This document shows positions 1-64,000 of a stretch of DNA of 64,000 nucleotides, piece after piece. Source of the DNA: Nitrosomonadales bacterium. Its GTDB lineage: Bacteria; Pseudomonadota; Gammaproteobacteria; Burkholderiales; Gallionellaceae. Numbering within the stretch: the first letter of the stretch is position 1; each line of letters begins with the position of its first letter. The notes beneath the pieces were generated by a model. The model was not told the DNA's origin, searched no databases, and was given only the letters and a program-made list of their open reading frames with translations. The stretch lies in contig JACOUM010000007.1 in NCBI GenBank assembly GCA_016177795.1, positions 1 through 64,000 on the forward strand. Direction: 5' to 3'. The position numbers were made by a program, and so were the translations under genes.

Positions 1-140
1 CATCACGCACCACTGCGACATCATCGAAACCGGCAATGATTCGTTCCGCTTCAAGAAGCGAAAGAAGACTCTCTGAAAACCATGTTCTGCTGGTCAAATT
101 TGGACGCTGACAGATGGTCAATATTGCGCGCTGATTGACA
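1..140 (+). mobile_element. Right end of an IS21-family insertion sequence (partial)
   Basis: The segment holds the last codons of an IstB-like gene followed by a terminal region ending in GATTGACA at 140. Read on the minus strand the end begins TGTCAATCAGCGC. The related motifs ATTGACCAT and TTTGACCAG, at about 91-125 on the minus strand, look like the internal copies of the terminal repeat typical of IS21-family ends. Host coding sequence resumes at 141, which sets the boundary. The rest of the element lies left of the window. Confidence 0.75.
2..76 (+). CDS. istB: IstB-like ATP-binding transposition helper, C-terminal end (partial)
   Basis: Frame 2 reads HHCDIIETGNDSFRFKKRKK before a TGA at 74-76. 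The HHCDIIETGNDS stretch is the characteristic C-terminus of IstB-like AAA+ helpers of IS21-family transposition, which load the IstA transposase onto target DNA. Only about 24 codons are inside the window, so the ATPase motifs cannot be seen. The frame is also open on the opposite strand, but the recognisable family signature is on the plus strand. Confidence 0.7.
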   Translation: MTHHCDIIETGNDSFRFKKRKKTL

Positions 141-401
141 GTCTGTATTCAGCGCGAATAGCCCCGGCCATTCCGGACGAAAGCGCTCCATGGGAACGCT
201 CCAGGACTGGGCATCGGGGTCGCAGGGATACAGGAACCAGGCACGATCCGCATTGAAAACCTCAAGCACCAGATCCAGCGCGCCACGCATAACATCTTCC
301 ATGCTCTCACTGGCAAGGCTGACTTGCGTAATCCGATCCAACACATCCAGGAGTCGAAGACGGTAAGAAAGATCGTGCTGAAGCATTTGGTCTATATTCA
401 T
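141..401 (-). pseudogene. GAF-domain sensor gene, N-terminal fragment cut by the IS21-family element
   Basis: From an ATG at 401 the minus strand encodes about 87 residues of the N-terminus of a GAF-containing signalling protein. The stretch DVMRGALDLVLEVFNADRAW is the usual start of a GAF sensor domain in histidine kinases and diguanylate cyclases. The recognisable sequence stops after ALNTD at 141, where the IS21-family end begins. The open frame runs on to 51, but residues past 141 are IS sequence. The sensor is therefore truncated and probably inactive. The missing part should lie beyond the left end of the element. Confidence 0.75.
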
Positions 402-1031
402 AACCCCCGGCGGCGGCCACTTCAATCTGATGGCATTACAAAATAAACAATAAATATAAACGAACATCCAATGACTGCTATTGGCTTTGTCGTAGTTCGC
501 GAAGTTCTGCTTTCTAGCGACTTAATTACCCGCTACTCGTTCGGTCTTTCCCCCGTCCAAGTAACACGGGGGGCTCCAAATACATCAACCCGAACCCTAG
601 CAGCAAAATCCCTGAAAAACCATATACCGAAATATATAGGCAATTATGCCTAGTCTCGATTTTTAGGCTGTGCTGATGTTCGGCAATTGGCACACAGCGG
701 CTGTAGTGCCTTGCTAACAGCATGCCACAAAGCGGACATTCATAGTCAATTCAGTCCTGCCTGGAGCGACAGACCGGTATGGCCGAGAGACGGTCTGTGC
801 TCCCAGCCAGAACTTCCGCTATGTGTCGGAAGTGGCGCTTGGCGAACGCCTGCTTCAGAGCAATGAAAATTTTCTTGTGCGCTAAAAACTAAACAGCCCG
901 ACAGCGGACATTAGCGAACTCACACAATCGACCCCAAGCGGACTGATTGCATGGTCATTTCGCCTCCCTAAAGCAGACGCATGTTGTCTTAATAGTCTCA
1001 TTTAAGTTGATGGGAAGCGCGGCATGTGCTT
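402..1031. other. Gene-poor intergenic region with several inverted repeats
   Basis: No convincing gene is seen. The stretch contains an interrupted palindrome TAGGCA-ATTA-TGCCTA at 637-652 that could be an operator. It also holds a perfect 8-bp stem ACAGACCG/CGGTCTGT at 769-776 and 791-798, and a 7-bp stem ACTTCCG/CGGAAGT at 812-818 and 827-833. Neither stem is followed by a T tract, so they are not classical terminators. The 637-652 palindrome lies in the upstream region of the interrupted GAF gene. Confidence 0.5.
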
Positions 1032-3524
1032 CTAGGCCACCGCCGAAGGAACACACCTTTTGATCATAGCGACCTTTACCGAGTCGTTTACGATCAGGCA
1101 CGCCACCATCGCAAATATAAAAATCTCCAGCGTTTGCATGCCGGGTAAGGGCATGAGACCCGGAATGCCCACGCTCGTCAGCACCGTGCCGACGAGCGCA
1201 ACCGCAGCCACGGCCATCATCAGGGTTCTGCTCGGCATCGTCGCACAGAAGCGGCGGCGCTCACGCGCGGACACGATAGAAAATACCGCCATGTAAAGCA
1301 GCGTCAGGAAGCTGAAAGTGTAGAGAGCGTTATCGTTGGTTGACAAACCAAAACGCGACCAGCCTATCCACAACAGCAGCAAAGCCTCGGCGACCATCGC
1401 AATGCCAAGAACCACGGATACCGTGATGAAGCCGCCGATGTTCCAAGTCTCCGGTTTGTTGGAGGGGCGAACGTGGTCGGAGGCAAGAGCGATTTTCGCG
1501 AAGTCCGTCATGAACACTAGCAGCAGCATGGCAAAAGCGGAAACTACAAATTTTCCGGTTAGCACAAACGCGACCGATACAAAACCGGCTTTCAGAATCG
1601 TGCGGCTGATCTTGTTGATGACCCACGTCAGAATGCGCTGGTAGATCGTCCGCCCCTGCTCGACCAGTGCCACGATGTTCGTCAGCCCCGGTTCTGTCAG
1701 GACAACGCTCGCTGCACCCTTGGCGACATCGGTCGCGTTGCTGACCGCAATGCCCACTTCGGCTTGGCGCAGCGCGGGCGCATCGTTGACTCCATCGCCC
1801 GTCATGCCGGTCACATGCCCCGCAGCTTGCAGGCGCTTTACCACAATGAATTTATCCTCGGGATATACCTCGGCGAAACCATCGGCATCCGCCAGCAAGT
1901 CAACTGCCTCATTGCCAGCCTGTGCGTTCGCCGCCTTCAGATCTGACGCGCGCTGCATGTTGGTCAGCCCTACGCCTTGCGCGATTTCTCTGGCAATTGC
2001 CAGCGCATCGCCGGTGAGCATCTTTACCGAAACGCCGAGATCGTGGAGTGTGGCAATGAGCTGCTTGGCATCCGGTCGCGGCGGGTCAAACAAGGTCACC
2101 AATCCAAGCAATATGGGTGTGCCCGTCTCCGAACCGCGCGCCACCGCTAGTGTGCGGTACCCTTTCAATGCCGATTCGCTGCCCCGCGCTTCCAGCGCTT
2201 CGATCGCCGCAGACTGAAGCCCGCAAGCTTCGGCGACTGTCCGCACGGCACCTTTCATCACGCGCAGGCGCTGGCCGTTCTTCTCAACTACGGCTTCAGT
2301 CCGTCGGTTTGTCGCATCAAACGGCGTAAAGGATATGGGTATGGCCGTATCTGAGTTATCTAGGACATGGCGCTCTTTTGCTGCGGCAAGAAAGGCCAAA
2401 TCTATCGGGTCCTGATTGGGCTCCTGCGAAGCGAGTGCAGCGGCCAGCAACACGTCGGTTTCCGTCGCTTGCTCCAGTGGAATCACGCCAGTAACGGCCA
2501 ATTGGTTCATGGTAATCGTGCCCGTTTTATCCACGCATAGCACATCCATCGTCGCGGCATCTTCCGTGGCGCTGAGACGCGTGACCAACACGCCGCGCTT
2601 GGCCAGTTCTTTCGCCCCGGCTGCCATGCTGACCGTGAACATCACGGGCAGAGCGACCGGCACTGCACTCATCAACAGCACCAACATGAGCGGGATCATT
2701 TCGAGTAGCGGCACGTGTCTCATCAGCGACAAAACGAACACCACGCCGAGCAACACGCCGACGATGAGGAACAACCAACGCACCACCTTCGCCACCACAG
2801 CTTCGATATGGAGCTTCGGACGCGCTTCCTGCACGAGTTGAGTGGTGCGGCCAAAGTAGGTGTTCGCCCCAGTCAGCATAACCACACCATTGCCTTCTCC
2901 GCGACGGACAACCGAACCTGCCGAGACCACATCGGAGGTCTTCTTGTTTGCGTTCATCGATTCACCAGTGAGGGCAGATTGGTCAATACTCAATGCACCG
3001 CTGAGAAGTTTAATATCCGCCGGAATGATGTCGCCCGAGCGCACGCGGAGGATGTCGCCCGGAACCAGCTCACGCGCGGGAATGACTTGCCAGGCGGCCT
3101 CGCGCAGCACACGTGCGCTGACCTGCAAGCGTTGACGCAAAGTCTCTACGACACCCGCGGCTCGGCGCTCCTGCATAAAGCTCAACACTGCATTTACCAC
3201 CAGCAGCGCGCTGACTACAGCTAGATCGGCATACTTTCCGAGGAATGCCGACAGAATCATAATCATTTCGAGCATCCACGCCGACACGCCCCAGAACTTG
3301 CCGAGAAACAGTAGAACCGGATGTGCTTTCTTTTCGGCCACTTCGTTGTAGCCGTACTCCTTACGACGGGCGCCCACCTCCGTATGGGTGAGTCCTGTAT
3401 CGAAATTCGCATGGAGCATCGCGAGCGTATCGGGCGCCGTGGCAGATACAAGGTCAGACGTTTTGACAGTTGTTGGCCTCAATCGAGGAGATCCTGATTC
3501 GGTTTTTTCTGTGGCCGTTTGCAT
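1032..3524 (-). CDS. P-type ATPase, plasma-membrane proton-efflux (P3A) type
   Basis: The predicted 830-residue membrane protein is an ATP-driven cation pump, most like the P3A proton pumps. It has an N-terminal cation-ATPase domain, TGES in the actuator domain (186-189), PVALP in the fourth membrane helix (289-293), the phosphorylated aspartate in DKTGT (Asp332) and TGDGVNDAP in the hinge. About ten membrane segments are arranged as expected, and the length is normal. I chose the ATG at 3524 because AAGGA lies eight bases upstream; the frame is open for 23 more codons. It stands alone between gene-poor stretches, so no operon partner hints at substrate. Proton export for pH homeostasis is the family role. 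A Mg2+ or other cation substrate cannot be excluded. Confidence 0.9.
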   Translation of the reverse strand: MQTATEKTESGSPRLRPTTVKTSDLVSATAPDTLAMLHANFDTGLTHTEVGARRKEYGYNEVAEKKAHPVLLFLGKFWGVSAWMLEMIMILSAFLGKYADLAVVSALLVVNAVLSFMQERRAAGVVETLRQRLQVSARVLREAAWQVIPARELVPGDILRVRSGDIIPADIKLLSGALSIDQSALTGESMNANKKTSDVVSAGSVVRRGEGNGVVMLTGANTYFGRTTQLVQEARPKLHIEAVVAKVVRWLFLIVGVLLGVVFVLSLMRHVPLLEMIPLMLVLLMSAVPVALPVMFTVSMAAGAKELAKRGVLVTRLSATEDAATMDVLCVDKTGTITMNQLAVTGVIPLEQATETDVLLAAALASQEPNQDPIDLAFLAAAKERHVLDNSDTAIPISFTPFDATNRRTEAVVEKNGQRLRVMKGAVRTVAEACGLQSAAIEALEARGSESALKGYRTLAVARGSETGTPILLGLVTLFDPPRPDAKQLIATLHDLGVSVKMLTGDALAIAREIAQGVGLTNMQRASDLKAANAQAGNEAVDLLADADGFAEVYPEDKFIVVKRLQAAGHVTGMTGDGVNDAPALRQAEVGIAVSNATDVAKGAASVVLTEPGLTNIVALVEQGRTIYQRILTWVINKISRTILKAGFVSVAFVLTGKFVVSAFAMLLLVFMTDFAKIALASDHVRPSNKPETWNIGGFITVSVVLGIAMVAEALLLLWIGWSRFGLSTNDNALYTFSFLTLLYMAVFSIVSARERRRFCATMPSRTLMMAVAAVALVGTVLTSVGIPGLMPLPGMQTLEIFIFAMVACLIVNDSVKVAMIKRCVPSAVA

Positions 3525-3975
3525 AGCAACTATCCTTGGAAAGATGCCGACGGATTGATATACATCAGTTACGACTGGTAGTGACCGCAGCAATTCTATT
3601 CCCTGTCATGGGAAAATCCTTCAAGCAACCCAGTTAAATTGGCCCAACGTTAAATAGAAGCTATTTGGATGTTGGAAAATCATCGAATAATGTAGCTGGC
3701 ACGCCAACAGCAATAGTACCTTGTTATTGCGTTGCTCTACAGCGGACACTCGCGAAGGGCAGAAATTTGCAAATAGCGGAAGCTCTGAATCGCGCCTTAA
3801 TAGACTGCTATGGCCGAGCAGCGGGCGTTCATGGCGAATCTCCTGACGGGCCGCAGCGTGTCGAAACCGGAAGATCACGAGCGTCCGGTTTTGGGTATGG
3901 CGATAACAGGGTTGCTTGGCATCTGTGGGACGATCCTGGAAGACCATCCAAATTCTTATGGGCTGCCTTCTATTA
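3525..3975. other. Intergenic region without a supported gene
   Basis: Short open frames occur on both strands, but none has a recognisable family, good start site or consistent codon use. A motif at 3734-3751 (ACAGCGGACACTCGCGAA) closely matches one at 902-919 on the other side of the ATPase gene (ACAGCGGACATTAGCGAA). The region may therefore be decayed insertion or repeat sequence. Confidence 0.4.
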
Positions 3976-4377
3976 CTACACCACCAGCGGCCCGTGATAA
4001 TCGCCGTCGCTGAGGTTGGCGGCGGTGGCGCCGGAGGAGATGCTGGCGAGTTGACGTTCGTGGTCTGACTGGACTTGCAGCAGCGTCAGCACACAGCTTC
4101 CGATGTCGTCGTATTCGTCGCAGCCGGTGCCGTACTGCTCGGCCTCGGAATAGAAGAACTGACAACGATAGCGGTCTGCCGCGACCTTGCAGAGAATGAA
4201 GTGCGCACCGCGTTCGTTCCAGTAGAACGCAGGACAGAGGGTAAGCTGCGCGGGGTCGGCGCCGAGCTGCAGTTCGCTATCGGCGAGCTGGATCGGCACG
4301 AGTTTTCCGTAACGCTCGAACAGCAAGGCGGCGGCGCGTTTGTATTCGGCCTCGGTGAAATCGGGAATGGTGGTCAT
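3976..4377 (-). CDS. Hypothetical protein, 133 residues
   Basis: I do not recognise a family. The product is predicted soluble, with no signal peptide or membrane helix. It is acidic and has Cys-containing segments (LTLCPAF, YGTGCDEYDD, GSCVLT). It is the last gene on the same strand as the qmo-hdr-rhodanese series, about 150 bases after the rhodanese and separated from it by a REP-like sequence. It may be the promoter-distal member of that operon or independent. Codon use matches the neighbours, which supports a real gene. Confidence 0.6.
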   Translation of the reverse strand: MTTIPDFTEAEYKRAAALLFERYGKLVPIQLADSELQLGADPAQLTLCPAFYWNERGAHFILCKVAADRYRCQFFYSEAEQYGTGCDEYDDIGSCVLTLLQVQSDHERQLASISSGATAANLSDGDYHGPLVV

Positions 4378-4419
4378 GGCTCAAATTTCTTCGGTGATTC
4401 GCATGGATTCACCCCCACC

Positions 4420-4515
4420 CTGCACCCTGATGGAACTACTAGCCATTCGACTAGGCTGGCAAACAACGCTAGCCAAGTCGCTGGTTATCCCCCTGAAATG
4501 GGGAGGGGAATAAAA
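4420..4515. repeat. REP-like GC-rich palindromic sequence
   Basis: The gap between the rhodanese and the hypothetical gene has a C-rich arm (ACCCCCACCCTGCACCCTGA) near 4429 and a small hairpin, CCCCCTGAAATGGGG, near 4490. The second part (CTGAAATGGGGAGGGGAATAAAA region) resembles the element between hdrC and hdrB and the one inside mfd. This suggests a dispersed repeat family of this genome. Confidence 0.45.
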
Positions 4516-4528
4516 GGCGGGGTGCTTA

Positions 4529-4915
4529 TCAGGTCTGCGCCCAAGGCAGCCCATCAAAGCGCCAGCCGCTGTGCGAATTGCGATGATGATTTTCGTCGAG
4601 GTCGCCTTCGAAACCATGCTCGACGTTGTAAATATCCTGCATCCCGGCTTGTTCCAGTGCCAGCCCGGCATCGGCGGAGCGGCGCCCGGAACGGCAGATG
4701 AGCACGATCGGACGGTTGACGCTGGAGGCTTTGCGCACATGCGCGACAAAATGCGGATTGATCTCCCAGTCCGGGCCATCCACCCAGGGGATAAGAATGG
4801 AGCCGCGCGGGTGGCCGACGAACATGTATTCCATTTCGCTGCGCACGTCGATGAACACCGCTTCCGGGTTGGCTTGCAGGAAGTCGTAGGCTTCTTTGGG
4901 GTTGAGGTGTTGCAT
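4529..4915 (-). CDS. Single-domain rhodanese-like sulfurtransferase
   Basis: A 128-residue cytoplasmic rhodanese homology domain. It has the family-opening segment VFIDVRSEMEY and the active-site loop ICRSGRRS, whose Cys carries the persulfide. The start at 4915 is fixed by AGGAG shortly upstream; an open extension of 33 codons has no better site. It lies about 50 bases after hdrB on the same strand, at the end of the qmo-hdr series. A role in passing sulfane sulfur to or from the Qmo/Hdr machinery or TusA is likely but inferred. Single-domain rhodaneses are often found in sulfur-oxidation operons. Confidence 0.9.
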   Translation of the reverse strand: MQHLNPKEAYDFLQANPEAVFIDVRSEMEYMFVGHPRGSILIPWVDGPDWEINPHFVAHVRKASSVNRPIVLICRSGRRSADAGLALEQAGMQDIYNVEHGFEGDLDENHHRNSHSGWRFDGLPWAQT

Positions 4916-4964
4916 GGTTGTTTCTCCTTCTTGATCTGTTCCGGATGCGTGAATTATATCGCCA

Positions 4965-5864
4965 TCACTTCCCGGCAATGTCCTGCAATTTTTTCGGCTG
5001 AATGATATATCCATCCAGCCCGGTTTGCTTCACGCTGCCGCCGTAGGCCACGCTCAGTAGTTGCGAGTAATACACCACCGGCATGGCGAATTTGGTGCCA
5101 TGTTTTTTGTTGATCTCCGACTGGTAGATCTCGACGTTGGCTTGGCATAACTGGCAGGGAGTGACGATCATTTCCGCGCCGTGATCATAGGCGGATTCGA
5201 CGATGCAGCGTATCTGTTTCTGCGCCTTGTCCGGTTCGGAGAAGGCCAGCGCACCGCCACAACAGGTGACTTTCTGGTCGTAGCCGGCGATGGCTTCCGC
5301 GCCGACGGCATCGACCATCATGTCGAGATATTGCGGATTCTCGAATGATTCGCCGGCGATGCCGAACGGACGGTTGGTCTGGCAGCCGACATAGCCTGCG
5401 ACCTTCAATCCCTGCAGCGGTTTGACCACCGCTTCTTTCATGCCGGCGAAGCCGATATCCTCAATCAGCACTTCGACGATATGGCGCGGCTTGACCGTGC
5501 CCTGCAGATTCAGGCCGACTTCCTTGAGCGCTTCGTTGGTCTCGGCCATGAGCCCGTCGAACTGGTTGAGCCGTTCCGCCGTCTCGCGCGAGGAGAGCCA
5601 GCAGGCCGGGCAGCCGGACACCATATCCTGCCCGGGCAGATGCTGTTCGGCCAGCGCGAGGTTGCGCGCGCTGATGGCCAGCCGCGGCAGTTCGCCGCCT
5701 TCGGCATAACCGATGGAAGCGCCGCAGCAGTTCCAGTCCGGTATCTCGTTGAGCTGGATGCCCAGCTTGTCGCACATCACGCCGATGGAAGTCAGAAAAT
5801 TGGAAGCCGATGCGCCTTTCTGCGAGGAGCAACCGGGGTAGAACGCGTATTGTTTTTTTGCCAT
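4965..5864 (-). CDS. hdrB: Heterodisulfide reductase subunit B-like protein (CCG domains)
   Basis: A 299-residue soluble protein with two cysteine-rich CCG domains. They are seen as FYPGCSS, DWNCCGAS and SGCPACW in the first half, and GYVGCQTN, VTCCGGA and TPCQLCQAN in the second. These bind the noncubane [4Fe-4S] clusters of HdrB-type subunits. The ATG at 5864 follows GGAG by six bases; an in-frame TTG lies four codons upstream. The gene follows hdrC and belongs to the minus-strand qmoAB series. Separate HdrC and HdrB subunits replace the membrane subunit QmoC in some sulfur-oxidising betaproteobacteria such as Thiobacillus denitrificans. The natural heterodisulfide substrate of methanogens is not expected here. 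Confidence 0.9.
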   Translation of the reverse strand: MAKKQYAFYPGCSSQKGASASNFLTSIGVMCDKLGIQLNEIPDWNCCGASIGYAEGGELPRLAISARNLALAEQHLPGQDMVSGCPACWLSSRETAERLNQFDGLMAETNEALKEVGLNLQGTVKPRHIVEVLIEDIGFAGMKEAVVKPLQGLKVAGYVGCQTNRPFGIAGESFENPQYLDMMVDAVGAEAIAGYDQKVTCCGGALAFSEPDKAQKQIRCIVESAYDHGAEMIVTPCQLCQANVEIYQSEINKKHGTKFAMPVVYYSQLLSVAYGGSVKQTGLDGYIIQPKKLQDIAGK

Positions 5865-5895
5865 TTGCATCTCCAAGCTTGAAGCGATTTCACCT

Positions 5896-5990
5896 CATTA
5901 CCCCTCTCCCTTCGTGGGAGAGGGCTGAGGAGAGGGGCAGTTTTCTCACAACATTTACCCCTCCCTATTCCTCCCCCTCAAGGGGGGGAA
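5896..5990. repeat. REP-like palindromic element between hdrC and hdrB
   Basis: A perfect 9-bp stem CCCTCTCCC/GGGAGAGGG (5902-5910 and 5916-5924) with a TTCGT loop is followed by GGAGAGGGG. A second C-rich/G-rich pair (CCCCCTCAAGGGGGG) lies close to the hdrC stop. It would fold in the RNA between two genes of one operon, where such elements can stabilise or attenuate the transcript. Confidence 0.6.
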
Positions 5991-5997
5991 ATAAAAA

Positions 5998-6621
5998 TCA
6001 GGAAGCGAAACCCTTCTTGCGGTCCTCGATCTCGCGCGCCTTGGCGATCATCTTGTGCAGACTGCCGGGGTCTTTGCATTTATGCCCGCCGAAAAGCTCC
6101 ATCGGATTGAGGCGCCTGGCCTTCATCAGACCGAAACCGACCCCCTGCATCGCCAGCGCGTTCCTGATGCCCTGCACGAAGCCGTCCTTGAAATACAGCG
6201 CCAGCGAGAATTTCAGTTCGTTCACGCGCCCGGTTTTGGCGAGGCTGTTCCAGAACAGTCGGGCGACCTCGCGGGTCGGCTGGCCTTTCGGCACCAGATT
6301 CAGGCGATGCGCGTAGTTCGCCAGCCCGTGCATGATGTGGGTGATGGGCAGCTTGCGCGGGCAGCGCACGATGCAGTTGTAGCAGGAGGTGCACATCCAC
6401 ATCGAATCGGAAGTCAGCACTTCCTCGCGCTTGCCGGCGCGGATCATCATGAAAAGTTTCTGCGGCGTGTGTTGCCACGCATTCCCGAGCGGACAGGAAC
6501 CGGCGCACACGCCGCATTGCATGCACATCTTGACCCACTCGCCATCTTCGACACGCTCCTCGACTTCCTGCAGGAAGTTGTTGCGGTAGCGTGTGACGGC
6601 TTGCTGATTATGTTCGCTCAT
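5998..6621 (-). CDS. hdrC: Heterodisulfide reductase subunit C-like iron-sulfur protein
   Basis: A 207-residue ferredoxin-like subunit. It carries two [4Fe-4S] motifs, CMQCGVCAGSCP and CTSCYNCIVRCP, with the spacing seen in HdrC. No membrane helix is present, unlike QmoC, where an HdrC-like part is fused to a cytochrome b. It lies upstream of hdrB and downstream of qmoB on the same strand. The likely role is to move electrons between the QmoAB flavoproteins and HdrB or a membrane partner. The family call is firm; the exact electron path is inferred. Confidence 0.9.
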   Translation of the reverse strand: MSEHNQQAVTRYRNNFLQEVEERVEDGEWVKMCMQCGVCAGSCPLGNAWQHTPQKLFMMIRAGKREEVLTSDSMWMCTSCYNCIVRCPRKLPITHIMHGLANYAHRLNLVPKGQPTREVARLFWNSLAKTGRVNELKFSLALYFKDGFVQGIRNALAMQGVGFGLMKARRLNPMELFGGHKCKDPGSLHKMIAKAREIEDRKKGFAS

Positions 6622-6704
6622 TAAATCCTGCTCCTTAACGCTCGAATTGAGAGGCTATACGCCATTGCACAGCCCCTCTCGAAGGCAGGGTTGGCATTCC
6701 CGGA

Positions 6705-7085
6705 TCAGCGACCGCGGCCACCGGGACCCATGCCGCCGCCCCCCATGCCGCCACCGCCGGGGCCCATGCCGCCGCCGGGTCCCATCATGCCGCTTCCTCT
6801 GGCGGGCGGCTCGTCGGGAAGGGTCTCACCACGCGCCTTGGCCCGCGCTTTCATTTGCTCGTGATGTTCCTTGCGAATTTGCTCCCGCTCCTCGTCAGTT
6901 TCGGCAGCGCGCATTCTGGCGCGATACACAATGCGCTCTTGCTTGGTCATGAGTTGGCTGCCGTAGATTTGTTCTTGCTCTTGTGCCTTTTCCCGGGCTG
7001 GCTCCTGCTCAGCCGCAAACGCGAACCCGGTGGACATGGATAGGGCAATAACCAGAACGGGCGCTATAAATTGTCGTTTCATCAT
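6705..7085 (-). CDS. Exported Gly/Met-rich small protein inside the qmo-hdr operon
   Basis: A 126-residue protein with a clear N-terminal signal peptide (RQFIAPVLVIALSMSTGFAFA) cleaved near AFAA. A charged helical region follows (LMTKQERIVYRARMRAAET; TDEEREQIRKEHHEQMKAR), then a low-complexity tail of GGGMGPGG repeats. The helical part resembles small conserved periplasmic proteins of unknown function in proteobacteria. Two adjacent ATGs (7085, 7082) are possible starts. It lies between qmoB and hdrC, although Qmo/Hdr proteins are cytoplasmic. The Gly/Met tail could bind metal or pack loosely. No function is assigned. Confidence 0.75.
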   Translation of the reverse strand: MMKRQFIAPVLVIALSMSTGFAFAAEQEPAREKAQEQEQIYGSQLMTKQERIVYRARMRAAETDEEREQIRKEHHEQMKARAKARGETLPDEPPARGSGMMGPGGGMGPGGGGMGGGGMGPGGRGR

Positions 7086-7154
7086 TGTTCTCCTTGTCAG
7101 AATGGGTTGTCCTGATTTGCGACAGCAACCACCGCAACCCCTTCGGTGATCACA

Positions 7155-9401
7155 CTAACCAAAACCCTTCATCGGCGACATGCCTATTTCCGTGATCTTC
7201 TCGACATATTCGTTGATCAGCCTGGCGACACGGGCGTTATCGGTGATGGCGACCTCGCAGGTGGTGACGCGTTCCGGCTCCAGCCCCAGTTGTTTCAAGG
7301 TATCGTCGATCTTGCTCATGCGGTAGTTGGCCAGTTCCGAGCCTTTCACGAAATGGCACTGGTAGTCATCGCCATGCTTGCAGCCCATCATCATCACGCC
7401 GTCGTAGCCGGAATTGAGCGCGTCGGTAATCCAGATGGTGTTCACCGATCCCAGACAACGCACCGGGATGGCGCGCACGAAAGCGGAGTAGAGGTGCCGC
7501 TGCAATCCTGCCATGTCGAGCGCGGGATAGGCATCATTCTCGCAGGCGAGAATGAGGATGCGCGGCTTTTCGGAAAACTCGTCCGGCATGTCGACTGCCT
7601 TGATCTGCATGCCGACGGTATCGACCGAGTAGTTCTCGAACGAGATCACCCGCACCGGACATGCGCCCATGCAGGTGCCGCAGCGCCGGCAGCGGCTTTC
7701 GTTGAACACCGGGAAGCGCTTCTCGTCTTCGTCGATGGCGCCGAACGGGCACTCCACCGTGCAGCGCTTGCACTGGGTGCAGCCCTCCAGTCGCGCAACC
7801 GGATAGGACAGGTCGCCCGAACGCGGGTGCGCGGCACGCCCGAGGCTGGCATTTTCCGCCGCCTGGATGGCCTTCAGTGCGGCGCCGGTCGCATCTTCGG
7901 TCGCCTGCAGCATGTCCATCGGGCGGCGTACCGGGCCCGCGGCATAGATGCCGGTGCGGCGCGTCTCGTAAGGGAAACAGATGAAATGCGAATCGCTGAA
8001 GCCATGCTTCAACTGCGGGATGTCCGGCCCTTGGCGATAGTTGAGATTGAGCACGGAGATCTTCTGCATCTCCGCCTTTTTTTGTCTGGCTTCCTCGGAA
8101 CCGCCTTCGGCAGCGGTCACGATGGGGTTCCACGCGTCGAGATCGACGCCCGCGCTCGGCACTTGGCCGGTGGCGAGTACCACGAGGTCGGCGGCGATGA
8201 CCGCGTCCTCATCGAGAATCAGGTCGCGGAAGCTGACCGCGCAACCGTCGCCTTCGGCTTCCACTGAGGCAACCTTGCCCTTGGTAAAGGTCACCCCCTT
8301 GCGCTGCGCACTGCGGTAAAAATCCTCGCCCATGCCCGGCAAGCGCAAGTCGGTGTACATCACCACCGTATCCACCTGCGGATTGGCATCCTTGAAATAC
8401 ATCGCCTGCTTGACGCTGGTGGCGCAGCAATGGCCGGAGCAGTAAGGCAGATGCATGCCGCTCGCGTCGCGCTGCCCGGCGCACTGGACAAACACCACGT
8501 TCTGCACCGACTTGCCGTCGGCGCGTTTGATTGGCGTTCCATTTGCAGTGCGTGCCAGCGCTTCCAGTCCGGCCTGGTCTGTCACATTGGGTAATTTTCC
8601 GCCGCCCAGTTCGGGCAATTTGCCGAGGTCATATGTGTCGAATCCGGTAGCCTGGATGATCGCGCCCACTTGCTCCGTTATCGTGCCGGAGGGGCCAGCC
8701 ACCTGCACGCTGAAACGGCCCGGCGCGCCGGAAGTCTCGGCGATGGTGGAATTGAGATGGACGCGAATGCGCGGGTGCGACGAAACTCTTGCTGCCAGTT
8801 CGGACAGCCCGGTGTCCTGCGGTTCGGCATAAGGCTGCCTGAACGGCACGCGCTTCCACAGCCTTGCCGCCCAGCCGCCGAGCTGCGCTTCCCGCTCGAC
8901 GATAACCGCCTCATAGCCGGCCTCGGCCGACTCCAGCGCGGCAGTCAATCCCGATATGCCGCCGCCGACCACCAGGATGCGCCGGTTGTCGGCGTGCGCG
9001 GGGTTGCCCTGCGGCAGCTTCATCTTCTTCACTTCGGCGCAGCCCATGCGCAGATAATCGTCCGCCATTTCCTGGCGCACTTCGTCGTGCTGGTCACCTT
9101 CCGCCACCACCCAGATCACGCCTTCGCGCAGATTGGCGCGCGACATGGCAACGGTCGGGAAATGAAATGCTTCGGTCTTGGCGCGGCGCGAACAGGCGGC
9201 GATGCAGATATGCGTGACGGCTTCCCTGTCGATGTCGTCGCGGATCATCTGCACGCCTTCCTCGCTGCACAGGAATGCATGCTCGCGCACCAGCGCCATC
9301 TTGCCTTCCTTTTGCGCGATTCTGGAAAGTTGCGCGACATCGAGTTTGTCGCCCAGTCCGCAACCGGAGCAGATATACGCGGCGGTCTTCATCTCACTCA
9401 T
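7155..9401 (-). CDS. qmoB: QmoB-like flavin/iron-sulfur subunit of quinone-interacting oxidoreductase
   Basis: A 748-residue HdrA-type protein. Its N-terminus has a Cys-rich segment (YICSGCGLGDK), followed by a dinucleotide fold (LVVGGGISGLTAAL) and the rest of the HdrA-like FAD domain. Two [4Fe-4S] motifs follow (CTQCKRCTVECP and CRRCGTCMGACP), then an MvhD-like C-terminal domain (LILACENDAYPAL, MMGCKHGDDYQC). This order and length fit QmoB. ATG 9401 is preceded by GAGG; the frame is open for 20 codons upstream. QmoAB works in the cytoplasm with APS reductase and feeds electrons to the quinone pool during sulfite oxidation. No apr genes are in the window. Confidence 0.9.
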   Translation of the reverse strand: MSEMKTAAYICSGCGLGDKLDVAQLSRIAQKEGKMALVREHAFLCSEEGVQMIRDDIDREAVTHICIAACSRRAKTEAFHFPTVAMSRANLREGVIWVVAEGDQHDEVRQEMADDYLRMGCAEVKKMKLPQGNPAHADNRRILVVGGGISGLTAALESAEAGYEAVIVEREAQLGGWAARLWKRVPFRQPYAEPQDTGLSELAARVSSHPRIRVHLNSTIAETSGAPGRFSVQVAGPSGTITEQVGAIIQATGFDTYDLGKLPELGGGKLPNVTDQAGLEALARTANGTPIKRADGKSVQNVVFVQCAGQRDASGMHLPYCSGHCCATSVKQAMYFKDANPQVDTVVMYTDLRLPGMGEDFYRSAQRKGVTFTKGKVASVEAEGDGCAVSFRDLILDEDAVIAADLVVLATGQVPSAGVDLDAWNPIVTAAEGGSEEARQKKAEMQKISVLNLNYRQGPDIPQLKHGFSDSHFICFPYETRRTGIYAAGPVRRPMDMLQATEDATGAALKAIQAAENASLGRAAHPRSGDLSYPVARLEGCTQCKRCTVECPFGAIDEDEKRFPVFNESRCRRCGTCMGACPVRVISFENYSVDTVGMQIKAVDMPDEFSEKPRILILACENDAYPALDMAGLQRHLYSAFVRAIPVRCLGSVNTIWITDALNSGYDGVMMMGCKHGDDYQCHFVKGSELANYRMSKIDDTLKQLGLEPERVTTCEVAITDNARVARLINEYVEKITEIGMSPMKGFG

Positions 9402-9551
9402 CGGATACCTCAATAAATCCATTTTCCGGGCACATCGCGGCGTTGCACGGTGCTCGCCCACTGCGCCTATCTATTTGATATGTCTTGCGTGCTGCGCGCC
9501 GTGCGCCGTGCGCTGCACTCCGAAAACCTGAATTTCTGGAGGTATCCATCA

Positions 9552-10838
9552 TTACGCCCCTTCTGCTGCGGCGGTCTGGTGCACCACTTGTATCGCGTGC
9601 AACGCCGCCGCCGTGGCGCTCTGTACGGAACGGTTGACGTCGAGCGGGCTGCTCGCCGCACCGGCAGCGAATTGTCCGCCGTCCGCCGCCCCTTCGATGA
9701 AGCCGGACGAGTCGGTGACAATATCCGCCGGCAATGCGATGCCGTTGCTTTCCGGCTCCATGCCCACCGCCAGCACCACGAGGTCATGTTGCGCGGCATA
9801 GCGGTGATAGCCTTCGGTGTCCACGCCGTGCAGGATGAGGTCGCCGCTGGCCTCGTCCAGCTTGATGCTGGCGACCTTGGATTTGATGAATTTGACGGTC
9901 GGGTCCTGCTGCACCCTCAGATAGAAATCCTCCAGGCGGTCGATGGAGCGGATGTCGATGTAATACACCGTGGATTTTCCCTCCTCGCCGTACGCCTCGC
10001 GCGCATATTGCGTCTGCTTGAGCGATGCCATGCAGCAGATGCGCGAACAGTGCCGCAGGTGGTTCTCGTCGCGCGACCCGGCGCACTGGATGAAGGCGAT
10101 GTTTCTGGCTTCCTTGCCGTCGGACGGGCGCAGCAGTTTGCCGCCGGTCGGGCCGTGCGGGTCGGCCAGGCGCTCGAATTCGAGGCTGGTGACGACATTG
10201 TCGAAGCGGTCGTAGCCGTAGGGCTGGATTTTTGCCGCGTCGTACGGTTTCCAGCCAGTCGCCCACACCACCGTGCCGACCTTCAGTTCAACCGTCTCCG
10301 GCTGCATGCCGAGTTCGATGGCATCGTATTTGCACGCGGCCCTGGCCTTCTCGCCGTCTGCCGTGCTGACGATGGAGGGGTCGAGCACGTAGCGCTGCGG
10401 ATAGGCCATCGCGTGCGGCAGGTAAGCGGCGCGCGTTTTGGCAAGCCCGTATTCGTAGGGGTTGGATATCTCCGTTTCGACCGCTTTGGCGCATTCGCCG
10501 CAGGCGGTGCAGTTGGCATTGACATAGCGCGGGGAAATTTTCAGCGCCACCGTGTAATCGCCGCGCTGGCCGGTCACCGAGACGACCTCGGTCTGGGTCA
10601 ATACGCGCAGGTTGCGGTTGTTCTTGAGCCGGCGCAAGTTGATCTCCAGCCCGCAGGTGGGATGGCACATCTTGGGAAAGTAGCGGTACAACAGCGCGGT
10701 GCGCCCGCCCAGGCTGGTGTTGCGCTCGGCGAGAATGACCTGCTTGCCGCATTCGGCGGCTTCCAGCGCCGCCGTCATGCCGCTGATGCCGCCGCCGACG
10801 ACGAGGATGGTCTGGTTGGTCGATATTGGAGCGGTCAC
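9552..10838 (-). CDS. qmoA: QmoA-like flavoprotein subunit
   Basis: A 428-residue HdrA-related flavoprotein. It has an N-terminal FAD/NAD fold (ILVVGGGISGMTAALEAA), the segment FPKMCHPTCGLEINLRRLK characteristic of QmoA, a CTACGEC cluster and CSRICCMASLKQ. The length fits QmoA. It starts with GTG at 10838, directly after the TGA of the phosphoesterase gene, with GGAGG five bases upstream. That implies coupled translation. The qmoB start lies about 150 bases downstream. QmoA and QmoB together form the flavin core that exchanges electrons with APS reductase. Confidence 0.9.
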   Translation of the reverse strand: MTAPISTNQTILVVGGGISGMTAALEAAECGKQVILAERNTSLGGRTALLYRYFPKMCHPTCGLEINLRRLKNNRNLRVLTQTEVVSVTGQRGDYTVALKISPRYVNANCTACGECAKAVETEISNPYEYGLAKTRAAYLPHAMAYPQRYVLDPSIVSTADGEKARAACKYDAIELGMQPETVELKVGTVVWATGWKPYDAAKIQPYGYDRFDNVVTSLEFERLADPHGPTGGKLLRPSDGKEARNIAFIQCAGSRDENHLRHCSRICCMASLKQTQYAREAYGEEGKSTVYYIDIRSIDRLEDFYLRVQQDPTVKFIKSKVASIKLDEASGDLILHGVDTEGYHRYAAQHDLVVLAVGMEPESNGIALPADIVTDSSGFIEGAADGGQFAAGAASSPLDVNRSVQSATAAALHAIQVVHQTAAAEGA

Positions 10839-11381
10839 TCAAGCCTCCGGTAGTTTGCGGATTTCAAAAGTCATCTGCGCGAGATCGCCGAGTATCCAGG
10901 TGGGAACAGCGTCCACGCCGGGCGCATCAAGACCGGCGACCGAGCCGGGATTGACCAGCCAGCAGCGCCCGCCCCTGACATCCGCCTGTTCGCCGACATG
11001 CGCGCTGTGGCTGTGCCCGTGGCAGACCAGATCGTAGTCTCCGGTGCAGGCGAAAGCCTGTCCGTGATGCGGCATGTGGGTCACGAATATCCTGCGCCCG
11101 CCCAGTTCAAGCATGGCTTCCTGTCCGTGGTAGGTGAACAACCCGCCGGTTTTTTCCATCATGCGATACAGCGCGGCGACATCGCCGACGTTGTTGCCAT
11201 GGACTGCATGGATGGGCATGCCAAGCTCCAGCGAAGCGCGCAGGGTATTAACGCCGATCAGATCGCCACAATGGATGACAGCCTGCGCGCCGCAAGTCTG
11301 TGCCGCCAGAATCGCCGCCGCCAGTGAATCGGAACGGTCGTGGCTGTCGGAAACGATGCAAATTTTCATGTCACTGGTCAT
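10839..11381 (-). CDS. YfcE/MJ0936-type metallophosphodiesterase
   Basis: A 180-residue calcineurin-like phosphoesterase. Metal-binding motifs are in family order: SDSHD near the start, HCGDLIG, HGNN, and the C-terminal VCHGHSHSA. The fold binds two metal ions and hydrolyses phosphodiesters; the natural substrate is unknown. An internal ATG at 11369 is an alternative start. Its stop is adjacent to the qmoA start, so it is likely the first gene of the qmo-hdr operon. That is an odd place for this enzyme unless it has a regulatory or repair role there. Confidence 0.85.
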   Translation of the reverse strand: MTSDMKICIVSDSHDRSDSLAAAILAAQTCGAQAVIHCGDLIGVNTLRASLELGMPIHAVHGNNVGDVAALYRMMEKTGGLFTYHGQEAMLELGGRRIFVTHMPHHGQAFACTGDYDLVCHGHSHSAHVGEQADVRGGRCWLVNPGSVAGLDAPGVDAVPTWILGDLAQMTFEIRKLPEA

Positions 11382-11585
11382 TTTTACTTCACTGCATTAA
11401 GCATAATTCACACCTCAAGTGTCTATAGCCATATCGGGTGAGTCGCGGTATAACCCCGAAGGGTTGAAGGGGCAGAAAATTCATATCTGTCATGTTAGTA
11501 TGCACACGGAAGTGCAATAGCCTGACGCGGCTCGGCTCGCTGAGGGCTCGGATTTACCTCCCCTTTCGTCTAACAAGATTCAGGA

Positions 11586-12833
11586 ATGTTTTTCTTGAGC
11601 GCTACGAATAAAAAAGTGGAGTCCGCAAAGGAACCAGACCGGACCGGTTTTTTCTGGACGCGCATTCCCAACTTCACTCCCCCCGCCAAAGACGGCGGCG
11701 TTGCTGCGTGTGTCGAACAGGAGTTCGCATCTCCCCGTGCAGGCGATCTCAAAACGCTGCTGAACAGATTTCTGGAAACCGCGATCAGCATGGTTCACGC
11801 CGGTGCAGGCGTGATCCGGATCACCCTGCCCGACGAACAGACTTTGCAGATCATCAGTTCCATCGGCTTGTCCGGCGAACAGCTGGAAGCCGAGCGCATC
11901 GCCGAACTGGTCTGCGAGGAATGCGGCAAGGACGCATTCAGGCGCGGCCTGTGCTCCGCCAATATCGAGGATTGCGAGGTCAGGCACAATGGGAACACGC
12001 ATCGACAGTTCCGCTCAGTCATTTCGGTTCCGCTCGAAAGCCGAAATACTCCCGACGCACTGCTTGGCGTCTTCACACTGCTTTTCGATACCCCGCAATC
12101 TTCCTCCGGTCACGCCGCAAGCACGGCGGTCACTTTCGCAGATCTGCTGGGCGCTCTCATCGAACATATCAGATCAAACCGCGAAACCAGGCGCGCCGAA
12201 ATGCTGATGGAACGTCAATCCATTGCCAACGAGATACACGATTCGCTGGCGCAAACGCTGAACTACGCACGGATGAACACCACCCTGCTGACCGATGCGG
12301 TGCGCAACAACAAGGAGGCAATGGCAACCGAATATGCGCGCGACCTTGATGAGGCGCTGGAAATCAGCCAGAAAGCGGTGCGCGCCCTGATTACCGATTT
12401 CCGCAGCGAGATGGATCCCGCCGGCCTGTTGCATGCGCTGCAAACGCTGGTCGAACGTTTCCGCCAGCAGAACAGCATCGTGCTCGATTGCGTCATCCGC
12501 GTCGCCGATCTCGATCTGCCCCTGGAGCATGAAATACAGGCCTACTACATCGTGCACGAAGCGCTCTCCAATATCGCCAAGCATTCCAACGCGAGCCACG
12601 CGCGCCTGATCGTGGATCACCGCGCCGGCTATTACATCTTCACCGTCGAGGACAACGGGACCGGCGGCGACGACCTGACCCCGGTGGAGGGGCATTACGG
12701 GATCGTCATCATGCGCGAGCGTGCACAACGCATCGGCGGCGAAATCAGGGCTGAAAGCGCCAAAGGGTTGGGAACCAGCGTACAATTGTTGTTCCCGGAA
12801 CCGGGAGCGAACTGGAGAACCGTGCATGACTAA
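11586..12833 (+). CDS. NarX-family histidine kinase with GAF-like sensor and Cys cluster
   Basis: A cytoplasmic 415-residue kinase with no membrane segments. A GAF-like sensor (about 55-195) contains four cysteines (Cys110, 113, 123, 130; CEECG then GLCS and EDCEV). A HisKA_3 box follows (NEIHDSLAQTL, His218), then a HATPase domain (HEALSNIAKHSNAS, VEDNGTGG). The cysteine group could hold an Fe-S cluster or act as a thiol switch, as in NreB-like kinases; this is inferred. AGGA abuts the ATG at 11586, so the TTG at 11595 may be the real start. The stop overlaps the response regulator start by eight bases. The pair lies beside sqr and upstream of, but divergent from, the qmo operon. Confidence 0.85.
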   Translation: MFFLSATNKKVESAKEPDRTGFFWTRIPNFTPPAKDGGVAACVEQEFASPRAGDLKTLLNRFLETAISMVHAGAGVIRITLPDEQTLQIISSIGLSGEQLEAERIAELVCEECGKDAFRRGLCSANIEDCEVRHNGNTHRQFRSVISVPLESRNTPDALLGVFTLLFDTPQSSSGHAASTAVTFADLLGALIEHIRSNRETRRAEMLMERQSIANEIHDSLAQTLNYARMNTTLLTDAVRNNKEAMATEYARDLDEALEISQKAVRALITDFRSEMDPAGLLHALQTLVERFRQQNSIVLDCVIRVADLDLPLEHEIQAYYIVHEALSNIAKHSNASHARLIVDHRAGYYIFTVEDNGTGGDDLTPVEGHYGIVIMRERAQRIGGEIRAESAKGLGTSVQLLFPEPGANWRTVHD

Positions 12834-13488
12834 GGAATTGAGAATCGCCCTGGTGGATGACCAGAATCTGTGCCGGCGCGGACTGTGCGAACTGCTCTCC
12901 CGCGGCTACGGGTTCAACGTGCTGGGCGCAGTGGGCACCATCGAGGAATTGCGTCCCCTGCTGGACGAACAGCCCGATCTACTGATTCTCGACCTGCGCA
13001 TGAAACCGATGGATGGTCTGGCGATGCTGGAGCAACTGCGCAAGGAGGGCTGCACCGTCCCCGCCGTGATGCTGACCATGAGCGATTCGGAGACGGATCT
13101 GGGAAATGCGATCCGCGCCGGCGTGCGCGGCTATCTGCTCAAGGACATGGCCCCGGAGGAAGTGGTCGATGCGATACGCCGCGTCGCTGCCGGCGAACTG
13201 GTGGTCGCCCCCGCCATGACTGTCAAAATGATCTACATGCTGCGCGGTGATCAGCCCGAACAGGAACCAAAGAATTCACTCAAGCTGCTGACTGAGCGCG
13301 AGCGCGAAATACTGCAATTACTGGCGCGCGGCGACAGCAACAAGGCCATCGCGCAGACATTGTCGATCAGCTATGACACGGTGAAACAGCACGTACGCCA
13401 CATCCTGAACAAGCTCAATCTGTCTTCCCGCGTGAAAGCCGCCGTGCTGTTCGCCAAAGAACCGGGCAGTTCCAGTAACGACCAGTAA
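12826..13488 (+). CDS. NarL/LuxR-family response regulator
   Basis: A 220-residue regulator. The receiver domain has the acidic pair Asp11/Asp12, phosphoacceptor Asp56 (LLILDLRMKPMDG) and a conserved Lys (YLLKDMAPEE). A LuxR-type helix-turn-helix follows at the C-terminus (TEREREILQLLARGDSNKAI, DTVKQHVRHILNKL). ATG 12826 has GGAG eight bases upstream and overlaps the kinase stop (ATGACTAA), so the two are co-translated. The likely targets are sqr, the qmo operon or its own promoter; GGGGTTAT motifs flank the pair. Confidence 0.9.
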   Translation: MTKELRIALVDDQNLCRRGLCELLSRGYGFNVLGAVGTIEELRPLLDEQPDLLILDLRMKPMDGLAMLEQLRKEGCTVPAVMLTMSDSETDLGNAIRAGVRGYLLKDMAPEEVVDAIRRVAAGELVVAPAMTVKMIYMLRGDQPEQEPKNSLKLLTEREREILQLLARGDSNKAIAQTLSISYDTVKQHVRHILNKLNLSSRVKAAVLFAKEPGSSSNDQ

Positions 13489-13502
13489 CGGAAACACAAC
13501 TC

Positions 13503-13538
13503 ATAGGGGTTATCCCCATCACCCCATGGGGTTATAGA
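13503..13538. promoter_or_regulatory. Repeated GGGGTTAT motif upstream of sqr
   Basis: Two direct copies of GGGGTTAT start at 13506 and 13528, exactly 22 bases apart, or two helical turns. Each sits in a small palindrome (GGGGTTATCCCC and ACCCCATGGGGT). A further copy on the other strand (ATAACCCC, 11450-11457) lies in front of the kinase gene. The arrangement fits an operator for the neighbouring LuxR-type regulator. The palindromes could instead terminate the regulator transcript, but no T tract follows. Confidence 0.45.
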
Positions 13539-13631
13539 CACCAGCAGGCGTTTTTCTGCCTAATTACGCACCCGGATTCTTCGCAGGCTGAAATTCGGAA
13601 AACGATACCACCAAATATTAGGAGGGCACAC

Positions 13632-14906
13632 ATGGCACATGTAGTCATCATGGGAGCGGGAATCGGCGGCTTGCCGGCGGCTTATGAAATGCGGGACAAA
13701 CTGGACAAAAGCCACAGGGTCACCGTCATCTCGGACAGCGAGAATTTTCATTTCACGCCATCCAATCCCTGGGTGGGCGTGAAATGGCGCGAGCGCAAGC
13801 AGATCGAGTTCCCGGCACGCACCTATCTGGAGCGCAAGGGTATCGACTTTATCTCCACCGGCGTGAAACGCGTCCATCCCGACCGGAACCAGCTCGAACT
13901 CAACGATGGCCAGACCGTCGCCTATGATTATCTGGTAATCGCCACCGGCCCGAAACTCGCCTTCGAGGAAATAGAGGGGCTTGGCCCGCACGGCGGTCAT
14001 ACCTATTCTGTCTGCCATGTCGATCACGCGATGAAGTCGCATGATGAGTGGGAGCATTTTTGCGAGAACCCCGGCCCCATCGTGGTCGGTGCGGTGCAGG
14101 GCGCCTCCTGTTTCGGCCCCGCCTACGAATATGCCTTCATCATGGATACCGACCTGCGCAAACGCAAAATACGCAACAAGGTACCGATGACCTTCGTCAC
14201 CTCCGAACCGTACATCGGCCACCTTGGTCTGGGCGGCGTGGGCGATTCCAAGGGCATTATCGAATCCGCCATGCGCGACAAACACATCAAGTGGATCTGC
14301 AATGCCAAGGTCACCAAGGTTGAAGCGGGCAAGATGTACGTCACCGAACACGACGACATGGGCGCGGAAAAGAAACAACATGAACTGCCCTTCAACTACA
14401 GCATGATGCTGCCTGCTTTCAAGGGTATCGACGCGGTATTCGGCATCGAAGGCCTGACCCAGGCACGCGGTTTCATCCTGGTGGACAAACACCAGCGCAA
14501 CCCCAAATACAAGAATATTTTCGCGGTCGGTGTATGCGTGGCAATCCCGCCGGTAGAGGCAACCCCGATACCGACCGGCACACCAAAGACCGGCTACATG
14601 ATCGAATCCATGGTGGCCGCCACCGTATACAACATCAATGCCGATCTCACTGACATGCCCGCTGACAAGGAAGCCACCTGGAACGCGGTCTGTCTGGCCG
14701 ACTTCGGCGAGACCGGCGTAGCCTTCGTGGCAATACCGCAGATCCCGCCGCGCAATGTGAACTGGTTTTCCGAAGGCAAATGGGTGCATCTTGCCAAAAT
14801 CGCCTTCGAGAAATACTTCATCCGCAAGATGAAGAAGGGCACTTCGGAGCCCTTCTACGAAAGCAGCATCATGAAGATGCTGGGCATTGATAAACTGAAA
14901 AGTTAA
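13632..14906 (+). CDS. sqr: Sulfide:quinone oxidoreductase, type I
   Basis: A 424-residue flavoprotein that oxidises sulfide to polysulfide/sulfur at the membrane and reduces quinone. It has the N-terminal FAD fold (VVIMGAGIGGLPAAYEM) and closely resembles the Acidithiobacillus ferrooxidans enzyme. It has all three redox cysteines: Cys128 (SVCHVDHA), Cys160 (GASCFGPAYEY) and Cys354 (WNAVCLADFG). The quinone region TPIPTGTPKTGYMIESM and the C-terminal amphipathic segment VHLAKIAFEKYFIRKMKKG are present. GGAGG lies six bases upstream of the ATG. It follows the two-component pair and ends at a strong terminator. Confidence 0.95.
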   Translation: MAHVVIMGAGIGGLPAAYEMRDKLDKSHRVTVISDSENFHFTPSNPWVGVKWRERKQIEFPARTYLERKGIDFISTGVKRVHPDRNQLELNDGQTVAYDYLVIATGPKLAFEEIEGLGPHGGHTYSVCHVDHAMKSHDEWEHFCENPGPIVVGAVQGASCFGPAYEYAFIMDTDLRKRKIRNKVPMTFVTSEPYIGHLGLGGVGDSKGIIESAMRDKHIKWICNAKVTKVEAGKMYVTEHDDMGAEKKQHELPFNYSMMLPAFKGIDAVFGIEGLTQARGFILVDKHQRNPKYKNIFAVGVCVAIPPVEATPIPTGTPKTGYMIESMVAATVYNINADLTDMPADKEATWNAVCLADFGETGVAFVAIPQIPPRNVNWFSEGKWVHLAKIAFEKYFIRKMKKGTSEPFYESSIMKMLGIDKLKS

Positions 14907-14925
14907 CCGCAGGAAAACCGGAACC

Positions 14926-14956
14926 AAGCCGCTGCCGCAACGCAGCGGCTTTTTTT
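14926..14956 (+). terminator. Rho-independent terminator after sqr
   Basis: A perfect 10-bp stem AAGCCGCTGC/GCAGCGGCTT with a six-base loop is followed by a run of T. It starts 20 bases after the sqr stop codon. The T run is only on the plus strand, so it serves sqr and not the convergent aldolase gene. Confidence 0.9.
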
Positions 14957-15002
14957 CAGCCGCCGGCTGGGCAGGTATGGGGCGAGCCGCAGAAGGCCAG
15001 TC

Positions 15003-16970
15003 TCAGATTACCCGCTCGTTGCCGCCGTCGATCGGGATTTGCGCGCCGGTGATTTTCGCAAACAGTGCGCCGCACATTTCCGCGGTGAGTTCCGCCACAT
15101 CCTTGCTGGTGACTTCCTCGCGCAGCACGTTGTTGCGCTTGTAGTCGTCGACCGTCATGCCGTAATGGGCGGCGCGCTGCGCCAGCACCTCCGGCGTCCA
15201 GATGCCGGTGTCGAACACCGCGTTCGGATGTACCAGATTGATGCGGATCGCGTCCGCACCCCACTCCAGCGCGGCGACGCGGGCAAGTTGCGTCAGCGCC
15301 GCTTTCGACGCGGAATAGGCCGCCGCACCCGGCCCCGGCGCCGGGACATTCTTCGAGCCGATCACCACGACGCGGCCGTACCTCGGCGCCGCCTTCAGCA
15401 GCGGGTGCGCCTCGCGCATGATGGACAGATTGGCGTCCAGGTTGATCGCCATCACCTTGCGCCACTCGTCGTCGCCTAGCGCGCCGATTTTCCTGCCGCC
15501 GGGAAAGATGCCGGCATTCAGAATCAGCATGTCGAGCCCGCCGTAATGGCGAATGGTTTTTTCGATGATTTCCCTGATCGCGCTCGCCGCAGTCATATCT
15601 GCCGTGATGCCCAGAAAATCTGCGCGCCCGCCGTGCAGGGATGCCACCGCCGGATTGATGTCCACCCCCACCACGGCAGCGCCGCGGTTCAGGAACGACT
15701 GCACGCAGGCCTTGCCGATGCCGGATGCCGCGCCGGTCACCAGCGCGACCTCGCCGGCAAAGGCTTTCGGCGCGCCGGCCTTCTTCAGCTTGGCCTGCTC
15801 GAGATCCCAATATTCCACCCTGAACAGCTCCGCCTCGCCCAATGCCCGATAGCCGCCGAGCTTTTCGCCGCGCAGGATGATGTCCTGCGTATGCAGATAA
15901 AGATCCTCGATGATCTGCGTGTCGCGCGCCGAGCGGCCGGCGTTGACCAGGCCGAACTCGGGATCGAGAATCACGCGCGGCGCGGGATCGAGCATGGTCA
16001 GCGGAGCCTTGGCCGATCTGGAATTCTTCTCGAAATATTTCCTGTATGCCTGCGCATAGGCCTCGACATCCCGCCCGAACAGCGGCAGGCGCTTGGTGCG
16101 GATCACGTGATCCGGTGTGGCCGGGCCGCGCTGCGATATCGTCGCGATGTCCGGATGGCGCGCAAAGGCCAGCGCGGCACTGCCGGCATTACTGCGCAGC
16201 AATAGCGGAAAACCGGCGGCAGCGGAAACCTGCTTTCTCAATTCCGGCACGGCTGACCAATCTGCGGCCGGTTCAATATCGGCTGCCGGGACCAGCGGCG
16301 CGTTCCGCTCCAGGTAATCCTCGGCGCGGCCGACCAGTTCGATCATGCGCTCGTAGGACTGCTGCGCGCTGTCGCCGAAGCTGAAGATGCCGTGGTTCAT
16401 CAGCACCATGCCTATGGTGCGCGGCGTGGCCTGCGCGGGAAACACCTCGGCGCACAGTTTCGCCAGATCGAAACCGGGCATCACGTAAGGCAGCACGATG
16501 ACCTCGTCGCCGAACAGCTCGCGGATGCGCGCCTCGCCGTCGGGCGTATTGGTGAGCGTGACGATCGCATCGGCATGGGTATGGTCGACGAAACGGTGCG
16601 GGATCAGCGCATGCAGGATGGCCTCGACCGATGGCGCGGGCGCATTCGGGTCGAGCGAAGCCAGCTTGAGTTCGCGCGCCATGTCGATATCCGACAGTTT
16701 TTCCAGGCGCGACAGCTTCAGCATTGCGTCCATGCGCACCGCGACGAAGTCCTTGGGCTCTATCGTGGCAAGGTCCGAGCCGCTGCCTTTCACAAACAGC
16801 GTCGCCTCGTCCTCGCCGAAGATATTTGTACTGACACCCTTCACCGAGGTGTTGCCGCCGCCGTGCAGCACCAGGTTAGGATTCGCGCCGAGCAGGCGCG
16901 ACGAATAGACGCGCTGCGCGAGGGTGTCTTTATGTTGGGCCGCTTCCGTGTCGTTCCAGAGATTCTTCAT
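15003..16970 (-). CDS. Bifunctional class II aldolase / short-chain dehydrogenase fusion
   Basis: A 655-residue fusion. The N-terminal half is a class II (RhaD/FucA-like) aldolase with LVLHGGGNTSVK for phosphate binding and the zinc histidines of HTHAD and MNHGIFSFG. The C-terminal half is a short-chain dehydrogenase with TGAASGIG, LILNAGIF and the catalytic YSASK. Rhamnulose-1-phosphate aldolase/dehydrogenases share this plan. With mtnA and mtnP nearby, the likely substrate is 5-methylthioribulose-1-phosphate or 5-deoxyribulose-1-phosphate. This would be cleaved to dihydroxyacetone phosphate and an aldehyde, which the dehydrogenase then oxidises or reduces. ATG 16970 has AGGA six bases upstream. 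The family is clear; the substrate is inferred from neighbours. Confidence 0.88.
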   Translation of the reverse strand: MKNLWNDTEAAQHKDTLAQRVYSSRLLGANPNLVLHGGGNTSVKGVSTNIFGEDEATLFVKGSGSDLATIEPKDFVAVRMDAMLKLSRLEKLSDIDMARELKLASLDPNAPAPSVEAILHALIPHRFVDHTHADAIVTLTNTPDGEARIRELFGDEVIVLPYVMPGFDLAKLCAEVFPAQATPRTIGMVLMNHGIFSFGDSAQQSYERMIELVGRAEDYLERNAPLVPAADIEPAADWSAVPELRKQVSAAAGFPLLLRSNAGSAALAFARHPDIATISQRGPATPDHVIRTKRLPLFGRDVEAYAQAYRKYFEKNSRSAKAPLTMLDPAPRVILDPEFGLVNAGRSARDTQIIEDLYLHTQDIILRGEKLGGYRALGEAELFRVEYWDLEQAKLKKAGAPKAFAGEVALVTGAASGIGKACVQSFLNRGAAVVGVDINPAVASLHGGRADFLGITADMTAASAIREIIEKTIRHYGGLDMLILNAGIFPGGRKIGALGDDEWRKVMAINLDANLSIMREAHPLLKAAPRYGRVVVIGSKNVPAPGPGAAAYSASKAALTQLARVAALEWGADAIRINLVHPNAVFDTGIWTPEVLAQRAAHYGMTVDDYKRNNVLREEVTSKDVAELTAEMCGALFAKITGAQIPIDGGNERVI

Positions 16971-17013
16971 TGCTGTTCCTGTTGCCTTTACCCTGATATT
17001 CACAAAAAATCCG

Positions 17014-17160
17014 TCCACGAAAAACACGAAAGGCACGAAAAAAGACAGGGAAAACTTGATTGCAGAACCGCGTGGCTGGGTTTATCCCGTCATGCCGGGC
17101 CGGAATCTGGCCTACAGTTCAAGCGGTTTTGTTTTCGTGACTTTCGTGTTTTTCGTGGAC
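17014..17160. repeat. CACGAAA-rich inverted-repeat element, copy 1
   Basis: The left arm (17014-17047) contains TCCACGAA, ACACGAA and GGCACGAAA at about 9-10 base steps. The right arm (17127-17160) is its inverse (TTTCGTG repeats ending TCGTGGA). About 80 bases separate the arms. It fills the space between mtnA and the aldolase-dehydrogenase gene. Two further copies lie near apt/mtnP and mtnP/alr. Confidence 0.8.
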
Positions 17161-17167
17161 CCTGCTT

Positions 17168-18238
17168 TTACTTCAACACCTGCATCGCCTGCGCATCCGC
17201 CTTTACCACGCCGCGCTCGGTGATCAAGCCGGTCACCAGCCGCGCCGGGGTCACGTCGAAGCCGTAGTTGGCCGCATGCGAGCCCTTGGGCGTCACCTGC
17301 ACGCGGCGCACCTGCCCGTCGCCGCACAGCCCGGCGATATGCGTCACCTCTTCCTCGGCGCGTTCCTCGATGGGGATTTCCTTGACGCCATCCTGCAGCG
17401 TCCAGTCGATCGTCGGGGTGGGCAGCGCGACGTAGAACGGCACGCCGTTGTCGTGCGCTGCCAATGCTTTCAGATAGGTGCCGATCTTGTTGCACACGTC
17501 GCCGCGTGCGGTGACGCGGTCGCAGCCGACGATCGCCATGTCCACCATGCCGTGCTGCATCAGGTGCCCGCCGGCATTGTCCACAATCACCGTATGCGGC
17601 ACGCCGTGCTGGCCGAGCTCCCACGCGGTGAGGCTGGCGCCCTGGTTGCGCGGGCGCGTCTCGTCCACCCACACGTGCAGCGGAATCCCCGCATCGAACG
17701 CAGTATAAATTGGAGCTAACGCCGTGCCCCAGTCCACCGTCGCCAGCCAGCCCGCATTGCAATGCGTCAGGATGTTGACCGCGGCATTCTTCCGCTGATG
17801 AATCTCGTCGATGATCTCGTAGCCGTGCCGGCCGATGGTCTCGTTGATCGCCACGTCTTCGTCGGCGATGCGCGCCGCCTCTGCCCAGGCCGCAGCCTCA
17901 CGTTCGTCCTGCGGCAGCGACGCCAGCAACTCGCGCATCTTCTCCACGCCCCAGCGCAGATTCACCGCCGTGGGACGCGCCGCGAGCAGCACGCTGCAAG
18001 CCTCGGCCAATGCGGCATCCGAGACATCGGCGCGCATCGCCAGCGCCACGCCGTAGGCCCCCGTTACGCCGATCAGCGGCGCGCCGCGCACCTGCATGTC
18101 CTTGATCGCGCGCTCGGCATCGCGCATCGTGTTCAGCCGCAACGTGACAAATTCGTGCGGCAGCTGCGTCTGGTCGATGATTTCTACCGCGTCAGAGGTC
18201 GGCCAGATGGCGCGATAGGGTGTGCCGTTGATTTTCAT
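17168..18238 (-). CDS. mtnA: S-methyl-5-thioribose-1-phosphate isomerase
   Basis: A 356-residue member of the eIF2B-like isomerase family that converts 5-methylthioribose-1-phosphate to the ribulose form. The catalytic Cys is in [12 protein letters not shown] and the catalytic Asp in [19 protein letters not shown]. Also typical are the ribose-phosphate segment [11 protein letters not shown] and the C-terminal [11 protein letters not shown]. The length is normal. It is in line with the aldolase fusion downstream and separated from mtnP by a DUF2971 gene, a toxin-antitoxin pair and apt. It is expected to act in methylthioadenosine or 5-deoxyadenosine salvage. Confidence 0.95.
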
Positions 18239-18266
18239 AAATGTTCAATGATAGGGTTGAGCTTAG

Positions 18267-19106
18267 CTAAACTGGCCTAGTTACAATTTCAAACGAAGTA
18301 TTATCAAGCTCTGATTGGTACCAATTGATATGCTTATACTTCCTGTCATTTCTAAGCGCTTTAATTGCATCCTTGTCTTGCGCAGACATTCTTTCTCCAA
18401 GAATTACTTCAACTACTGCCTCAATTGGAAAATCGAACAGGTGAACAGGGTAATGTTGCCTTTCAACAACCCTTGATGAATCGGCTAATGGCATAAGCAT
18501 TCTCCACTCAGACTCTTCTTTCCACTTCACACTTTTTACAAAAAACAATTCCGCTCCACTCGTGTTCATTAAATTTATTACTGGAGGTCTTTCTCTGTAG
18601 TCGATTTTCCTTAAATGCCGCAATTCATCAGTATCACTTTTTTGCTGGTTAAAAAATTGATGCTCACTATTAAAGCCAATTACATAACCTCTATGTTCAT
18701 TCGCATAATGCGACCACATTAACTCATGGTTATGAATTTCAGAAAGAGACAAGGCGCCCAATAGGGAGTTGGCTGTTTTTTGTAGCATTCCCGGCAACAA
18801 ACCTACGATTTGCTTCTCCATTCCTAGGACTGCATTTTTTAAATGCTCCTCATTTCCGGCTGCCAACTGAATAAAAGATTCTTTGGAGATGAAGGCACTG
18901 ATTATTGGATTTTTGTCATATTCTTCTTCGATAATTTGCACAAGATCGCGATCTACTATTTTTCTTATCTCGCCTTCTTCTGCGATCTTGTCAATATTGG
19001 GATTCAGTTCAAATGGGTCGTTGAAATCTCCATACTGTGTAAATCTGATCGAACAGTCCCGAATGACATCAATTCTGGAAGGCGGCAGGTATTTGTACAG
19101 ATTCAT
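18267..19106 (-). CDS. DUF2971 family protein
   Basis: A 279-residue predicted soluble protein. It begins LYKYLPPSRIDVIRD and contains IRFTQYGDFNDPFELNP and LMWSHYANEHRGYVIGFN, the hallmarks of DUF2971 proteins. Their biochemical function is unknown. Many are linked to mobile or defence-related loci. ATG 19106 has AGG seven bases upstream. The gene is clearly more AT-rich than its neighbours and sits with a toxin-antitoxin pair between mtnA and apt, which suggests recent acquisition into the salvage cluster. Confidence 0.8.
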   Translation of the reverse strand: MNLYKYLPPSRIDVIRDCSIRFTQYGDFNDPFELNPNIDKIAEEGEIRKIVDRDLVQIIEEEYDKNPIISAFISKESFIQLAAGNEEHLKNAVLGMEKQIVGLLPGMLQKTANSLLGALSLSEIHNHELMWSHYANEHRGYVIGFNSEHQFFNQQKSDTDELRHLRKIDYRERPPVINLMNTSGAELFFVKSVKWKEESEWRMLMPLADSSRVVERQHYPVHLFDFPIEAVVEVILGERMSAQDKDAIKALRNDRKYKHINWYQSELDNTSFEIVTRPV

Positions 19107-19180
19107 AATCAAACCTTATCGCCTAGAAGCGATTTAATCCCCCTCAAATTCGCAGAGAGCAAACACCTTCCGATCATCCA

Positions 19181-19489
19181 TCAAGCAGCCGCTTCCTTCA
19201 ATACGTCCGGCCTGCGTTCCGCGATGCTGATCAGCGTCTTGGCTGCACCACTAGGTTGCCTGCGGCCTTGTTCCCACTCTTGCAGGGTGCGCACGGATAC
19301 GCCCAGCAATTTGGCGAACTCGGCTTGCGACAGGCCGGATTTTGTCCGTGCAGAAATGACAGGTGACAGCACCACGCGCCCTTTCTTGGCGACCATCTGG
19401 CGCGCCGATTTTAGCAACGCCTTGCCCATGTCGCGCGAAGCCTCAAAGGCTTCCAGCTCTTTGTCAGTCAATGGTTTTTTCGATTTCAT
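19181..19489 (-). CDS. Antitoxin, Xre/HigA-like helix-turn-helix protein
   Basis: A 102-residue DNA-binding protein. Its C-terminal half is an HTH_3 fold (TKSGLSQAEFAKLLGVSVRT, LQEWEQGRRQPSG). The N-terminal part, beginning KSKKPLTDKELEAFEASRDM, is helical and charged. Its start overlaps the end of the toxin gene by 26 bases, the toxin-first order typical of HigBA/NadS-type modules. It likely neutralises the toxin and represses the promoter through the palindrome at 19796-19810. Confidence 0.85.
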   Translation of the reverse strand: MKSKKPLTDKELEAFEASRDMGKALLKSARQMVAKKGRVVLSPVISARTKSGLSQAEFAKLLGVSVRTLQEWEQGRRQPSGAAKTLISIAERRPDVLKEAAA

Positions 19490-19784
19490 GCTTCAGCTCC
19501 TTCAATACGTTTCCGTCTATCGAGTCCCGTTTGCTTTTAGCGTAGATAAAAATTAGCCAGATTTCGCCATTCGCTTTGCGGTTGAAATAGATGACTCGCA
19601 CACCGCCCGACTTGCCCGAGCCGGAACGTGACCAGCGCACTTTACGCACTCCGCCGGAACCCCTGATTACATCTCCCGCACCGGGGTTTTCTGCGATGAA
19701 CGACGCAAAGGCATCATGCTCCTTTTCTGTCCAATACAATGGCCAGAGTTTCTCGAAATCCTCGGTTTCAATGACGGTGTGCAT
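19464..19784 (-). CDS. RelE/HigB-like toxin
   Basis: A 106-residue RelE-superfamily toxin beginning HTVIETEDFEKLW. It has the segment GVRKVRWSRSGSGKSGGVRV followed by the core strand IYF, as in HigB-like mRNA interferases. The acidic N-terminus fits this family. An ATG at 19793 lies inside the predicted -10 box, so the ATG at 19784 is the better start and the mRNA may be nearly leaderless. Toxin and antitoxin are translationally coupled by overlap. Confidence 0.85.
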   Translation of the reverse strand: MHTVIETEDFEKLWPLYWTEKEHDAFASFIAENPGAGDVIRGSGGVRKVRWSRSGSGKSGGVRVIYFNRKANGEIWLIFIYAKSKRDSIDGNVLKELKHEIEKTID

Positions 19785-19791
19785 GTCGGGC

Positions 19792-19819
19792 ATTATACGT
19801 CTTTGACGTACGGATGCAA
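19792..19819 (-). promoter_or_regulatory. Promoter and palindromic operator of the toxin-antitoxin operon
   Basis: On the minus strand TTGCAT (19819-19814) and TATAAT (19797-19792) are 16 bases apart, a good sigma-70 promoter. A perfect palindrome TACGTC-AAA-GACGTA (19796-19810) fills the spacer and touches the -10 box, the expected place for antitoxin repression. Transcription would begin about 19785, beside the toxin ATG at 19784. Confidence 0.65.
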
Positions 19820-19838
19820 ATCGCCCGGATTCTGAGGA

Positions 19839-20366
19839 TCAATCGCCTTCGAACTCACACAAAGCAAAAACTTTGTGCCCCTGCTTCTCCAGCCGCGCCT
19901 TGCCGCCGATATCCGGCAGGTCGATCACGAAACAGCATTCCACCACATGCCCGCCCATGTCCTGAATCAGCCCGGCGGCGGCTTCCGCGGTGCCGCCGGT
20001 GGCGATCAGGTCATCTACCAGCAGCACGCGGTCGCCCTTCTGGATCGCATCGGTGTGGATCTCGATGCGATCGGTGCCGTATTCGAGCTGATAGTCGCGC
20101 CCGATCGTTGCGGCGGGCAGCTTGCCTTTCTTGCGCACCGGCACGAAGCCGAGGCCAAGCTCATAGGCGACCGGCGTGCCGACGATGAAGCCGCGCGATT
20201 CGATGCCGGCGACCTTGTCGATTTTCATGTTCTTGTAGCGGCTGACGATTTCATGAATCGTGGCGCGCAGCCCGACCGGGTCTTTCAGCAGGGTGGTGAT
20301 GTCGCGGAACATGATTCCCTGGTGTGGGTAATGCGGGATGGTGCGGATGCGTGACTTGATTGGCAT
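19839..20366 (-). CDS. apt: Adenine phosphoribosyltransferase
   Basis: A 175-residue type I phosphoribosyltransferase with the PRPP-binding signature VLLVDDLIATGGTA. It also has the APT-specific N-terminal stretch IPHYPHQGIMFRDITTLL and AGIESRGFIVG. It makes AMP from adenine and PRPP. Adenine is the base released by MtnP, which lies just upstream on the same strand, so the gene completes purine recovery from methylthioadenosine or 5-deoxyadenosine. The gap to mtnP holds a CACGAAA-type repeat. Confidence 0.95.
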   Translation of the reverse strand: MPIKSRIRTIPHYPHQGIMFRDITTLLKDPVGLRATIHEIVSRYKNMKIDKVAGIESRGFIVGTPVAYELGLGFVPVRKKGKLPAATIGRDYQLEYGTDRIEIHTDAIQKGDRVLLVDDLIATGGTAEAAAGLIQDMGGHVVECCFVIDLPDIGGKARLEKQGHKVFALCEFEGD

Positions 20367-20400
20367 AGGATTAGTACCTCACATTAAAAAACCATTCTCA

Positions 20401-20476
20401 TCCACGAAAGACACGAAAGGCACGAAATAAGACGCAAATTCCACAGTTTTTTCGTGTGTTTCGTGTTTTTCGTGGA
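20401..20476. repeat. CACGAAA-rich inverted-repeat element, copy 2
   Basis: The left arm 20401-20432 (TCCACGAAAGACACGAAAGG and on) and the right arm 20447-20476 (TTCGTG repeats ending CGTGGAC) are inverted copies with only about 14 bases between. It lies in the short gap between mtnP and apt and could fold into a long hairpin in the transcript. Confidence 0.8.
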
Positions 20477-20486
20477 CCATCTGTTT

Positions 20487-21350
20487 TTATTTTTTCAGCA
20501 ATCGCCCCGCTACGGCGGACAGCTTTTCGACCATCGCCGGATCGCGCGCTTCCGGCGCGGTGATTATGGCGTACTGCAACACGCTGCGGCAGCCGCATTC
20601 GCAGGCTTTCGCGTCGCCCTGCACGCGCGGCGCGACGTTCTTCACCAGCGCGCGCGCCTTGTCGGCATTCTCCAGCAGCACCTTGACGATGGCCTCGACG
20701 GTGACGTCGTCATGGTTGGGATGCCAGCAGTCGTAGTCGGTCACCATCGCGACGGTGGCGTAACAGATCTCGGCTTCGCGCGCGAGCTTGGCTTCCGGCA
20801 TGTTGGTCATGCCGATTACGTCGCAATTCCACGAGCGGTACAGTTCCGATTCCGCCAAGCTGGAGAATTGCGGCCCTTCCATCACCAGATAAGTGCCGCC
20901 GCGCGCTACCGGGATGCCGGCCTGCTGCGCCGCCGCATAAAGATGATCGCCCAGACGATGGCATACCGGATGCGCCATCGAGACATGCGCGACCAGCCCG
21001 CTGCCGAAGAAACTCTTTTCCCGCGCGAAAGTGCGGTCGATGAACTGGTCGACGATAACGAACAGGCCCGGCATCAGATGCTCGCGCAGCGATCCGACCG
21101 CGCTCACCGAAATGATGTCCGTCACGCCGAGGCGCTTGAGTGCGTCGATGTTGGCGCGGAAATTGATTGCGGAAGGGGGTATTTTGTGCCCGCGCCCGTG
21201 GCGCGGCAGGAAAGCGATGGATTGCCCCGCCAGTTCGCCGATCAGAATTTCGTCCGACGGCTCGCCAAATGCCGATTCCGCTTTCACCCAGCGGGTGTTT
21301 TCCAATCCATCAATGTTGTAAACGCCGCTGCCACCGATAATACCCAACAT
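20487..21350 (-). CDS. mtnP: S-methyl-5'-thioadenosine phosphorylase
   Basis: A 287-residue PNP/MTAP-family phosphorylase. It begins LGIIGGSGVYNIDGL, and has FLPRHGRGHKIPPSAINFRA (phosphate and base binding) and VMEGPQFSSLAESELYRSW. MTNMPEAKLAREAEICYA is typical of MTA phosphorylase. It cleaves methylthioadenosine, and possibly 5-deoxyadenosine, to adenine and the sugar-1-phosphate used by MtnA. ATG 21350 has GGAG upstream; an eight-codon extension is open. A C-terminal CECGC pair is seen in MTAPs of this subgroup. Confidence 0.95.
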   Translation of the reverse strand: MLGIIGGSGVYNIDGLENTRWVKAESAFGEPSDEILIGELAGQSIAFLPRHGRGHKIPPSAINFRANIDALKRLGVTDIISVSAVGSLREHLMPGLFVIVDQFIDRTFAREKSFFGSGLVAHVSMAHPVCHRLGDHLYAAAQQAGIPVARGGTYLVMEGPQFSSLAESELYRSWNCDVIGMTNMPEAKLAREAEICYATVAMVTDYDCWHPNHDDVTVEAIVKVLLENADKARALVKNVAPRVQGDAKACECGCRSVLQYAIITAPEARDPAMVEKLSAVAGRLLKK

Positions 21351-21388
21351 GTTCTTTTCTCCCTCTATCAACATCTAAAAACAATTCA

Positions 21389-21560
21389 TCCACGAAAGAC
21401 ACGAAATAAAACAAAAGACCGAATTAGCTAACGATTGCATTCATCGAGCATCTATTTTCAGCATGAAGTTCTTTGCATTTTTTGCGAGCTTCCGCCTTAT
21501 GGCGAAATGCCTGCTTACCCCATTTCGTGTTTTTCGTGTTTTTCGTGCCTTTCGTGGACA
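21389..21560. repeat. CACGAAA-rich inverted-repeat element, copy 3
   Basis: The left arm 21389-21418 (TCCACGAAAGACACGAAATA and on) and the right arm 21521-21560 (TTTCGTGTTTTTCGTG repeats, then CCTTTCGTGGACA) are inverted copies about 100 bases apart. The right arm ends at the alr stop codon. The intervening sequence is unlike that of the other two copies. Confidence 0.8.
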
Positions 21561-21564
21561 GGTT

Positions 21565-22629
21565 TTAACAGACAACCGGCACGCGCGCGGTCAATGCGCA
21601 CATCAACTCATAACTGACGGTTCCCGCCGCGCGCGCCACTTCCTCTACCGGCAAGCCTTCACCCCACAACGTGACTGCACTGCCGACGTCAACCTGCGGC
21701 AACCTGCTCAGGTCCGCATACAGCATGTCCATCGAGACGCGCCCCAGCGTCTGTGTCATTTGTCCGTCCGCCAGCAGCGGCGTGCCGTTCAGCGCGTGGC
21801 GCGGGTAACCGTCGGCATAGCCGCAGGCGACGATGCCGACGCGCATCGCATGCTCGGCGCGGAACAGCGCACCATAGCCGATCTCGTCGCCGGCGCGCAA
21901 TTCCTGCACGGCAATGATGCGGCTGCGCAAGGTCATCGCCGGTTGCAACCCGAGTTGCTGTGCGCTGACATCGATAAACGGCGACGCGCCGTACAGCATG
22001 AGGCCGGGACGCACCCAGTCGCCGTGCGCTTCCGGGTAGCGCAGCAATGCGGCGGAATTGGCCAGCGAACGCGGCACCCGATAAGATGTTGCAAAATTGT
22101 TGAACAGCGCAAGCGGCTCGGCGATGCCGCGCGGCTCGTCGGCGTTGGCGAAATGCGTCATCAGCGTGATGTCGCGCACGGCGCGGTGGCGGCGCAATTG
22201 TTCCAGCGCCTGCGCCGCCTGCTGCGGCGCGAAGCCCAAGCGGTTCATGCCGCTGTTGACCTTGAGCCAGACGTCCAGTTTTTCGCGCTCCGGATAAGCG
22301 TCGAGCATCGCGAGCTGCCATGCACTGTGCACCACGCAAGCCAGGTCGTAACGGGCGGCAAGGGCCAAGTCTTCGGCATTGAAAGCCCCTTCCAGCAGCA
22401 AGATTGTCTGGCGGAAGCCCGCCTCGCGCAATTGCACCGCGTCCTGCATATTCAGCAGCGCAAAACCGTCTGCCGCAGATAACGCTCCGGCGGTTCGCAT
22501 CAGGCCGTGGCCATAGCCGTCCGCCTTGATGACCGCCATGATGCGCGCGGACGGCGCGGCGCGGCGCGCCATCCGGAGATTGTTTTCCAGCGCGCTCAGG
22601 TTGATATGGGCTTGTATCGGGCGAGGCAT
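21565..22629 (-). CDS. alr: Alanine racemase
   Basis: A 354-residue fold-type III PLP enzyme that makes D-alanine for peptidoglycan. The PLP lysine is in MAVIKADGYGHG near residue 34. The second catalytic residue, Tyr, is in EIGYGALFRAEHAMRVG, followed by VACGYADGYPRHA and GRVSMDML. The length is normal. It is divergent from lplT, with 168 bases between starts in which both promoters must lie. The 3' end abuts a CACGAAA-type repeat. Confidence 0.95.
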   Translation of the reverse strand: MPRPIQAHINLSALENNLRMARRAAPSARIMAVIKADGYGHGLMRTAGALSAADGFALLNMQDAVQLREAGFRQTILLLEGAFNAEDLALAARYDLACVVHSAWQLAMLDAYPEREKLDVWLKVNSGMNRLGFAPQQAAQALEQLRRHRAVRDITLMTHFANADEPRGIAEPLALFNNFATSYRVPRSLANSAALLRYPEAHGDWVRPGLMLYGASPFIDVSAQQLGLQPAMTLRSRIIAVQELRAGDEIGYGALFRAEHAMRVGIVACGYADGYPRHALNGTPLLADGQMTQTLGRVSMDMLYADLSRLPQVDVGSAVTLWGEGLPVEEVARAAGTVSYELMCALTARVPVVC

Positions 22630-22797
22630 GATTTTCGAGTTTCTGGTTCAGGGTATTGAGTTTCGTGTTCGGGGTCCCAGGTTTCCACTACCTGCTGAGC
22701 GCAGCGATCCACTCCCCACTTTCCATGATGTGCGAATGATAGCAGGGGCAATGCTTTCGTGATATAAAACGGCCTGCGAAAAATAATCCCCCGTTTA

Positions 22798-24015
22798 ATG
22801 AATCTCGGTTTCTACATCATCCTCGCGGCGCAATTCCTGTCGGCGCTCGCCGACAACGCCTTGCTGTTTGCCGCGATTGCCCTGCTCATGGATTTAAGCT
22901 CACCGGCCTGGCACACGCCGGTATTGCAGCAGAGTTTCATTGTTTCCTATATCGTGCTGGCGCCCTTCGTCGGCGCGTTCGCCGACTCGCTGCCCAAGGG
23001 GCGCGTGATGTTCATCAGCAACATCATCAAGCTGGCGGGTTGCGTGGTCATGCTGATCGGCGTCCACCCGCTGCTTGCTTACGGCCTGGTCGGGCTGGGG
23101 GCCGCGGCCTATTCTCCCGCCAAATACGGCATCCTCGCCGAATACCTGCCGCCCGACCAGTTGGTCAAGGCGAACGGCTGGATGGAGGGATTGACTGTCG
23201 CGGCCATCGTACTTGGCGCGATCATCGGCGGCATCCTGATCAACCCCGCCCTTTTCGCCCCGCTGGTGCAAACGCTGGGCATTCCGCTGATCGACAGTGT
23301 GGCCAAACTGGCCATCGCCGTCATCGTGCTGATCTACATCGCCGCTGCAATTTTCAACCTGTACATCCCGTATGTAGCCATTGACCATAAACCGCTCAGC
23401 CGCAATCCGGTATTCCTGGCCAGGGATTTCTGGCACTGCTTCAGGCTGCTGTGGAAAGACCCGCTCGGCCAAGTTTCGCTGGCGGTCACCACTTTGTTCT
23501 GGGGTGCGGGCGCCACGCTGCGCCTGGTGGTATTGGCGTGGGCTGCGGTCGCCTTGCACTACGACATCGGCGCCGCCGCCAAGCTTACCGCGTGGGTAGC
23601 CATCGGCATCGCCATCGGCTCGGTACTGGCGGCGAAATACATCAAGCTGGAACATTCGGTAAGGGTACTGCCGGTCGGCATCGCGATGGGCGTCGTCGTG
23701 CTAATGATGATCCCGGTGGCCAACAGCACGCTGGCCATTTTTCTGCTGATCGCCATCGGCGCAATGGGCGGCTTTTTCGTGGTGCCGATGAACGCGCTGC
23801 TGCAACATCGCGGCCACCTGCTGATGGGCGCGGGGCGCTCCATCGCGGTGCAGAATTTCAACGAGAATCTGAGCATCTTCGTCATGCTCGGGCTGTATGC
23901 CGTGATGGAAGGAATGGAGCTGCATATCTACGTCATCATTCTGGTGTTCGGCCTGCTGCTGTCCGGCATCATGGCCGCGCTATACAAAAGACACGGGCAT
24001 GATGCGTACAGGTAG
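22798..24015 (+). CDS. lplT: Lysophospholipid transporter LplT
   Basis: A 405-residue MFS permease with about 12 membrane helices. It begins NLGFYIILAAQFLSALADNA and has GLGAAAYSPAKYGILAEYLP and KANGWMEGLTVAAIVLGAI, the LplT signatures. In the family it flips lysophospholipids to the inner leaflet for reacylation by Aas. Here it is a stand-alone gene without aas, as in many betaproteobacteria. It is divergent from alr and convergent with the uracil-DNA glycosylase gene. Confidence 0.93.
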   Translation: MNLGFYIILAAQFLSALADNALLFAAIALLMDLSSPAWHTPVLQQSFIVSYIVLAPFVGAFADSLPKGRVMFISNIIKLAGCVVMLIGVHPLLAYGLVGLGAAAYSPAKYGILAEYLPPDQLVKANGWMEGLTVAAIVLGAIIGGILINPALFAPLVQTLGIPLIDSVAKLAIAVIVLIYIAAAIFNLYIPYVAIDHKPLSRNPVFLARDFWHCFRLLWKDPLGQVSLAVTTLFWGAGATLRLVVLAWAAVALHYDIGAAAKLTAWVAIGIAIGSVLAAKYIKLEHSVRVLPVGIAMGVVVLMMIPVANSTLAIFLLIAIGAMGGFFVVPMNALLQHRGHLLMGAGRSIAVQNFNENLSIFVMLGLYAVMEGMELHIYVIILVFGLLLSGIMAALYKRHGHDAYR

Positions 24016-24033
24016 CAGCACGGCGCGCTGTGA

Positions 24034-24852
24034 TTATTCCTGCACCTTCTGCATCGCATCCGCTGCCAGGCACAGGTCCTGCCATGCCTTGGCCTTTTCC
24101 ATCGGACTGCGCAACAGGTAAGCCGGATGGTAGGTGATGATAAGCGGGATGCCGCTGAAATCATGCAGCCTGCCGCGCAACGAACCCAGCGCCGCATCGT
24201 GCCCCAGCAGCGCGGTGGCGGCGGTTTTGCCCAGCGCAACGATGAGTTTGGGTTTGATCAAGGCGATCTGGCGTTGCAGATAGGGCAGGCAGGTTGCGAT
24301 TTCATCTCGCTCCGGCGCGCGGTTGTTGGGCGGACGGCATTTGACGATGTTGGCGATATACACATTCTTCCCGCGCCTGAGTTTGATCGCCAGCAGCATG
24401 TTGTCGAGCAGCTTGCCCGCCTGCCCGACGAACGGCTCGCCCTGCGCATCTTCATCCGCCCCCGGTCCTTCACCGACGAACAGCCACTCGGCCTGTTCGT
24501 CGCCGACGCCGAACACCGTCTGCGTGCAACCGGCGCGCAGCCTGCAGGCGGTGCAGTCGCGCACCATCGCCTTGAGTTGCGGCCAGTCGAGTTCGCCGAT
24601 GAGTTGCTCACGGCTCTTGTCGGCCACCCCCATCGGAACAACCACCGCCCTCTGCTCTCCGGCAACTGAATCGCCAGCGACCGGGCTTGCAGCCTTCGAT
24701 GGTTCGACCGGCTGGCCGGAAGGCTTGCCGAGGGGAACAGATGAGACGGAATGAAACGCTGCAGCAGCCGATTCAATCGGGGCAGGCGCGCCGCGCCGCT
24801 GCCACAGCGGATACAGGTTCAGTTCACGCAGCACTGCTTCATTTCTATCCAT
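24034..24852 (-). CDS. Uracil-DNA glycosylase, family 4 (iron-sulfur type)
   Basis: A protein of about 272 residues that removes uracil from DNA. The C-terminal domain has the [4Fe-4S] ligands ([10 protein letters not shown], then IVKCRPP and [10 protein letters not shown]), the active-site [20 protein letters not shown] and the TYHPAYLLR motif. A variable Ala/Pro-rich linker separates an N-terminal segment ([14 protein letters not shown]) that resembles the phage DNA polymerase-associated part found in these proteins. The ATG at 24852 overlaps the rimI stop; an ATG at 24861 is also possible. It forms one operon with rimI and tsaB. Confidence 0.92.
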
Positions 24853-25300
24853 TGCCTTCATCCTTCAGCCCGTACGCCATCACCAGCGCATCCTCGCAGC
24901 CATCCGCATTCCGGTAATAATCCCGCCGCGTGCCGATTTCGCTGAAACCCGCGCTGCGATACAACGCAATTGCGGCGGCATTGGACGGGCGCACTTCGAG
25001 AAACACACGCTTCATATTCATGCCGCATGCAGCCTCCAGCATCTCGCCCAGCATCGCGCGCCCCAATCCCTTGCGTTGCTTTGCCGCCGCCACGCCGATG
25101 TTAAGCAGTTCCGCTTCATCCGCCGCCGGCATCAATATCGCATAGCCGCGAATCTCGCCGCTGTCCGCTTCATCCACGCGGCATACATAGCCGCTGTTCA
25201 GCACATCGATGAAATTGCCGCGCGTCCACGGAAAACGCTGCACCGCCTGTTCGATGGCGAGCACCGCATCCACATCGGCCTGCGTCATCGCGCGCATCAA
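24845..25300 (-). CDS. rimI: Ribosomal protein S18-alanine N-acetyltransferase RimI
   Basis: A 151-residue GNAT acetyltransferase. Acetyl-CoA binding is shown by IGVAAAKQRKGLGRAML, followed by LEVRPSNAAAIALYRSAGF, which is typical of RimI. It overlaps tsaB by four bases upstream and the glycosylase gene downstream. RimI next to tsaB (yeaZ) is a common proteobacterial order. The expected substrate is the N-terminal alanine of ribosomal protein S18. Confidence 0.93.
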   Translation of the reverse strand: MMRAMTQADVDAVLAIEQAVQRFPWTRGNFIDVLNSGYVCRVDEADSGEIRGYAILMPAADEAELLNIGVAAAKQRKGLGRAMLGEMLEAACGMNMKRVFLEVRPSNAAAIALYRSAGFSEIGTRRDYYRNADGCEDALVMAYGLKDEGNG

Positions 25301-25977
25301 TGCCCTTCACGCTCAGATGTCTTCAGCGCCACCTTGTCGCGCAAATACAGCGGCAACGCTTCCGCCGCATCCACACCGCCCCCCTGCGCAAACTGTGCCG
25401 CACCGAGCGCAGCAATCGCGGCAGCCTGCGGCACGGCGGCGCCATCCACGCCCTGCAACTGTGCGGCATAGCGTTCAGTCAATGCGATGCCGTGGGCGGC
25501 AAAACCGCTGCCCGCGCCGAACCAGCCATCGCCCGGCACCGTTGGAGCATCTTGCGGTTTGCACAAGCGCGGTTCGCTCAGCACAATCCAGTCGTCGCCC
25601 TGCTTTTCGTAGGCCGCGTGATAAATCTCGCCCATGCGCGCATCCAGCGCTGCAATGATGCGCGGCTTGCCGGAAGCCTCTGCCAGCGCCTGCAGCGTGC
25701 ACACGCCGGCCACCGGCAAATTTGCACCGAGCGCCAGGCCCTGTGCCACACCGCAGGCGATGCGCACCCCGGTGAACGAGCCCGGCCCTTTGCCGAAGGC
25801 GATGCCATCCATATCCTGAATCCTGAATCCTGAATCCTGAAGTAGCGCATCCAGCATCGCTATCGCCATTTCGGAGTGCTTCTGTACGGCCAACTCGCAG
25901 CGGCTGGTGACCATGCCATCCTGCCACAGCGCGACCGAACAGTATTCGGTGGAGGTTTCCAGCGCCAGTACGCGCAT
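25297..25977 (-). CDS. tsaB: tRNA threonylcarbamoyladenosine biosynthesis protein TsaB
   Basis: A 226-residue ASKHA-fold protein (YeaZ). It begins RVLALETSTEYCSVALW and has the family signature FGKGPGSFTGVRIACGVAQG. With TsaD and TsaE it makes the t6A modification of tRNAs. Four perfect tandem copies of a 7-base unit lie inside the reading frame at 25814-25841, encoding the loop around SGFRIQD. The frame is intact here. The start overlaps the ispF stop by one base, and the end overlaps rimI. Confidence 0.95.
   Translation of the reverse strand: MRVLALETSTEYCSVALWQDGMVTSRCELAVQKHSEMAIAMLDALLQDSGFRIQDMDGIAFGKGPGSFTGVRIACGVAQGLALGANLPVAGVCTLQALAEASGKPRIIAALDARMGEIYHAAYEKQGDDWIVLSEPRLCKPQDAPTVPGDGWFGAGSGFAAHGIALTERYAAQLQGVDGAAVPQAAAIAALGAAQFAQGGGVDAAEALPLYLRDKVALKTSEREGH
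25814..25841. repeat. Tandem heptanucleotide repeat (TCCTGAA)x4 inside tsaB
   Basis: Four exact copies of TCCTGAA run head to tail on the plus strand within the tsaB coding frame. A 7-base unit is not a multiple of three, so gain or loss of one copy would shift the frame. Confidence 0.9.
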
Positions 25978-26453
25978 CAGTTATCCGCCAGCAGCAACAC
26001 CACCGCCTGTGCCGCAATCCCTTCGCCGCGCCCGCTGAATCCGAGTTGCTCGGTGGTGGTTGCCTTCACGTTGACGGCGCTTTTTTCCACGCGCAGGTCG
26101 GCGGCGATGTTCTCGACCATCCGGAAAATATGCGGCGCCATTTTCGGTGCCTGTGCGATGATGGTCGCATCGACATTGCCGACGCGATAGCCCTGCTCGC
26201 GCACCAGGTGCAGTGCCTCGCGCAACAGGATGCGGCTGTCGATGTCCTTGAATTTCGCCTCGCTGTCGGAAAAATGCCTGCCGATGTCGCCCAGCGCCGC
26301 CGCGCCGAGCAGCGCGTCGCAGACCGCATGCAGCAGCACGTCCGCATCGGAATGGCCGAGCAGCCCCTTGTCGTGGGGAATTTCCACGCCGCCGATGATC
26401 AGCTTGCGCCCTGCCACCAGCCGGTGAACATCGAAACCCTGTCCGATTCTCAT
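25977..26453 (-). CDS. ispF: 2-C-methyl-D-erythritol 2,4-cyclodiphosphate synthase
   Basis: A 158-residue MEP-pathway enzyme. The zinc site is in GFDVHRL near the start and continues with [14 protein letters not shown]. The C-terminal signature [20 protein letters not shown] is intact. It converts CDP-methylerythritol 2-phosphate to the cyclodiphosphate. It overlaps ispD by four bases (ATGA), so the two are translationally coupled. Confidence 0.97.
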
Positions 26454-27136
26454 ATTTCTTTTCCTTGTTGAAGCAATAATTCTGCCAGCAGCAAATCCTG
26501 CGGATAAGTCACCTTGAAATTGCCCGATTCGCTTAATACCAGCTTGGGCTTCAAGCCCAGCGCCTCGACCGCCGCAGCCTCGTCGGTAAATTTCTTCGCG
26601 TTACCCAACGCCTGCGCCAGCAACCCGGCGCGGAACATCTGCGGCGTCTGCGCCTGCCACAAACCTTCCCGTTCTTCGGTGCAGGCGATGCGCTGCTGGT
26701 CGTCGGCGCGCTTCAGCGTATCCGCCACCGGCACGGCGAGGATGCCGCCCACCGCATCGTCGCGCAGCTCCAGAATCAATTTGGCCAGATGCGCCTGCGT
26801 CAGGCAGGGACGCGCCGCGTCATGCACCAGCACCCAGTCGTCCGGCTCCAGCTCGGAGGCCAGCAGACCGTTCGTCACGCTCTCGGCGCGCGTCGCCCCG
26901 CCGCAATACAAAGGCTGTAACTTGTCGCCGAAACGCGACCAGTCATAGCTATGGAACAGCGTGTCGCCGGGGGCCAGCACCACAAACACCGTGGCAATGT
27001 CCGGACAGGCGCACAGCGTGTTCAGCGCGTGAAAAATCAGCGGCCGCCCGGCCAGCGGCAGGTATTGTTTTGGCAAATCATTGCCCATGCGTGAACCGGA
27101 ACCGGCGGCAGGAACGAGGGCGTAGAAATCGGACAT
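26450..27136 (-). CDS. ispD: 2-C-methyl-D-erythritol 4-phosphate cytidylyltransferase
   Basis: A 228-residue nucleotidyltransferase. It has the CTP-binding glycine-rich loop [20 protein letters not shown], followed by [12 protein letters not shown] and a C-terminal IspD signature ([11 protein letters not shown]). It acts in isoprenoid precursor synthesis before IspE and IspF. It is the first gene of the minus-strand run ispD-ispF-tsaB-rimI-udg and is divergent from mfd. Confidence 0.96.
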
Positions 27137-27176
27137 GGCGGAATTGTAAATTAAAAGGCTGTCGGCGCGCTTGGCT

Positions 27177-27182
27177 TATAAT
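27177..27182 (+). promoter_or_regulatory. Candidate -10 box for mfd
   Basis: A perfect TATAAT lies 28 bases before the predicted GTG start of mfd. No good -35 hexamer is seen at 17 bases. A promoter here would exclude an upstream TTG (27171) as a start codon. Confidence 0.4.
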
Positions 27183-27209
27183 GCGCGCCTCTGTTCCAGG
27201 CAGTCCATC

Positions 27210-30200
27210 GTGCTTTTCTCGTCAAAACAGTCCCGCCCGCGCTACACCCAACTGCACGGCTCATCCGATGCCCTGGCGCTGGCGCAATTCGCCGCATCGC
27301 ATACCCCGCTGGTGGTGATCGCTGCCAACGCGCTGGAAGCGCAGCGGCTGCTGGAAGAAATTCCGTTCTTCAACCCGAGCCTGCGCGTACACCTGCTGCC
27401 CGACTGGGAGACGCTGCCCTACGACCATTTCTCACCGCACCAGGACTTGATTTCCGAACGTTTGGCCACCCTGCACCACATCCGCACGCATGCCTGCGAT
27501 GTGGTCGTGGTGCCCATCACCACCGCGCTGTATCCGCTGCCACCGTTGAGTTACCTCGCTGCCTATACCTTTTTCCTGAAGCGTGGGGACAAACTCGACC
27601 TGAACGGGCTGCGCGAACAGATGACTCTGGCGGGCTACACTCATGTGCAGCAGGTGCTCACCCCGGGCGAATACTGCGTGCGCGGCGGGTTGATCGACCT
27701 GTTTGCGATGGGCAGCACGCTGCCTTATCGCATCGACCTGTTCGATGATGAGATCGAGACCATCGCCACCTTTGATGTGGACACGCAGCGCACGCTGTAT
27801 CCGGTGCCGGAGATTCGCCTGCTGCCCGCGCGCGAATTCCCGCTGGACGAAAAAGGCCAGGCGAATTTCCGCCAGCGTTTCCGCGAGCGCTTCGAAGGCG
27901 ACCCGTCCAGGTCGCGCATCTACAAGGACGTGAGCAAAGGCATCGCCCCGAACGGAATCGAATATTACCTGCCGCTGTTCTTTGAACAGACCGCAACGCT
28001 GTTCGACTACCTGCCGGATAACGCCACGCTGTGCCTGCATCACGATGTCGATAGCGCGATCCGGCAATTTACGCAGGACGCCGCGTCGCGCTACAACCTG
28101 TTACGCGGCGATCCGCAGCGGCCGCTGCTGGAGCCGCACGAGCTGTTTCTGGGTGCGGAGCAGTTTTTTATTCGCGTGAAGAATTTTGCGCGGCTCGACA
28201 TACTCCCCTCTGCCACAGGCGGGGGAGGGGCCGGAAATGAGGGTGAGGACAACTCAAGGAATCTCACCCTCTGCCCCACCGCGCCGCTGCCCGACATTGC
28301 CGTGAACCGCCGCGCCGATATCCCCACGCAAGCCTTCCAGCATTTCCTGCATGACTACCGGGGCCGCGTGCTGCTGCTCGCCGACAGCCTCGGGCGGCGC
28401 GAGATCATGGCGGAGTACCTGCAAGGCTACGGCCTCAATCCCGCGCTGTGCGACGACTATGCCGGATTTCTCGCGGCCAAAGAGAAATTCATGCTCTCTG
28501 TCGCGGCTGTCGGCAACGGCTTCATCCTGACGGAAGAAAATCTTGCTGTCGTCACCGAGAGCGAACTCTATGCGCAACAACCACGCAGCCGTGCCTCGCG
28601 CGCCGCCAGGAAGAGCAACGTGGAAGGCATGTTGCGCGACCTGTCCGAGCTCAAGCCGGGCGACCCGGTTGTGCACGAGCAGCATGGCATCGCGCGCTAT
28701 CAGGGCCTGATGAACCTCGATCTCGGCGAGGGCGAGAACGAATTCCTGCTGCTGGAATACGCGGGCAACGACAAACTCTATGTGCCCGTCTCGCAACTGC
28801 ACGTTATCAGCCGCTACAGCGGCGGCGCGCCGGAAACGGCGCCGTTGCACAAACTTGGCAGCGGCGCATGGGACAAGGCCAAGCGCCGCGCCATGCAGCA
28901 GGTGCGCGACACCGCCGCCGAACTGCTCAACCTGTACGCGCAGCGCGCCACGCGCAAGGGGCATGCGTTCAAATTGAACCACCACGATTATGAGGCGTTC
29001 GCGGCAGGCTTCGATTTCGAGGAGACGCCCGATCAGGCCGGTGCCATCGAGGCCGTCATCCTCGACCTGCAATCCGGCAAGCCGATGGACCGGCTCATCT
29101 GCGGCGATGTCGGTTTCGGCAAGACCGAGGTCGCGCTGCGCGCCGCCTTCGTCGCGGTAATGGACGGCAAGCAGGTCGCGGTGCTGGTGCCGACCACCCT
29201 GCTCACCGAACAGCACTTTCAGAACTTCTCCACCCGTTTCGCCGACTTTCCGGTGAAGATTGCCGAACTTTCTCGTTTCAGGTCTGCGAAGGAAAGCAGC
29301 CAGGCGCTGAAGGACATGGCGGAAGGCAGGCTCGACATCATCATCGGCACGCACAAGCTGATCCAGAAAGACGTAAAGTTCCACAACCTCGGCCTGGTCA
29401 TCATCGACGAAGAGCACCGCTTCGGCGTGCAGCAGAAAGAAAGACTGAAAGCGCTGCGCGCCGAAGTGGATGTGCTGACGCTGACCGCGACGCCGATCCC
29501 GCGCACGCTGGCGATGTCGCTGGAAGGCCTGCGCGATTTTTCGGTGATCGCCACCGCGCCGCAGCGCCGCCTGTCGATCAAGACCTTCGTCAGCAACTAC
29601 AGCCAGGGCGTGATCCGCGAAGCCGTGCTGCGCGAACTCAAGCGCGGCGGGCAGGTATATTTTCTGCACAACGAGGTAGCCACCATTGCCAACATGGCGG
29701 AGAAGCTCACCGCGCTGCTGCCGGAAGCGCGCATCCGCGTGGCGCACGGCCAGATGAACGAACGCGATCTGGAAGCGGTGATGCGCGACTTCACCCATCA
29801 GCGTTTCAACGTGCTGCTGTGCTCCACCATCATCGAGACCGGCATCGACGTGTCCAGCGCCAATACCATCATCATCAACCGCGCCGACCGCTTCGGCCTC
29901 GCGCAGCTGCACCAGTTGCGCGGCCGTGTCGGGCGTTCGCACCACCAGGCCTATGCCTACCTGCTGGTGGACAGCATGGATGGGCTCGCCGCACAGGCGA
30001 AGAAACGCCTGGAAGCGATCCAGGCGATGGAACAGCTCGGCAGCGGCTTCTACCTCGCGATGCACGATCTGGAGATACGCGGGGCGGGCGAAGTGCTCGG
30101 CGAATCGCAGAGCGGCGAGATGCAGGAGATCGGTTTCAGCCTGTACAACGACATGCTCTCCGCCGCCATCACCTCGCTGCGCCAGGGCAAGGAACCGGAC

Positions 30201-30650
30201 ATGGCGCATCCGCTGGGGGTGACCACCGAAATCAACCTGCATACGCCGGCACTGCTGCCGGACGACTACTGCGGCGACATCCACCAGCGCCTGGTGATCT
30301 ATAAGCGCCTCGCCAACTGCGCCTCGCTGGAAGAACTTGAAGAAATGCAGCAGGAACTCATCGACCGCTTCGGCCTGTTGCCCGGGCCGGCGCAGGCGCT
30401 ATTCGACTGTCACCACCTGCGCATCCTCGCCAAGCCGCTCGGCATCAGCAAACTGGATGCGTCCGGCGAAGCTATCATGATTCAGTTTGTGCCGAACCCG
30501 CCGATCGATCCGATGAAAATCATCACGCTCATTCAGAGCAAACGGCATATCAAAATGGCCGGACAGGACAAGCTGCGGATTGAGTTGAAATACGGAGATT
30601 TGAAGCAGCGGGTGTTGGCGGTCGTGCAGTTTTTCAAGGAGTTAAGTTAA
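27210..30650 (+). CDS. mfd: Transcription-repair coupling factor
   Basis: A protein of about 1146 residues that removes stalled RNA polymerase and recruits UvrA. In order: the UvrB-like N-terminal part (HLLPDWETLPYDHFSPHQDL); the RNA-polymerase interaction domain (ELKPGDPVVHEQHGIARYQG); the RecG-like helicase with Walker A LICGDVGFGKTEVALRAAF, DEEH and the motif-VI region LHQLRGRVGRSHHQAYAYLL; and the TRCF domain. I chose GTG 27210 because a -10 box lies upstream. A REP-like element of about 70 bases is inserted in frame near residue 335. The 3' end overlaps the convergent cytochrome b gene by nine bases. Confidence 0.95.
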   Translation: MLFSSKQSRPRYTQLHGSSDALALAQFAASHTPLVVIAANALEAQRLLEEIPFFNPSLRVHLLPDWETLPYDHFSPHQDLISERLATLHHIRTHACDVVVVPITTALYPLPPLSYLAAYTFFLKRGDKLDLNGLREQMTLAGYTHVQQVLTPGEYCVRGGLIDLFAMGSTLPYRIDLFDDEIETIATFDVDTQRTLYPVPEIRLLPAREFPLDEKGQANFRQRFRERFEGDPSRSRIYKDVSKGIAPNGIEYYLPLFFEQTATLFDYLPDNATLCLHHDVDSAIRQFTQDAASRYNLLRGDPQRPLLEPHELFLGAEQFFIRVKNFARLDILPSATGGGGAGNEGEDNSRNLTLCPTAPLPDIAVNRRADIPTQAFQHFLHDYRGRVLLLADSLGRREIMAEYLQGYGLNPALCDDYAGFLAAKEKFMLSVAAVGNGFILTEENLAVVTESELYAQQPRSRASRAARKSNVEGMLRDLSELKPGDPVVHEQHGIARYQGLMNLDLGEGENEFLLLEYAGNDKLYVPVSQLHVISRYSGGAPETAPLHKLGSGAWDKAKRRAMQQVRDTAAELLNLYAQRATRKGHAFKLNHHDYEAFAAGFDFEETPDQAGAIEAVILDLQSGKPMDRLICGDVGFGKTEVALRAAFVAVMDGKQVAVLVPTTLLTEQHFQNFSTRFADFPVKIAELSRFRSAKESSQALKDMAEGRLDIIIGTHKLIQKDVKFHNLGLVIIDEEHRFGVQQKERLKALRAEVDVLTLTATPIPRTLAMSLEGLRDFSVIATAPQRRLSIKTFVSNYSQGVIREAVLRELKRGGQVYFLHNEVATIANMAEKLTALLPEARIRVAHGQMNERDLEAVMRDFTHQRFNVLLCSTIIETGIDVSSANTIIINRADRFGLAQLHQLRGRVGRSHHQAYAYLLVDSMDGLAAQAKKRLEAIQAMEQLGSGFYLAMHDLEIRGAGEVLGESQSGEMQEIGFSLYNDMLSAAITSLRQGKEPDMAHPLGVTTEINLHTPALLPDDYCGDIHQRLVIYKRLANCASLEELEEMQQELIDRFGLLPGPAQALFDCHHLRILAKPLGISKLDASGEAIMIQFVPNPPIDPMKIITLIQSKRHIKMAGQDKLRIELKYGDLKQRVLAVVQFFKELS
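28203..28275. repeat. REP-like palindromic element inside mfd
   Basis: CTCCCC and GGGGAG arms are followed by a perfect 9-bp inverted repeat GAGGGTGAG/CTCACCCTC (28239-28247 and 28263-28271). The sequence resembles the intergenic elements near 5900 and 4490. It adds about 24 residues rich in Gly, Ser and Asn (SATGGGGAGNEGEDNSRN) without breaking the frame. Confidence 0.7.
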
Positions 30651-32177
30651 CCTGCCGTTACGCAGGCTGGCGCGGAACGATTCCAGCTCGGAAGCCAATC
30701 CGCTGAAGTCGGCGGACGACGCCCAGTATTGCCGGATCCGTCCCAGTTCGACACGGCCGCGCAGGCGCGGCTCCCGCTCTCTTGCCAGACGCTGTGCTGT
30801 CCATACTCCCCCCATGCGATGGTAACAGTCGCTCTCGCGGCAGCCGGTAATGAATACGCCATCGACCTGACGCTCATGCAGCGCATATTCGATAAAGGAG
30901 GGCGGCAACATGGCGGTGCAGGGCAGGCTCATGACGGCCACGCCTGCACTGCGCAATTTCCCGATATCTGCCGCGTTATCGCAGCCGAAAACCATGACCC
31001 GCACATCGCCCTGCAGCTTTGCCAGATCGGCTGTCATTGCGGCGCGCAGCCCGTGCATCGGCAGCGAGGGCATTTCGATTCCGCTTACGTAATCGGCTTC
31101 GCTCCTGAACGGGGTCGAGGAGGGACACGCCCCCGCACAGATGCCGCAACTGACACAGCGATCCGGGGTGACCACTGCTTCTTCCGCAAAGTGCAGGCCG
31201 TCGCTGCGCGGCCGCATCACCACCGCCTCGTAGGGGCAGTCGGCGACGCAACGCCGGCAGCCGTTGCAGTTTTTGAGGCTGACTTCGGCAATGGGTATCT
31301 GCCTGAACCGGTGTGGCAGCCACGGCAATACACCGAGCAGCAGGGTAATTCCGCCGACCAGTGCCCATACCTGGCCAGCCGACCATTTATCCAGCAGCGG
31401 GCTGACAAACAGATAAAACCAGTCGACCCCGACGCTGCCGGGTTCAATGCCCAAGTCTGCCGGTCCCTGGCTCAGCGCCGGGCTGACCAGTGACAGGACC
31501 AGCATTGCCAGCAGCATCCCCAGCGCGAGCCCGCGCTTCGGATTAACCACGGGATAGCTGATGCGCATGATGTGCACCCAGAACAAAAACAGGATGAATA
31601 ATGGAACGGTCACATGAAAGAACGACATCAATGTGAAGAAACGATTATCCAGCGTCTCGGCGGAAATAAAATAACCCGCCATCGGCACGCTGAATATCGG
31701 CAGCCAGTCAAACCATTCGATGATGGTTACCGCAGAATATTGAGCCAGCTTGTCCCACACCATCCAGTAGCCGTTGATGCCGGCGGCGAGTAACAGCCAG
31801 ATCAGCGGTACGCCGGTAAACCACGCAAACCAGCGCGCGCCGCGATAGCGTCCCAGAATGAATTCGCGCAACAGGTGCAGCAGCATCACCACCACCAGCG
31901 CATCGGAAGCATAGCGGTGCAGGCTGCGCATGATGCCGCCCAGGTACCGTTGTTCGTGAGTGAGGTATTCCACCGAGGCGAAGGCATCCTCCACCCCGGT
32001 ATCATAGAAGACGTAAATATAAAGGCCGCTGACGGTAACGACCCAGAAGAAAAAGAACCCCAGCGCGCCCAGATGATAGAAGGGGTTGAGGTCATTGCCA
32101 AATATCTTGTTCAGCGCCCCCTCAAACCTGAGCAGCGTCCTGCGTGCGAGTGATTCGGTGGAACTGGAAGTAGTCAA
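30642..32177 (-). CDS. Cytochrome b fused to a two-[4Fe-4S] ferredoxin and an MvhD-like domain
   Basis: A 511-residue membrane fusion. Residues 1-290 are a cytochrome b/b6-type domain with both haem histidine pairs 14 residues apart (His87/His101 and His188/His202). Residues 300-355 bind two [4Fe-4S] clusters (Cys304, 307, 310, 314; Cys341, 344, 347, 351). Residues 390-500 resemble MvhD/FlpD, the domain that passes electrons to HdrA-type proteins and is also seen at the end of QmoB (VFGCDNAAD, ITGCRESDCYHR). The start is TTG with GAGG seven bases upstream. It could carry electrons between quinol and an Hdr/Qmo-like partner; this is inferred. It lies beside a heme-copper-oxidase homologue and a second cytochrome b fusion. 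Confidence 0.85.
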   Translation of the reverse strand: MTTSSSTESLARRTLLRFEGALNKIFGNDLNPFYHLGALGFFFFWVVTVSGLYIYVFYDTGVEDAFASVEYLTHEQRYLGGIMRSLHRYASDALVVVMLLHLLREFILGRYRGARWFAWFTGVPLIWLLLAAGINGYWMVWDKLAQYSAVTIIEWFDWLPIFSVPMAGYFISAETLDNRFFTLMSFFHVTVPLFILFLFWVHIMRISYPVVNPKRGLALGMLLAMLVLSLVSPALSQGPADLGIEPGSVGVDWFYLFVSPLLDKWSAGQVWALVGGITLLLGVLPWLPHRFRQIPIAEVSLKNCNGCRRCVADCPYEAVVMRPRSDGLHFAEEAVVTPDRCVSCGICAGACPSSTPFRSEADYVSGIEMPSLPMHGLRAAMTADLAKLQGDVRVMVFGCDNAADIGKLRSAGVAVMSLPCTAMLPPSFIEYALHERQVDGVFITGCRESDCYHRMGGVWTAQRLAREREPRLRGRVELGRIRQYWASSADFSGLASELESFRASLRNGRLT

Positions 32178-32288
32178 TTCGAATCCTCATGCCGCCCGCA
32201 AACCGCCCGGAAATAACCGGTTAATTTCATCGCACCCAAGGTGCGACGGCATAATATAATAATTGGGCGATAACACATTGAATGGGGA

Positions 32289-32483
32289 ATGAGATTGGAA
32301 ATCATTGTTTACACGCTGATGGGTATCGGCCTTTATTTCGTGTCCGACTGGATACTCGACCGCATAGAAGTTTCACGCGGAGAGCGTTTTAAAAACCGCA
32401 ATATCATTTTCTTTTTGATCATTCTGACGCTGGCATTTCTTTCATTCAGCCTCACCAAATTTCTTCTGCTCGCCCCCGGCTAA
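32289..32483 (+). CDS. Small two-helix membrane protein
   Basis: A hydrophobic product of 62-64 residues with two predicted membrane helices (IIVYTLMGIGLYFVSDWIL and IIFFLIILTLAFLSFSLTKF) and a charged loop (RIEVSRGERFKNRN). GGGGA abuts the ATG at 32289, so the in-frame TTG at 32295 six bases after it may be the true start. It is on the opposite strand to the flanking cytochrome genes. The function is unknown. Clean codon use and a typical membrane design make it likely real. Confidence 0.65.
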   Translation: MRLEIIVYTLMGIGLYFVSDWILDRIEVSRGERFKNRNIIFFLIILTLAFLSFSLTKFLLLAPG

Positions 32484-32541
32484 ACTGGAAAACCATTGGT
32501 TTGACAGGTTTGATTCGAAGCCGGAATCCCGGAAACAGACG

Positions 32542-33954
32542 CTACGCCGGGCGACGCATGGCCTTGAACACCACGACCAGGAACATGATCCCGCCAATAA
32601 CGGCGATCAACCCGCCCAGCCCCATCAGTCCCATGCCGGCAGTCTGAGCAAAACCGTGCAGTTCCTGCGCGGCTCCGGCAACCTTGCGCTGCACGCCATA
32701 CCCGCCGGACCACATCAGGCCGAAGATATGCATCAGTTGTCCCGCAGCATAGACATAGGGCATCGGCGCGGCCCATTTCAGATCAGGCTGGCGATAACCG
32801 AGTTGTGGCAGCAGATGCAGGGTCAGTCCCATGAAGGCCAGACTGATCGCCCCGCCGGTTCCGTGATAATGCGCGGTAATGATCGTGTTGCTGTCGCCAA
32901 TCATCAAACTTATCCCGCCACCGATGGCGAACAGAACGATTGACGAAACCAGCGCCGCGCGCTGCGGGTTCGTCTGTGCAGTTCCTGTGGTCGTCAGGCA
33001 TCCATAAAGAACCGCCAGCCCCAATGGCACCGGTGCGAATGCCCCGCCAGCCTTCATCAGCTGGGTAAATTGCTCCATGTAGGCGCCCATATCGCCGGCA
33101 AAGTACAGATAAATAACCGGGGTAACGAATACCGGCAGCAATCCCAGCATGAGGATGGCAGAGGCTACCCGCGGCGTCAGCGGAACAGTTGCGCCGCAAC
33201 CACTGGCCAGCCACAGCCAGCCGGCCAGCATCAGCAGCGCATAGGTGAATTGCAGCACATGGCCGCCCCCCCAGAACAGCAGGTCGTAGTATTGCGTGCT
33301 GTCAAAGACGTCCGGGATGATGTCATACGACCAGCCGAAGGCCATCAGGGCAAACACCGCAGAAATGGAAGCGGCATAAAAACCGATGCGTATCGAACCT
33401 TCGCCACCCCGCCACAGGTCGGCGGAAGGTACCGCGACCAGGCTGCGCAATACCAGCACGGCCACGCCAGTGGAAAAAACAATCAGGCCGGTAAAAAAGA
33501 AGGTGCTTTGGATAACCGGCACATAATTGCTCATCAATGGTTTGCCGGCAGCGATGAAGGGAGACAAGGCAATCATGGTGGCACCCACGGCAGCCAGCAC
33601 CAGTGCCAGCCAGCCGACCCCGATGAATCTGGAGGATGAATTCAGACTCCACAATACACCGGCAAATGCCATGAACCACAGCAGCACCGACAGGTCCACA
33701 TGCACGACCAGCGCGGTATGGAAAAAATCTACCCAGGGGAAAATATCCTGGACATAAGGGGTGCGCGACAGCACCAGGAGAATGGCAAACAACCCGGCGC
33801 CCACCAGCGATGCAATACCCAACCACAACCAGCCGGAAGCCAGCCTGCGGCCATCTTCCGCTGGCATGGAAAGCACAAATTCATTCTTTTGTTTATCTTC
33901 TGCAGCCACGTCCCTGCCCTCCCCAATATCTGCTTGTTGATGTATCAGACTCAC
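32542..33954 (-). CDS. Heme-copper oxidase subunit I homologue lacking the CuB histidine pair (NO-reductase-like?)
   Basis: A 470-residue protein with about 12 membrane helices and the heme-copper oxidase subunit I plan. Haem ligands are seen as His85 (VVHVDLSV) and the His362/His364 pair (TAHYHGTGGA). Helix VI has GGGHVLQF (His232), with Phe where oxidases have the cross-linked Tyr. The two adjacent CuB histidines of helix VII are absent; the matching stretch reads IYLYFAGDMGAYMEQF. An oxygen-reducing site is therefore unlikely. It may be a NO reductase-like or otherwise altered enzyme, or an electron-transfer subunit. GTG 33954 has AGGGA six bases upstream. The start is coupled to the preceding 175-residue gene. 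Confidence 0.75.
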   Translation of the reverse strand: MSLIHQQADIGEGRDVAAEDKQKNEFVLSMPAEDGRRLASGWLWLGIASLVGAGLFAILLVLSRTPYVQDIFPWVDFFHTALVVHVDLSVLLWFMAFAGVLWSLNSSSRFIGVGWLALVLAAVGATMIALSPFIAAGKPLMSNYVPVIQSTFFFTGLIVFSTGVAVLVLRSLVAVPSADLWRGGEGSIRIGFYAASISAVFALMAFGWSYDIIPDVFDSTQYYDLLFWGGGHVLQFTYALLMLAGWLWLASGCGATVPLTPRVASAILMLGLLPVFVTPVIYLYFAGDMGAYMEQFTQLMKAGGAFAPVPLGLAVLYGCLTTTGTAQTNPQRAALVSSIVLFAIGGGISLMIGDSNTIITAHYHGTGGAISLAFMGLTLHLLPQLGYRQPDLKWAAPMPYVYAAGQLMHIFGLMWSGGYGVQRKVAGAAQELHGFAQTAGMGLMGLGGLIAVIGGIMFLVVVFKAMRRPA

Positions 33955-33957
33955 CCG

Positions 33958-34485
33958 TTATCCCTGGGTTGTATTCTTGTTTTTGAAAATAAACCCGCCG
34001 GTCGCTGACTTGAAATCAATCACCATGATACGCCCCGGAACCAGATGAACTGTTTCTTCATGCATGAAGTTGAATTCTTCGCCAATGTGATCTTTCAGGC
34101 GCGCCTTCAAGGTATGAACACCCGCCTTCACCGGGATACGCCGGTAAATATTGGAAGTGCCGCTGTGTGCAAATCCGGTTGGTGGCAACACCACGTGGTA
34201 GAGTTGCTTGCCATCCATTTCCAGTTCGACCACCACATCGGCACGCTCGCGGCTCGGGCAAATTGTCGTCACCTTGCGCTGGTACATCGGCAGCTTGGCA
34301 AGTTCTTCCGGTGTGCGCTCCCGGCACGCCTCCTTAAGCTGGCCGGCATGCCCAAAACTCAGCTTGATCAGGGTTTCATCAGGTTGCAGATAGGTGTAGG
34401 TCGGCCAGGTAGAGAAATAGCCGATCACCCCGAAGAACAGCGCGTAAAACAACCCTTGGCCCATATATTGCAGTGGCTTAATCAT
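33958..34485 (-). CDS. Membrane-anchored protein of unknown function in the cytochrome b cluster
   Basis: A 175-residue protein. It has one N-terminal membrane segment (GLFYALFFGVIGYFST) and a periplasmic, beta-rich domain with two Cys (KEACRERT, TICPSRERADV). The end is hydrophilic. It overlaps the cytochrome b-reductase gene by eight bases (ATGATTAA) and is followed after three bases by the oxidase homologue, so all three are made together. It resembles the size and topology of an oxidase subunit II, but no CuA motif is present. No family is recognised. Confidence 0.7.
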   Translation of the reverse strand: MIKPLQYMGQGLFYALFFGVIGYFSTWPTYTYLQPDETLIKLSFGHAGQLKEACRERTPEELAKLPMYQRKVTTICPSRERADVVVELEMDGKQLYHVVLPPTGFAHSGTSNIYRRIPVKAGVHTLKARLKDHIGEEFNFMHEETVHLVPGRIMVIDFKSATGGFIFKNKNTTQG

Positions 34486-36415
34486 GTTTCATCCCCTCGG
34501 AGGATACTGATGCTTGCGCAACCGGAGGGTTGTAGCGAGCAACCGTAAATGCGTCAGAAAAATACTGGTTTTCCGGCAATCCTCTGGCCATGAATGGCGC
34601 ACGACTCGCCTCGACCATGCCCGGTGAACCGCAGGCATATACCTGATAACCGTCCAGCCTTTCATAATCCTGCAGGATGGCCTCATGAACCAGCCCGGTT
34701 CTGCCCTGCCAGCCATACTCCGGCTTCGGCTCTGACAGCACCGGGATGAATTTGAAATTGTCATGTTCCCGCTGCCATTTTCCAGGCAAATCCGAGTACA
34801 GGTCGACGGGTGACTTGGCGCCCCAGTACAGCGTCATGGAACGATTCAACCCAACCTCGAAGGCATGCTCCACCATGCCCTTGATGGCACCGAAACCACA
34901 CCCTCCCGACATAAAAATAATCGGCTTGTCATCTTCTTCGCGCAGGGAAAAACTGCCGTAAGGCCCTTCCACTTGCAGCACGTCGCCCTCTTTCATTCCG
35001 TTAAATACATGGCCGGTGAATTTGCCGCCTCCCACCAGACGAATGTGCAGCTGCAAATGTTCCGTTTCATGTGGTGGATTGGCAATAGAATAACTGCGTT
35101 TGGTGCCATCATCCAGTTGCACGGCGACATATTGGCCGGCCACAAAATTCATGCGTTCGCCACCCTCCGGCAGCAATTCAAGCAACATCACATCGGGCGC
35201 CGCCTGTTCCATTTTTTGCACGCGGAACTGCATAATCTTGATCGGGAATTGCCTCGACTTGTCGACCTCGTGACATTCTATGTCCAGATCGGATAACGGT
35301 TTGGCACAACAGAACAGCGCCTTGCCCTCCGCTTTTTCTGCTTCGGTAAGCACCCCTTCCTGGTAAGTGCCGTAATCAACCGTGCCTTTCAGTATCCTGC
35401 CTTTGCAAACGCCGCAGGCGCCGTCACGGCATACATAGGGCAGATTCAATCCCTGGCGCAACCCGGCTTCGAGTACGGTTTCACCCTCTCTGGCAATCAA
35501 CCTGTGCCCGCAGGGCACGGTGTTGATTTCATATTCCCCCTTGCCCTTTCTGCTCCGTCCCAGAAACGGCAACAACAAAACGAAAGCAGTAAAACCACCC
35601 GATAGTGCCCATAACTTGCCCGCCCCCCAGGAATAGAGCAAGGGAAATGTCCACAAATAGAACCAGTCCAGGTTCAGAACAAACGGGACGGAATTCAGGT
35701 CGGAATGCCCCTGGCTCAATGCCGGATGAATCAGTGCAAGCATGATCATAGCCAGCACCAGTCCAATTGAAAGCGCCCTTGGTGGAGATGTCCTGGCCTC
35801 GGGAACGCGCTGGGTATGAATCCAGATCAATCCGAAAATGCCCAGCGGAACGCCGATGTGGACCAATGAAAGCAGCGAGAAAAAGCGATCGCTGACACTG
35901 CCGGACTCCAGAAAATTGCGTGCCAGCGGAGCGCTGAAAACCGGCAGGAAATCCAGCCATTCCGCGCTTGCCACGGCCAGGAATTGTGCCAGGCTATCCC
36001 AGACCAGCCAGTAACCGTTTATGCCGGCGATGTAGATCAGCCACAACAACGCGACACCCGTAGCCCATGAAAACCACCGGAAGTTCCGGTATCGGTCAAA
36101 GACAAAGTTGCGCACCATGTGCAATACGCCAAACAGAATCATCCCGTCAGAAGCGTAACGGTGCAGGCTGCGCATGATGCCGGCCAGGTACCATTGTTCG
36201 TTAGTGATGTATTCCACCGAGCCGAACGCATCTTCCACCCCGGTATCGTAAAAAATGTAGATGTAAAAGCCGCTGACAACGACAATCCAGAACATCAAAT
36301 AGGCAATCGCCCCCAGAGAATAAAACGGGTTCAGTACTGTTCCGAAAATACGATTGAGGGCGCTTTCCAGACGCAAAAAAATGGCTTGGCCAAGCCGTTG
36401 TGAGAGCTTAATCAT
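34478..36415 (-). CDS. Cytochrome b fused to a [2Fe-2S] ferredoxin and a FAD/NAD(P) reductase
   Basis: A 645-residue fusion. Residues 1-285 are cytochrome b-type membrane helices with His85/His99 and His186/His200. Residues 295-385 are a plant-type [2Fe-2S] ferredoxin (Cys329, 334, 337 and a CC pair at 369-370). Residues 395-625 are a ferredoxin-NAD(P) reductase-like module with the FAD motif RSYSIANPP and nucleotide-binding GGCGFGAIKGM. This would allow electrons to pass between NAD(P)H and membrane b haems, in either direction. It shares about half its length with the other cytochrome b fusion nearby, so the two arose by duplication and different C-terminal fusions. AGGGA precedes the ATG. 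Confidence 0.87.
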   Translation of the reverse strand: MIKLSQRLGQAIFLRLESALNRIFGTVLNPFYSLGAIAYLMFWIVVVSGFYIYIFYDTGVEDAFGSVEYITNEQWYLAGIMRSLHRYASDGMILFGVLHMVRNFVFDRYRNFRWFSWATGVALLWLIYIAGINGYWLVWDSLAQFLAVASAEWLDFLPVFSAPLARNFLESGSVSDRFFSLLSLVHIGVPLGIFGLIWIHTQRVPEARTSPPRALSIGLVLAMIMLALIHPALSQGHSDLNSVPFVLNLDWFYLWTFPLLYSWGAGKLWALSGGFTAFVLLLPFLGRSRKGKGEYEINTVPCGHRLIAREGETVLEAGLRQGLNLPYVCRDGACGVCKGRILKGTVDYGTYQEGVLTEAEKAEGKALFCCAKPLSDLDIECHEVDKSRQFPIKIMQFRVQKMEQAAPDVMLLELLPEGGERMNFVAGQYVAVQLDDGTKRSYSIANPPHETEHLQLHIRLVGGGKFTGHVFNGMKEGDVLQVEGPYGSFSLREEDDKPIIFMSGGCGFGAIKGMVEHAFEVGLNRSMTLYWGAKSPVDLYSDLPGKWQREHDNFKFIPVLSEPKPEYGWQGRTGLVHEAILQDYERLDGYQVYACGSPGMVEASRAPFMARGLPENQYFSDAFTVARYNPPVAQASVSSEGMKHD

Positions 36416-36461
36416 GGGTCCCTTTGGAAATAACTTCAGTCAACGGACTGATACCAAACCG

Positions 36462-37313
36462 CTAAAGAGTGTCAGTGCTGTTTATGCCATTATGTTTCGG
36501 ATAAGTCCGCTTCGGACTGCGACGGTACTCATGCACAATCCACCAGGTAATGAGCAATGAGATAAAAATACCCCAACCGATTGCGTAGAATATACTGTAA
36601 TTTACTTCGTACTTTCCTGTGGTTGGGTCGTAATCCGTGCAAAATAGCCGCACCCTGTTCGAAAGCCCTTCAAGCCCCGGCGCCGCCGCCTGAACGTTGT
36701 AAATCATATCCTTCAGCGGCTCGAGCAGCGTCTTGTTGCCAAATTCATCCCCATAAATCTGGCGGTAAACCTTGCCTTCCGCGTCAACAAAGGTTGTTTG
36801 CGTTATATGGTTAAAGCCGCCCTCGTCGGTTGGATAAAAGACAAACCCCAAGTCACTGCTCAGCTTCCTGATTGTTTCAGGGTCAGAACTGACAAATTCC
36901 CAGTTTGGCAGGTCGATGCCCATGCGTTTGGCAAAATCATCCATCGCGTCCGGCGTGTCATTTTCCGTATCGAAACCAACCGTCAACACACCAAAACTGT
37001 CCGCCCCCAGCGCGTCCTGGGAAAACTTGAGCGCGCTCAAGCTGCGGGTTGTGGTAGCGCAGATGAAGGGGCAATGCGTATAAATCATGCTGATAACCAG
37101 CGGCTTCCCCCGGTAATCGGAAAGGCGCACCGTGCGGCCGCTTCTGTCAAGGAATGTGTAGTCACCAAGCCTGTTGCCCACCGCAGCCTGGCTTATTCTC
37201 AGCACCTCCCTTTCATCAAAAACTTGAGGTGCTGGCACCTCCGGCTGCGCCAAGGAAGGCAATGCAGTGAAAACCAAGGCTGCAAAACTCAGCGGTAACA
37301 AATAATGACGCAT
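36462..37313 (-). CDS. SCO1/SenC-family copper chaperone
   Basis: A 283-residue thioredoxin-fold protein. It has an N-terminal signal/anchor, the copper motif YTHCPFIC (CxxxC), a downstream His (GGFNHITQTTFVD) and an unusual extra C-terminal membrane helix (IFYAIGWGIFISLLITWWIV). Sco proteins insert copper into the CuA centre of subunit II. ATG 37313 has AGGGAAG upstream. It starts the run sco, cytochrome b-reductase, 175-residue protein, oxidase homologue. The NorS-like CuA subunit is upstream, beyond ctaB and a terminator. In Nitrosomonas a senC gene also accompanies norSY. Confidence 0.88.
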   Translation of the reverse strand: MRHYLLPLSFAALVFTALPSLAQPEVPAPQVFDEREVLRISQAAVGNRLGDYTFLDRSGRTVRLSDYRGKPLVISMIYTHCPFICATTTRSLSALKFSQDALGADSFGVLTVGFDTENDTPDAMDDFAKRMGIDLPNWEFVSSDPETIRKLSSDLGFVFYPTDEGGFNHITQTTFVDAEGKVYRQIYGDEFGNKTLLEPLKDMIYNVQAAAPGLEGLSNRVRLFCTDYDPTTGKYEVNYSIFYAIGWGIFISLLITWWIVHEYRRSPKRTYPKHNGINSTDTL

Positions 37314-37415
37314 GATTCGCACTTCCCTTAAAAATACCCGACTATTTTAATATGACATATCGAAAACGCAAGCTAAATTATACTTAGCTAATATACTTTT
37401 TTGAGGGGGCAAAAT

Positions 37416-37450
37416 AAAAACCCGTCTGCACAACGGCCGGACGGGTTTTT
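37416..37450. terminator. Bidirectional terminator after ctaB
   Basis: AAAAACCCGTC and GACGGGTTTTT form a perfect 11-base inverted repeat around a 13-base loop. A tract and T tract make it usable on either strand. On the minus strand it ends the norSY-ctaB transcript and separates it from sco. Confidence 0.85.
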
Positions 37451-37468
37451 CATTCCAGAAAAAGAAAA

Positions 37469-38326
37469 TCAGGCGCCGAAATTCACTTCCAGCATCAACG
37501 CAATCATTAACACGCTGAACTGCACCAGCGATGCGACAAAATTGGCCATTGCCGTCTGTTTTGTCGGATTGCACAGCAGTTGTACGCTTTTAACCAGGAA
37601 GTAAGCTCCTCCCAGCATGGCTCCGGTAAGATAAATCCAGCCTAAACCGTAAAATACCGGCAACAGGGAAACCAGCACCAGAAGAATGGTGTGCCCCAGA
37701 ATAATGCGTGCTGCTTTCTTGTCGCCTTTCACCACAGGCAGCATGGGCACTCCCGCCGCCGCATATTGATCGCGAATGACAATTGCCAGGCTCCAGAAAT
37801 GCGGGGGCGTCCACAAGAACAACACCAATGCCAGCAAGCCCGGGAGCGGACCAAATGCAGGATCGACTGCCGCCGCACCCGCCAGCACCGCAAAACTTCC
37901 CGCCAGTCCGCCAAATACGATATTCAGCCAAGTACGCCGTTTCAGCCAAGCCGTATACACAATCGCATAGGTAAACGCGCCGAGGAAAATGTTCAACGCC
38001 GTCATCGCATTGAATGCGAACGCGGCAGATATGACTGCAAGCGCGAGCATTAGCCCGATTATCACCAGCCACTTGCGGCTGTGCTGGAAAAAACCGTTTA
38101 CAAAAGGCCGATTCTGGGTACGCGCCATTTTTGCGTCGATGTCGCGTTCGAAATACTGGTTAAAGGCCCCTGCGGCCGCCGAGGCCACCATAACGCTCAG
38201 CGACAGCACCAGAATTTGCAGGCTCGTCAATGCCTGCCCCGGAGTAATTGCCATGCCACCCAGCGCAGCCAGCGTAATCACCACCCCTATGCGTAACTTG
38301 AAGAGATTAATAAATTGACTGACCAT
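37469..38326 (-). CDS. ctaB: Protoheme IX farnesyltransferase (heme O synthase)
   Basis: A 285-residue UbiA-family prenyltransferase with about nine membrane helices. The first Asp-rich motif is in NQYFERDIDAKMARTQNRP, and TPPHFWSLAIVIRDQYAAAG is typical of heme O synthase. It farnesylates haem b to haem o for heme-copper enzymes. I chose ATG 38326; an open 40-residue extension has no family resemblance. It lies downstream of the NorY-like gene, so a haem O-type cofactor in a nearby oxidase or NOR is suggested but not shown. Confidence 0.93.
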   Translation of the reverse strand: MVSQFINLFKLRIGVVITLAALGGMAITPGQALTSLQILVLSLSVMVASAAAGAFNQYFERDIDAKMARTQNRPFVNGFFQHSRKWLVIIGLMLALAVISAAFAFNAMTALNIFLGAFTYAIVYTAWLKRRTWLNIVFGGLAGSFAVLAGAAAVDPAFGPLPGLLALVLFLWTPPHFWSLAIVIRDQYAAAGVPMLPVVKGDKKAARIILGHTILLVLVSLLPVFYGLGWIYLTGAMLGGAYFLVKSVQLLCNPTKQTAMANFVASLVQFSVLMIALMLEVNFGA

Positions 38327-38559
38327 AGTCCCGGTATCCGTAGTTATTCCTTTTTCGTCATCGAGAAAGGACTGGTTAGTTTTTCTGGATTTCTTGCTGC
38401 CGAATACTTCTAACCTGAGCCGTGCCGGTATTGCCACCCGCCACAATCAGCCGCACTGCCAAGCTTAGGTTAGAGGTCTCCCCCCTAGCAACTGAATTTC
38501 AGTTTCCTGCAAGGAATCAGGGGAAGGATGCCGCAGCATCCCCCCGTCATCTTATTGCT

Positions 38560-40266
38560 TTAAGATAAGCCCCATACCGTAGACAGGTACTTGAAGTTCA
38601 CGAAGTAGTACAGCACGAGCGTCACGAACAGGATCATAGCCAACACAAAGGTACCCGGCGCTTCCATGCCCCACACACCGATGTGCTTCTTCCCTGTCCT
38701 CTCGGCCACAACATCGGCATCTTCCACTTTCGGCCAGGGTGCGGAATCCTCCGCAATACGCTCACCGGTAAAAATGGATGCCAGCACGACCGCAATGAAC
38801 ATGATCGCACCGACCGCCATGACCACACCGAATATTTCACCGATATCCATCAAACCCTTGGCAATTTCCGGATATTCATAAGCCAATGGTTGACCGGCGA
38901 AGGTAATGTCCGCGTGACGACGTTGCACACCCAAGGTGCCTGCACCCATCAGGGCAATCGAGAAAACCCAGGCGCCGAGACTGAAGATGTACGGTTGCAA
39001 TTTCGCCACTCCGGTCAGCACGATCTTGCGCTGGAATACCACCGGAATCAGATAATAAGTCACCGCCATGAATGCCATCGTGGTACCAGCCACCAGCGTG
39101 CCATGGAAATGGCCCGGCAGATATGCGGTATTGTGGATAATCATGTTGATTTGTTCCACACTCATTACCACGCCGGAAATACCGCCGATGAAGCCGAAAC
39201 CGACCAGCGACAGAAACATACCGGAGAAAACCGGATTCCCCCAGGGCGCCTTGCGCAGCCAGGTAAACAAGCCGGTATCCAGCCCCTTCCTGCGTTGAGC
39301 AACCTCAATCGAGCCGGGAACAGTCAAGCCGTGAATCATGCTGGCCAATACGGCAAGGTAGATCATGTAGCTGGTGTTGAGGATCTTCCATGAAGAAGTC
39401 AGACCCGGATCGGACAACAGGTGATGCGCAGAACCCAGTTGCAGGAACAGGATATACAGCAGGAATGCGCCACGGCTCACCTTCTCGGACATCGGTTTGG
39501 CGCCAAATACCAGCGAAGCGATGAGATACCAGATGGTGATGTGGGTCGCCACGTTGATTTGCTGCGAAGAGTGACCGAAACCCCACCAGATAACCCGGTA
39601 CATCATCGGATCTATATGGCTGATCAGCCCGATCGACCATAAGAAAGTAGGGATCAGGATCAGCGCGCCGGAAACGATGGTGAAAACGGCAATCACGGTT
39701 GCCACAACGCCGCCAAACACCACCAGCGGGAGCGACCCGGTATAGGTTTTTTCCCGCTTGGCCACCACCAGCGTGCCGAGAAACACAAAACAGCCGATCA
39801 GGGCACCGACGGCAAACAGGATCAAACCCAGGTAAAAATGCGGGGCTGCCTGCAACGGCGGATAGGAGGTCATCATCACGCTGGAATTGCCTTGCAACAC
39901 GGCCACTGCAACCATGGCGGCACCGATCAGCATGAGCCAGAACTGCGCCCATGCAAAGCGCGGTGTCGCTAGGCGGCTACCCAGTATATGCGCACCAAGA
40001 AAATACAATGCGGCCATCTCAAAGAAAATGATCCACACCGCCAGGTTGACCAGACCATGCGCGGTCAGCGCCATGTAAAATAATTCCGGGCTAAGCAATT
40101 GCACACTCGGCATCCGCGTTAGCGCCACGCCGAGACCAAACAATCCGCCAACCAGCAAAAATACTACTGCAGCGAACGCGTTCCACTTAACCAGTGTGTT
40201 AGCCGTTCTGTGAATCTTGAGGCCGGAAACCGGGTCAACACGAAAATCAGACATTGTCGTCGCCAT
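38560..40266 (-). CDS. Heme-copper subunit I, predicted sNOR-type nitric oxide reductase (NorY-like)
   Basis: A 568-residue protein with about 12-14 helices. All six metal-binding histidines are present: His70 (low-spin haem), His232, His281/His282 (AHHLLSDPG) and His386/His388 (PGHFHGT). The helix VI motif is GHSSQQINV, so the Tyr that is cross-linked in oxygen reductases is Gln236. Loss of that Tyr is a mark of NO reductases. With a CuA subunit II just upstream and a Sco gene close by, it resembles the NorSY (sNOR) enzyme of Nitrosomonas. It may be annotated elsewhere as a cbb3-type oxidase subunit I. The gene starts six bases after norS. Confidence 0.82.
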   Translation of the reverse strand: MATTMSDFRVDPVSGLKIHRTANTLVKWNAFAAVVFLLVGGLFGLGVALTRMPSVQLLSPELFYMALTAHGLVNLAVWIIFFEMAALYFLGAHILGSRLATPRFAWAQFWLMLIGAAMVAVAVLQGNSSVMMTSYPPLQAAPHFYLGLILFAVGALIGCFVFLGTLVVAKREKTYTGSLPLVVFGGVVATVIAVFTIVSGALILIPTFLWSIGLISHIDPMMYRVIWWGFGHSSQQINVATHITIWYLIASLVFGAKPMSEKVSRGAFLLYILFLQLGSAHHLLSDPGLTSSWKILNTSYMIYLAVLASMIHGLTVPGSIEVAQRRKGLDTGLFTWLRKAPWGNPVFSGMFLSLVGFGFIGGISGVVMSVEQINMIIHNTAYLPGHFHGTLVAGTTMAFMAVTYYLIPVVFQRKIVLTGVAKLQPYIFSLGAWVFSIALMGAGTLGVQRRHADITFAGQPLAYEYPEIAKGLMDIGEIFGVVMAVGAIMFIAVVLASIFTGERIAEDSAPWPKVEDADVVAERTGKKHIGVWGMEAPGTFVLAMILFVTLVLYYFVNFKYLSTVWGLS

Positions 40267-40272
40267 TATTTC

Positions 40273-40830
40273 CTACTCCTTTACGTAAATTCTGCCCAGC
40301 ATCGAATGATGCCCGATGCCGCCGGCGCCACCGCAGTATTCGCCACATGCGATGGCAAAAGTGCCGCTTTTATTGGGTGTTATGGTCGTAACCTGTTCAT
40401 AGCCGGGGTAAACCTGAAAATTGATGTTTTCCGGCAATAACGAAAACCCATGCCCCACGTCATAGGAAGAGATATGCAAGCGATATTTTTCCCCTTTTTT
40501 CAACTCGAGGATGGGGCGATATTGCCATTGCATCGCAGCCAGATAGACATCGCTGCCGGGCGGTGGAGCCACCACATCTTCGCCAGTCGCATCATCCTTG
40601 CGGATAGCGTATTTGGCCGAAAAATCATCCACTTTTTTGGCATACTCTTCTATAGTGGTTCTGTAAGTTTCGTTACTCATGTTTTGCGGCCCGGCGAAGT
40701 GCCAGCCGATCATCCAGACAAACATGAAAATACACCATGAAAATGCGAGCACAATCCACACCAGCTCGCTACGTTCGATGGGTTCACGCCACCAGTCCGG
40801 ATTTGTCGGGGGGGTATAAGAAGTTCCCAT
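40273..40830 (-). CDS. Cytochrome c oxidase subunit II-like protein with CuA site (NorS-like)
   Basis: A 185-residue periplasmic cupredoxin anchored by one N-terminal helix (SELVWIVLAFSWCIFMFVWM). CuA ligands are His127 (DVGHGFS), Cys162 and Cys166 (CGEYC), His174 and Met177. Between the second Cys and the His there are seven residues (GGAGGIG) instead of the usual three, a Gly-rich insertion. It accepts electrons from cytochrome c or another donor and passes them to the NorY-like subunit encoded next. A good Shine-Dalgarno (GGGAG) precedes the ATG. Confidence 0.87.
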   Translation of the reverse strand: MGTSYTPPTNPDWWREPIERSELVWIVLAFSWCIFMFVWMIGWHFAGPQNMSNETYRTTIEEYAKKVDDFSAKYAIRKDDATGEDVVAPPPGSDVYLAAMQWQYRPILELKKGEKYRLHISSYDVGHGFSLLPENINFQVYPGYEQVTTITPNKSGTFAIACGEYCGGAGGIGHHSMLGRIYVKE

Positions 40831-40870
40831 AGCTTTATTTCTCCCTGTTAATTGGTTAAATGCGGCAGCA

Positions 40871-41026
40871 TTACGGAGCCGGCGGCACGTTAATTATGTC
40901 CCACAAGCCCCATAACGTATAAAGCACCAGGGGTACCAACACAGCCAACGCCAACATCAGCCACTGGTTATCCAATGCTTTTTGCATGAAATGAGGGTTT
41001 ACACCATTTGGGTTCGACTCTGACAT
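40871..41026 (-). CDS. Tiny single-helix membrane protein upstream of norS-like gene
   Basis: A 51-residue product with one membrane helix (NQWLMLALAVLVPLVLYTLW) after a polar N-terminus containing FMQKALD. AGGGAGG lies shortly upstream of the ATG, a strong ribosome-binding site. It resembles the 47-residue product at 41174-41317 (FMQKALDNQ compared with FVQQILHNN), so the two are probable paralogues. They are likely small subunits or assembly factors of the NorSY-like enzyme. Such short genes are easily missed. Confidence 0.7.
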   Translation of the reverse strand: MSESNPNGVNPHFMQKALDNQWLMLALAVLVPLVLYTLWGLWDIINVPPAP

Positions 41027-41173
41027 CGTTCATTCCTCCCTTAACAATTGATGGCTAACGCCACAGACAGTTGACACGAAAACAATACAACCTTGAGACC
41101 TCGTTTTTCTTTTTTCCACACACTGCCGCTCAAACTGCCATTCCAAGGCAGCCTGCAGAACTTCGGAAAGTGT

Positions 41174-41317
41174 TTAATGCCGGAGCAGCATGAAAAGACC
41201 GATACCAAAATAGGCCGCAGCACTGATACCTATCAGGACGGTCAATAGCAACATATTGTTGTGCAGTATTTGCTGCACGAAAGAAACTGGCGTATTCCCA
41301 GTCTTGGATGATTCCAT
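41174..41317 (-). CDS. Tiny single-helix membrane protein, first gene of the norSY-like operon
   Basis: A 47-residue product with a polar start containing KTGNTPVSFVQQILHN, then one membrane helix (MLLLTVLIGISAAAYFGIGL). GGGAGG is positioned well before the ATG at 41317. It lies about 70 bases downstream of a predicted promoter and about 150 bases before the 51-residue gene. The similarity of their cores suggests duplication. No database family is recognised. Confidence 0.65.
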   Translation of the reverse strand: MESSKTGNTPVSFVQQILHNNMLLLTVLIGISAAAYFGIGLFMLLRH

Positions 41318-41627
41318 TGGATAGCCTCCCGATGCGTTATTATTTGTTTGCATTTAATGCAATTGTCCCCTGCGACAATTTGACGCGTTCCGGAATTCTG
41401 TTCCGACTGACAAAACCTGTCAAGTATAAATTGCAAGTATTTTAATCGGGTATTTTTGGACGCGCTCTCGCTTGGCCACCTTCACCCATAGTTAACCAAT
41501 CAAAAACCCAATAAATTCATTGTGCAGTGAGCGTCGATAGCTGTATTTTCCGGAAATACAGATGCAGTTTTCCAGCCCGTTGCGCTTCTTGACTGACACG
41601 AAATGACGCTGTGCGCAACAACTTCGG
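41318..41627. promoter_or_regulatory. Promoter region of the norSY-like operon with a 20-bp palindrome
   Basis: On the minus strand TTGACA (41423-41418) and CAGAAT (41400-41395) are 17 bases apart. This predicts transcription from about 41388. A perfect inverted repeat AATTGTC-N6-GACAATT (41361-41380) lies just downstream, and TGACA-N5-TGTCA (41408-41422) covers the -35 box. Both could bind regulators. The remainder, to the dapB stop, shows no gene. Confidence 0.5.
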
Positions 41628-42789
<1,162 letters not shown>

Positions 42790-42827
42790 CTCGTCACTTC
42801 AATCTTCAATTAACGCCGCATGATACC

Positions 42828-44489
42828 TTAAGCGGCCATGCCCAACATCTCTGCCGCATGCTTGCGCGTAGTTTCAGTAAGCTTTACGCCGCCCAGCATA
42901 CGGGCGATTTCCTCAATGCGTTGCTCGCTGTCCAACACGGCAATACGGCTCAACGTAACGCCGTTTTCCACTACCTTGTTTACTTGCCACTGATGATCAG
43001 CCGCAGCGGCAACTTGCGGCAAATGCGTGACACATAGAACCTGATAGCCCCTGCCCAATTGCTTGAGCAAACGCCCGACGATTTCCGCCACACGCCCGCC
43101 GATGCCGCTGTCCACCTCGTCGAAGATCAGCGTCGGTACGCTGGCAATCTGGCTGGTGGCGACCTGTATCGCCAGACTGATGCGCGACAGCTCGCCGCCG
43201 GAAGCGACCTTGGCCAGGCTGCGCGCCGGCACACCCGGGTTCGCGGCAACCTGGAACTCGACGGCTTCCAGGCCGCAAGCATTGCCTTCAGCCAACGGCG
43301 ACAATGCCACCGCAAAGCTGCCGCCCTGCATCGCCAGCGTCTGCATCGCGGCGGTAATTTCGCGCGCGAGCTTGCTGGCCGCCCGTTTACGCCCGGCACT
43401 CAGCTTCTGCGCCGCCGCCAGGTAGCTCTGCTGCGCGGCCTGTTCCTGCCGCGCCAGTTCGGCAAGATCGGCATCACCGCCCAGTTCCGCCAGACGCGTC
43501 TCGATACGCTGTAACGCCTCGTCCAGATGTTCGGGGGCGACACGGTATTTGCGCGCGGCATCCATCACGTTCCGGATACGCTGCTCCAGTTCGTGCAGAC
43601 GCTGCGGGTCATTGTCCAGACGCTGCTGATAATGACGCAGCGCGTACACCGCCTCCTGCAACTCGGCCTGCGCGCTTTGCAGCATCTGCAAGGTATCGCC
43701 CAGACTTGCGTCATGCGCCATACCGTCGCGCAGCCGCGCCGCCAGCGCGTTGAGTTGCGCCAGACAGGCGGTGTCCGATTCGCCCAGAATCTCGATGCCG
43801 AACGCGGCGGTCTCCAGCAGGCTTGCGGCATGCGCGAGTCGCGCATGGTCTGCCTGCGTCTCGTCCCATTCCGCCGCATTGAAGCTCAGGCCGTGCAACT
43901 CGTCGCGTTGAAACTGCAACAGCTCGCGCTCGGCCGCCACCGCCTCGACATTCTCGCTCAGGCCGATACGGCGGCGATGTAATGCCTGCCAGTCGCGGTA
44001 CAGCGCAGCGACGTTTCCCGCCTCTTTTATCATGCCCGCATGGCCGTCCAGCAGCATGCGCTGCATATCAGGGCAAAGCAGCGATTGATGCGCGTGCTGG
44101 CCGTGAATATCCAGCAACTGATCGCCCGCCTCGCGCAGCTGCTGCAGGGTGGCACTGCGCCCGTTGATGAAACCGCGCGAACGTCCGCCAGCATCTAGTA
44201 CGCGGCGCAACAGGCACACATTTTCATCGCCTGCCAGATCCTGCCCGGCCAGCCATGTTTGCAAATGCGGCAACGTCGTGATGTCGAATTCAGCGGCGAT
44301 CTCGGCGCGCTCGCAACCGTTGCGCACCATCGCGGCGTCACCGCGCTCGCCAAGCGCCAGCGACAGCGCGCCGATTAAAATGGATTTACCCGCGCCGGTC
44401 TCGCCGGTCAGCGCGGTAAAACCTGAGGAAAAATCCAGCTCAAGCGAGGAAACGATGACGAAATCGCGGACACTCAGGAATTTCAGCAT
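42828..44489 (-). CDS. recN: DNA repair protein RecN
   Basis: A 553-residue SMC-like ATPase. Walker A is in ALTGETGAGKSILIGALSLA, the ABC signature in LAKVASGGELSRISLAIQ and Walker B in PTLIFDEVDSGIGGRVAEI. A coiled-coil region lies between the two ATPase halves. It acts early in double-strand-break repair. The start is directly adjacent to the nadK stop, so the two genes are co-transcribed. Confidence 0.96.
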   Translation of the reverse strand: MLKFLSVRDFVIVSSLELDFSSGFTALTGETGAGKSILIGALSLALGERGDAAMVRNGCERAEIAAEFDITTLPHLQTWLAGQDLAGDENVCLLRRVLDAGGRSRGFINGRSATLQQLREAGDQLLDIHGQHAHQSLLCPDMQRMLLDGHAGMIKEAGNVAALYRDWQALHRRRIGLSENVEAVAAERELLQFQRDELHGLSFNAAEWDETQADHARLAHAASLLETAAFGIEILGESDTACLAQLNALAARLRDGMAHDASLGDTLQMLQSAQAELQEAVYALRHYQQRLDNDPQRLHELEQRIRNVMDAARKYRVAPEHLDEALQRIETRLAELGGDADLAELARQEQAAQQSYLAAAQKLSAGRKRAASKLAREITAAMQTLAMQGGSFAVALSPLAEGNACGLEAVEFQVAANPGVPARSLAKVASGGELSRISLAIQVATSQIASVPTLIFDEVDSGIGGRVAEIVGRLLKQLGRGYQVLCVTHLPQVAAAADHQWQVNKVVENGVTLSRIAVLDSEQRIEEIARMLGGVKLTETTRKHAAEMLGMAA

Positions 44490-45362
44490 TTACAGTGTCT
44501 GGTTCCAGAGCAGCTTCTCGCGCAACGTATGATAGTAGCTGTGTCCCACCGGATGCAGCAGACAGGCCGCTTCGGGATGGCGCGTGACGATGATCTTGTC
44601 GTGCAACTGCAAGTCACAACTGGTGTGGCTGTCATAGCGCACGCGGATATCGCCGGTGCGGTGCATCAGGATTTCCAGCACCGACGAACCTTTCACGACG
44701 ATCGGGCGGTTGCTCAGCGTGTGCGGACACACCGGCACCAGTTCCAGCACATCCAGGCTGGGGTGCAATATCGGCCCGCCCGCCGACAGCGCATAAGCCG
44801 TCGAGCCGGTGGGCGAGGAAACGATCAGCCCATCTGCACGCTGGTTGTACAGGTACTCACCGTCGATGCGTACCTCGAATTCGATCATGCTGCTGATATT
44901 GCTGCGATGCACGACCACTTCATTAAAGGCCAACCCGCTGGATATTTCAACGTCATTGCGCAACACACGCGCCGACAACAACAGACGCTGCTCGGTGACG
45001 AATTTGCCGTCCAGCATCGCCTCCATGCTGTCCTGCATGTTCTCCAATGTGAGGTCGGTAAGAAATCCCAGCCGGCCCTGATTCACGCCAACCAGCGGCA
45101 CCTGATATGGCGACAGGGTACGCGCGATATTCAGCATGGTGCCGTCGCCGCCGATCACGATAGCCAGATCCATGACACTGGCCATTTCGTTCAGGCCCAT
45201 CGCCGGATAGGGGCTGTCCTTGATCTGCTCGGCGGTCAGACTGTCCACCACCACGTTCAACCCCCTGGACGACAGAAACGCGGCCAGACTCAACAACGGC
45301 CCGGCGATTTCCGGAGCCTTGTGTTTGCCGATCAACGCGACGTTCTGGAAAGGGAATTTCAT
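44490..45362 (-). CDS. nadK: NAD kinase
   Basis: A 290-residue kinase that makes NADP from NAD. It has the GGDGTMLNIAR motif, GVNQGRLGFLTDL, and SSPTGSTAYALSAGGPI followed by the substrate-binding segment. ATG 45362 gives the usual betaproteobacterial N-terminus (KFPFQNVALIGKH); 23 further codons are open upstream. The Shine-Dalgarno is weak. recN follows immediately. Confidence 0.95.
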   Translation of the reverse strand: MKFPFQNVALIGKHKAPEIAGPLLSLAAFLSSRGLNVVVDSLTAEQIKDSPYPAMGLNEMASVMDLAIVIGGDGTMLNIARTLSPYQVPLVGVNQGRLGFLTDLTLENMQDSMEAMLDGKFVTEQRLLLSARVLRNDVEISSGLAFNEVVVHRSNISSMIEFEVRIDGEYLYNQRADGLIVSSPTGSTAYALSAGGPILHPSLDVLELVPVCPHTLSNRPIVVKGSSVLEILMHRTGDIRVRYDSHTSCDLQLHDKIIVTRHPEAACLLHPVGHSYYHTLREKLLWNQTL

Positions 45363-45414
45363 GGGCGCGATTAAACCACATCGTTCATGCAATGACAAAG
45401 CCGACGACGATGAC

Positions 45415-45804
45415 CTAAAGCAGGCTCTCAATCACCGGAAAAAGCTCCCTTTCCTCGAACCTGACATGAGCCGAGAGGCTCTTGCCGAAGCTGCCCAACG
45501 CTTCGCTGTCATTCCGCCGCAAGTCATCAAGCAGCGCCCGCAACTGTTGGTGATCCGCCAGGGTGCGTTGCACCAGCGACCGGTTTTCCGCGCTGCGCAG
45601 CAGCGGCAGCAACGACTGCTCCTCAACCTGAAAGTGCGGTTCCAGCTCATCCGAGAACGCCCGGATTACACGCTGGCAGGTTTCCGCGACCAAATTCTCG
45701 TCGCACGATTGCGTAGCCCGCTCACATACCTTGGCCAGAGTGAGCGCGGTATGATGCTCCCGCGATAAAGGCTGCAAGACCGTGCTTCTTTTCACGTCAT
45801 GCAC
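45415..45804 (-). CDS. Hemerythrin-like (HHE) domain protein
   Basis: A 129-residue four-helix-bundle protein with the expected metal-binding residues: SREHHTAL, EPHFQVEEQSLLPLL, TLADHQQL and SAHVRFEERELFPVI. Such single-domain hemerythrins bind a di-iron centre and are linked to oxygen, NO or iron-sulfur repair. It starts three bases after an FmdE-like gene and lies in the region between nirS and recN. A role in handling NO made by NirS is possible but inferred. Confidence 0.85.
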   Translation of the reverse strand: MHDVKRSTVLQPLSREHHTALTLAKVCERATQSCDENLVAETCQRVIRAFSDELEPHFQVEEQSLLPLLRSAENRSLVQRTLADHQQLRALLDDLRRNDSEALGSFGKSLSAHVRFEERELFPVIESLL

Positions 45805-45807
45805 CCA

Positions 45808-46416
45808 TCAAACCGGCGTCACCACAAAAACCCGCGGGTCATCGCCATACTCCAGCAGGATGCGGCGCACCCGTTCCTGCCACAACTGCCGAAACTCGGC
45901 AACTTCGTCCGGTGTCGCCGTATTTTCCAGACAATTTGCCATCAGCTCGGATACACGCGGGGAACCCGGCACATGCTGCAAGTTGGTCGCGACATAAACC
46001 GCGCGCCCCGTATCAAGCCGGGTAAAGCGCAACTCGCCCGGCATATCCACGCCAAAGAACAGCAGGCGCCGCCGGTCGAACTGTCCAGCCAGACCCTTGA
46101 AGCCGGTTTCCTGCGTCGCGCCGGTCAGCATGCTCACGACATTGGCGATGACGCCCGTCACGCCGCTGGCGCTGTCCTGCCTGAACTCCACGCGTATGGC
46201 GCCGCGCACCGGCATGGTGTCAGGATAAAGAACAGCCAATGCCTTATAGGTCAACCAGTAGGCCGATGCGACCGTCGGACAGGAATGCCCGGCCAGCCGC
46301 ACCGCATCAAAATAGCCGTATTGCAGGATCCCGCCTTGCGCCGCGCCGAGAAACTCGGCCAGCGGGTCATGCAGGCTGATCTTGGGAACTTCATCAAAAA
46401 AGTCAGGATGGCTCAT
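45808..46416 (-). CDS. FmdE-like protein
   Basis: A 202-residue soluble protein. It resembles the FmdE family (subunit E of formylmethanofuran dehydrogenase) in the segment LQYGYFDAVRLAGHSCPTVA, which holds a conserved His and Cys. The family function outside methanogens is unknown; metal binding is likely. The rest (VRGAIRVEFRQDSASGVTG) also fits. It is followed after three bases by the hemerythrin gene and preceded by the TonB receptor after 12 bases, so the three form one operon. Confidence 0.7.
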   Translation of the reverse strand: MSHPDFFDEVPKISLHDPLAEFLGAAQGGILQYGYFDAVRLAGHSCPTVASAYWLTYKALAVLYPDTMPVRGAIRVEFRQDSASGVTGVIANVVSMLTGATQETGFKGLAGQFDRRRLLFFGVDMPGELRFTRLDTGRAVYVATNLQHVPGSPRVSELMANCLENTATPDEVAEFRQLWQERVRRILLEYGDDPRVFVVTPV

Positions 46417-46428
46417 GTTCGGCGAGCC

Positions 46429-48690
46429 CTAGAAAGAAAAATCCAGTTCCGCCGTCGCATTGCGCCCCGGCAGCAGAAAATATGAATAGGCCTTCTTATC
46501 CAGCAAGTTATTGATCGCAAGTGCTCCTTTTACCATTTTGGAGAATTCATAGCCGAGCTTGGTATTCACCATGGTATGCGCATCATAACTGCCCGGCACC
46601 CCGTTGATTGTATCGGTGTTTTGAGCGGTCCAGAATATATGGCTTACATAGCGCGCATTCAGCGTGCCGGACCATGCTCCCTGTTGCGCAGTCAACCCGA
46701 TACCGGCAATGTTTCTGGGGGAGTCGGTCAATCGCCTGCCAACGCTCAAGGGATCGGTTGCGTTTTCCAACATTATTGAGTCGTTATACGCATAGTTGGC
46801 ATCCAGCTCCAGCCATTTTGCCAACTTTGTCGTGATGCCCAGTTCGATTCCCCGCACCTTGGCCTTGCCGGCATTGATGCGGACCGATTGTTTCAGTGCT
46901 GGTGGAACAGGATCGGGGAGGATTTGTTTTATATAGATCAAATTGCTTAGCCGCGTATCGTAATAAGTGGCGGTAACCTTGGTATTTTCCGTGAAGCGGA
47001 ATTCGCCGCCGACCTCCCAGGTCGTGCCGCGCTCAGGCTGCAGATTAGGATCGCCTGTAGTCGTCCGGCCTCTGCTGGTTGATGATGTGTACAGATCCTG
47101 ATTGGTCGGCGCGCGGAAAGATTTCCCAAAAGAGGCACGCAGTATTGCCGCTTCCGTTGGCTTGTAAACCACAGACAGTTTGGGACTGAAAGCGGAGACG
47201 CTGCGCGTCGAATAAAGTGTGGAACCGACCGGCGCAACAACAGAAAAGTTATCGCCGCTGGTTTCCCAGTCATCCCAGCGTCCGCCCAGATAAACCTTGA
47301 GCGCATCCGTTGCACTGTACTCATCCTGCGCAAAAATGGAAGTCGTGGTCGAATTACCGTGATAACCGCTGTTCACTTTAGTTTTGGAACCCGGATCACG
47401 CCAGTTGGAAAGTGCGTAAATTTGCTGGTTCACCGAATCCTTATGCAGCGCCAGTCCGGTTACCAGAAAATGATTGGCACCTGCCGGAAAACTCAACTGA
47501 ACAGTGCCGTCAAGACCGTCATTCGGCGTGTCCGATAATGTGCCAGCGCCGCTGTTCCAGTTAGCAGTGGGGCTTGCCAGCGTGAAGTTATACTTTCGCT
47601 CGATTTTCCCGAGGTCGGCTTTCAACAGATAGTCATTGCCAACTGTTCCGTCATAACCGACAAAATACCGTATGGTGGCCTCATGCAACGGCAAAAATGA
47701 GAAAAGGGTGAAATCGTAATTTGAAAGTTTAACAAGGTCACCGTTGATACTGGTCGCACCGCTTGAAACGGGTGCACCGGTCACGGCATTCCTGAGATAA
47801 GTATTGAACTGAGTGTAATTCTGTCTGGTTTCCTGATGATTGACGCCTGCATAAATCTTGTCACGGGCATTCAAATCATAAAATAATTTCGCAGTTGCAT
47901 TGGTTGATTTCCACGGCGTGGCTCCCAAGTCTCCTACTAAATAGGCGGGAACACCCTCTCTGGTAGTAATTGCCTGTGCACCTGTGACAGATACAGGTAC
48001 GCAAGGAGCCGCGCATCCTATAGTCTTGACGACAAAATCGTTCACATAGCTGTCGCGGTTCTGATGGCCAAGCCCGGCAACCAGGCCGAGGCCGTTATCC
48101 ATTTTGTCGCGGAAATAAATGCTGGCATCCTCGCCGCTGGCATCACTCCAGCCCTTTTTAATCTTGACAGTAAATTCACGCTGGTCCGGTTGTTTGGTGA
48201 TGATATTGACCACACCGCCGATGGCATTGCTGCCATACAACGAAGAGAACGCGCCGGGCACGACTTCGATCCGGGCGATATCCTCGACGAATGGAATACG
48301 CCAGTTCACCTTTCCGGAACTGGCATCCTGAATGGGTTGGCCATCGAGCAGGATAAGCGTTCTGGTCTGATCGATGCCGCGCAGTGACATGCCGCTCGTT
48401 CCGATGGTGCCCTGCGACTGGCCGAGCGCGCCGCCGCGCAAATAGAGGCTGGGCACCTGATCCAGCACGTCGCCAAGGCGCGAGGCATTTTTTGTTTCAA
48501 TACTTTCAGCCCTGACTACCGTCACTGCAGCAGGGGCATCGGACAGCGTAGCGCTGGTCCGGGTTGCCGTCACCACCACCTCGTCCAGTTCCACGATCTC
48601 ACCGATCTCCGCTGCGCCCGCCACATTAACCAGACTACAAATACAACCCAACGCCAATAACAACCGTCCGTTGTTTGACTGTATTTTCAT
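46429..48690 (-). CDS. TonB-dependent outer membrane receptor
   Basis: A 753-residue receptor with a signal peptide, a TonB box (ELDEVVVTATRTSATLSD), a plug domain (SLRGIDQTRTLILLDGQPI, SLYGSNAIGGVVNIITK) and a 22-strand barrel ending in Phe (NATAELDFSF). The plan fits uptake of siderophores, cobalamin, haem or metal chelates; the substrate cannot be told. A loop with CAAPC near residue 230 may form a disulfide. It is upstream of the FmdE-like and hemerythrin genes on the same strand. Placement after nirS may reflect metal or cofactor demand, which is speculative. Confidence 0.92.
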   Translation of the reverse strand: MKIQSNNGRLLLALGCICSLVNVAGAAEIGEIVELDEVVVTATRTSATLSDAPAAVTVVRAESIETKNASRLGDVLDQVPSLYLRGGALGQSQGTIGTSGMSLRGIDQTRTLILLDGQPIQDASSGKVNWRIPFVEDIARIEVVPGAFSSLYGSNAIGGVVNIITKQPDQREFTVKIKKGWSDASGEDASIYFRDKMDNGLGLVAGLGHQNRDSYVNDFVVKTIGCAAPCVPVSVTGAQAITTREGVPAYLVGDLGATPWKSTNATAKLFYDLNARDKIYAGVNHQETRQNYTQFNTYLRNAVTGAPVSSGATSINGDLVKLSNYDFTLFSFLPLHEATIRYFVGYDGTVGNDYLLKADLGKIERKYNFTLASPTANWNSGAGTLSDTPNDGLDGTVQLSFPAGANHFLVTGLALHKDSVNQQIYALSNWRDPGSKTKVNSGYHGNSTTTSIFAQDEYSATDALKVYLGGRWDDWETSGDNFSVVAPVGSTLYSTRSVSAFSPKLSVVYKPTEAAILRASFGKSFRAPTNQDLYTSSTSRGRTTTGDPNLQPERGTTWEVGGEFRFTENTKVTATYYDTRLSNLIYIKQILPDPVPPALKQSVRINAGKAKVRGIELGITTKLAKWLELDANYAYNDSIMLENATDPLSVGRRLTDSPRNIAGIGLTAQQGAWSGTLNARYVSHIFWTAQNTDTINGVPGSYDAHTMVNTKLGYEFSKMVKGALAINNLLDKKAYSYFLLPGRNATAELDFSF

Positions 48691-48747
48691 TATTTTTCTC
48701 CCTTTTTGCGAAGCCGCAAGTTAACACGCCTCTTGCCGGGCGCACCC

Positions 48748-48772
48748 ATAAAAAGGGCGGGTTGCCCCGCCC
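48748..48772 (-). terminator. Terminator downstream of nirS
   Basis: On the minus strand GGGCGGG-GCAA-CCCGCCC is followed by TTTTTAT. It is about 90 bases after the nirS stop. A second hairpin (GTCACACCGGC/GCCGGAGTGAC, 48810-48838, one mismatch) lies between it and nirS and has no T tract. Confidence 0.85.
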
Positions 48773-48862
48773 GTCAATTGCGCATTTTTAGTATGCCCCC
48801 TCAAAATCCGTCACACCGGCAAGAATCGCCGGAGTGACGAGATTGAAATTTACTGAAAAACA

Positions 48863-50689
<1,827 letters not shown>

Positions 50690-51346
50690 TTGAAATATCT
50701 GGCCCAAGGAAATATTCACACAGATGCAATTCCAAACAGTAATTTGCTACCATTCAGCCACTTAGAAGGAGCAACCAACCTGTCCAGCCCAGCCGAACTA
50801 TCACAGTTTCTCAGCAGCGTGGAACGCCGCGCTTACAAGCAGGCGCTGTATGCCGTGCAGAACGAGCATGCCGCACTGGATATCGTGCAGGACGCGATGA
50901 TCAAGCTCGCCGAAAAATACGGGGGCAAGCCAGCCGCGGAATTACCGCCGCTATTCCAGCGCATTCTGCAAAACACCATTCGCGATTATTACCGCAGGCA
51001 AAAGGTCAAGAATGCCTGCATGACTGCATTTTCCTCATTGATTCCGAAAAATGACGGCGAGGAATATGACCCGCTCGAAACCCTGCAGGGTGACGGGAAT
51101 CAGAGCGCGCCGGCCGGCCCCGACGAATCCCTGCAACAGCGCCAGGTGATCGCGCTGATTGAACAAGCGCTCACCCGGCTTCCGGCGCGTCAACGCGAAG
51201 CCTTCCTGCTGCGTTATTGGGAGGGTCTGGATCAGGCTGAAACCGCCATGGCAATGGGATGCACCGAAGGAAGCGTTAAAACTCACTGTTCGCGTGCAAC
51301 ACGTGCGCTCGCTGCATCTCTTAGACAAATGACCGAAGACAGGTGA
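50690..51346 (+). CDS. ECF-type RNA polymerase sigma factor
   Basis: A sigma-70 family protein. It has a region 2 (ALDIVQDAMIKLAEKYGGKP) with the -10 recognition part (FQRILQNTIRDYYRRQKV) and a region 4 helix-turn-helix (LPARQREAFLLRYWEGLDQAE, TEGSVKTHCSRATRALA). The frame opens with TTG at 50690, but AGAAGGAG near 50767 precedes a CTG in the segment NLSSPAELSQF. That CTG could be the real start; homologues begin close to it. The next two genes (DUF3619, DUF3106) are the usual betaproteobacterial partners. Confidence 0.88.
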   Translation: MKYLAQGNIHTDAIPNSNLLPFSHLEGATNLSSPAELSQFLSSVERRAYKQALYAVQNEHAALDIVQDAMIKLAEKYGGKPAAELPPLFQRILQNTIRDYYRRQKVKNACMTAFSSLIPKNDGEEYDPLETLQGDGNQSAPAGPDESLQQRQVIALIEQALTRLPARQREAFLLRYWEGLDQAETAMAMGCTEGSVKTHCSRATRALAASLRQMTEDR

Positions 51347-51353
51347 CAGGAAT

Positions 51354-51704
51354 ATGAAACCCACCAATCCGCATGACATTACTCCCGAGGCGATTGCCGG
51401 ATTGCTTACCCGCGCCACCGAGCGGCTTGATGACGACACCGTCGCAGCATTGCGCCGGGCACGCAACCTTGCCCTGGAAAAGCAGATATTGAACCAGCCT
51501 GCTTTTACGCTAAACACAGGGCACGGCATACACTGGCCGGTACCACACACTCCCCACCAATGGATGGCGATGGCCGCCCTGCTGATCGCCCTGCTTGCGG
51601 GTGGAATAAGCTACTGGCATCATGCGCATGAACATGAAATGAGTCATTTGGATATCGCCATCCTGACTGATGACTTGCCTATGGAGATTTTCATAGATCG
51701 GTAA
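51354..51704 (+). CDS. DUF3619 family protein, probable anti-sigma partner
   Basis: A 116-residue protein with one membrane helix (WMAMAALLIALLAGGISYW). The N-terminal cytoplasmic part (LLTRATERLDDDTVAALRRA) is typical of DUF3619. It ends in an acidic periplasmic tail (DIAILTDDLPMEIFIDR). Position directly after the ECF sigma gene suggests it tethers or senses for the sigma factor. This role is inferred from context. Confidence 0.8.
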   Translation: MKPTNPHDITPEAIAGLLTRATERLDDDTVAALRRARNLALEKQILNQPAFTLNTGHGIHWPVPHTPHQWMAMAALLIALLAGGISYWHHAHEHEMSHLDIAILTDDLPMEIFIDR

Positions 51705-51708
51705 CCGC

Positions 51709-52122
51709 ATGAAACAATCTACCTCAACCCGGCTCACTCCTCCCGGCGCTGCTTGTCGCGGCTTGGCCATTTCTGTCGCTTGCCTGACGCTACTTTGTGC
51801 CTTGAGCATCTCTTCCGCCGCCGCATCACCACAGCCTTGGCATTCGCTCACGCCCTCCCAGCAGGAGGCGCTCGCTCCATTATCCAAGCAATGGAACAGC
51901 CTGCCGGAAGCGCAACAGCAGAGCATGCTGAATGTCGCCAAGCACTTCCCGGAATTGAGCACAGAGGAAAAACAGCGTTTCCTGAGCCGCCTGGGTGCAT
52001 GGAGCAAGCTCACCCCGGAACAGCGTCAGGCTGCACGCGACAAATATCGCGCCTTTAGCCAGGTTCCCGAAGACAAGCGCGAACAGGTGCGGCAAATGGT
52101 CAGGGAAGAACAGGCTAAGTAG
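51709..52122 (+). CDS. DUF3106 family exported protein
   Basis: A 137-residue protein with a signal peptide (ISVACLTLLCALSISSAAA). The DUF3106 repeat-like helical region follows: WHSLTPSQQEALAPLSKQWN, FPELSTEEKQRFLSRLGAWS and LTPEQRQAARDKY. It follows the DUF3619 gene after four bases in the conserved sigma operon. The family function is unknown; periplasmic stress sensing is a guess. Confidence 0.85.
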   Translation: MKQSTSTRLTPPGAACRGLAISVACLTLLCALSISSAAASPQPWHSLTPSQQEALAPLSKQWNSLPEAQQQSMLNVAKHFPELSTEEKQRFLSRLGAWSKLTPEQRQAARDKYRAFSQVPEDKREQVRQMVREEQAK

Positions 52123-52350
52123 CAGATTTTTCAGTACCTTTCGTGCCGCTACGCAAAGCAGGTCATAAACCGCGCGCTCCCGATTGCATTCAATATACCG
52201 CACAAGCCTGTTATTCCGAATTTGAACTGACTGTGTAACTATTGTCACAGACTGCGGGGAGGCTTTTACCTAATCTTGCATATTCTCGATAAGCAAGCAT
52301 CCATTGGAAATAAAGTTTGTCGTTTGGTCAACACACTGGGGACATGAAGC

Positions 52351-52812
52351 ATGAGAAAAATCTTGTTGGTCGTTTTCACCTTGGCCGGAATGGGCGGATC
52401 AAACCTGGTATTTGCTGCCGGTGACCAAATGCAACATCATGACCATCATCACGGCATGAGCATGATGGATACACGAATTTCCCTGGGATTGTCAGCGGAA
52501 ATGAAGCAACACCAGCTGTCAAACATGCGGGAACATACGGAAGCAATTCATTCCATTATCGGTTTAATGTCAGAAAACAATCTTGAAGAGGCTGCCAAAA
52601 TAGCCCGCAGCAAACTCGGTTTAACCCCGGAAATGCGGAAGATGTGCAGCATGATGGGCGGAGAGAAATTTATGACGTTGGGAATTGCTTTCCACAAAAG
52701 CGGCGACGATCTCGGCGATGCATTGCAAACTGGGGATGTCAACAAGTCATTGCGCGCGCTGAACAAAACAATGCAGTATTGTGTGGAATGTCATGCAACT
52801 TATCGCCAATAA
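52351..52812 (+). CDS. Small periplasmic c-type cytochrome (cytochrome c'-like helical bundle)
   Basis: A 153-residue protein with a signal peptide (ILLVVFTLAGMGGSNLVFA), a His/Met-rich stretch (MQHHDHHHGMSMMD) and a helical body ending in CVECH (Cys144, Cys147, His148). A single haem at the extreme C-terminus is the arrangement of cytochrome c' proteins, which bind NO. The His-rich start may bind a metal such as copper or nickel. It lies upstream of another small haem protein on the same strand. Confidence 0.75.
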   Translation: MRKILLVVFTLAGMGGSNLVFAAGDQMQHHDHHHGMSMMDTRISLGLSAEMKQHQLSNMREHTEAIHSIIGLMSENNLEEAAKIARSKLGLTPEMRKMCSMMGGEKFMTLGIAFHKSGDDLGDALQTGDVNKSLRALNKTMQYCVECHATYRQ

Positions 52813-52911
52813 GCACAGTCTGCCCCGTTTATTACCAGCGCCTGTCCGACCAGCATTAACCAGCTTCGGGATTTTAAAATTTTTTCCTCTAACACGGCTA
52901 AGGAGTATTTC

Positions 52912-53472
52912 ATGAAAACACAGTCAATCGTTGCTGCACTAGTCATCCCGTTTGTTGCAACACTTGCCCATGCCGGCGACGACGCCATGTTGAGCGAAGC
53001 GCGTAATGTGGCGATGTCGTTGCCGCCCAAGCTGCTCGCTTCCTTGCAGGAAGAAATCAAAAAATCCGGGCCGGAAGGCGCGATTCCCGTCTGCAAGGAC
53101 ATGGCGCCCAAGATGGCTGGCAAGTTATTCCAGGAGACCGGCTGGAAGGTCAAGCGCGTCAGCCTCAAGCCGCGCAACGAGGCACGCGCTATTCCCGATG
53201 ATTGGGAGAAGGCTGCCCTCGAGGATTTCGACAGGCGCGCCGCTGCCGGCGAACCGCCTGCACAACTGGAAAAGGGCGAAACGGTTGGCAGTGAATACCG
53301 CTACGTCAAAGCATTGCCGGTGCAACCGCTCTGCCTCAATTGCCATGGCCCGGTTGACCAGCTCAGCCCCGCCGTCAAGTCCGTTCTCGGCGAGCACTAC
53401 CCCAATGATCGCGCCACCGGCTACTCTGTAGGCCAGATTCGCGGCGCAATCAGCGTGCGCAAGCCGCTCTAG
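52912..53472 (+). CDS. DUF3365/Tll0287-like monohaem protein
   Basis: A 186-residue exported protein with a signal peptide (VAALVIPFVATLAHA) and a haem motif CLNCH (Cys141, Cys144, His145). KPRNEARAIPDDWEKAALED and GYSVGQIRGAISVRKPL are typical of the Tll0287-like/DUF3365 sensor domain. Stand-alone members are thought to be periplasmic redox or gas sensors; the role here is unknown. A plausible Shine-Dalgarno (AAGGAG) precedes the ATG. Confidence 0.83.
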   Translation: MKTQSIVAALVIPFVATLAHAGDDAMLSEARNVAMSLPPKLLASLQEEIKKSGPEGAIPVCKDMAPKMAGKLFQETGWKVKRVSLKPRNEARAIPDDWEKAALEDFDRRAAAGEPPAQLEKGETVGSEYRYVKALPVQPLCLNCHGPVDQLSPAVKSVLGEHYPNDRATGYSVGQIRGAISVRKPL

Positions 53473-53566
53473 GCAGCAACAACGTGAATAATTGTGCGTA
53501 ACTCCGGCACAGCCCGCATACCGAATCGTCAAAACGACGGATTTGGTTCGAATGTTTAAGGCCTCT

Positions 53567-54643
53567 CTAGCGCCTTTCTGTCCACCACAGCATTGCCAGC
53601 GCCAGTAACAAGAACAAACCCGTCATTGCTGTGGCGCTGATGAGGGGCTGCCAGTCATTGAGCGCGCCGAGACTGGCAAACAACCGTCCGACAAAGTGAA
53701 ACACCAGGCCCAGCGCGATGCCCATGAATATCATTGCGCCCACCCCTCCCGCGCGCCGATGGTAAGACGCAAATGGCAAAGCCAACAACATCATCACCGC
53801 CAACGCCAACGGATAGACCAGTTTGTTCCACATGGCAATTTCATAGCGCGCGCTTTTTTGGCGGTTATCTCTCAAATGGCTGGCATATTGATACAAGTCA
53901 TAAGCGGACATTTGCTCCGGCACCACTAATAACACGCTCAGAATGCCCGGGTTCAGGGCCGAACGCCACTCCTGACCCGGCGCGGCGTGGATGCTAACCC
54001 CCCGCCTGTCAAAACGTGTCTCCAGCACATCTTCAAGCTGCCAACGTCCCTGTTCGATGAAATTTGCCCGCTTGGCATTGGTGATCGCCTGCAAATGATG
54101 GGTTTCATCAAACCGGTAAATGTCGATATTCGACAAACTGGTATCCAGCATCACGTTCTTCACGTTCACGAAACTGTTTTCATCCTTGACCCACACGCCG
54201 GAGCGGAACTCCTTGAGTGTGACCTGTGTGTTCTGCGCCTTCAGGCGCAACTGCTGCGCCATCCGCTCACTGGGCGGGGCAATGAATTCGCTGAAAACAA
54301 AGCTCAATATCACCAGCGGCAGCGCGATCCTGAACAATGCACCCACCATTTGCCACAGCGATGCGCCGGAAACCCGAAAAATGATCAATTCCGAACTGGC
54401 CGCCATCTGCACCAGCGCGAAGATGGTGCCTACCAGCACCGCGACCGGAAACAACTCGTAAACGTGCGCCGGAACAGTCAACACCACAAACAGCAGCACA
54501 TAACCCAGATGATATTGCCCCTGCCCCATCACATTCAGTTCGTGAATCAGATCCAGGAAAGCAAACAGCATGAGCAGCGCGGCAAACACCAACGCGACGC
54601 TGAGATAAATCTCACGGCCGAGATAGCGCGTCAGCAGATTCAT
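53567..54643 (-). CDS. lptG: LPS export permease LptG
   Basis: A 358-residue YjgP/YjgQ-family permease with six membrane helices (first: YLSVALVFAALLMLFAFLDL) and a periplasmic jellyroll domain. It works with LptF and the LptB ATPase to extract LPS from the inner membrane. It overlaps lptF by four bases (ATGA) and follows it on the minus strand, the common proteobacterial order. Confidence 0.95.
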   Translation of the reverse strand: MNLLTRYLGREIYLSVALVFAALLMLFAFLDLIHELNVMGQGQYHLGYVLLFVVLTVPAHVYELFPVAVLVGTIFALVQMAASSELIIFRVSGASLWQMVGALFRIALPLVILSFVFSEFIAPPSERMAQQLRLKAQNTQVTLKEFRSGVWVKDENSFVNVKNVMLDTSLSNIDIYRFDETHHLQAITNAKRANFIEQGRWQLEDVLETRFDRRGVSIHAAPGQEWRSALNPGILSVLLVVPEQMSAYDLYQYASHLRDNRQKSARYEIAMWNKLVYPLALAVMMLLALPFASYHRRAGGVGAMIFMGIALGLVFHFVGRLFASLGALNDWQPLISATAMTGLFLLLALAMLWWTERR

Positions 54644-55812
54644 GGGTTCACCTCACCTCCCCCGGCCTGCATGGCGGAGCGGCCCCCCAACAGCCTGCGC
54701 AACGAGAACAGGGTCATGCGGCGATAAAACATCAGCAGCGTTATTGCCAGCATCGCTGCGTGAAGTCCCCACAGCCCGGTGCCGGGCGACAGCTTGCCCT
54801 GGCCGACCCAGGCATTGGTTACGCTGATCATGTTGCTGTAGAGCATATACAGCACAATCGCCAGGATCAGGTTGAGCGAGCGGCCGGCACGCGGATTGAC
54901 ATAACTCAACGGGATCGCCAGCAGCGCAAGGATTGCCGCACTGATCGGCAATCCCACCCTCCATTCCAGTTCCGAGATGTTCCACAGTGTGCGGTTGCGC
55001 CACAATTCGAGTGTCGGCACGGTGCGCACACCCGGCTGCGCCTGCTTGACCGGCGCGCTGTCGATACGTATCGCATAACGCTCGAATTCCACAATATTGT
55101 AATCACGCTGTCCGGGTATCCCTTCATAGCGCGTTCCGTTGAGCAACACCAGAAAACGATCCCCGTTCGGCAGCGTTTCCTGCAAACCCTGCCGCGCCAC
55201 CATCGTGCCCAGCTTGCCGTTCTGCTCCGATCGCACAAAAATGCTGCCGACACGATTGGAGCCCGCGTCAACATTTTCGATGAAATACACCCGATCGGCC
55301 TGCTTCGACTCGCGGAACGTGCCCGGCGTGGCGGCGGCGACATCGTCGCGGCTTTCCAGTTTGTTCCTGAATTCGTCGGCTTTCTGCAATGCCCACGGCG
55401 ACAGCACCAGGCTGAGCAACGCAATCAACATTACCACGGGCAGCGCATACCACATCACCGGGCGTATCCAGCGCATCAACCCAGTCCCGGAACAGAACCA
55501 CACCACCATCTCGCTGTCTCGATAACAGCGTGACAGGGTAAGCAGAATGGAGATGAACAGACTGATGGAAAGCAGCACCGGCAGGTAATTCATCGCACTG
55601 AAACCCAGCAGCGCCAGCACCCCGTCCACCGCCAGCCTGCCGCTGACCGCATCACCCAATAAGCGTATCAGCTGACTGACCACCACAATACCAAGCAGCA
55701 CCGCGAATACCAGCAAGCCATTGCTGACAAATTCGCCCACCAGGGCGCGATGAAAAAGCCCGAAGCGCAGCGGCTTTGACTTTATGCGATGAGTTTGCGG
55801 ATAATTGGGCAT
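54640..55812 (-). CDS. lptF: LPS export permease LptF
   Basis: A permease of about 390 residues paired with LptG. It has six helices (GLLVFAVLLGIVVVSQLIRL, VLLSISLFISILLTLSRCY) and the jellyroll domain with VYFIENVDAGSNRVGSIFV. ATG 55812 is the likely start; no strong ribosome site is seen. The frame stays open far upstream, but that stretch is antisense to pepA. Its start is only 31 bases from that of the divergent pepA. Confidence 0.92.
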   Translation of the reverse strand: MPNYPQTHRIKSKPLRFGLFHRALVGEFVSNGLLVFAVLLGIVVVSQLIRLLGDAVSGRLAVDGVLALLGFSAMNYLPVLLSISLFISILLTLSRCYRDSEMVVWFCSGTGLMRWIRPVMWYALPVVMLIALLSLVLSPWALQKADEFRNKLESRDDVAAATPGTFRESKQADRVYFIENVDAGSNRVGSIFVRSEQNGKLGTMVARQGLQETLPNGDRFLVLLNGTRYEGIPGQRDYNIVEFERYAIRIDSAPVKQAQPGVRTVPTLELWRNRTLWNISELEWRVGLPISAAILALLAIPLSYVNPRAGRSLNLILAIVLYMLYSNMISVTNAWVGQGKLSPGTGLWGLHAAMLAITLLMFYRRMTLFSLRRLLGGRSAMQAGGGEVNP

Positions 55813-55843
55813 TGAGGAACAATTTTTTAATAAGGAGCAGCGC

Positions 55844-57370
55844 GTGGAATTTAGCATAAAACAAGGCAGTCCGGAGAAGCTGAAGGGCGGCTGCGTGGTG
55901 GTTGGCGTGTTTGAAGGCGGCAAGTTGTCCACTGCCGCACAGGTAATCGACAAAGCCGCGAAACATGCGCTTAGCGACCTCATCGCACGCGGCGACATGA
56001 GCGGCAAGTCTTCATCCACCCTGCTGCTGCACAAGCTCCCCGGTGTCGCCGCCGAGCGCGTGCTGCTGGTCGGTCTGGGCAAGGCCAGTGAACTGAACAG
56101 CAAAACCAGCGTGGAGATTCTGCGCGCGACCTTCGCTGCCCTGGATGCCACAGCCACCAAAGATGCGGTGCTGTATATCGCCGATGAAGGCATCGGCAAT
56201 GATGCCGCCGCCTCGACCCATCGACAAGCTCTGGACTCAGGGCAGGCATGGGCCATCAGACAGGCCGTATTCGCTGCCGCGGAGCAGGCTTTCCGCGCAG
56301 ACGGACTGAAGAGCAAACCCTCAACAGCGCCCGTCTTGAAACACGTTACTTTCGCCACGCGGGAAAAACCGGCCGCCGCCTTGAGGAGTGTGCTCGATCA
56401 GGCCGCCGCGACCGCACGCGGCATGGAACTTGCCAAGACGCTCGGCAACCTGCCGGGCAACGTCTGCACCCCCACTTATCTCGCCACCAAGGCGCGGGCA
56501 CTGGGCAAAGCACACAAGAGCATCAAGACCACCGTGCTGGAAGAGAAGGATATGCGAAAGCTCGGCATGGGCTCTTTTCTTTCTGTCACACGTGGCAGCG
56601 AGCAGCCTGCCAAACTCATCACACTGGAATATCACGGCGGCGACAAAAAACAGAAACCCATCGTGCTGGTCGGCAAGGGCATCACTTTCGATTCCGGCGG
56701 CATCTCGCTCAAGCCGGGCGCCGAAATGGACGAGATGAAATACGACATGTGCGGTGCGGCCAGCGTGCTTGGCACCCTGCAGGCAATCGCCGAGATGGGT
56801 CTGAAGCTGAACGTGGTCGGTGTCATCCCCAGCTGCGAAAACCTGCCCTCCGGCCATGCCACCAAACCCGGCGACATCGTCACCTCCATGTCCGGCCAGA
56901 CCATCGAGATACTCAACACCGACGCCGAAGGCCGTCTCATCCTGTGCGACGCGCTCACTTATTCGGCGAAATTCAATCCCGACACCGTGATTGACATCGC
57001 CACGCTCACCGGCGCCTGCGTCATCGCGCTGGGCCATGTCGCCAGCGGCCTGTTCAGCAATGAAGACAAGCTCGCCAGGGAACTGCTCGCAGCCGGCGAA
57101 CAAACGCACGACCGCGCCTGGCAACTGCCGCTGTGGGACGACTACCAGCCGCTGCTCGACAGCAACTTCGCCGACATGCAGAACATCGGCGGGCGGGCGG
57201 GCGGCACCATCACCGCCGCCTGCTTCCTGTCGCGCTTCACCAAGGACTACCGCTGGGCGCACCTGGATATCGCCGGCACCGCATGGAAATCCGGCAAGGA
57301 AAAAGGTGCGACCGGCCGGCCGGTGCCGCTGCTCGTACAGTATTTAATCAACAGAACAGAAAAGAAATAA
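55844..57370 (+). CDS. pepA: Leucyl aminopeptidase
   Basis: A 508-residue M17 metalloaminopeptidase. The catalytic signature NTDAEGRLILCDAL and metal ligands in VGKGITFDSGGISLKPG and YDMCGAASVLG are intact. It forms hexamers with two metal ions per subunit. GTG 55844 has AAGGAG at good spacing. It is divergent from lptF, sharing a very short promoter region, and is followed by holC. Confidence 0.96.
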   Translation: MEFSIKQGSPEKLKGGCVVVGVFEGGKLSTAAQVIDKAAKHALSDLIARGDMSGKSSSTLLLHKLPGVAAERVLLVGLGKASELNSKTSVEILRATFAALDATATKDAVLYIADEGIGNDAAASTHRQALDSGQAWAIRQAVFAAAEQAFRADGLKSKPSTAPVLKHVTFATREKPAAALRSVLDQAAATARGMELAKTLGNLPGNVCTPTYLATKARALGKAHKSIKTTVLEEKDMRKLGMGSFLSVTRGSEQPAKLITLEYHGGDKKQKPIVLVGKGITFDSGGISLKPGAEMDEMKYDMCGAASVLGTLQAIAEMGLKLNVVGVIPSCENLPSGHATKPGDIVTSMSGQTIEILNTDAEGRLILCDALTYSAKFNPDTVIDIATLTGACVIALGHVASGLFSNEDKLARELLAAGEQTHDRAWQLPLWDDYQPLLDSNFADMQNIGGRAGGTITAACFLSRFTKDYRWAHLDIAGTAWKSGKEKGATGRPVPLLVQYLINRTEKK

Positions 57371-57522
57371 GTTGCGGCAGACACCCTTGGAAATCGTTAC
57401 GAGCAAGTCCAAGTGCAAGGAGCCGCGCAGTGAAAGACGAGACATACCATGAGAGGTAGGCGAGGATTGAACGAGCACGCGACGCAGCAATTGGACTGCG
57501 CAATAGATTTACAGGGGTGCCT
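57371..57522. other. pepA-holC spacer, possible dispersed repeat
   Basis: About 150 bases without a gene. A stretch with GAGGTAGGCGAGGATTGA, ACGAGCACGCGACGCAGCAA and TTGGACTGCGCAATAG has the look of an intergenic repeat family. Only one copy is seen in the window, so this is unproven. Confidence 0.3.
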
Positions 57523-57948
57523 GTGACTAAAGTCGATTTTTATACCGGCAGCACCGACAAGCTGCGCACCGCCTGCCAATTGAGCCACAAGGCCATGCAG
57601 AACGGCGTGCGTGTGGTGCTCAGCGCACCGAGCGCAGCGCTCACCGACGCGCTGGATAGACTGCTGTGGAACTTTCCGGCCACCTCTTTCATCCCGCATT
57701 GCCGCAGCGATGCAGCAGAAGCCGGTCAGATGCCAGTGGTACTGAACAACGGCAGCGAGAAATTTCCGCATCACGATCTGCTGATCAGCCTGCATGACGA
57801 ATGTGTGTCTTTTTTCAGCCGCTTCGAGCGCGTCATAGAAATCATCAGCAACGATGAGGAAGACAGCCGCGCGGGACGTGAGCGCTTCAAGTTCTATCGC
57901 GATCGCGGCTATGAGCTACACCATATCGACCTGTCGAAAACACCATGA
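57523..57948 (+). CDS. holC: DNA polymerase III chi subunit
   Basis: A 141-143-residue protein. It begins TKVDFYTGSTDKLRTACQLS and has LDRLLWNFPATSFIPHCR, typical of HolC. It links single-strand binding protein to the clamp-loader. GTG at 57523 is favoured because GGGG lies five bases upstream; GTG at 57517 is possible. It overlaps the next gene by four bases. holC-valS linkage is common in betaproteobacteria. Confidence 0.92.
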   Translation: MTKVDFYTGSTDKLRTACQLSHKAMQNGVRVVLSAPSAALTDALDRLLWNFPATSFIPHCRSDAAEAGQMPVVLNNGSEKFPHHDLLISLHDECVSFFSRFERVIEIISNDEEDSRAGRERFKFYRDRGYELHHIDLSKTP

Positions 57949-58292
57949 ATCCCATCAAACAGCCCGGCGGCGACTTGCCGGATAACCTGCCCTTGCTGAC
58001 TCAGGTGGCGGATGAAGACGCGCCTGACGAGCTGCCGACACTCACTGAAATCGTCGAGGAGATGCAACATGTCGCCCCCTCACCCTCATTGGGCGAAGCG
58101 GACCTGCAGCAGTCGCTGAAACGACTCGAAGCGCATCTCGAAACCGTGTTCACGCACAAGCTCAGCTTCCTTCTTGAACAACTGCAACGCCATGCTGTCG
58201 AGCAGGCGGTCAACGAACTCAAAGCCGAGTTGCCTGAACTGCTGCGCGATGCGCTGAACACGGCAGAAAACCATCGCCAAGCGAAGAAATAA
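57945..58292 (+). CDS. Conserved hypothetical protein between holC and valS
   Basis: A 115-residue acidic protein with a Pro/Asp-rich start (DLPDNLPLLTQVADEDAPDE) and a helical C-terminal half (LQQSLKRLEAHLETVFTHKL, VEQAVNELKAELPELLRDAL). No signal peptide or membrane segment is seen. It overlaps holC by four bases, so it is co-translated. Similar proteins occur between holC and valS in other betaproteobacteria. The function is unknown. Confidence 0.75.
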   Translation: MNPIKQPGGDLPDNLPLLTQVADEDAPDELPTLTEIVEEMQHVAPSPSLGEADLQQSLKRLEAHLETVFTHKLSFLLEQLQRHAVEQAVNELKAELPELLRDALNTAENHRQAKK

Positions 58293-58384
58293 TCCGCATA
58301 ACAGACAATACCAACTCACAACTGGCGGCTCCCTTATAATCGCGCCTTTCCGCAGCACCACCATCGAACAGCAAAATCACCAAC

Positions 58385-61213
58385 ATGGAACTCGCCAAAA
58401 GTTTTGAACCGAAAGACATCGAATCCCGCTGGTACCCCAAGTGGGAACAATCCGGCTATTTCAAGGCCGGGCTTGACATGAGCAAGCAGGAAAATTTCTG
58501 CATCCTGCTGCCGCCGCCCAACGTCACCGGCACACTGCACATGGGCCATGGCTTCAACCAGACGCTGATGGATGCGCTGACGCGGTACCACCGCATGCGC
58601 GGCGACAACACGCTGTGGCAGCCCGGCACCGACCACGCGGGCATCGCCACGCAGATCGTGGTGGAACGCCAGCTCGATGCACAAGGCATCTCACGCCACG
58701 ACCTGGGTCGCGAGAAATTCATCGAAAAAGTGTGGGAATGGAAGGAATATTCCGGTGGCACCATCACCAAACAGATGCGCCGCCTCGGCACCTCGCCCGA
58801 CTGGTCGCGCGAACGCTTCACCATGGATCCCGGTTTGAACAAGATCGTTACCGAGACCTTCGTGCGCCTCTACAACGAAGGCCTGATCTACCGCGGCAAG
58901 CGGCTGGTGAACTGGGACCCGAAGCTGCACACCGCCGTGTCCGATCTGGAAGTGGTGCAGGAAGAGGAAGACGGCTTCATGTGGCATATCCGCTATCCGC
59001 TGGCCGAGCCGGATGCCGTGCATGGCCTGACGCATCTGACCGTCGCGACCACCCGCCCCGAGACCATGCTCGGCGACGTCGCGGTGATGGTGCATCCCGA
59101 GGACGAACGCTATCAACACCTGATCGGCAGGAAAGTAAAACTACCGCTGTGCGACCGCGACATCCCGATCATCGCCGACGAATACGTGGACAGGGAATTC
59201 GGCACCGGCGTGGTGAAAGTCACCCCCGCGCATGACTTCAACGATTATGCAGTGGGGCAGCGCCACAAACTGGAGCTGATCTCCATCCTCACGCTGGATG
59301 CGAAGATCAACGACCATGCGCCGGAAAAATATCGCGGCCTAGATCGCTTCGACGCGCGCAAGCAGATCGTCGCCGATCTCGAAGCCGCCGGGCTGCTGGA
59401 GAAAATCGACAAGCACAAACTAAAGGTGCCGCGCGGCGACCGCACCCATGTGGTGATCGAGCCGATGCTCACCGACCAGTGGTTTGTCGCGATGAGCAAG
59501 CCGGGAGACAAAGGCAAGAGCATCACCGAACAGGCGCTGGAATGCGTCGCCTCCGGCGAGATCAGGTTCCACCCGGAGAACTGGGTGAACACCTACAACC
59601 AGTGGCTGAACAACATCCAGGACTGGTGCATCTCGCGCCAACTGTGGTGGGGGCACCAGATTCCCGCGTGGTACGGCGTGAACGGCGAGGTATTTGTCGC
59701 GCACGACGAGGCCGAGGCGCGCCATCTGGCCGACAACGCCGGCTACGCCGGGCAACTCGACCGCGACAACGACGTGCTGGACACCTGGTTTTCTTCCGCG
59801 CTGTGGCCCTTCTCCACACTGGACTGGACACCGGAGTATCCGGCGAAATCCAACCCTGCGCTCGATCTCTACCTGCCCTCCTCGGTGCTGGTGACCGGCT
59901 TCGACATCATCTTCTTCTGGGTGGCGCGCATGGTGATGATGACCCGGCATATCACCGGCAGGATACCGTTCAGGGACGTGTACGTGCACGGCCTGATCCG
60001 CGATGCGGAAGGGCAGAAGATGTCCAAGTCCAAAGGCAACGTGCTCGATCCGATCGACCTGATCGACGGCATAGCCCTCGATGAACTGGTGAAGAAGCGC
60101 ACCAGCGGGCTGATGAACCCGAAGCAGGCGGAGCAAATCGAGAAACGCACGCGCAAGGAATTCCCCCGTGGCATTCCCGGCTTTGGCACCGACGCGCTGC
60201 GCTTCACCTTCGCCTCACTCGCCTCGCCGGGGCGCGACATCAAGTTCGACATGCAGCGCTGTGAGGGCTACCGCAACTTCTGCAACAAGCTGTGGAATGC
60301 CACGCGCTTCGTGCTGATGAATTGCGAAGGCAAGGATTGTGGCCTGAAAGATCACGGCAAGGATGCCTGCAACAGCGACTATCTGGATTTTTCCTCAGCC
60401 GACCGCTGGATCGTCAGCCTGCTGCAACGCGTCGAGAGCGAGGTGGCAAAGCATTACGCCGACTACCGCTTCGACTTGCTGGCCAAGGCAATCTACGAGT
60501 TCGTCTGGGACGAATACTGCGACTGGTACGTGGAACTCGCCAAGGTGCAGATGCAGAACGGCAGCGAGGCGCAGCAGCGCGCCACGCGCCGCACGCTGGT
60601 GCGCGTGCTGGAAACCGTGCTGCGCCTCGCCCACCCGCTGATCCCGTTCATCACCGAAGAGCTCTGGCAGAAGGTCGCGCCGGTCGCCGGGCGCAGCGGC
60701 GAGAGCGTCATGCTGCAGGCCTATCCGCGCGCCGACCTGGCGCGCTGCGACGAGAACGCCGAGGCGTGGGTGGCGACGCTGAAGGCCATGGTCAACGCCT
60801 GCCGCAGCCTGCGCGGCGAGATGAATCTTTCGCCGGCGCAGAAGGTACCGCTGGCAGCCGCCGGCGACAAGGGTGCGATCGAAGCCTACGCGTCCTATCT
60901 CGCCGCATTGGCGAGGCTATCCGAAGTATCCGCCACGGGAGATACCCTGCCCGGCTCCGACGCCCCGGTGCAGATCGTCGGTGACTTCCGCCTCATGCTC
61001 AAGATCGAGATCGACATCGCCGCCGAACGCGAACGGCTGGACAAGGAGATCGCGCGTTTGGCCAGCGAGATCGCCAAGGCACAAGCCAAGCTGACCAACG
61101 AAAGCTTCGTCGCCCGCGCCCCGGCTGCGGTGGTGGAACAGGAGCGCAAGCGACTGGAAGGCTTCGGCGCAACACTGGCGCAGTTGCAAATCCAGCGCAG
61201 CAAACTGAACTGA
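58385..61213 (+). CDS. valS: Valyl-tRNA synthetase
   Basis: A 942-residue class I synthetase. It has the HIGH-like motif [15 protein letters not shown] and the editing (CP1) domain ([20 protein letters not shown]). The KMSKS motif is [14 protein letters not shown]. The anticodon-binding domain and a C-terminal coiled coil ([20 protein letters not shown]) follow. The length is normal and all catalytic motifs are present. It is the last gene of the holC series. Confidence 0.98.
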
Positions 61214-61250
61214 CACGCCGTGTCATTCCCGTTGACAGGCATAACAGCTG

Positions 61251-61484
61251 TCAACGGCGGCGGATCAGAAAAACAAACTCGCCGTTCTCTTCGGTCGAGG
61301 ACAGTAATTCATTGCCGGTCTTGCTGCAGAAATCGACAAAATCCTTGGGCGCTCCGCCATCTGTTGCCACGACCTTCAACACCTGTCCGCTGCTCATGGT
61401 GGACAATGATTTTTTTGCGCGCAAGATCGGCAATGGGCAGGCCAGCCGCCGCACGTCCAGTTCAACATTACTGTTGTTATTCAT
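61251..61484 (-). CDS. tusA: TusA/SirA-like sulfur carrier protein
   Basis: A 77-residue protein with the CPxP motif in LDVRRLACPLPILRAKKSL, whose Cys carries a persulfide. TusA proteins deliver sulfur for tRNA thiolation, and in sulfur oxidisers shuttle sulfane sulfur between rhodanese, DsrE and Hdr/Dsr proteins. The start lies shortly after the stop of the kinase gene on the same strand. Either role is possible here. The rhodanese and Qmo genes elsewhere in the window make the second plausible. Confidence 0.9.
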   Translation of the reverse strand: MNNNSNVELDVRRLACPLPILRAKKSLSTMSSGQVLKVVATDGGAPKDFVDFCSKTGNELLSSTEENGEFVFLIRRR

Positions 61485-61500
61485 GAAGCCTGAAATCTCC

Positions 61501-62808
61501 TTATTCCTCTTTTGGTTGATTCTGGTCCGCCAGCAAACGGGAGATGCGGGTATTCGCCATCGACAGCCGCTTCACCAGCATGCGCAGGAATGCATCGCTG
61601 AACTGAAAACGGCACCCGGCTGTGGCATGCACCAGCGCATCCGGTTTTATTTCGATCAGCACCACATCATTCTTGGCGATCACATCAGTGCTGCGTTTGA
61701 AATCACGCTCGGAAAGGTGCGCCATTTCACCAAAACAATCGCCGTGGCGCAACAGACTTAACAGCCTGCCATGCTTGACCACGCGCACCATGCCTTGCGC
61801 CAGAATATAAAAAGTGCGCCCGCTTTCGCCGTCACGCAAAACATATTCCGATTCCGACACCTTGCGCCACTCGCTGATGCGCAACACCTCCCAAAGTTCC
61901 ACATCGCTGAAATTCTTGAAGAACGCGAGGCTGCGCAGGGTATCGAATTTTTCGGTGTCGAAAATTTCCCCCGGGGACGGCGTGACATGGCCGAAGAACC
62001 CGACCAGATCACGCGCAAACTCATCCCAGGTCTGATAGCGTTTTGCCATATCCTTTTCCATCGCACGCCGCACAATCGCATCCAGTTCTGACGGCGTTTC
62101 AGGGCGAAACATGCTGGGTGGCGGCGGTTCGATGTTGAGAATGTGATAGATCATGCTGAAGTTGTTGCTCGCATCGAACGGCAGTTTGCCGGTGAGCAGC
62201 TTGTATATCACCACCCCCAGCGAATAAATGTCGGTCTGGTGCGTCAGCGGCAACTCTTTGACCTGCTCGGGCGACATATAGGCCGGCGAACCCACTCCGC
62301 TGACCTGGGTGGTTTGCTGGTTCAGAATCGCGGCCGATCCAAAATCCGAAATCTTGATATTCGTCTTTCCCTGTAGCAGGATATTGGCGGGTTTGATGTC
62401 ACGATGAATCACCCCCTGATACTGCGCATACTCAAGCGCTTTGCAACACTTGTAGGTGATTTCCGCAATCGTGCTGATCGGCAGCAAACTGTCCACCTCG
62501 GCGTACTGCTCAAGGGTGCTGCCCTCGACGTATTCCATCACCATATAATTCATGTCGCCGTCCATCACGGCATCCAGGATTTTTACAATGTGCGGATGAG
62601 ATAACTTGCCGGCCAGAGAGGCCTCCGTCATCAACAATTTGCGATAAATCCTGGCAGTATTGACATCGCGTAAGCTTTTCAAATCGAATAGCTTGATCGC
62701 AACCTGCTGTTTGCTGAACGCGTCGGTAGCCAGGTACACGGTACTGGTTGCCCCGGTGCCTAGTTCGCGCACGATTTCGTATTTGCCGATTCTATCCATC
62801 TGGGTCAT
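61501..62808 (-). CDS. Ser/Thr protein kinase with C-terminal cyclic-nucleotide-binding domain
   Basis: A 435-residue cytoplasmic fusion. The Hanks-type kinase (about 10-270) has a glycine loop (GTGATSTVY), Lys39 (VAIKLF), HRDIKPANILL with Asp137, DFGSA and SPAYMSPEQV, and is expected to be active. A cyclic-nucleotide-binding domain (about 295-415) has YVLRDGESGRTFYILAQGMV and GDCFGEMAHLSERDFKRS; its phosphate-binding cassette is partly altered, so the ligand is uncertain. The start is taken at 62808; the frame is open for 50 more codons without a ribosome site. This could join a second-messenger signal to protein phosphorylation. Confidence 0.87.
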   Translation of the reverse strand: MTQMDRIGKYEIVRELGTGATSTVYLATDAFSKQQVAIKLFDLKSLRDVNTARIYRKLLMTEASLAGKLSHPHIVKILDAVMDGDMNYMVMEYVEGSTLEQYAEVDSLLPISTIAEITYKCCKALEYAQYQGVIHRDIKPANILLQGKTNIKISDFGSAAILNQQTTQVSGVGSPAYMSPEQVKELPLTHQTDIYSLGVVIYKLLTGKLPFDASNNFSMIYHILNIEPPPPSMFRPETPSELDAIVRRAMEKDMAKRYQTWDEFARDLVGFFGHVTPSPGEIFDTEKFDTLRSLAFFKNFSDVELWEVLRISEWRKVSESEYVLRDGESGRTFYILAQGMVRVVKHGRLLSLLRHGDCFGEMAHLSERDFKRSTDVIAKNDVVLIEIKPDALVHATAGCRFQFSDAFLRMLVKRLSMANTRISRLLADQNQPKEE

Positions 62809-63054
62809 CTTGTTCGAAACGACGCAATTCTGCGCACTTTGCGCTGCAAAGTCCAGATTGCGAATTGCCTCATCTAAAATCCGAGTGAAACTCACTCGCT
62901 GTCTCACGTAAGAAATTTGAGTGAAATGTCCTGCCCGAAGCATCTGAACGGGAGGCAAGGTGGGATAACGATGAACGATTAGATGCGTTCGCCATAAAGA
63001 TGAGCGACAATGGCGTCAATGCGTAACTCAACAAGGCACAGCAGGGGCATGATA

Positions 63055-64000
63055 ATGCAATCTAAAAAATATCGCCTTGGTTTGTCGGGAAAGCTGGTGC
63101 TGGCCATTTTGGCCGTGGGTGCGATCCCCCTGGTAACAAGTCTTTCAGTGGCCTACTACAGGGGCAGCAGCGAACTTCAAGATGTAATCGGCGCAAACTT
63201 CCAGGCACTGGCCGAGGTCAGCGCTGCGAAGGTGGATGCGGAGCTCCAGCGAATCCTCACAGTTGATCGCACGCTGGCACAGCAGGCGGCGGATAATTCC
63301 GAGGTACGCACAGAACTCATTGGCAATCAACCCCGGAGCAAGAATTTATCTGCGGTTCAGTTCGATTGGCCCCCAATCACGGAAACCGAGTCTGTTTCAG
63401 GCGCCCTTGAAGCATCTTGGGTGACGGGGCCAGAAGCAGGGCTTAACGGAGCGAAAGCCGCAACCTCGTCCACCGGGAATGCGGCAGCCAGGGTGACCGG
63501 GCTATACCTGAACAGTGCGACTCAAGACACCCTGCTTCATATAGCGGTGCCGATTTACGACAGAAAAGAAACATCAGCTATTGGTTGGTTGCACCGCGAT
63601 TATGATGTCAAAAAATTGTTCGACCCTCTCGTCTACCCGGTCCGGTTCGGTAGCACCGGTCACGTGATGCTTATTAATAACGCCGGAATGATCGTCAGTT
63701 GTCCTTTGCTGGCAACAGGAAGCCGCATCGAAGATCGGACTCTTCTCGCCCTTGTCACGATTGATCATGCGGGTTGGACTACTGCGGAAAACAGCGGGCA
63801 CGGCAGTCATGAGTTTTCCATCATAGGTTATGCGCCTCTGGCCGGAGTAAATTCTCTTCTGCCATCAGGTGAGTCATGGCACATGTTCGTCTGGCAGGAT
63901 TCCCGGGAAATTTTTGCCCCGGCAAAAAGCCTCCTTATTGGCGTACTGCTTGCCGGCCTGCTTTCCCTGGGATTGCTTGGCGCCCTGAGCTACTATGCAA
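63055..64000 (+). CDS. Membrane sensor protein with periplasmic Cache-like domain (3' end outside window)
   Basis: An open frame from 63055 to the window end (about 315 residues). It has an N-terminal membrane helix (KLVLAILAVGAIPLVTSLSV) and a periplasmic domain resembling dCache/PAS-like sensors (TGLYLNSATQDTLLHIAVPI, GSTGHVMLINNAGMIVSCP). A second helix follows (SLLIGVLLAGLLSLGLLGAL). The output domain (kinase, cyclase or chemotaxis) is not reached. AGGGG lies seven bases before the ATG at 63055; an ATG at 63049 is also possible. It is divergent from the protein kinase gene. Confidence 0.8.
   Translation, partial: MQSKKYRLGLSGKLVLAILAVGAIPLVTSLSVAYYRGSSELQDVIGANFQALAEVSAAKVDAELQRILTVDRTLAQQAADNSEVRTELIGNQPRSKNLSAVQFDWPPITETESVSGALEASWVTGPEAGLNGAKAATSSTGNAAARVTGLYLNSATQDTLLHIAVPIYDRKETSAIGWLHRDYDVKKLFDPLVYPVRFGSTGHVMLINNAGMIVSCPLLATGSRIEDRTLLALVTIDHAGWTTAENSGHGSHEFSIIGYAPLAGVNSLLPSGESWHMFVWQDSREIFAPAKSLLIGVLLAGLLSLGLLGALSYYA

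Follow-up and report, generated by a model that had tools for sequence, protein, structure and literature searches.

In a gene cluster from the Gallionellaceae, a nitric oxide reductase of the eNOR type seems to be combined with its own dedicated complex of cytochrome b and P175, which might serve as a transmembrane electron conduit. We give this reading a probability of roughly 40%. The cluster lies in a 64,000-nucleotide stretch of DNA that was analyzed as a whole (the window), and the positions below are window coordinates. According to the ORF listing for the window, the parts named in the original prediction (two cytochrome b fusions, a 175-residue protein, a heme-copper oxidase homologue and Sco) are all located where it had placed them, on the minus strand and each as an uninterrupted ORF. 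It had left out an upstream section coding for eNOR subunits I and II, CyoE and two small membrane proteins, as well as a small plus-strand gene (sm64) inside the cluster. The cluster begins with a CuA-type nitric oxide reductase that carries the eNOR glutamine signature, plus CyoE.

Conservation of gene order had been proposed as a check, and the exact order of the window recurs in 14 of 80 loci (the best 80 of 570 confirmed relatives), so the layout is not due to chance. The order eNOR2-eNOR1-(CyoE)-Sco-b-P175 recurs in Beta/Gamma loci, elsewhere in the phylum and on an Alphaproteobacterial plasmid. At least three pairs of loci are duplicates (L105=L153, L108=L160 and L113=L185), and distinct counts are therefore given. 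In the window, an opposite-strand gene stands between b-FlpD and the operon. A search of the 641 bases upstream of the operon for an FNR/DNR-type box returned two sites with two mismatches and no clear signal, against a background of 6 sites with one mismatch and 81 with two across the whole window.

The eNOR-type nitric oxide reductase

eNOR, also called the ba3-a1 B-family heme-copper enzyme, is a widely distributed but little-studied nitric oxide reductase. Subunit I in the window (38560..40266, minus strand) is a B-family heme-copper protein in which Gln236 aligns to the cross-linked Tyr of ba3 oxidase, and 96 of 97 relatives (93 of 94 distinct ones) have the motif GHxxQQ. The histidines of the CuB triad and the hemes (His70, 232, 281, 282, 386 and 388) are complete in 25 of 26 aligned rows, the remaining row being gapped. 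Subunit II (40273..40830, minus strand) is a CuA cupredoxin with an N-terminal membrane anchor. It matches the CoxB and NosZ models, scores slightly under the cut-off for Pfam COX2, and carries CuA ligands that can be read by eye as CGEYC...GHHSM. The Gln, the full CuB triad and the CuA subunit II are all features shared with eNOR. Table A4 of PMC8756737 gives Asn at the cross-link position for sNOR and Gln for eNOR. Because subunit I has Gln at this position, sNOR is ruled out, and the upstream oxidase is, judged from its sequence, an eNOR-type nitric oxide reductase.

Two small single-TM proteins are encoded as ORFs at the upstream end. The first, of 59 amino acids (41174..41353, minus strand), is a putative eNOR-associated subunit. 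At E<=1, tblastn finds relatives of it in 20 of 138 loci, most of which are Gallionellaceae-like. The second, of 51 amino acids (40871..41026, minus strand), lies directly upstream of subunit II and has relatives at the same threshold in 75 of the 138 loci. Its relatives are likewise directly upstream of eNOR2 in all four loci whose coordinates were compared (L033, L044, L105 and L111). Downstream of subunit I are genes for the heme o synthase CyoE/CtaB (37469..38446, minus strand; TIGR01473, 270 bits versus a cut-off of 210.3) and a Sco/SenC copper chaperone (36462..37322, minus strand; PF02630, SCO1-SenC). An SCO gene is also reported in the eNOR operon of Magnetospirilli (PMC6431628). The consulted passages on eNOR do not describe the b-FlpD, b-FNR and P175 genes as part of it.

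Two cytochrome b proteins with different redox modules

Pfam matches and alignments confirm the earlier proposal that two related cytochrome b domains carry different C-terminal redox modules. In b-FNR (34478..36415, minus strand), the architecture Cytochrome_B + Fer2 + FAD_binding_6 + NAD_binding_1 joins the b domain to a [2Fe-2S] ferredoxin and an FAD/NAD(P) reductase. In b-FlpD (30642..32177, minus strand), Cytochrome_B + Fer4 + FlpD corresponds to two [4Fe-4S] clusters followed by an FlpD [2Fe-2S] domain. By reading, each protein has about six TM helices. The heme ligands are His85/99/186/200 in b-FNR, which has its [2Fe-2S] cysteines at Cys329/334/337/369, and His87/101/188/202 in b-FlpD, which has its FlpD-domain cysteines at Cys399/420/446/451.

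Alignments of 85 b-FlpD (83 distinct) and 94 b-FNR proteins (91 distinct), each including the window and drawn from BLAST matches with at least 85% query coverage, support these assignments. The b domains match PF00033, and the four heme histidines are present in 85/85 b-FlpD and 94/94 b-FNR proteins. All eight [4Fe-4S] and four FlpD cysteines are kept in 84 or 85 of the 85 b-FlpD proteins, as are the four [2Fe-2S] cysteines in 94/94 b-FNR proteins. Frame errors as the source of the fusions are ruled out, because ligand residues and domain order are conserved across the sets of 85 and 94 proteins. The Qo-like motif GYxx[P/V]WD occurs in 94/94 b-FNR and 70/85 b-FlpD proteins. The PEWY-type region reads DWFY-like in 93/94 and 78/85, respectively, with the leading Pro mostly missing. 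By sequence, both proteins are b6-like diheme cytochromes with bis-His ligation, each fused to its own redox module.

The b-FNR fusions form one group (support 100/98) in a tree of 46 b domains, which included the window and left out L230 and the best-80 loci. A flavodoxin-type reductase is fused to this b in one genome and lies apart from that group. NAD(P)H-reductase modules of two unrelated kinds are found on this b. For the b-FNR reductase in the window, the nearest models are BenC, AntC and MmoC, which are reductases that normally oxidize NAD(P)H. At locus L036, the two b copies are near identical, which recent copying, gene conversion or a mistake in the assembly might each explain.

P175 and a possible role in assembly

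P175 (33958..34485, minus strand; an ORF with no Pfam family) is a 175-residue membrane-anchored protein with one helix at residues 2-26, read as a TM segment, followed by a beta-sandwich. Its start overlaps the stop of b-FNR in the window, P175 is present in 28 of 28 b-FlpD loci of one subset, and b-FlpD and P175 are joined in a single ORF in three loci (L051, L054 and L180). P175 is tied to the b proteins by this gene order and fusion, and for these reasons we predict that it is a subunit of the complex. No redox-cofactor motif was recognized in P175. Its fold search against the PDB gave nothing at E<=0.001, the best result being 1.3e-3 with weak matches to several beta-sandwich domains.

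Cys54 and Cys76 of P175 are invariant, which would suit a complex that supplies the periplasm with reductant while the CuA and CuB sites of eNOR are assembled, acting on Cu(II) or on thiols of Sco or P175. Such a role would resemble that of CcoG, the cupric reductase for cbb3 oxidase. CcoG/FixG likewise combines TM helices, two [4Fe-4S] clusters and a periplasmic Ig-like end with an adjoining heme-copper enzyme, a layout that the b-FlpD-P175 fusions recall. The b gene commonly follows Sco in eNOR clusters, often with CyoE, and eukaryotic metal reductases also pair b hemes with FNR. However, the core here is a cytochrome b, whose Qo-like region would be needless in such an enzyme. P175 shows no relation to FixG_C by profile comparison (hhalign probability 1.4%), and matching 54 P175 proteins at E<=0.1 did not bring up FixG_C. 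Moreover, a FixG_C protein is already present in 16 of 16 cluster genomes tested. We regard an assembly function as unlikely.

HCOx and sm64

HCOx (32542..33954, minus strand) is an eNOR-like heme-copper homologue that scores 35.7 bits against Pfam COX1 (cut-off 34.8). It keeps His85/232/362/364 and lacks the HH pair in the helix VII region, leaving His232 as the sole CuB histidine of three. The HH pair aligns to HCOx residues 281-282 in one alignment and to a gap in the other. Tyr282 is found in 40/40 rows of alignment A3 and in 43/52 rows of a wider set. In that wider set, 33 rows have His at position 292, where the window has Tyr. The HCOx profile has no match among PDB sequences at E<=0.01; by fold, the HCOx model matches heme-copper oxidases. 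The protein is not a fixed part of the system, being absent from 6 of 33 eNOR genomes and occurring without eNOR in 19 of the 46 genomes that have it. In addition, b-FlpD and P175 also occur without HCOx, which is probably an accessory eNOR paralogue that lacks a normal CuB site. The nearby sm64 gene (32289..32483, plus strand) is an ORF for a small membrane protein beside the cluster genes. Conserved relatives occur in 32 of the best 80 loci described above, and elsewhere near eNOR or b-FlpD.

Association of b-FlpD with eNOR

Among 369 genomes of the class, including that of the window, eNOR is present in 33 and b-FlpD in 34, with both in 32 (Fisher p about 1e-42, a statistic that ignores kinship and shared ancestry). 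One genome (G264) has eNOR, located at a contig end, without b-FlpD, and two (G215 and G259) have b-FlpD without detected eNOR. Outside the class, eNOR is found in 27 of 32 b-FlpD genomes. Adding G850 and five class genomes to this set gives 33 of 38, and eNOR is present in all 21 of these with completeness of 90% or more and contamination of 5% or less. In the plasmid collection, b-FlpD occurs in the Defluviimonas record only, and the eNOR-like clusters carried by Thermus and Thermomicrobium plasmids lack an adjoining b module. Because of the near one-to-one co-occurrence in the class, b-FlpD plus P175 looks like a dedicated eNOR partner.

This association bears on the original prediction, which envisioned a stand-alone module linking quinone, NAD(P)H and an Hdr/Qmo-like partner for reverse electron transfer. 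The module is indeed conserved, and its cytoplasmic end comes in two alternative forms, of which one is an NAD(P)H reductase, but it travels with eNOR and does not stand alone. The window genome does carry an Hdr/Qmo-like cluster (4965-10838) and a separate FlpD gene. However, in 20 of 32 b-FlpD genomes no FlpD domain was found beyond that of the fusion (the search covered the FlpD domain, not HdrA without FlpD), so such a partner is not obligatory.

The idea that the module generally serves CO2 fixation through reverse electron transfer also lacks support, as RuBisCO does not track b-FNR. Form I/II-like matches occur in 9 of 18 b-FNR genomes (one of which, G342, has a fusion cut by a contig end and was placed by tree), in 21 of 32 genomes with b-FlpD only (meaning that no FNR form was seen, b-FNR not having been searched across the class sample) and in 22 of 50 further genomes from the order, taken irrespective of b-FlpD. 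These counts are of PF00016 matches better than 1e-75, which excludes form IV-like proteins at 1e-40 to 1e-65. An autotrophy link for b-FNR is rejected on this lack of enrichment, and we consider the stand-alone reading very improbable.

Possible electron paths

In the conduit that we favor, the redox modules would be cytoplasmic and P175 periplasmic. NAD(P)H would reduce the FAD of b-FNR, and electrons would reach the periplasmic side by way of [2Fe-2S], heme bN and then heme bP. The donor to b-FlpD would be ferredoxin-like or a docking dehydrogenase, with electrons entering at FlpD and moving on to the two [4Fe-4S] clusters and the hemes. Electrons might then enter the quinone pool at the Qo-like site or pass to eNOR itself, supporting the reduction of NO to N2O. 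The two b proteins of one cluster could pair with each other or make up alternative dimers, so that two different donors are served. Domain kinship is our only guide to the direction of flow, which would be from cytoplasm to membrane, as this b carries NAD(P)H reductases of two unrelated forms and the nearest models of the one in the window are BenC, AntC and MmoC.

Several observations temper our enthusiasm for a conduit. An enzyme that only moved electrons outward would have no need of a Qo-like region, and such flow would dissipate membrane potential. One genome alone supplies the flavodoxin-type fusion, and P175 has no recognized redox-cofactor motif. The opposite-strand gene that separates b-FlpD from the operon in the window, the Thermus and Thermomicrobium clusters without a b module, the restriction of b-FlpD to one record of the plasmid collection, and the presence of b-FlpD without detected eNOR in G215 and G259 also speak against it. 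Finally, eNOR has been reported to take electrons from cytochrome c (a statement in PMC8879329 that cites another paper), and thus it need not depend on the b/P175 complex.

The b6-like build and the conserved Qo-like motifs would also fit a rival reading, in which quinol is oxidized at a periplasmic Qo-like site in a bifurcation driven by NO reduction. One electron would go to high-potential eNOR through CuA, with eNOR standing in for the Rieske/cytochrome c branch, and the second would travel via hemes bP and bN into the cytoplasmic module, yielding NAD(P)H via b-FNR and reduced ferredoxin or another low-potential carrier via b-FlpD. Tight coupling to one high-potential enzyme fits this scheme. 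Iron-oxidizing Gallionellaceae, which need low-potential reductant, keep both b forms. A proposed precedent exists in the anammox Rieske/cytochrome b complexes with NAD(P) oxidoreductases (Kuste4569-4574 and Kustd1480-1485), described in part of PMC12954380, which share a b6-like b with a subunit IV-like part, a cytoplasmic NAD(P) reductase and an N-oxide sink. The cluster differs from these in having no Rieske protein and no multiheme c, in the fusion of the reductase to b, and in the adjoining eNOR. Indeed, none of ten cluster proteins of the window contains a Rieske or a CxxCH heme motif, and a loose Rieske-motif scan of the loci returned 32 ORFs, none among those labelled as cluster genes. 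The b-FNR form also has no autotrophy link, and the reductases of its nearest models normally carry electrons outward from NAD(P)H. Bifurcation is rather unlikely in our view, and it is still more doubtful that eNOR and b/P175 form one supercomplex for NO-driven, quinone-based bifurcation, with CuA replacing Rieske and with interchangeable cytoplasmic modules.

Relation to known systems and significance

Like cytochrome bc1/b6f, the b proteins have two heme-His pairs with 13 residues between, and GYxxPWD and DWFY (PEWY-like) regions. Unlike bc1/b6f, the cluster lacks Rieske and cytochrome c1/f proteins and has a cytoplasmic redox module. The best NCBIfam match of the b domain is ExtP (98 bits for b-FlpD and 96.5 for b-FNR), and ExtQ matches the section after it. 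However, the scores are far under the curated cut-offs (290 and 150), and ExtP/ExtQ are unfused proteins of a different, selenite/tellurite operon. The two [4Fe-4S] clusters and FlpD of b-FlpD match the C-terminal part of HdrA2 (MvhD/FlpD), but here the module sits on a cytochrome b and lacks the HdrA flavin domain.

The original prediction knew of no described complex with this layout, and among the open-licence papers searched we found no description of b/P175 genes with eNOR; the main eNOR papers (Hemp and Gennis) lie outside that scope. The association is likewise undescribed in the available portions of PMC3475470, PMC4940428, PMC10734462, PMC8756737, PMC12954380, PMC8879329, PMC4013037 and PMC6431628. 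One annotated record with these genes labels them 'cytochrome b N-terminal domain-containing protein' and 'hypothetical protein'.

In the sample of 369 genomes, this b protein is a near one-to-one follower of eNOR, yet it carries swappable NAD(P)H or Fe-S/FlpD modules. What feeds or builds eNOR bears on N2O production. Either NO reduction may be coupled to NAD(P)H or ferredoxin in the cytoplasm, or the cluster might represent a new assembly route for a CuA enzyme.

The gene cluster

The cluster is carried by a genome of 1.65 Mb (74% complete), and all but one of its genes lie on the minus strand. Read in the direction of transcription, it begins with two ORFs coding for single-transmembrane proteins of 59 and 51 amino acids, followed by the CuA subunit II (40273-40830) and the heme-copper subunit I (38560-40266) of an eNOR-like B-family NO reductase, the heme o synthase CyoE (37469-38446), and Sco (36462-37322). 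Next is b-FNR (34478-36415), a cytochrome b domain fused to a [2Fe-2S] ferredoxin and an FAD/NAD(P) reductase, whose gene overlaps by 8 bases with that of the 175-residue membrane-anchored protein P175 (33958-34485). The heme-copper homologue HCOx (32542-33954) follows P175, and beyond sm64 lies b-FlpD (30642-32177), which joins a cytochrome b domain to two [4Fe-4S] clusters and an FlpD domain. The 64-residue membrane protein sm64 is encoded on the plus strand between HCOx and b-FlpD (32289-32483). It is kept near eNOR or b-FlpD on a variable strand, and is also found elsewhere in the phylum.

The eNOR-like enzyme

The nearest solved structures to subunit I are B-type/ba3 oxidases. The position of the cross-linked tyrosine is occupied by Gln236, within the sequence GHSSQQ, and the motif GHxxQQ is present in 96 of 97 subunit I relatives (93 of 94 distinct sequences). 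Glutamine at this position is given as a mark of eNOR in Table A4 of one paper (PMC8756737), and another states that the ba3-a1 subtype proved to work as a cytochrome c-dependent NO reductase and was given the new name eNOR (PMC8879329). Judged by these residues, the upstream heme-copper enzyme of the cluster is eNOR-like. At locus L036, an NnrS gene (2358-3605) is found downstream of the eNOR/b cluster at a distance of a few kb, which fits a role connected with NO. In a Defluviimonas plasmid eNOR cluster (L236), a hemerythrin-family gene (14523-14927) is located directly after P175.

Distribution and common core

We compared samples of 369 genomes from the class, 398 from the phylum, and 150 from the order, the last including the window. 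In the class sample, HCOx is present in 46 of 369 genomes, b-FlpD in 34, and eNOR subunit I in 33. Both eNOR and b-FlpD are present in 32 genomes, a count uncorrected for kinship and drawn from many incomplete genomes, and both eNOR and HCOx in 27. Two genomes (G215 and G259) carry b-FlpD without eNOR, and only G264 carries eNOR without b-FlpD, on a contig that stops right after subunit I.

In the phylum sample, b-FlpD is found in 34 of 398 genomes, window included. The presence of eNOR was checked in 38 b-FlpD genomes: 32 from other classes, G850 from the same order, and five from the class that were picked since eNOR was not beside b-FlpD or lay beyond the stretch. It is present in 27 of the 32 and in all six of the others, and in all 21 complete, clean genomes among the 38. 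In ten of 15 phylum-sample stretches, eNOR occurs with b-FlpD and P175, and HCOx is absent from eight of the ten; eNOR was not seen in the other five, two of which are on contigs shorter than 6 kb. On the basis of these co-occurrence counts and stretches, we read the common core as eNOR, Sco, b-FlpD and P175, with CyoE, HCOx and b-FNR as additions.

Plasmids of Thermus (L237) and Thermomicrobium (L238) carry eNOR-like genes with GHGAQQ motifs and have no b genes in the plasmid neighborhoods. Thus, eNOR chemistry may not need the b module as such. The Thermus genes lie near a nitrite reductase, an Rrf2 regulator, and a DUF542 gene. A literature search outside the central eNOR papers found no description of b/P175 genes with eNOR.

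Occurrence and gene orders of b-FNR

The full-length b-FNR fusion is found in 15 of 150 order-sample genomes, window included. Among the best 80 of 570 relatives, all located via the b-FNR protein, the closest 22 loci share 68-94% identity and for the most part come from MAGs with the labels Gallionella, Gallionellales, Ferrigenium or Nitrosomonadales, the top relative (94%) is labelled Polaromonas, and the other 58 share 48-59% identity. P175 accompanies b-FNR at 74 of these best 80 of 570 loci, HCOx at 67, eNOR subunit I at 61, and b-FlpD at 57; at the 42 with long flanks, the counts are 40, 40, 39 and 38. The original prediction treated the genes as one module, and they do recur together, with the exact order of the window at 14 of the best 80 of 570 loci. 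Alternative orders are b-FNR-P175-b-FlpD-(P175)-HCOx and b-FNR divergent from the eNOR operon, and three loci (L167, L197 and L230) have b-FNR without other cluster genes nearby. At L230 (6586-8583), in genome G082 from outside the order, b-FNR is far from the eNOR cluster.

Two b-FNR loci (L132 and L175) belong to 'Candidatus Ferrigenium' MAGs, which presumably come from nitrate-reducing Fe(II)-oxidizing cultures. Such an origin is partly given in a published account, which also records the presence of eNOR in four of six Gallionellaceae genomes that carry narGH (PMC10734462).

The cytochrome b proteins

The b domains of both fusions match PF00033. Each has two histidine pairs with 13 residues between (His85/99 and His186/200 in b-FNR, His87/101 and His188/202 in b-FlpD), which are kept in all aligned rows. 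We read the b proteins as having six transmembrane helices, which would place both termini in the cytoplasm. The [2Fe-2S] cysteines of b-FNR are present in 94 of 94 rows, and the nearest models for its reductase are BenC/AntC/MmoC. The two [4Fe-4S] sites and FlpD cysteines of b-FlpD are retained in 84-85 of 85 rows, and this part of the protein is similar to the HdrA2 C-terminus. Two regions that we take to be those lining the Qo site in b6f/bc1 also recur: GYxx[P/V]WD (94/94 b-FNR, 70/85 b-FlpD) and a DWFY-like sequence (93/94 and 78/85). Thus, both proteins appear to have largely retained the Qo-lining regions.

When 46 b domains are placed in a tree, all 15 rows of the FNR type fall into a single group (support 100/98), together with one cut-off row. 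Locus L036 carries a third fusion type, in which b is joined to flavodoxin, FAD and NAD domains (CysJ-like). The b domain of this gene (3672-6212) is near-identical to that of the neighboring Fer4-FlpD type (10650-12461), possibly through recent copying, gene conversion or assembly error. If the assembly is correct, NAD(P)H-reductase modules were joined to b at least twice. Tandem b-FlpD pairs, with P175 and HCOx, occur at three loci from another part of the phylum (L219, L220 and L221). Such pairs would fit a dimer of two b proteins, which we propose by likeness to the dimeric bc complexes.

The P175 protein

P175 has only scattered weak matches to Pfam, none above the cut-off. Its structural model (pLDDT 94) predicts a single helix (residues 2-26) and a beta-sandwich, and three residues, Cys54, Cys76 and His124, do not vary among the 54 aligned sequences. 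The gene commonly comes after a b gene, is found at 28 of 28 b-FlpD loci in two sets of loci, and forms one ORF with b-FlpD in L051 and L054 (same genus) and in L180. We interpret P175 as a periplasmic subunit of b. Instead of electron supply, the b complex may serve in assembly, as Sco is commonly the next gene. However, profile comparison finds no link between P175 and FixG_C, and a FixG_C protein is already present in 16 of 16 genomes tested.

At L054 (4522-9958), a CRP-type regulator, the fused b-FlpD-P175, a COX15/CtaA heme A synthase and HCOx lie in a row; this contig also carries eNOR, at a distance of about 16 kb from b-FlpD.

The HCOx protein

The HCOx profile aligns full-length with eNOR subunit I in global alignment (24% identity, E 1.6e-40), and with that of the window alone at a probability of 99.4 (E 1.7e-21). 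The HCOx model has a predicted heme-copper fold, and the heme ligands His85, His362 and His364 and the CuB ligand His232 are present in 40 of 40 rows. The eNOR HH pair maps, with uncertain placement, to Ile281-Tyr282 in the global alignment or to a gap in a second, and a conserved HH was not found in this region in either. Tyr282 is present in all 40 rows of the family alignment and in 43 of the 52 rows of a broader set. In 33 of those 52, position 292 is occupied by His, but the window has Tyr there. From these residues, a normal CuB site is unlikely. His409, a possible extra ligand, is invariant in all 40 proteins of the family alignment.

HCOx is also found in the absence of eNOR, next to genes for aa3 oxidase or for heme A/O synthesis. 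Orthologues at L048 and L060 are near aa3-oxidase, CyoE and CtaA genes, with eNOR absent nearby, and thus heme-copper enzymes other than eNOR may also be served by HCOx.

Direction of electron flow

The original prediction linked quinone to NAD(P)H, by reverse electron transfer or bifurcation, and to an Hdr/Qmo-like partner. Such a partner does not seem obligatory, since the fused FlpD is the only FlpD in 20 of 32 b-FlpD genomes. The genome of the window has an Hdr/Qmo-like set and three FlpD genes. The set (4965-10838) codes for CCG-domain, Fer4, 768-residue HdrA-FlpD and 428-residue FAD proteins, which we take to be HdrB-, HdrC-, QmoB- and QmoA-like, respectively. A RuBisCO check also failed to bear out a general role in reverse electron transfer for CO2 fixation: form I/II-like RuBisCO hits occur in 9 of the 18 genomes with b-FNR, in 21 of the 32 in which only b-FlpD was seen, and in 22 of 50 further genomes from the order. 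Simple reversal driven by the proton-motive force is unlikely because inward electrons would, by our reasoning, run against the membrane potential. For the b complex to make NAD(P)H, bifurcation would be required; the Qo-like region permits this, but the lack of a Rieske gene in the cluster speaks against it.

We favor the outward direction because the recruited reductase modules are of NAD(P)H-oxidizing kinds. Beyond the composition, conservation, co-occurrence with eNOR and P175 fusion that we observe, the complex would connect NAD(P)H or low-potential donors in the cytoplasm with the periplasmic face, from which eNOR would draw its electrons, and carry electrons between the two.
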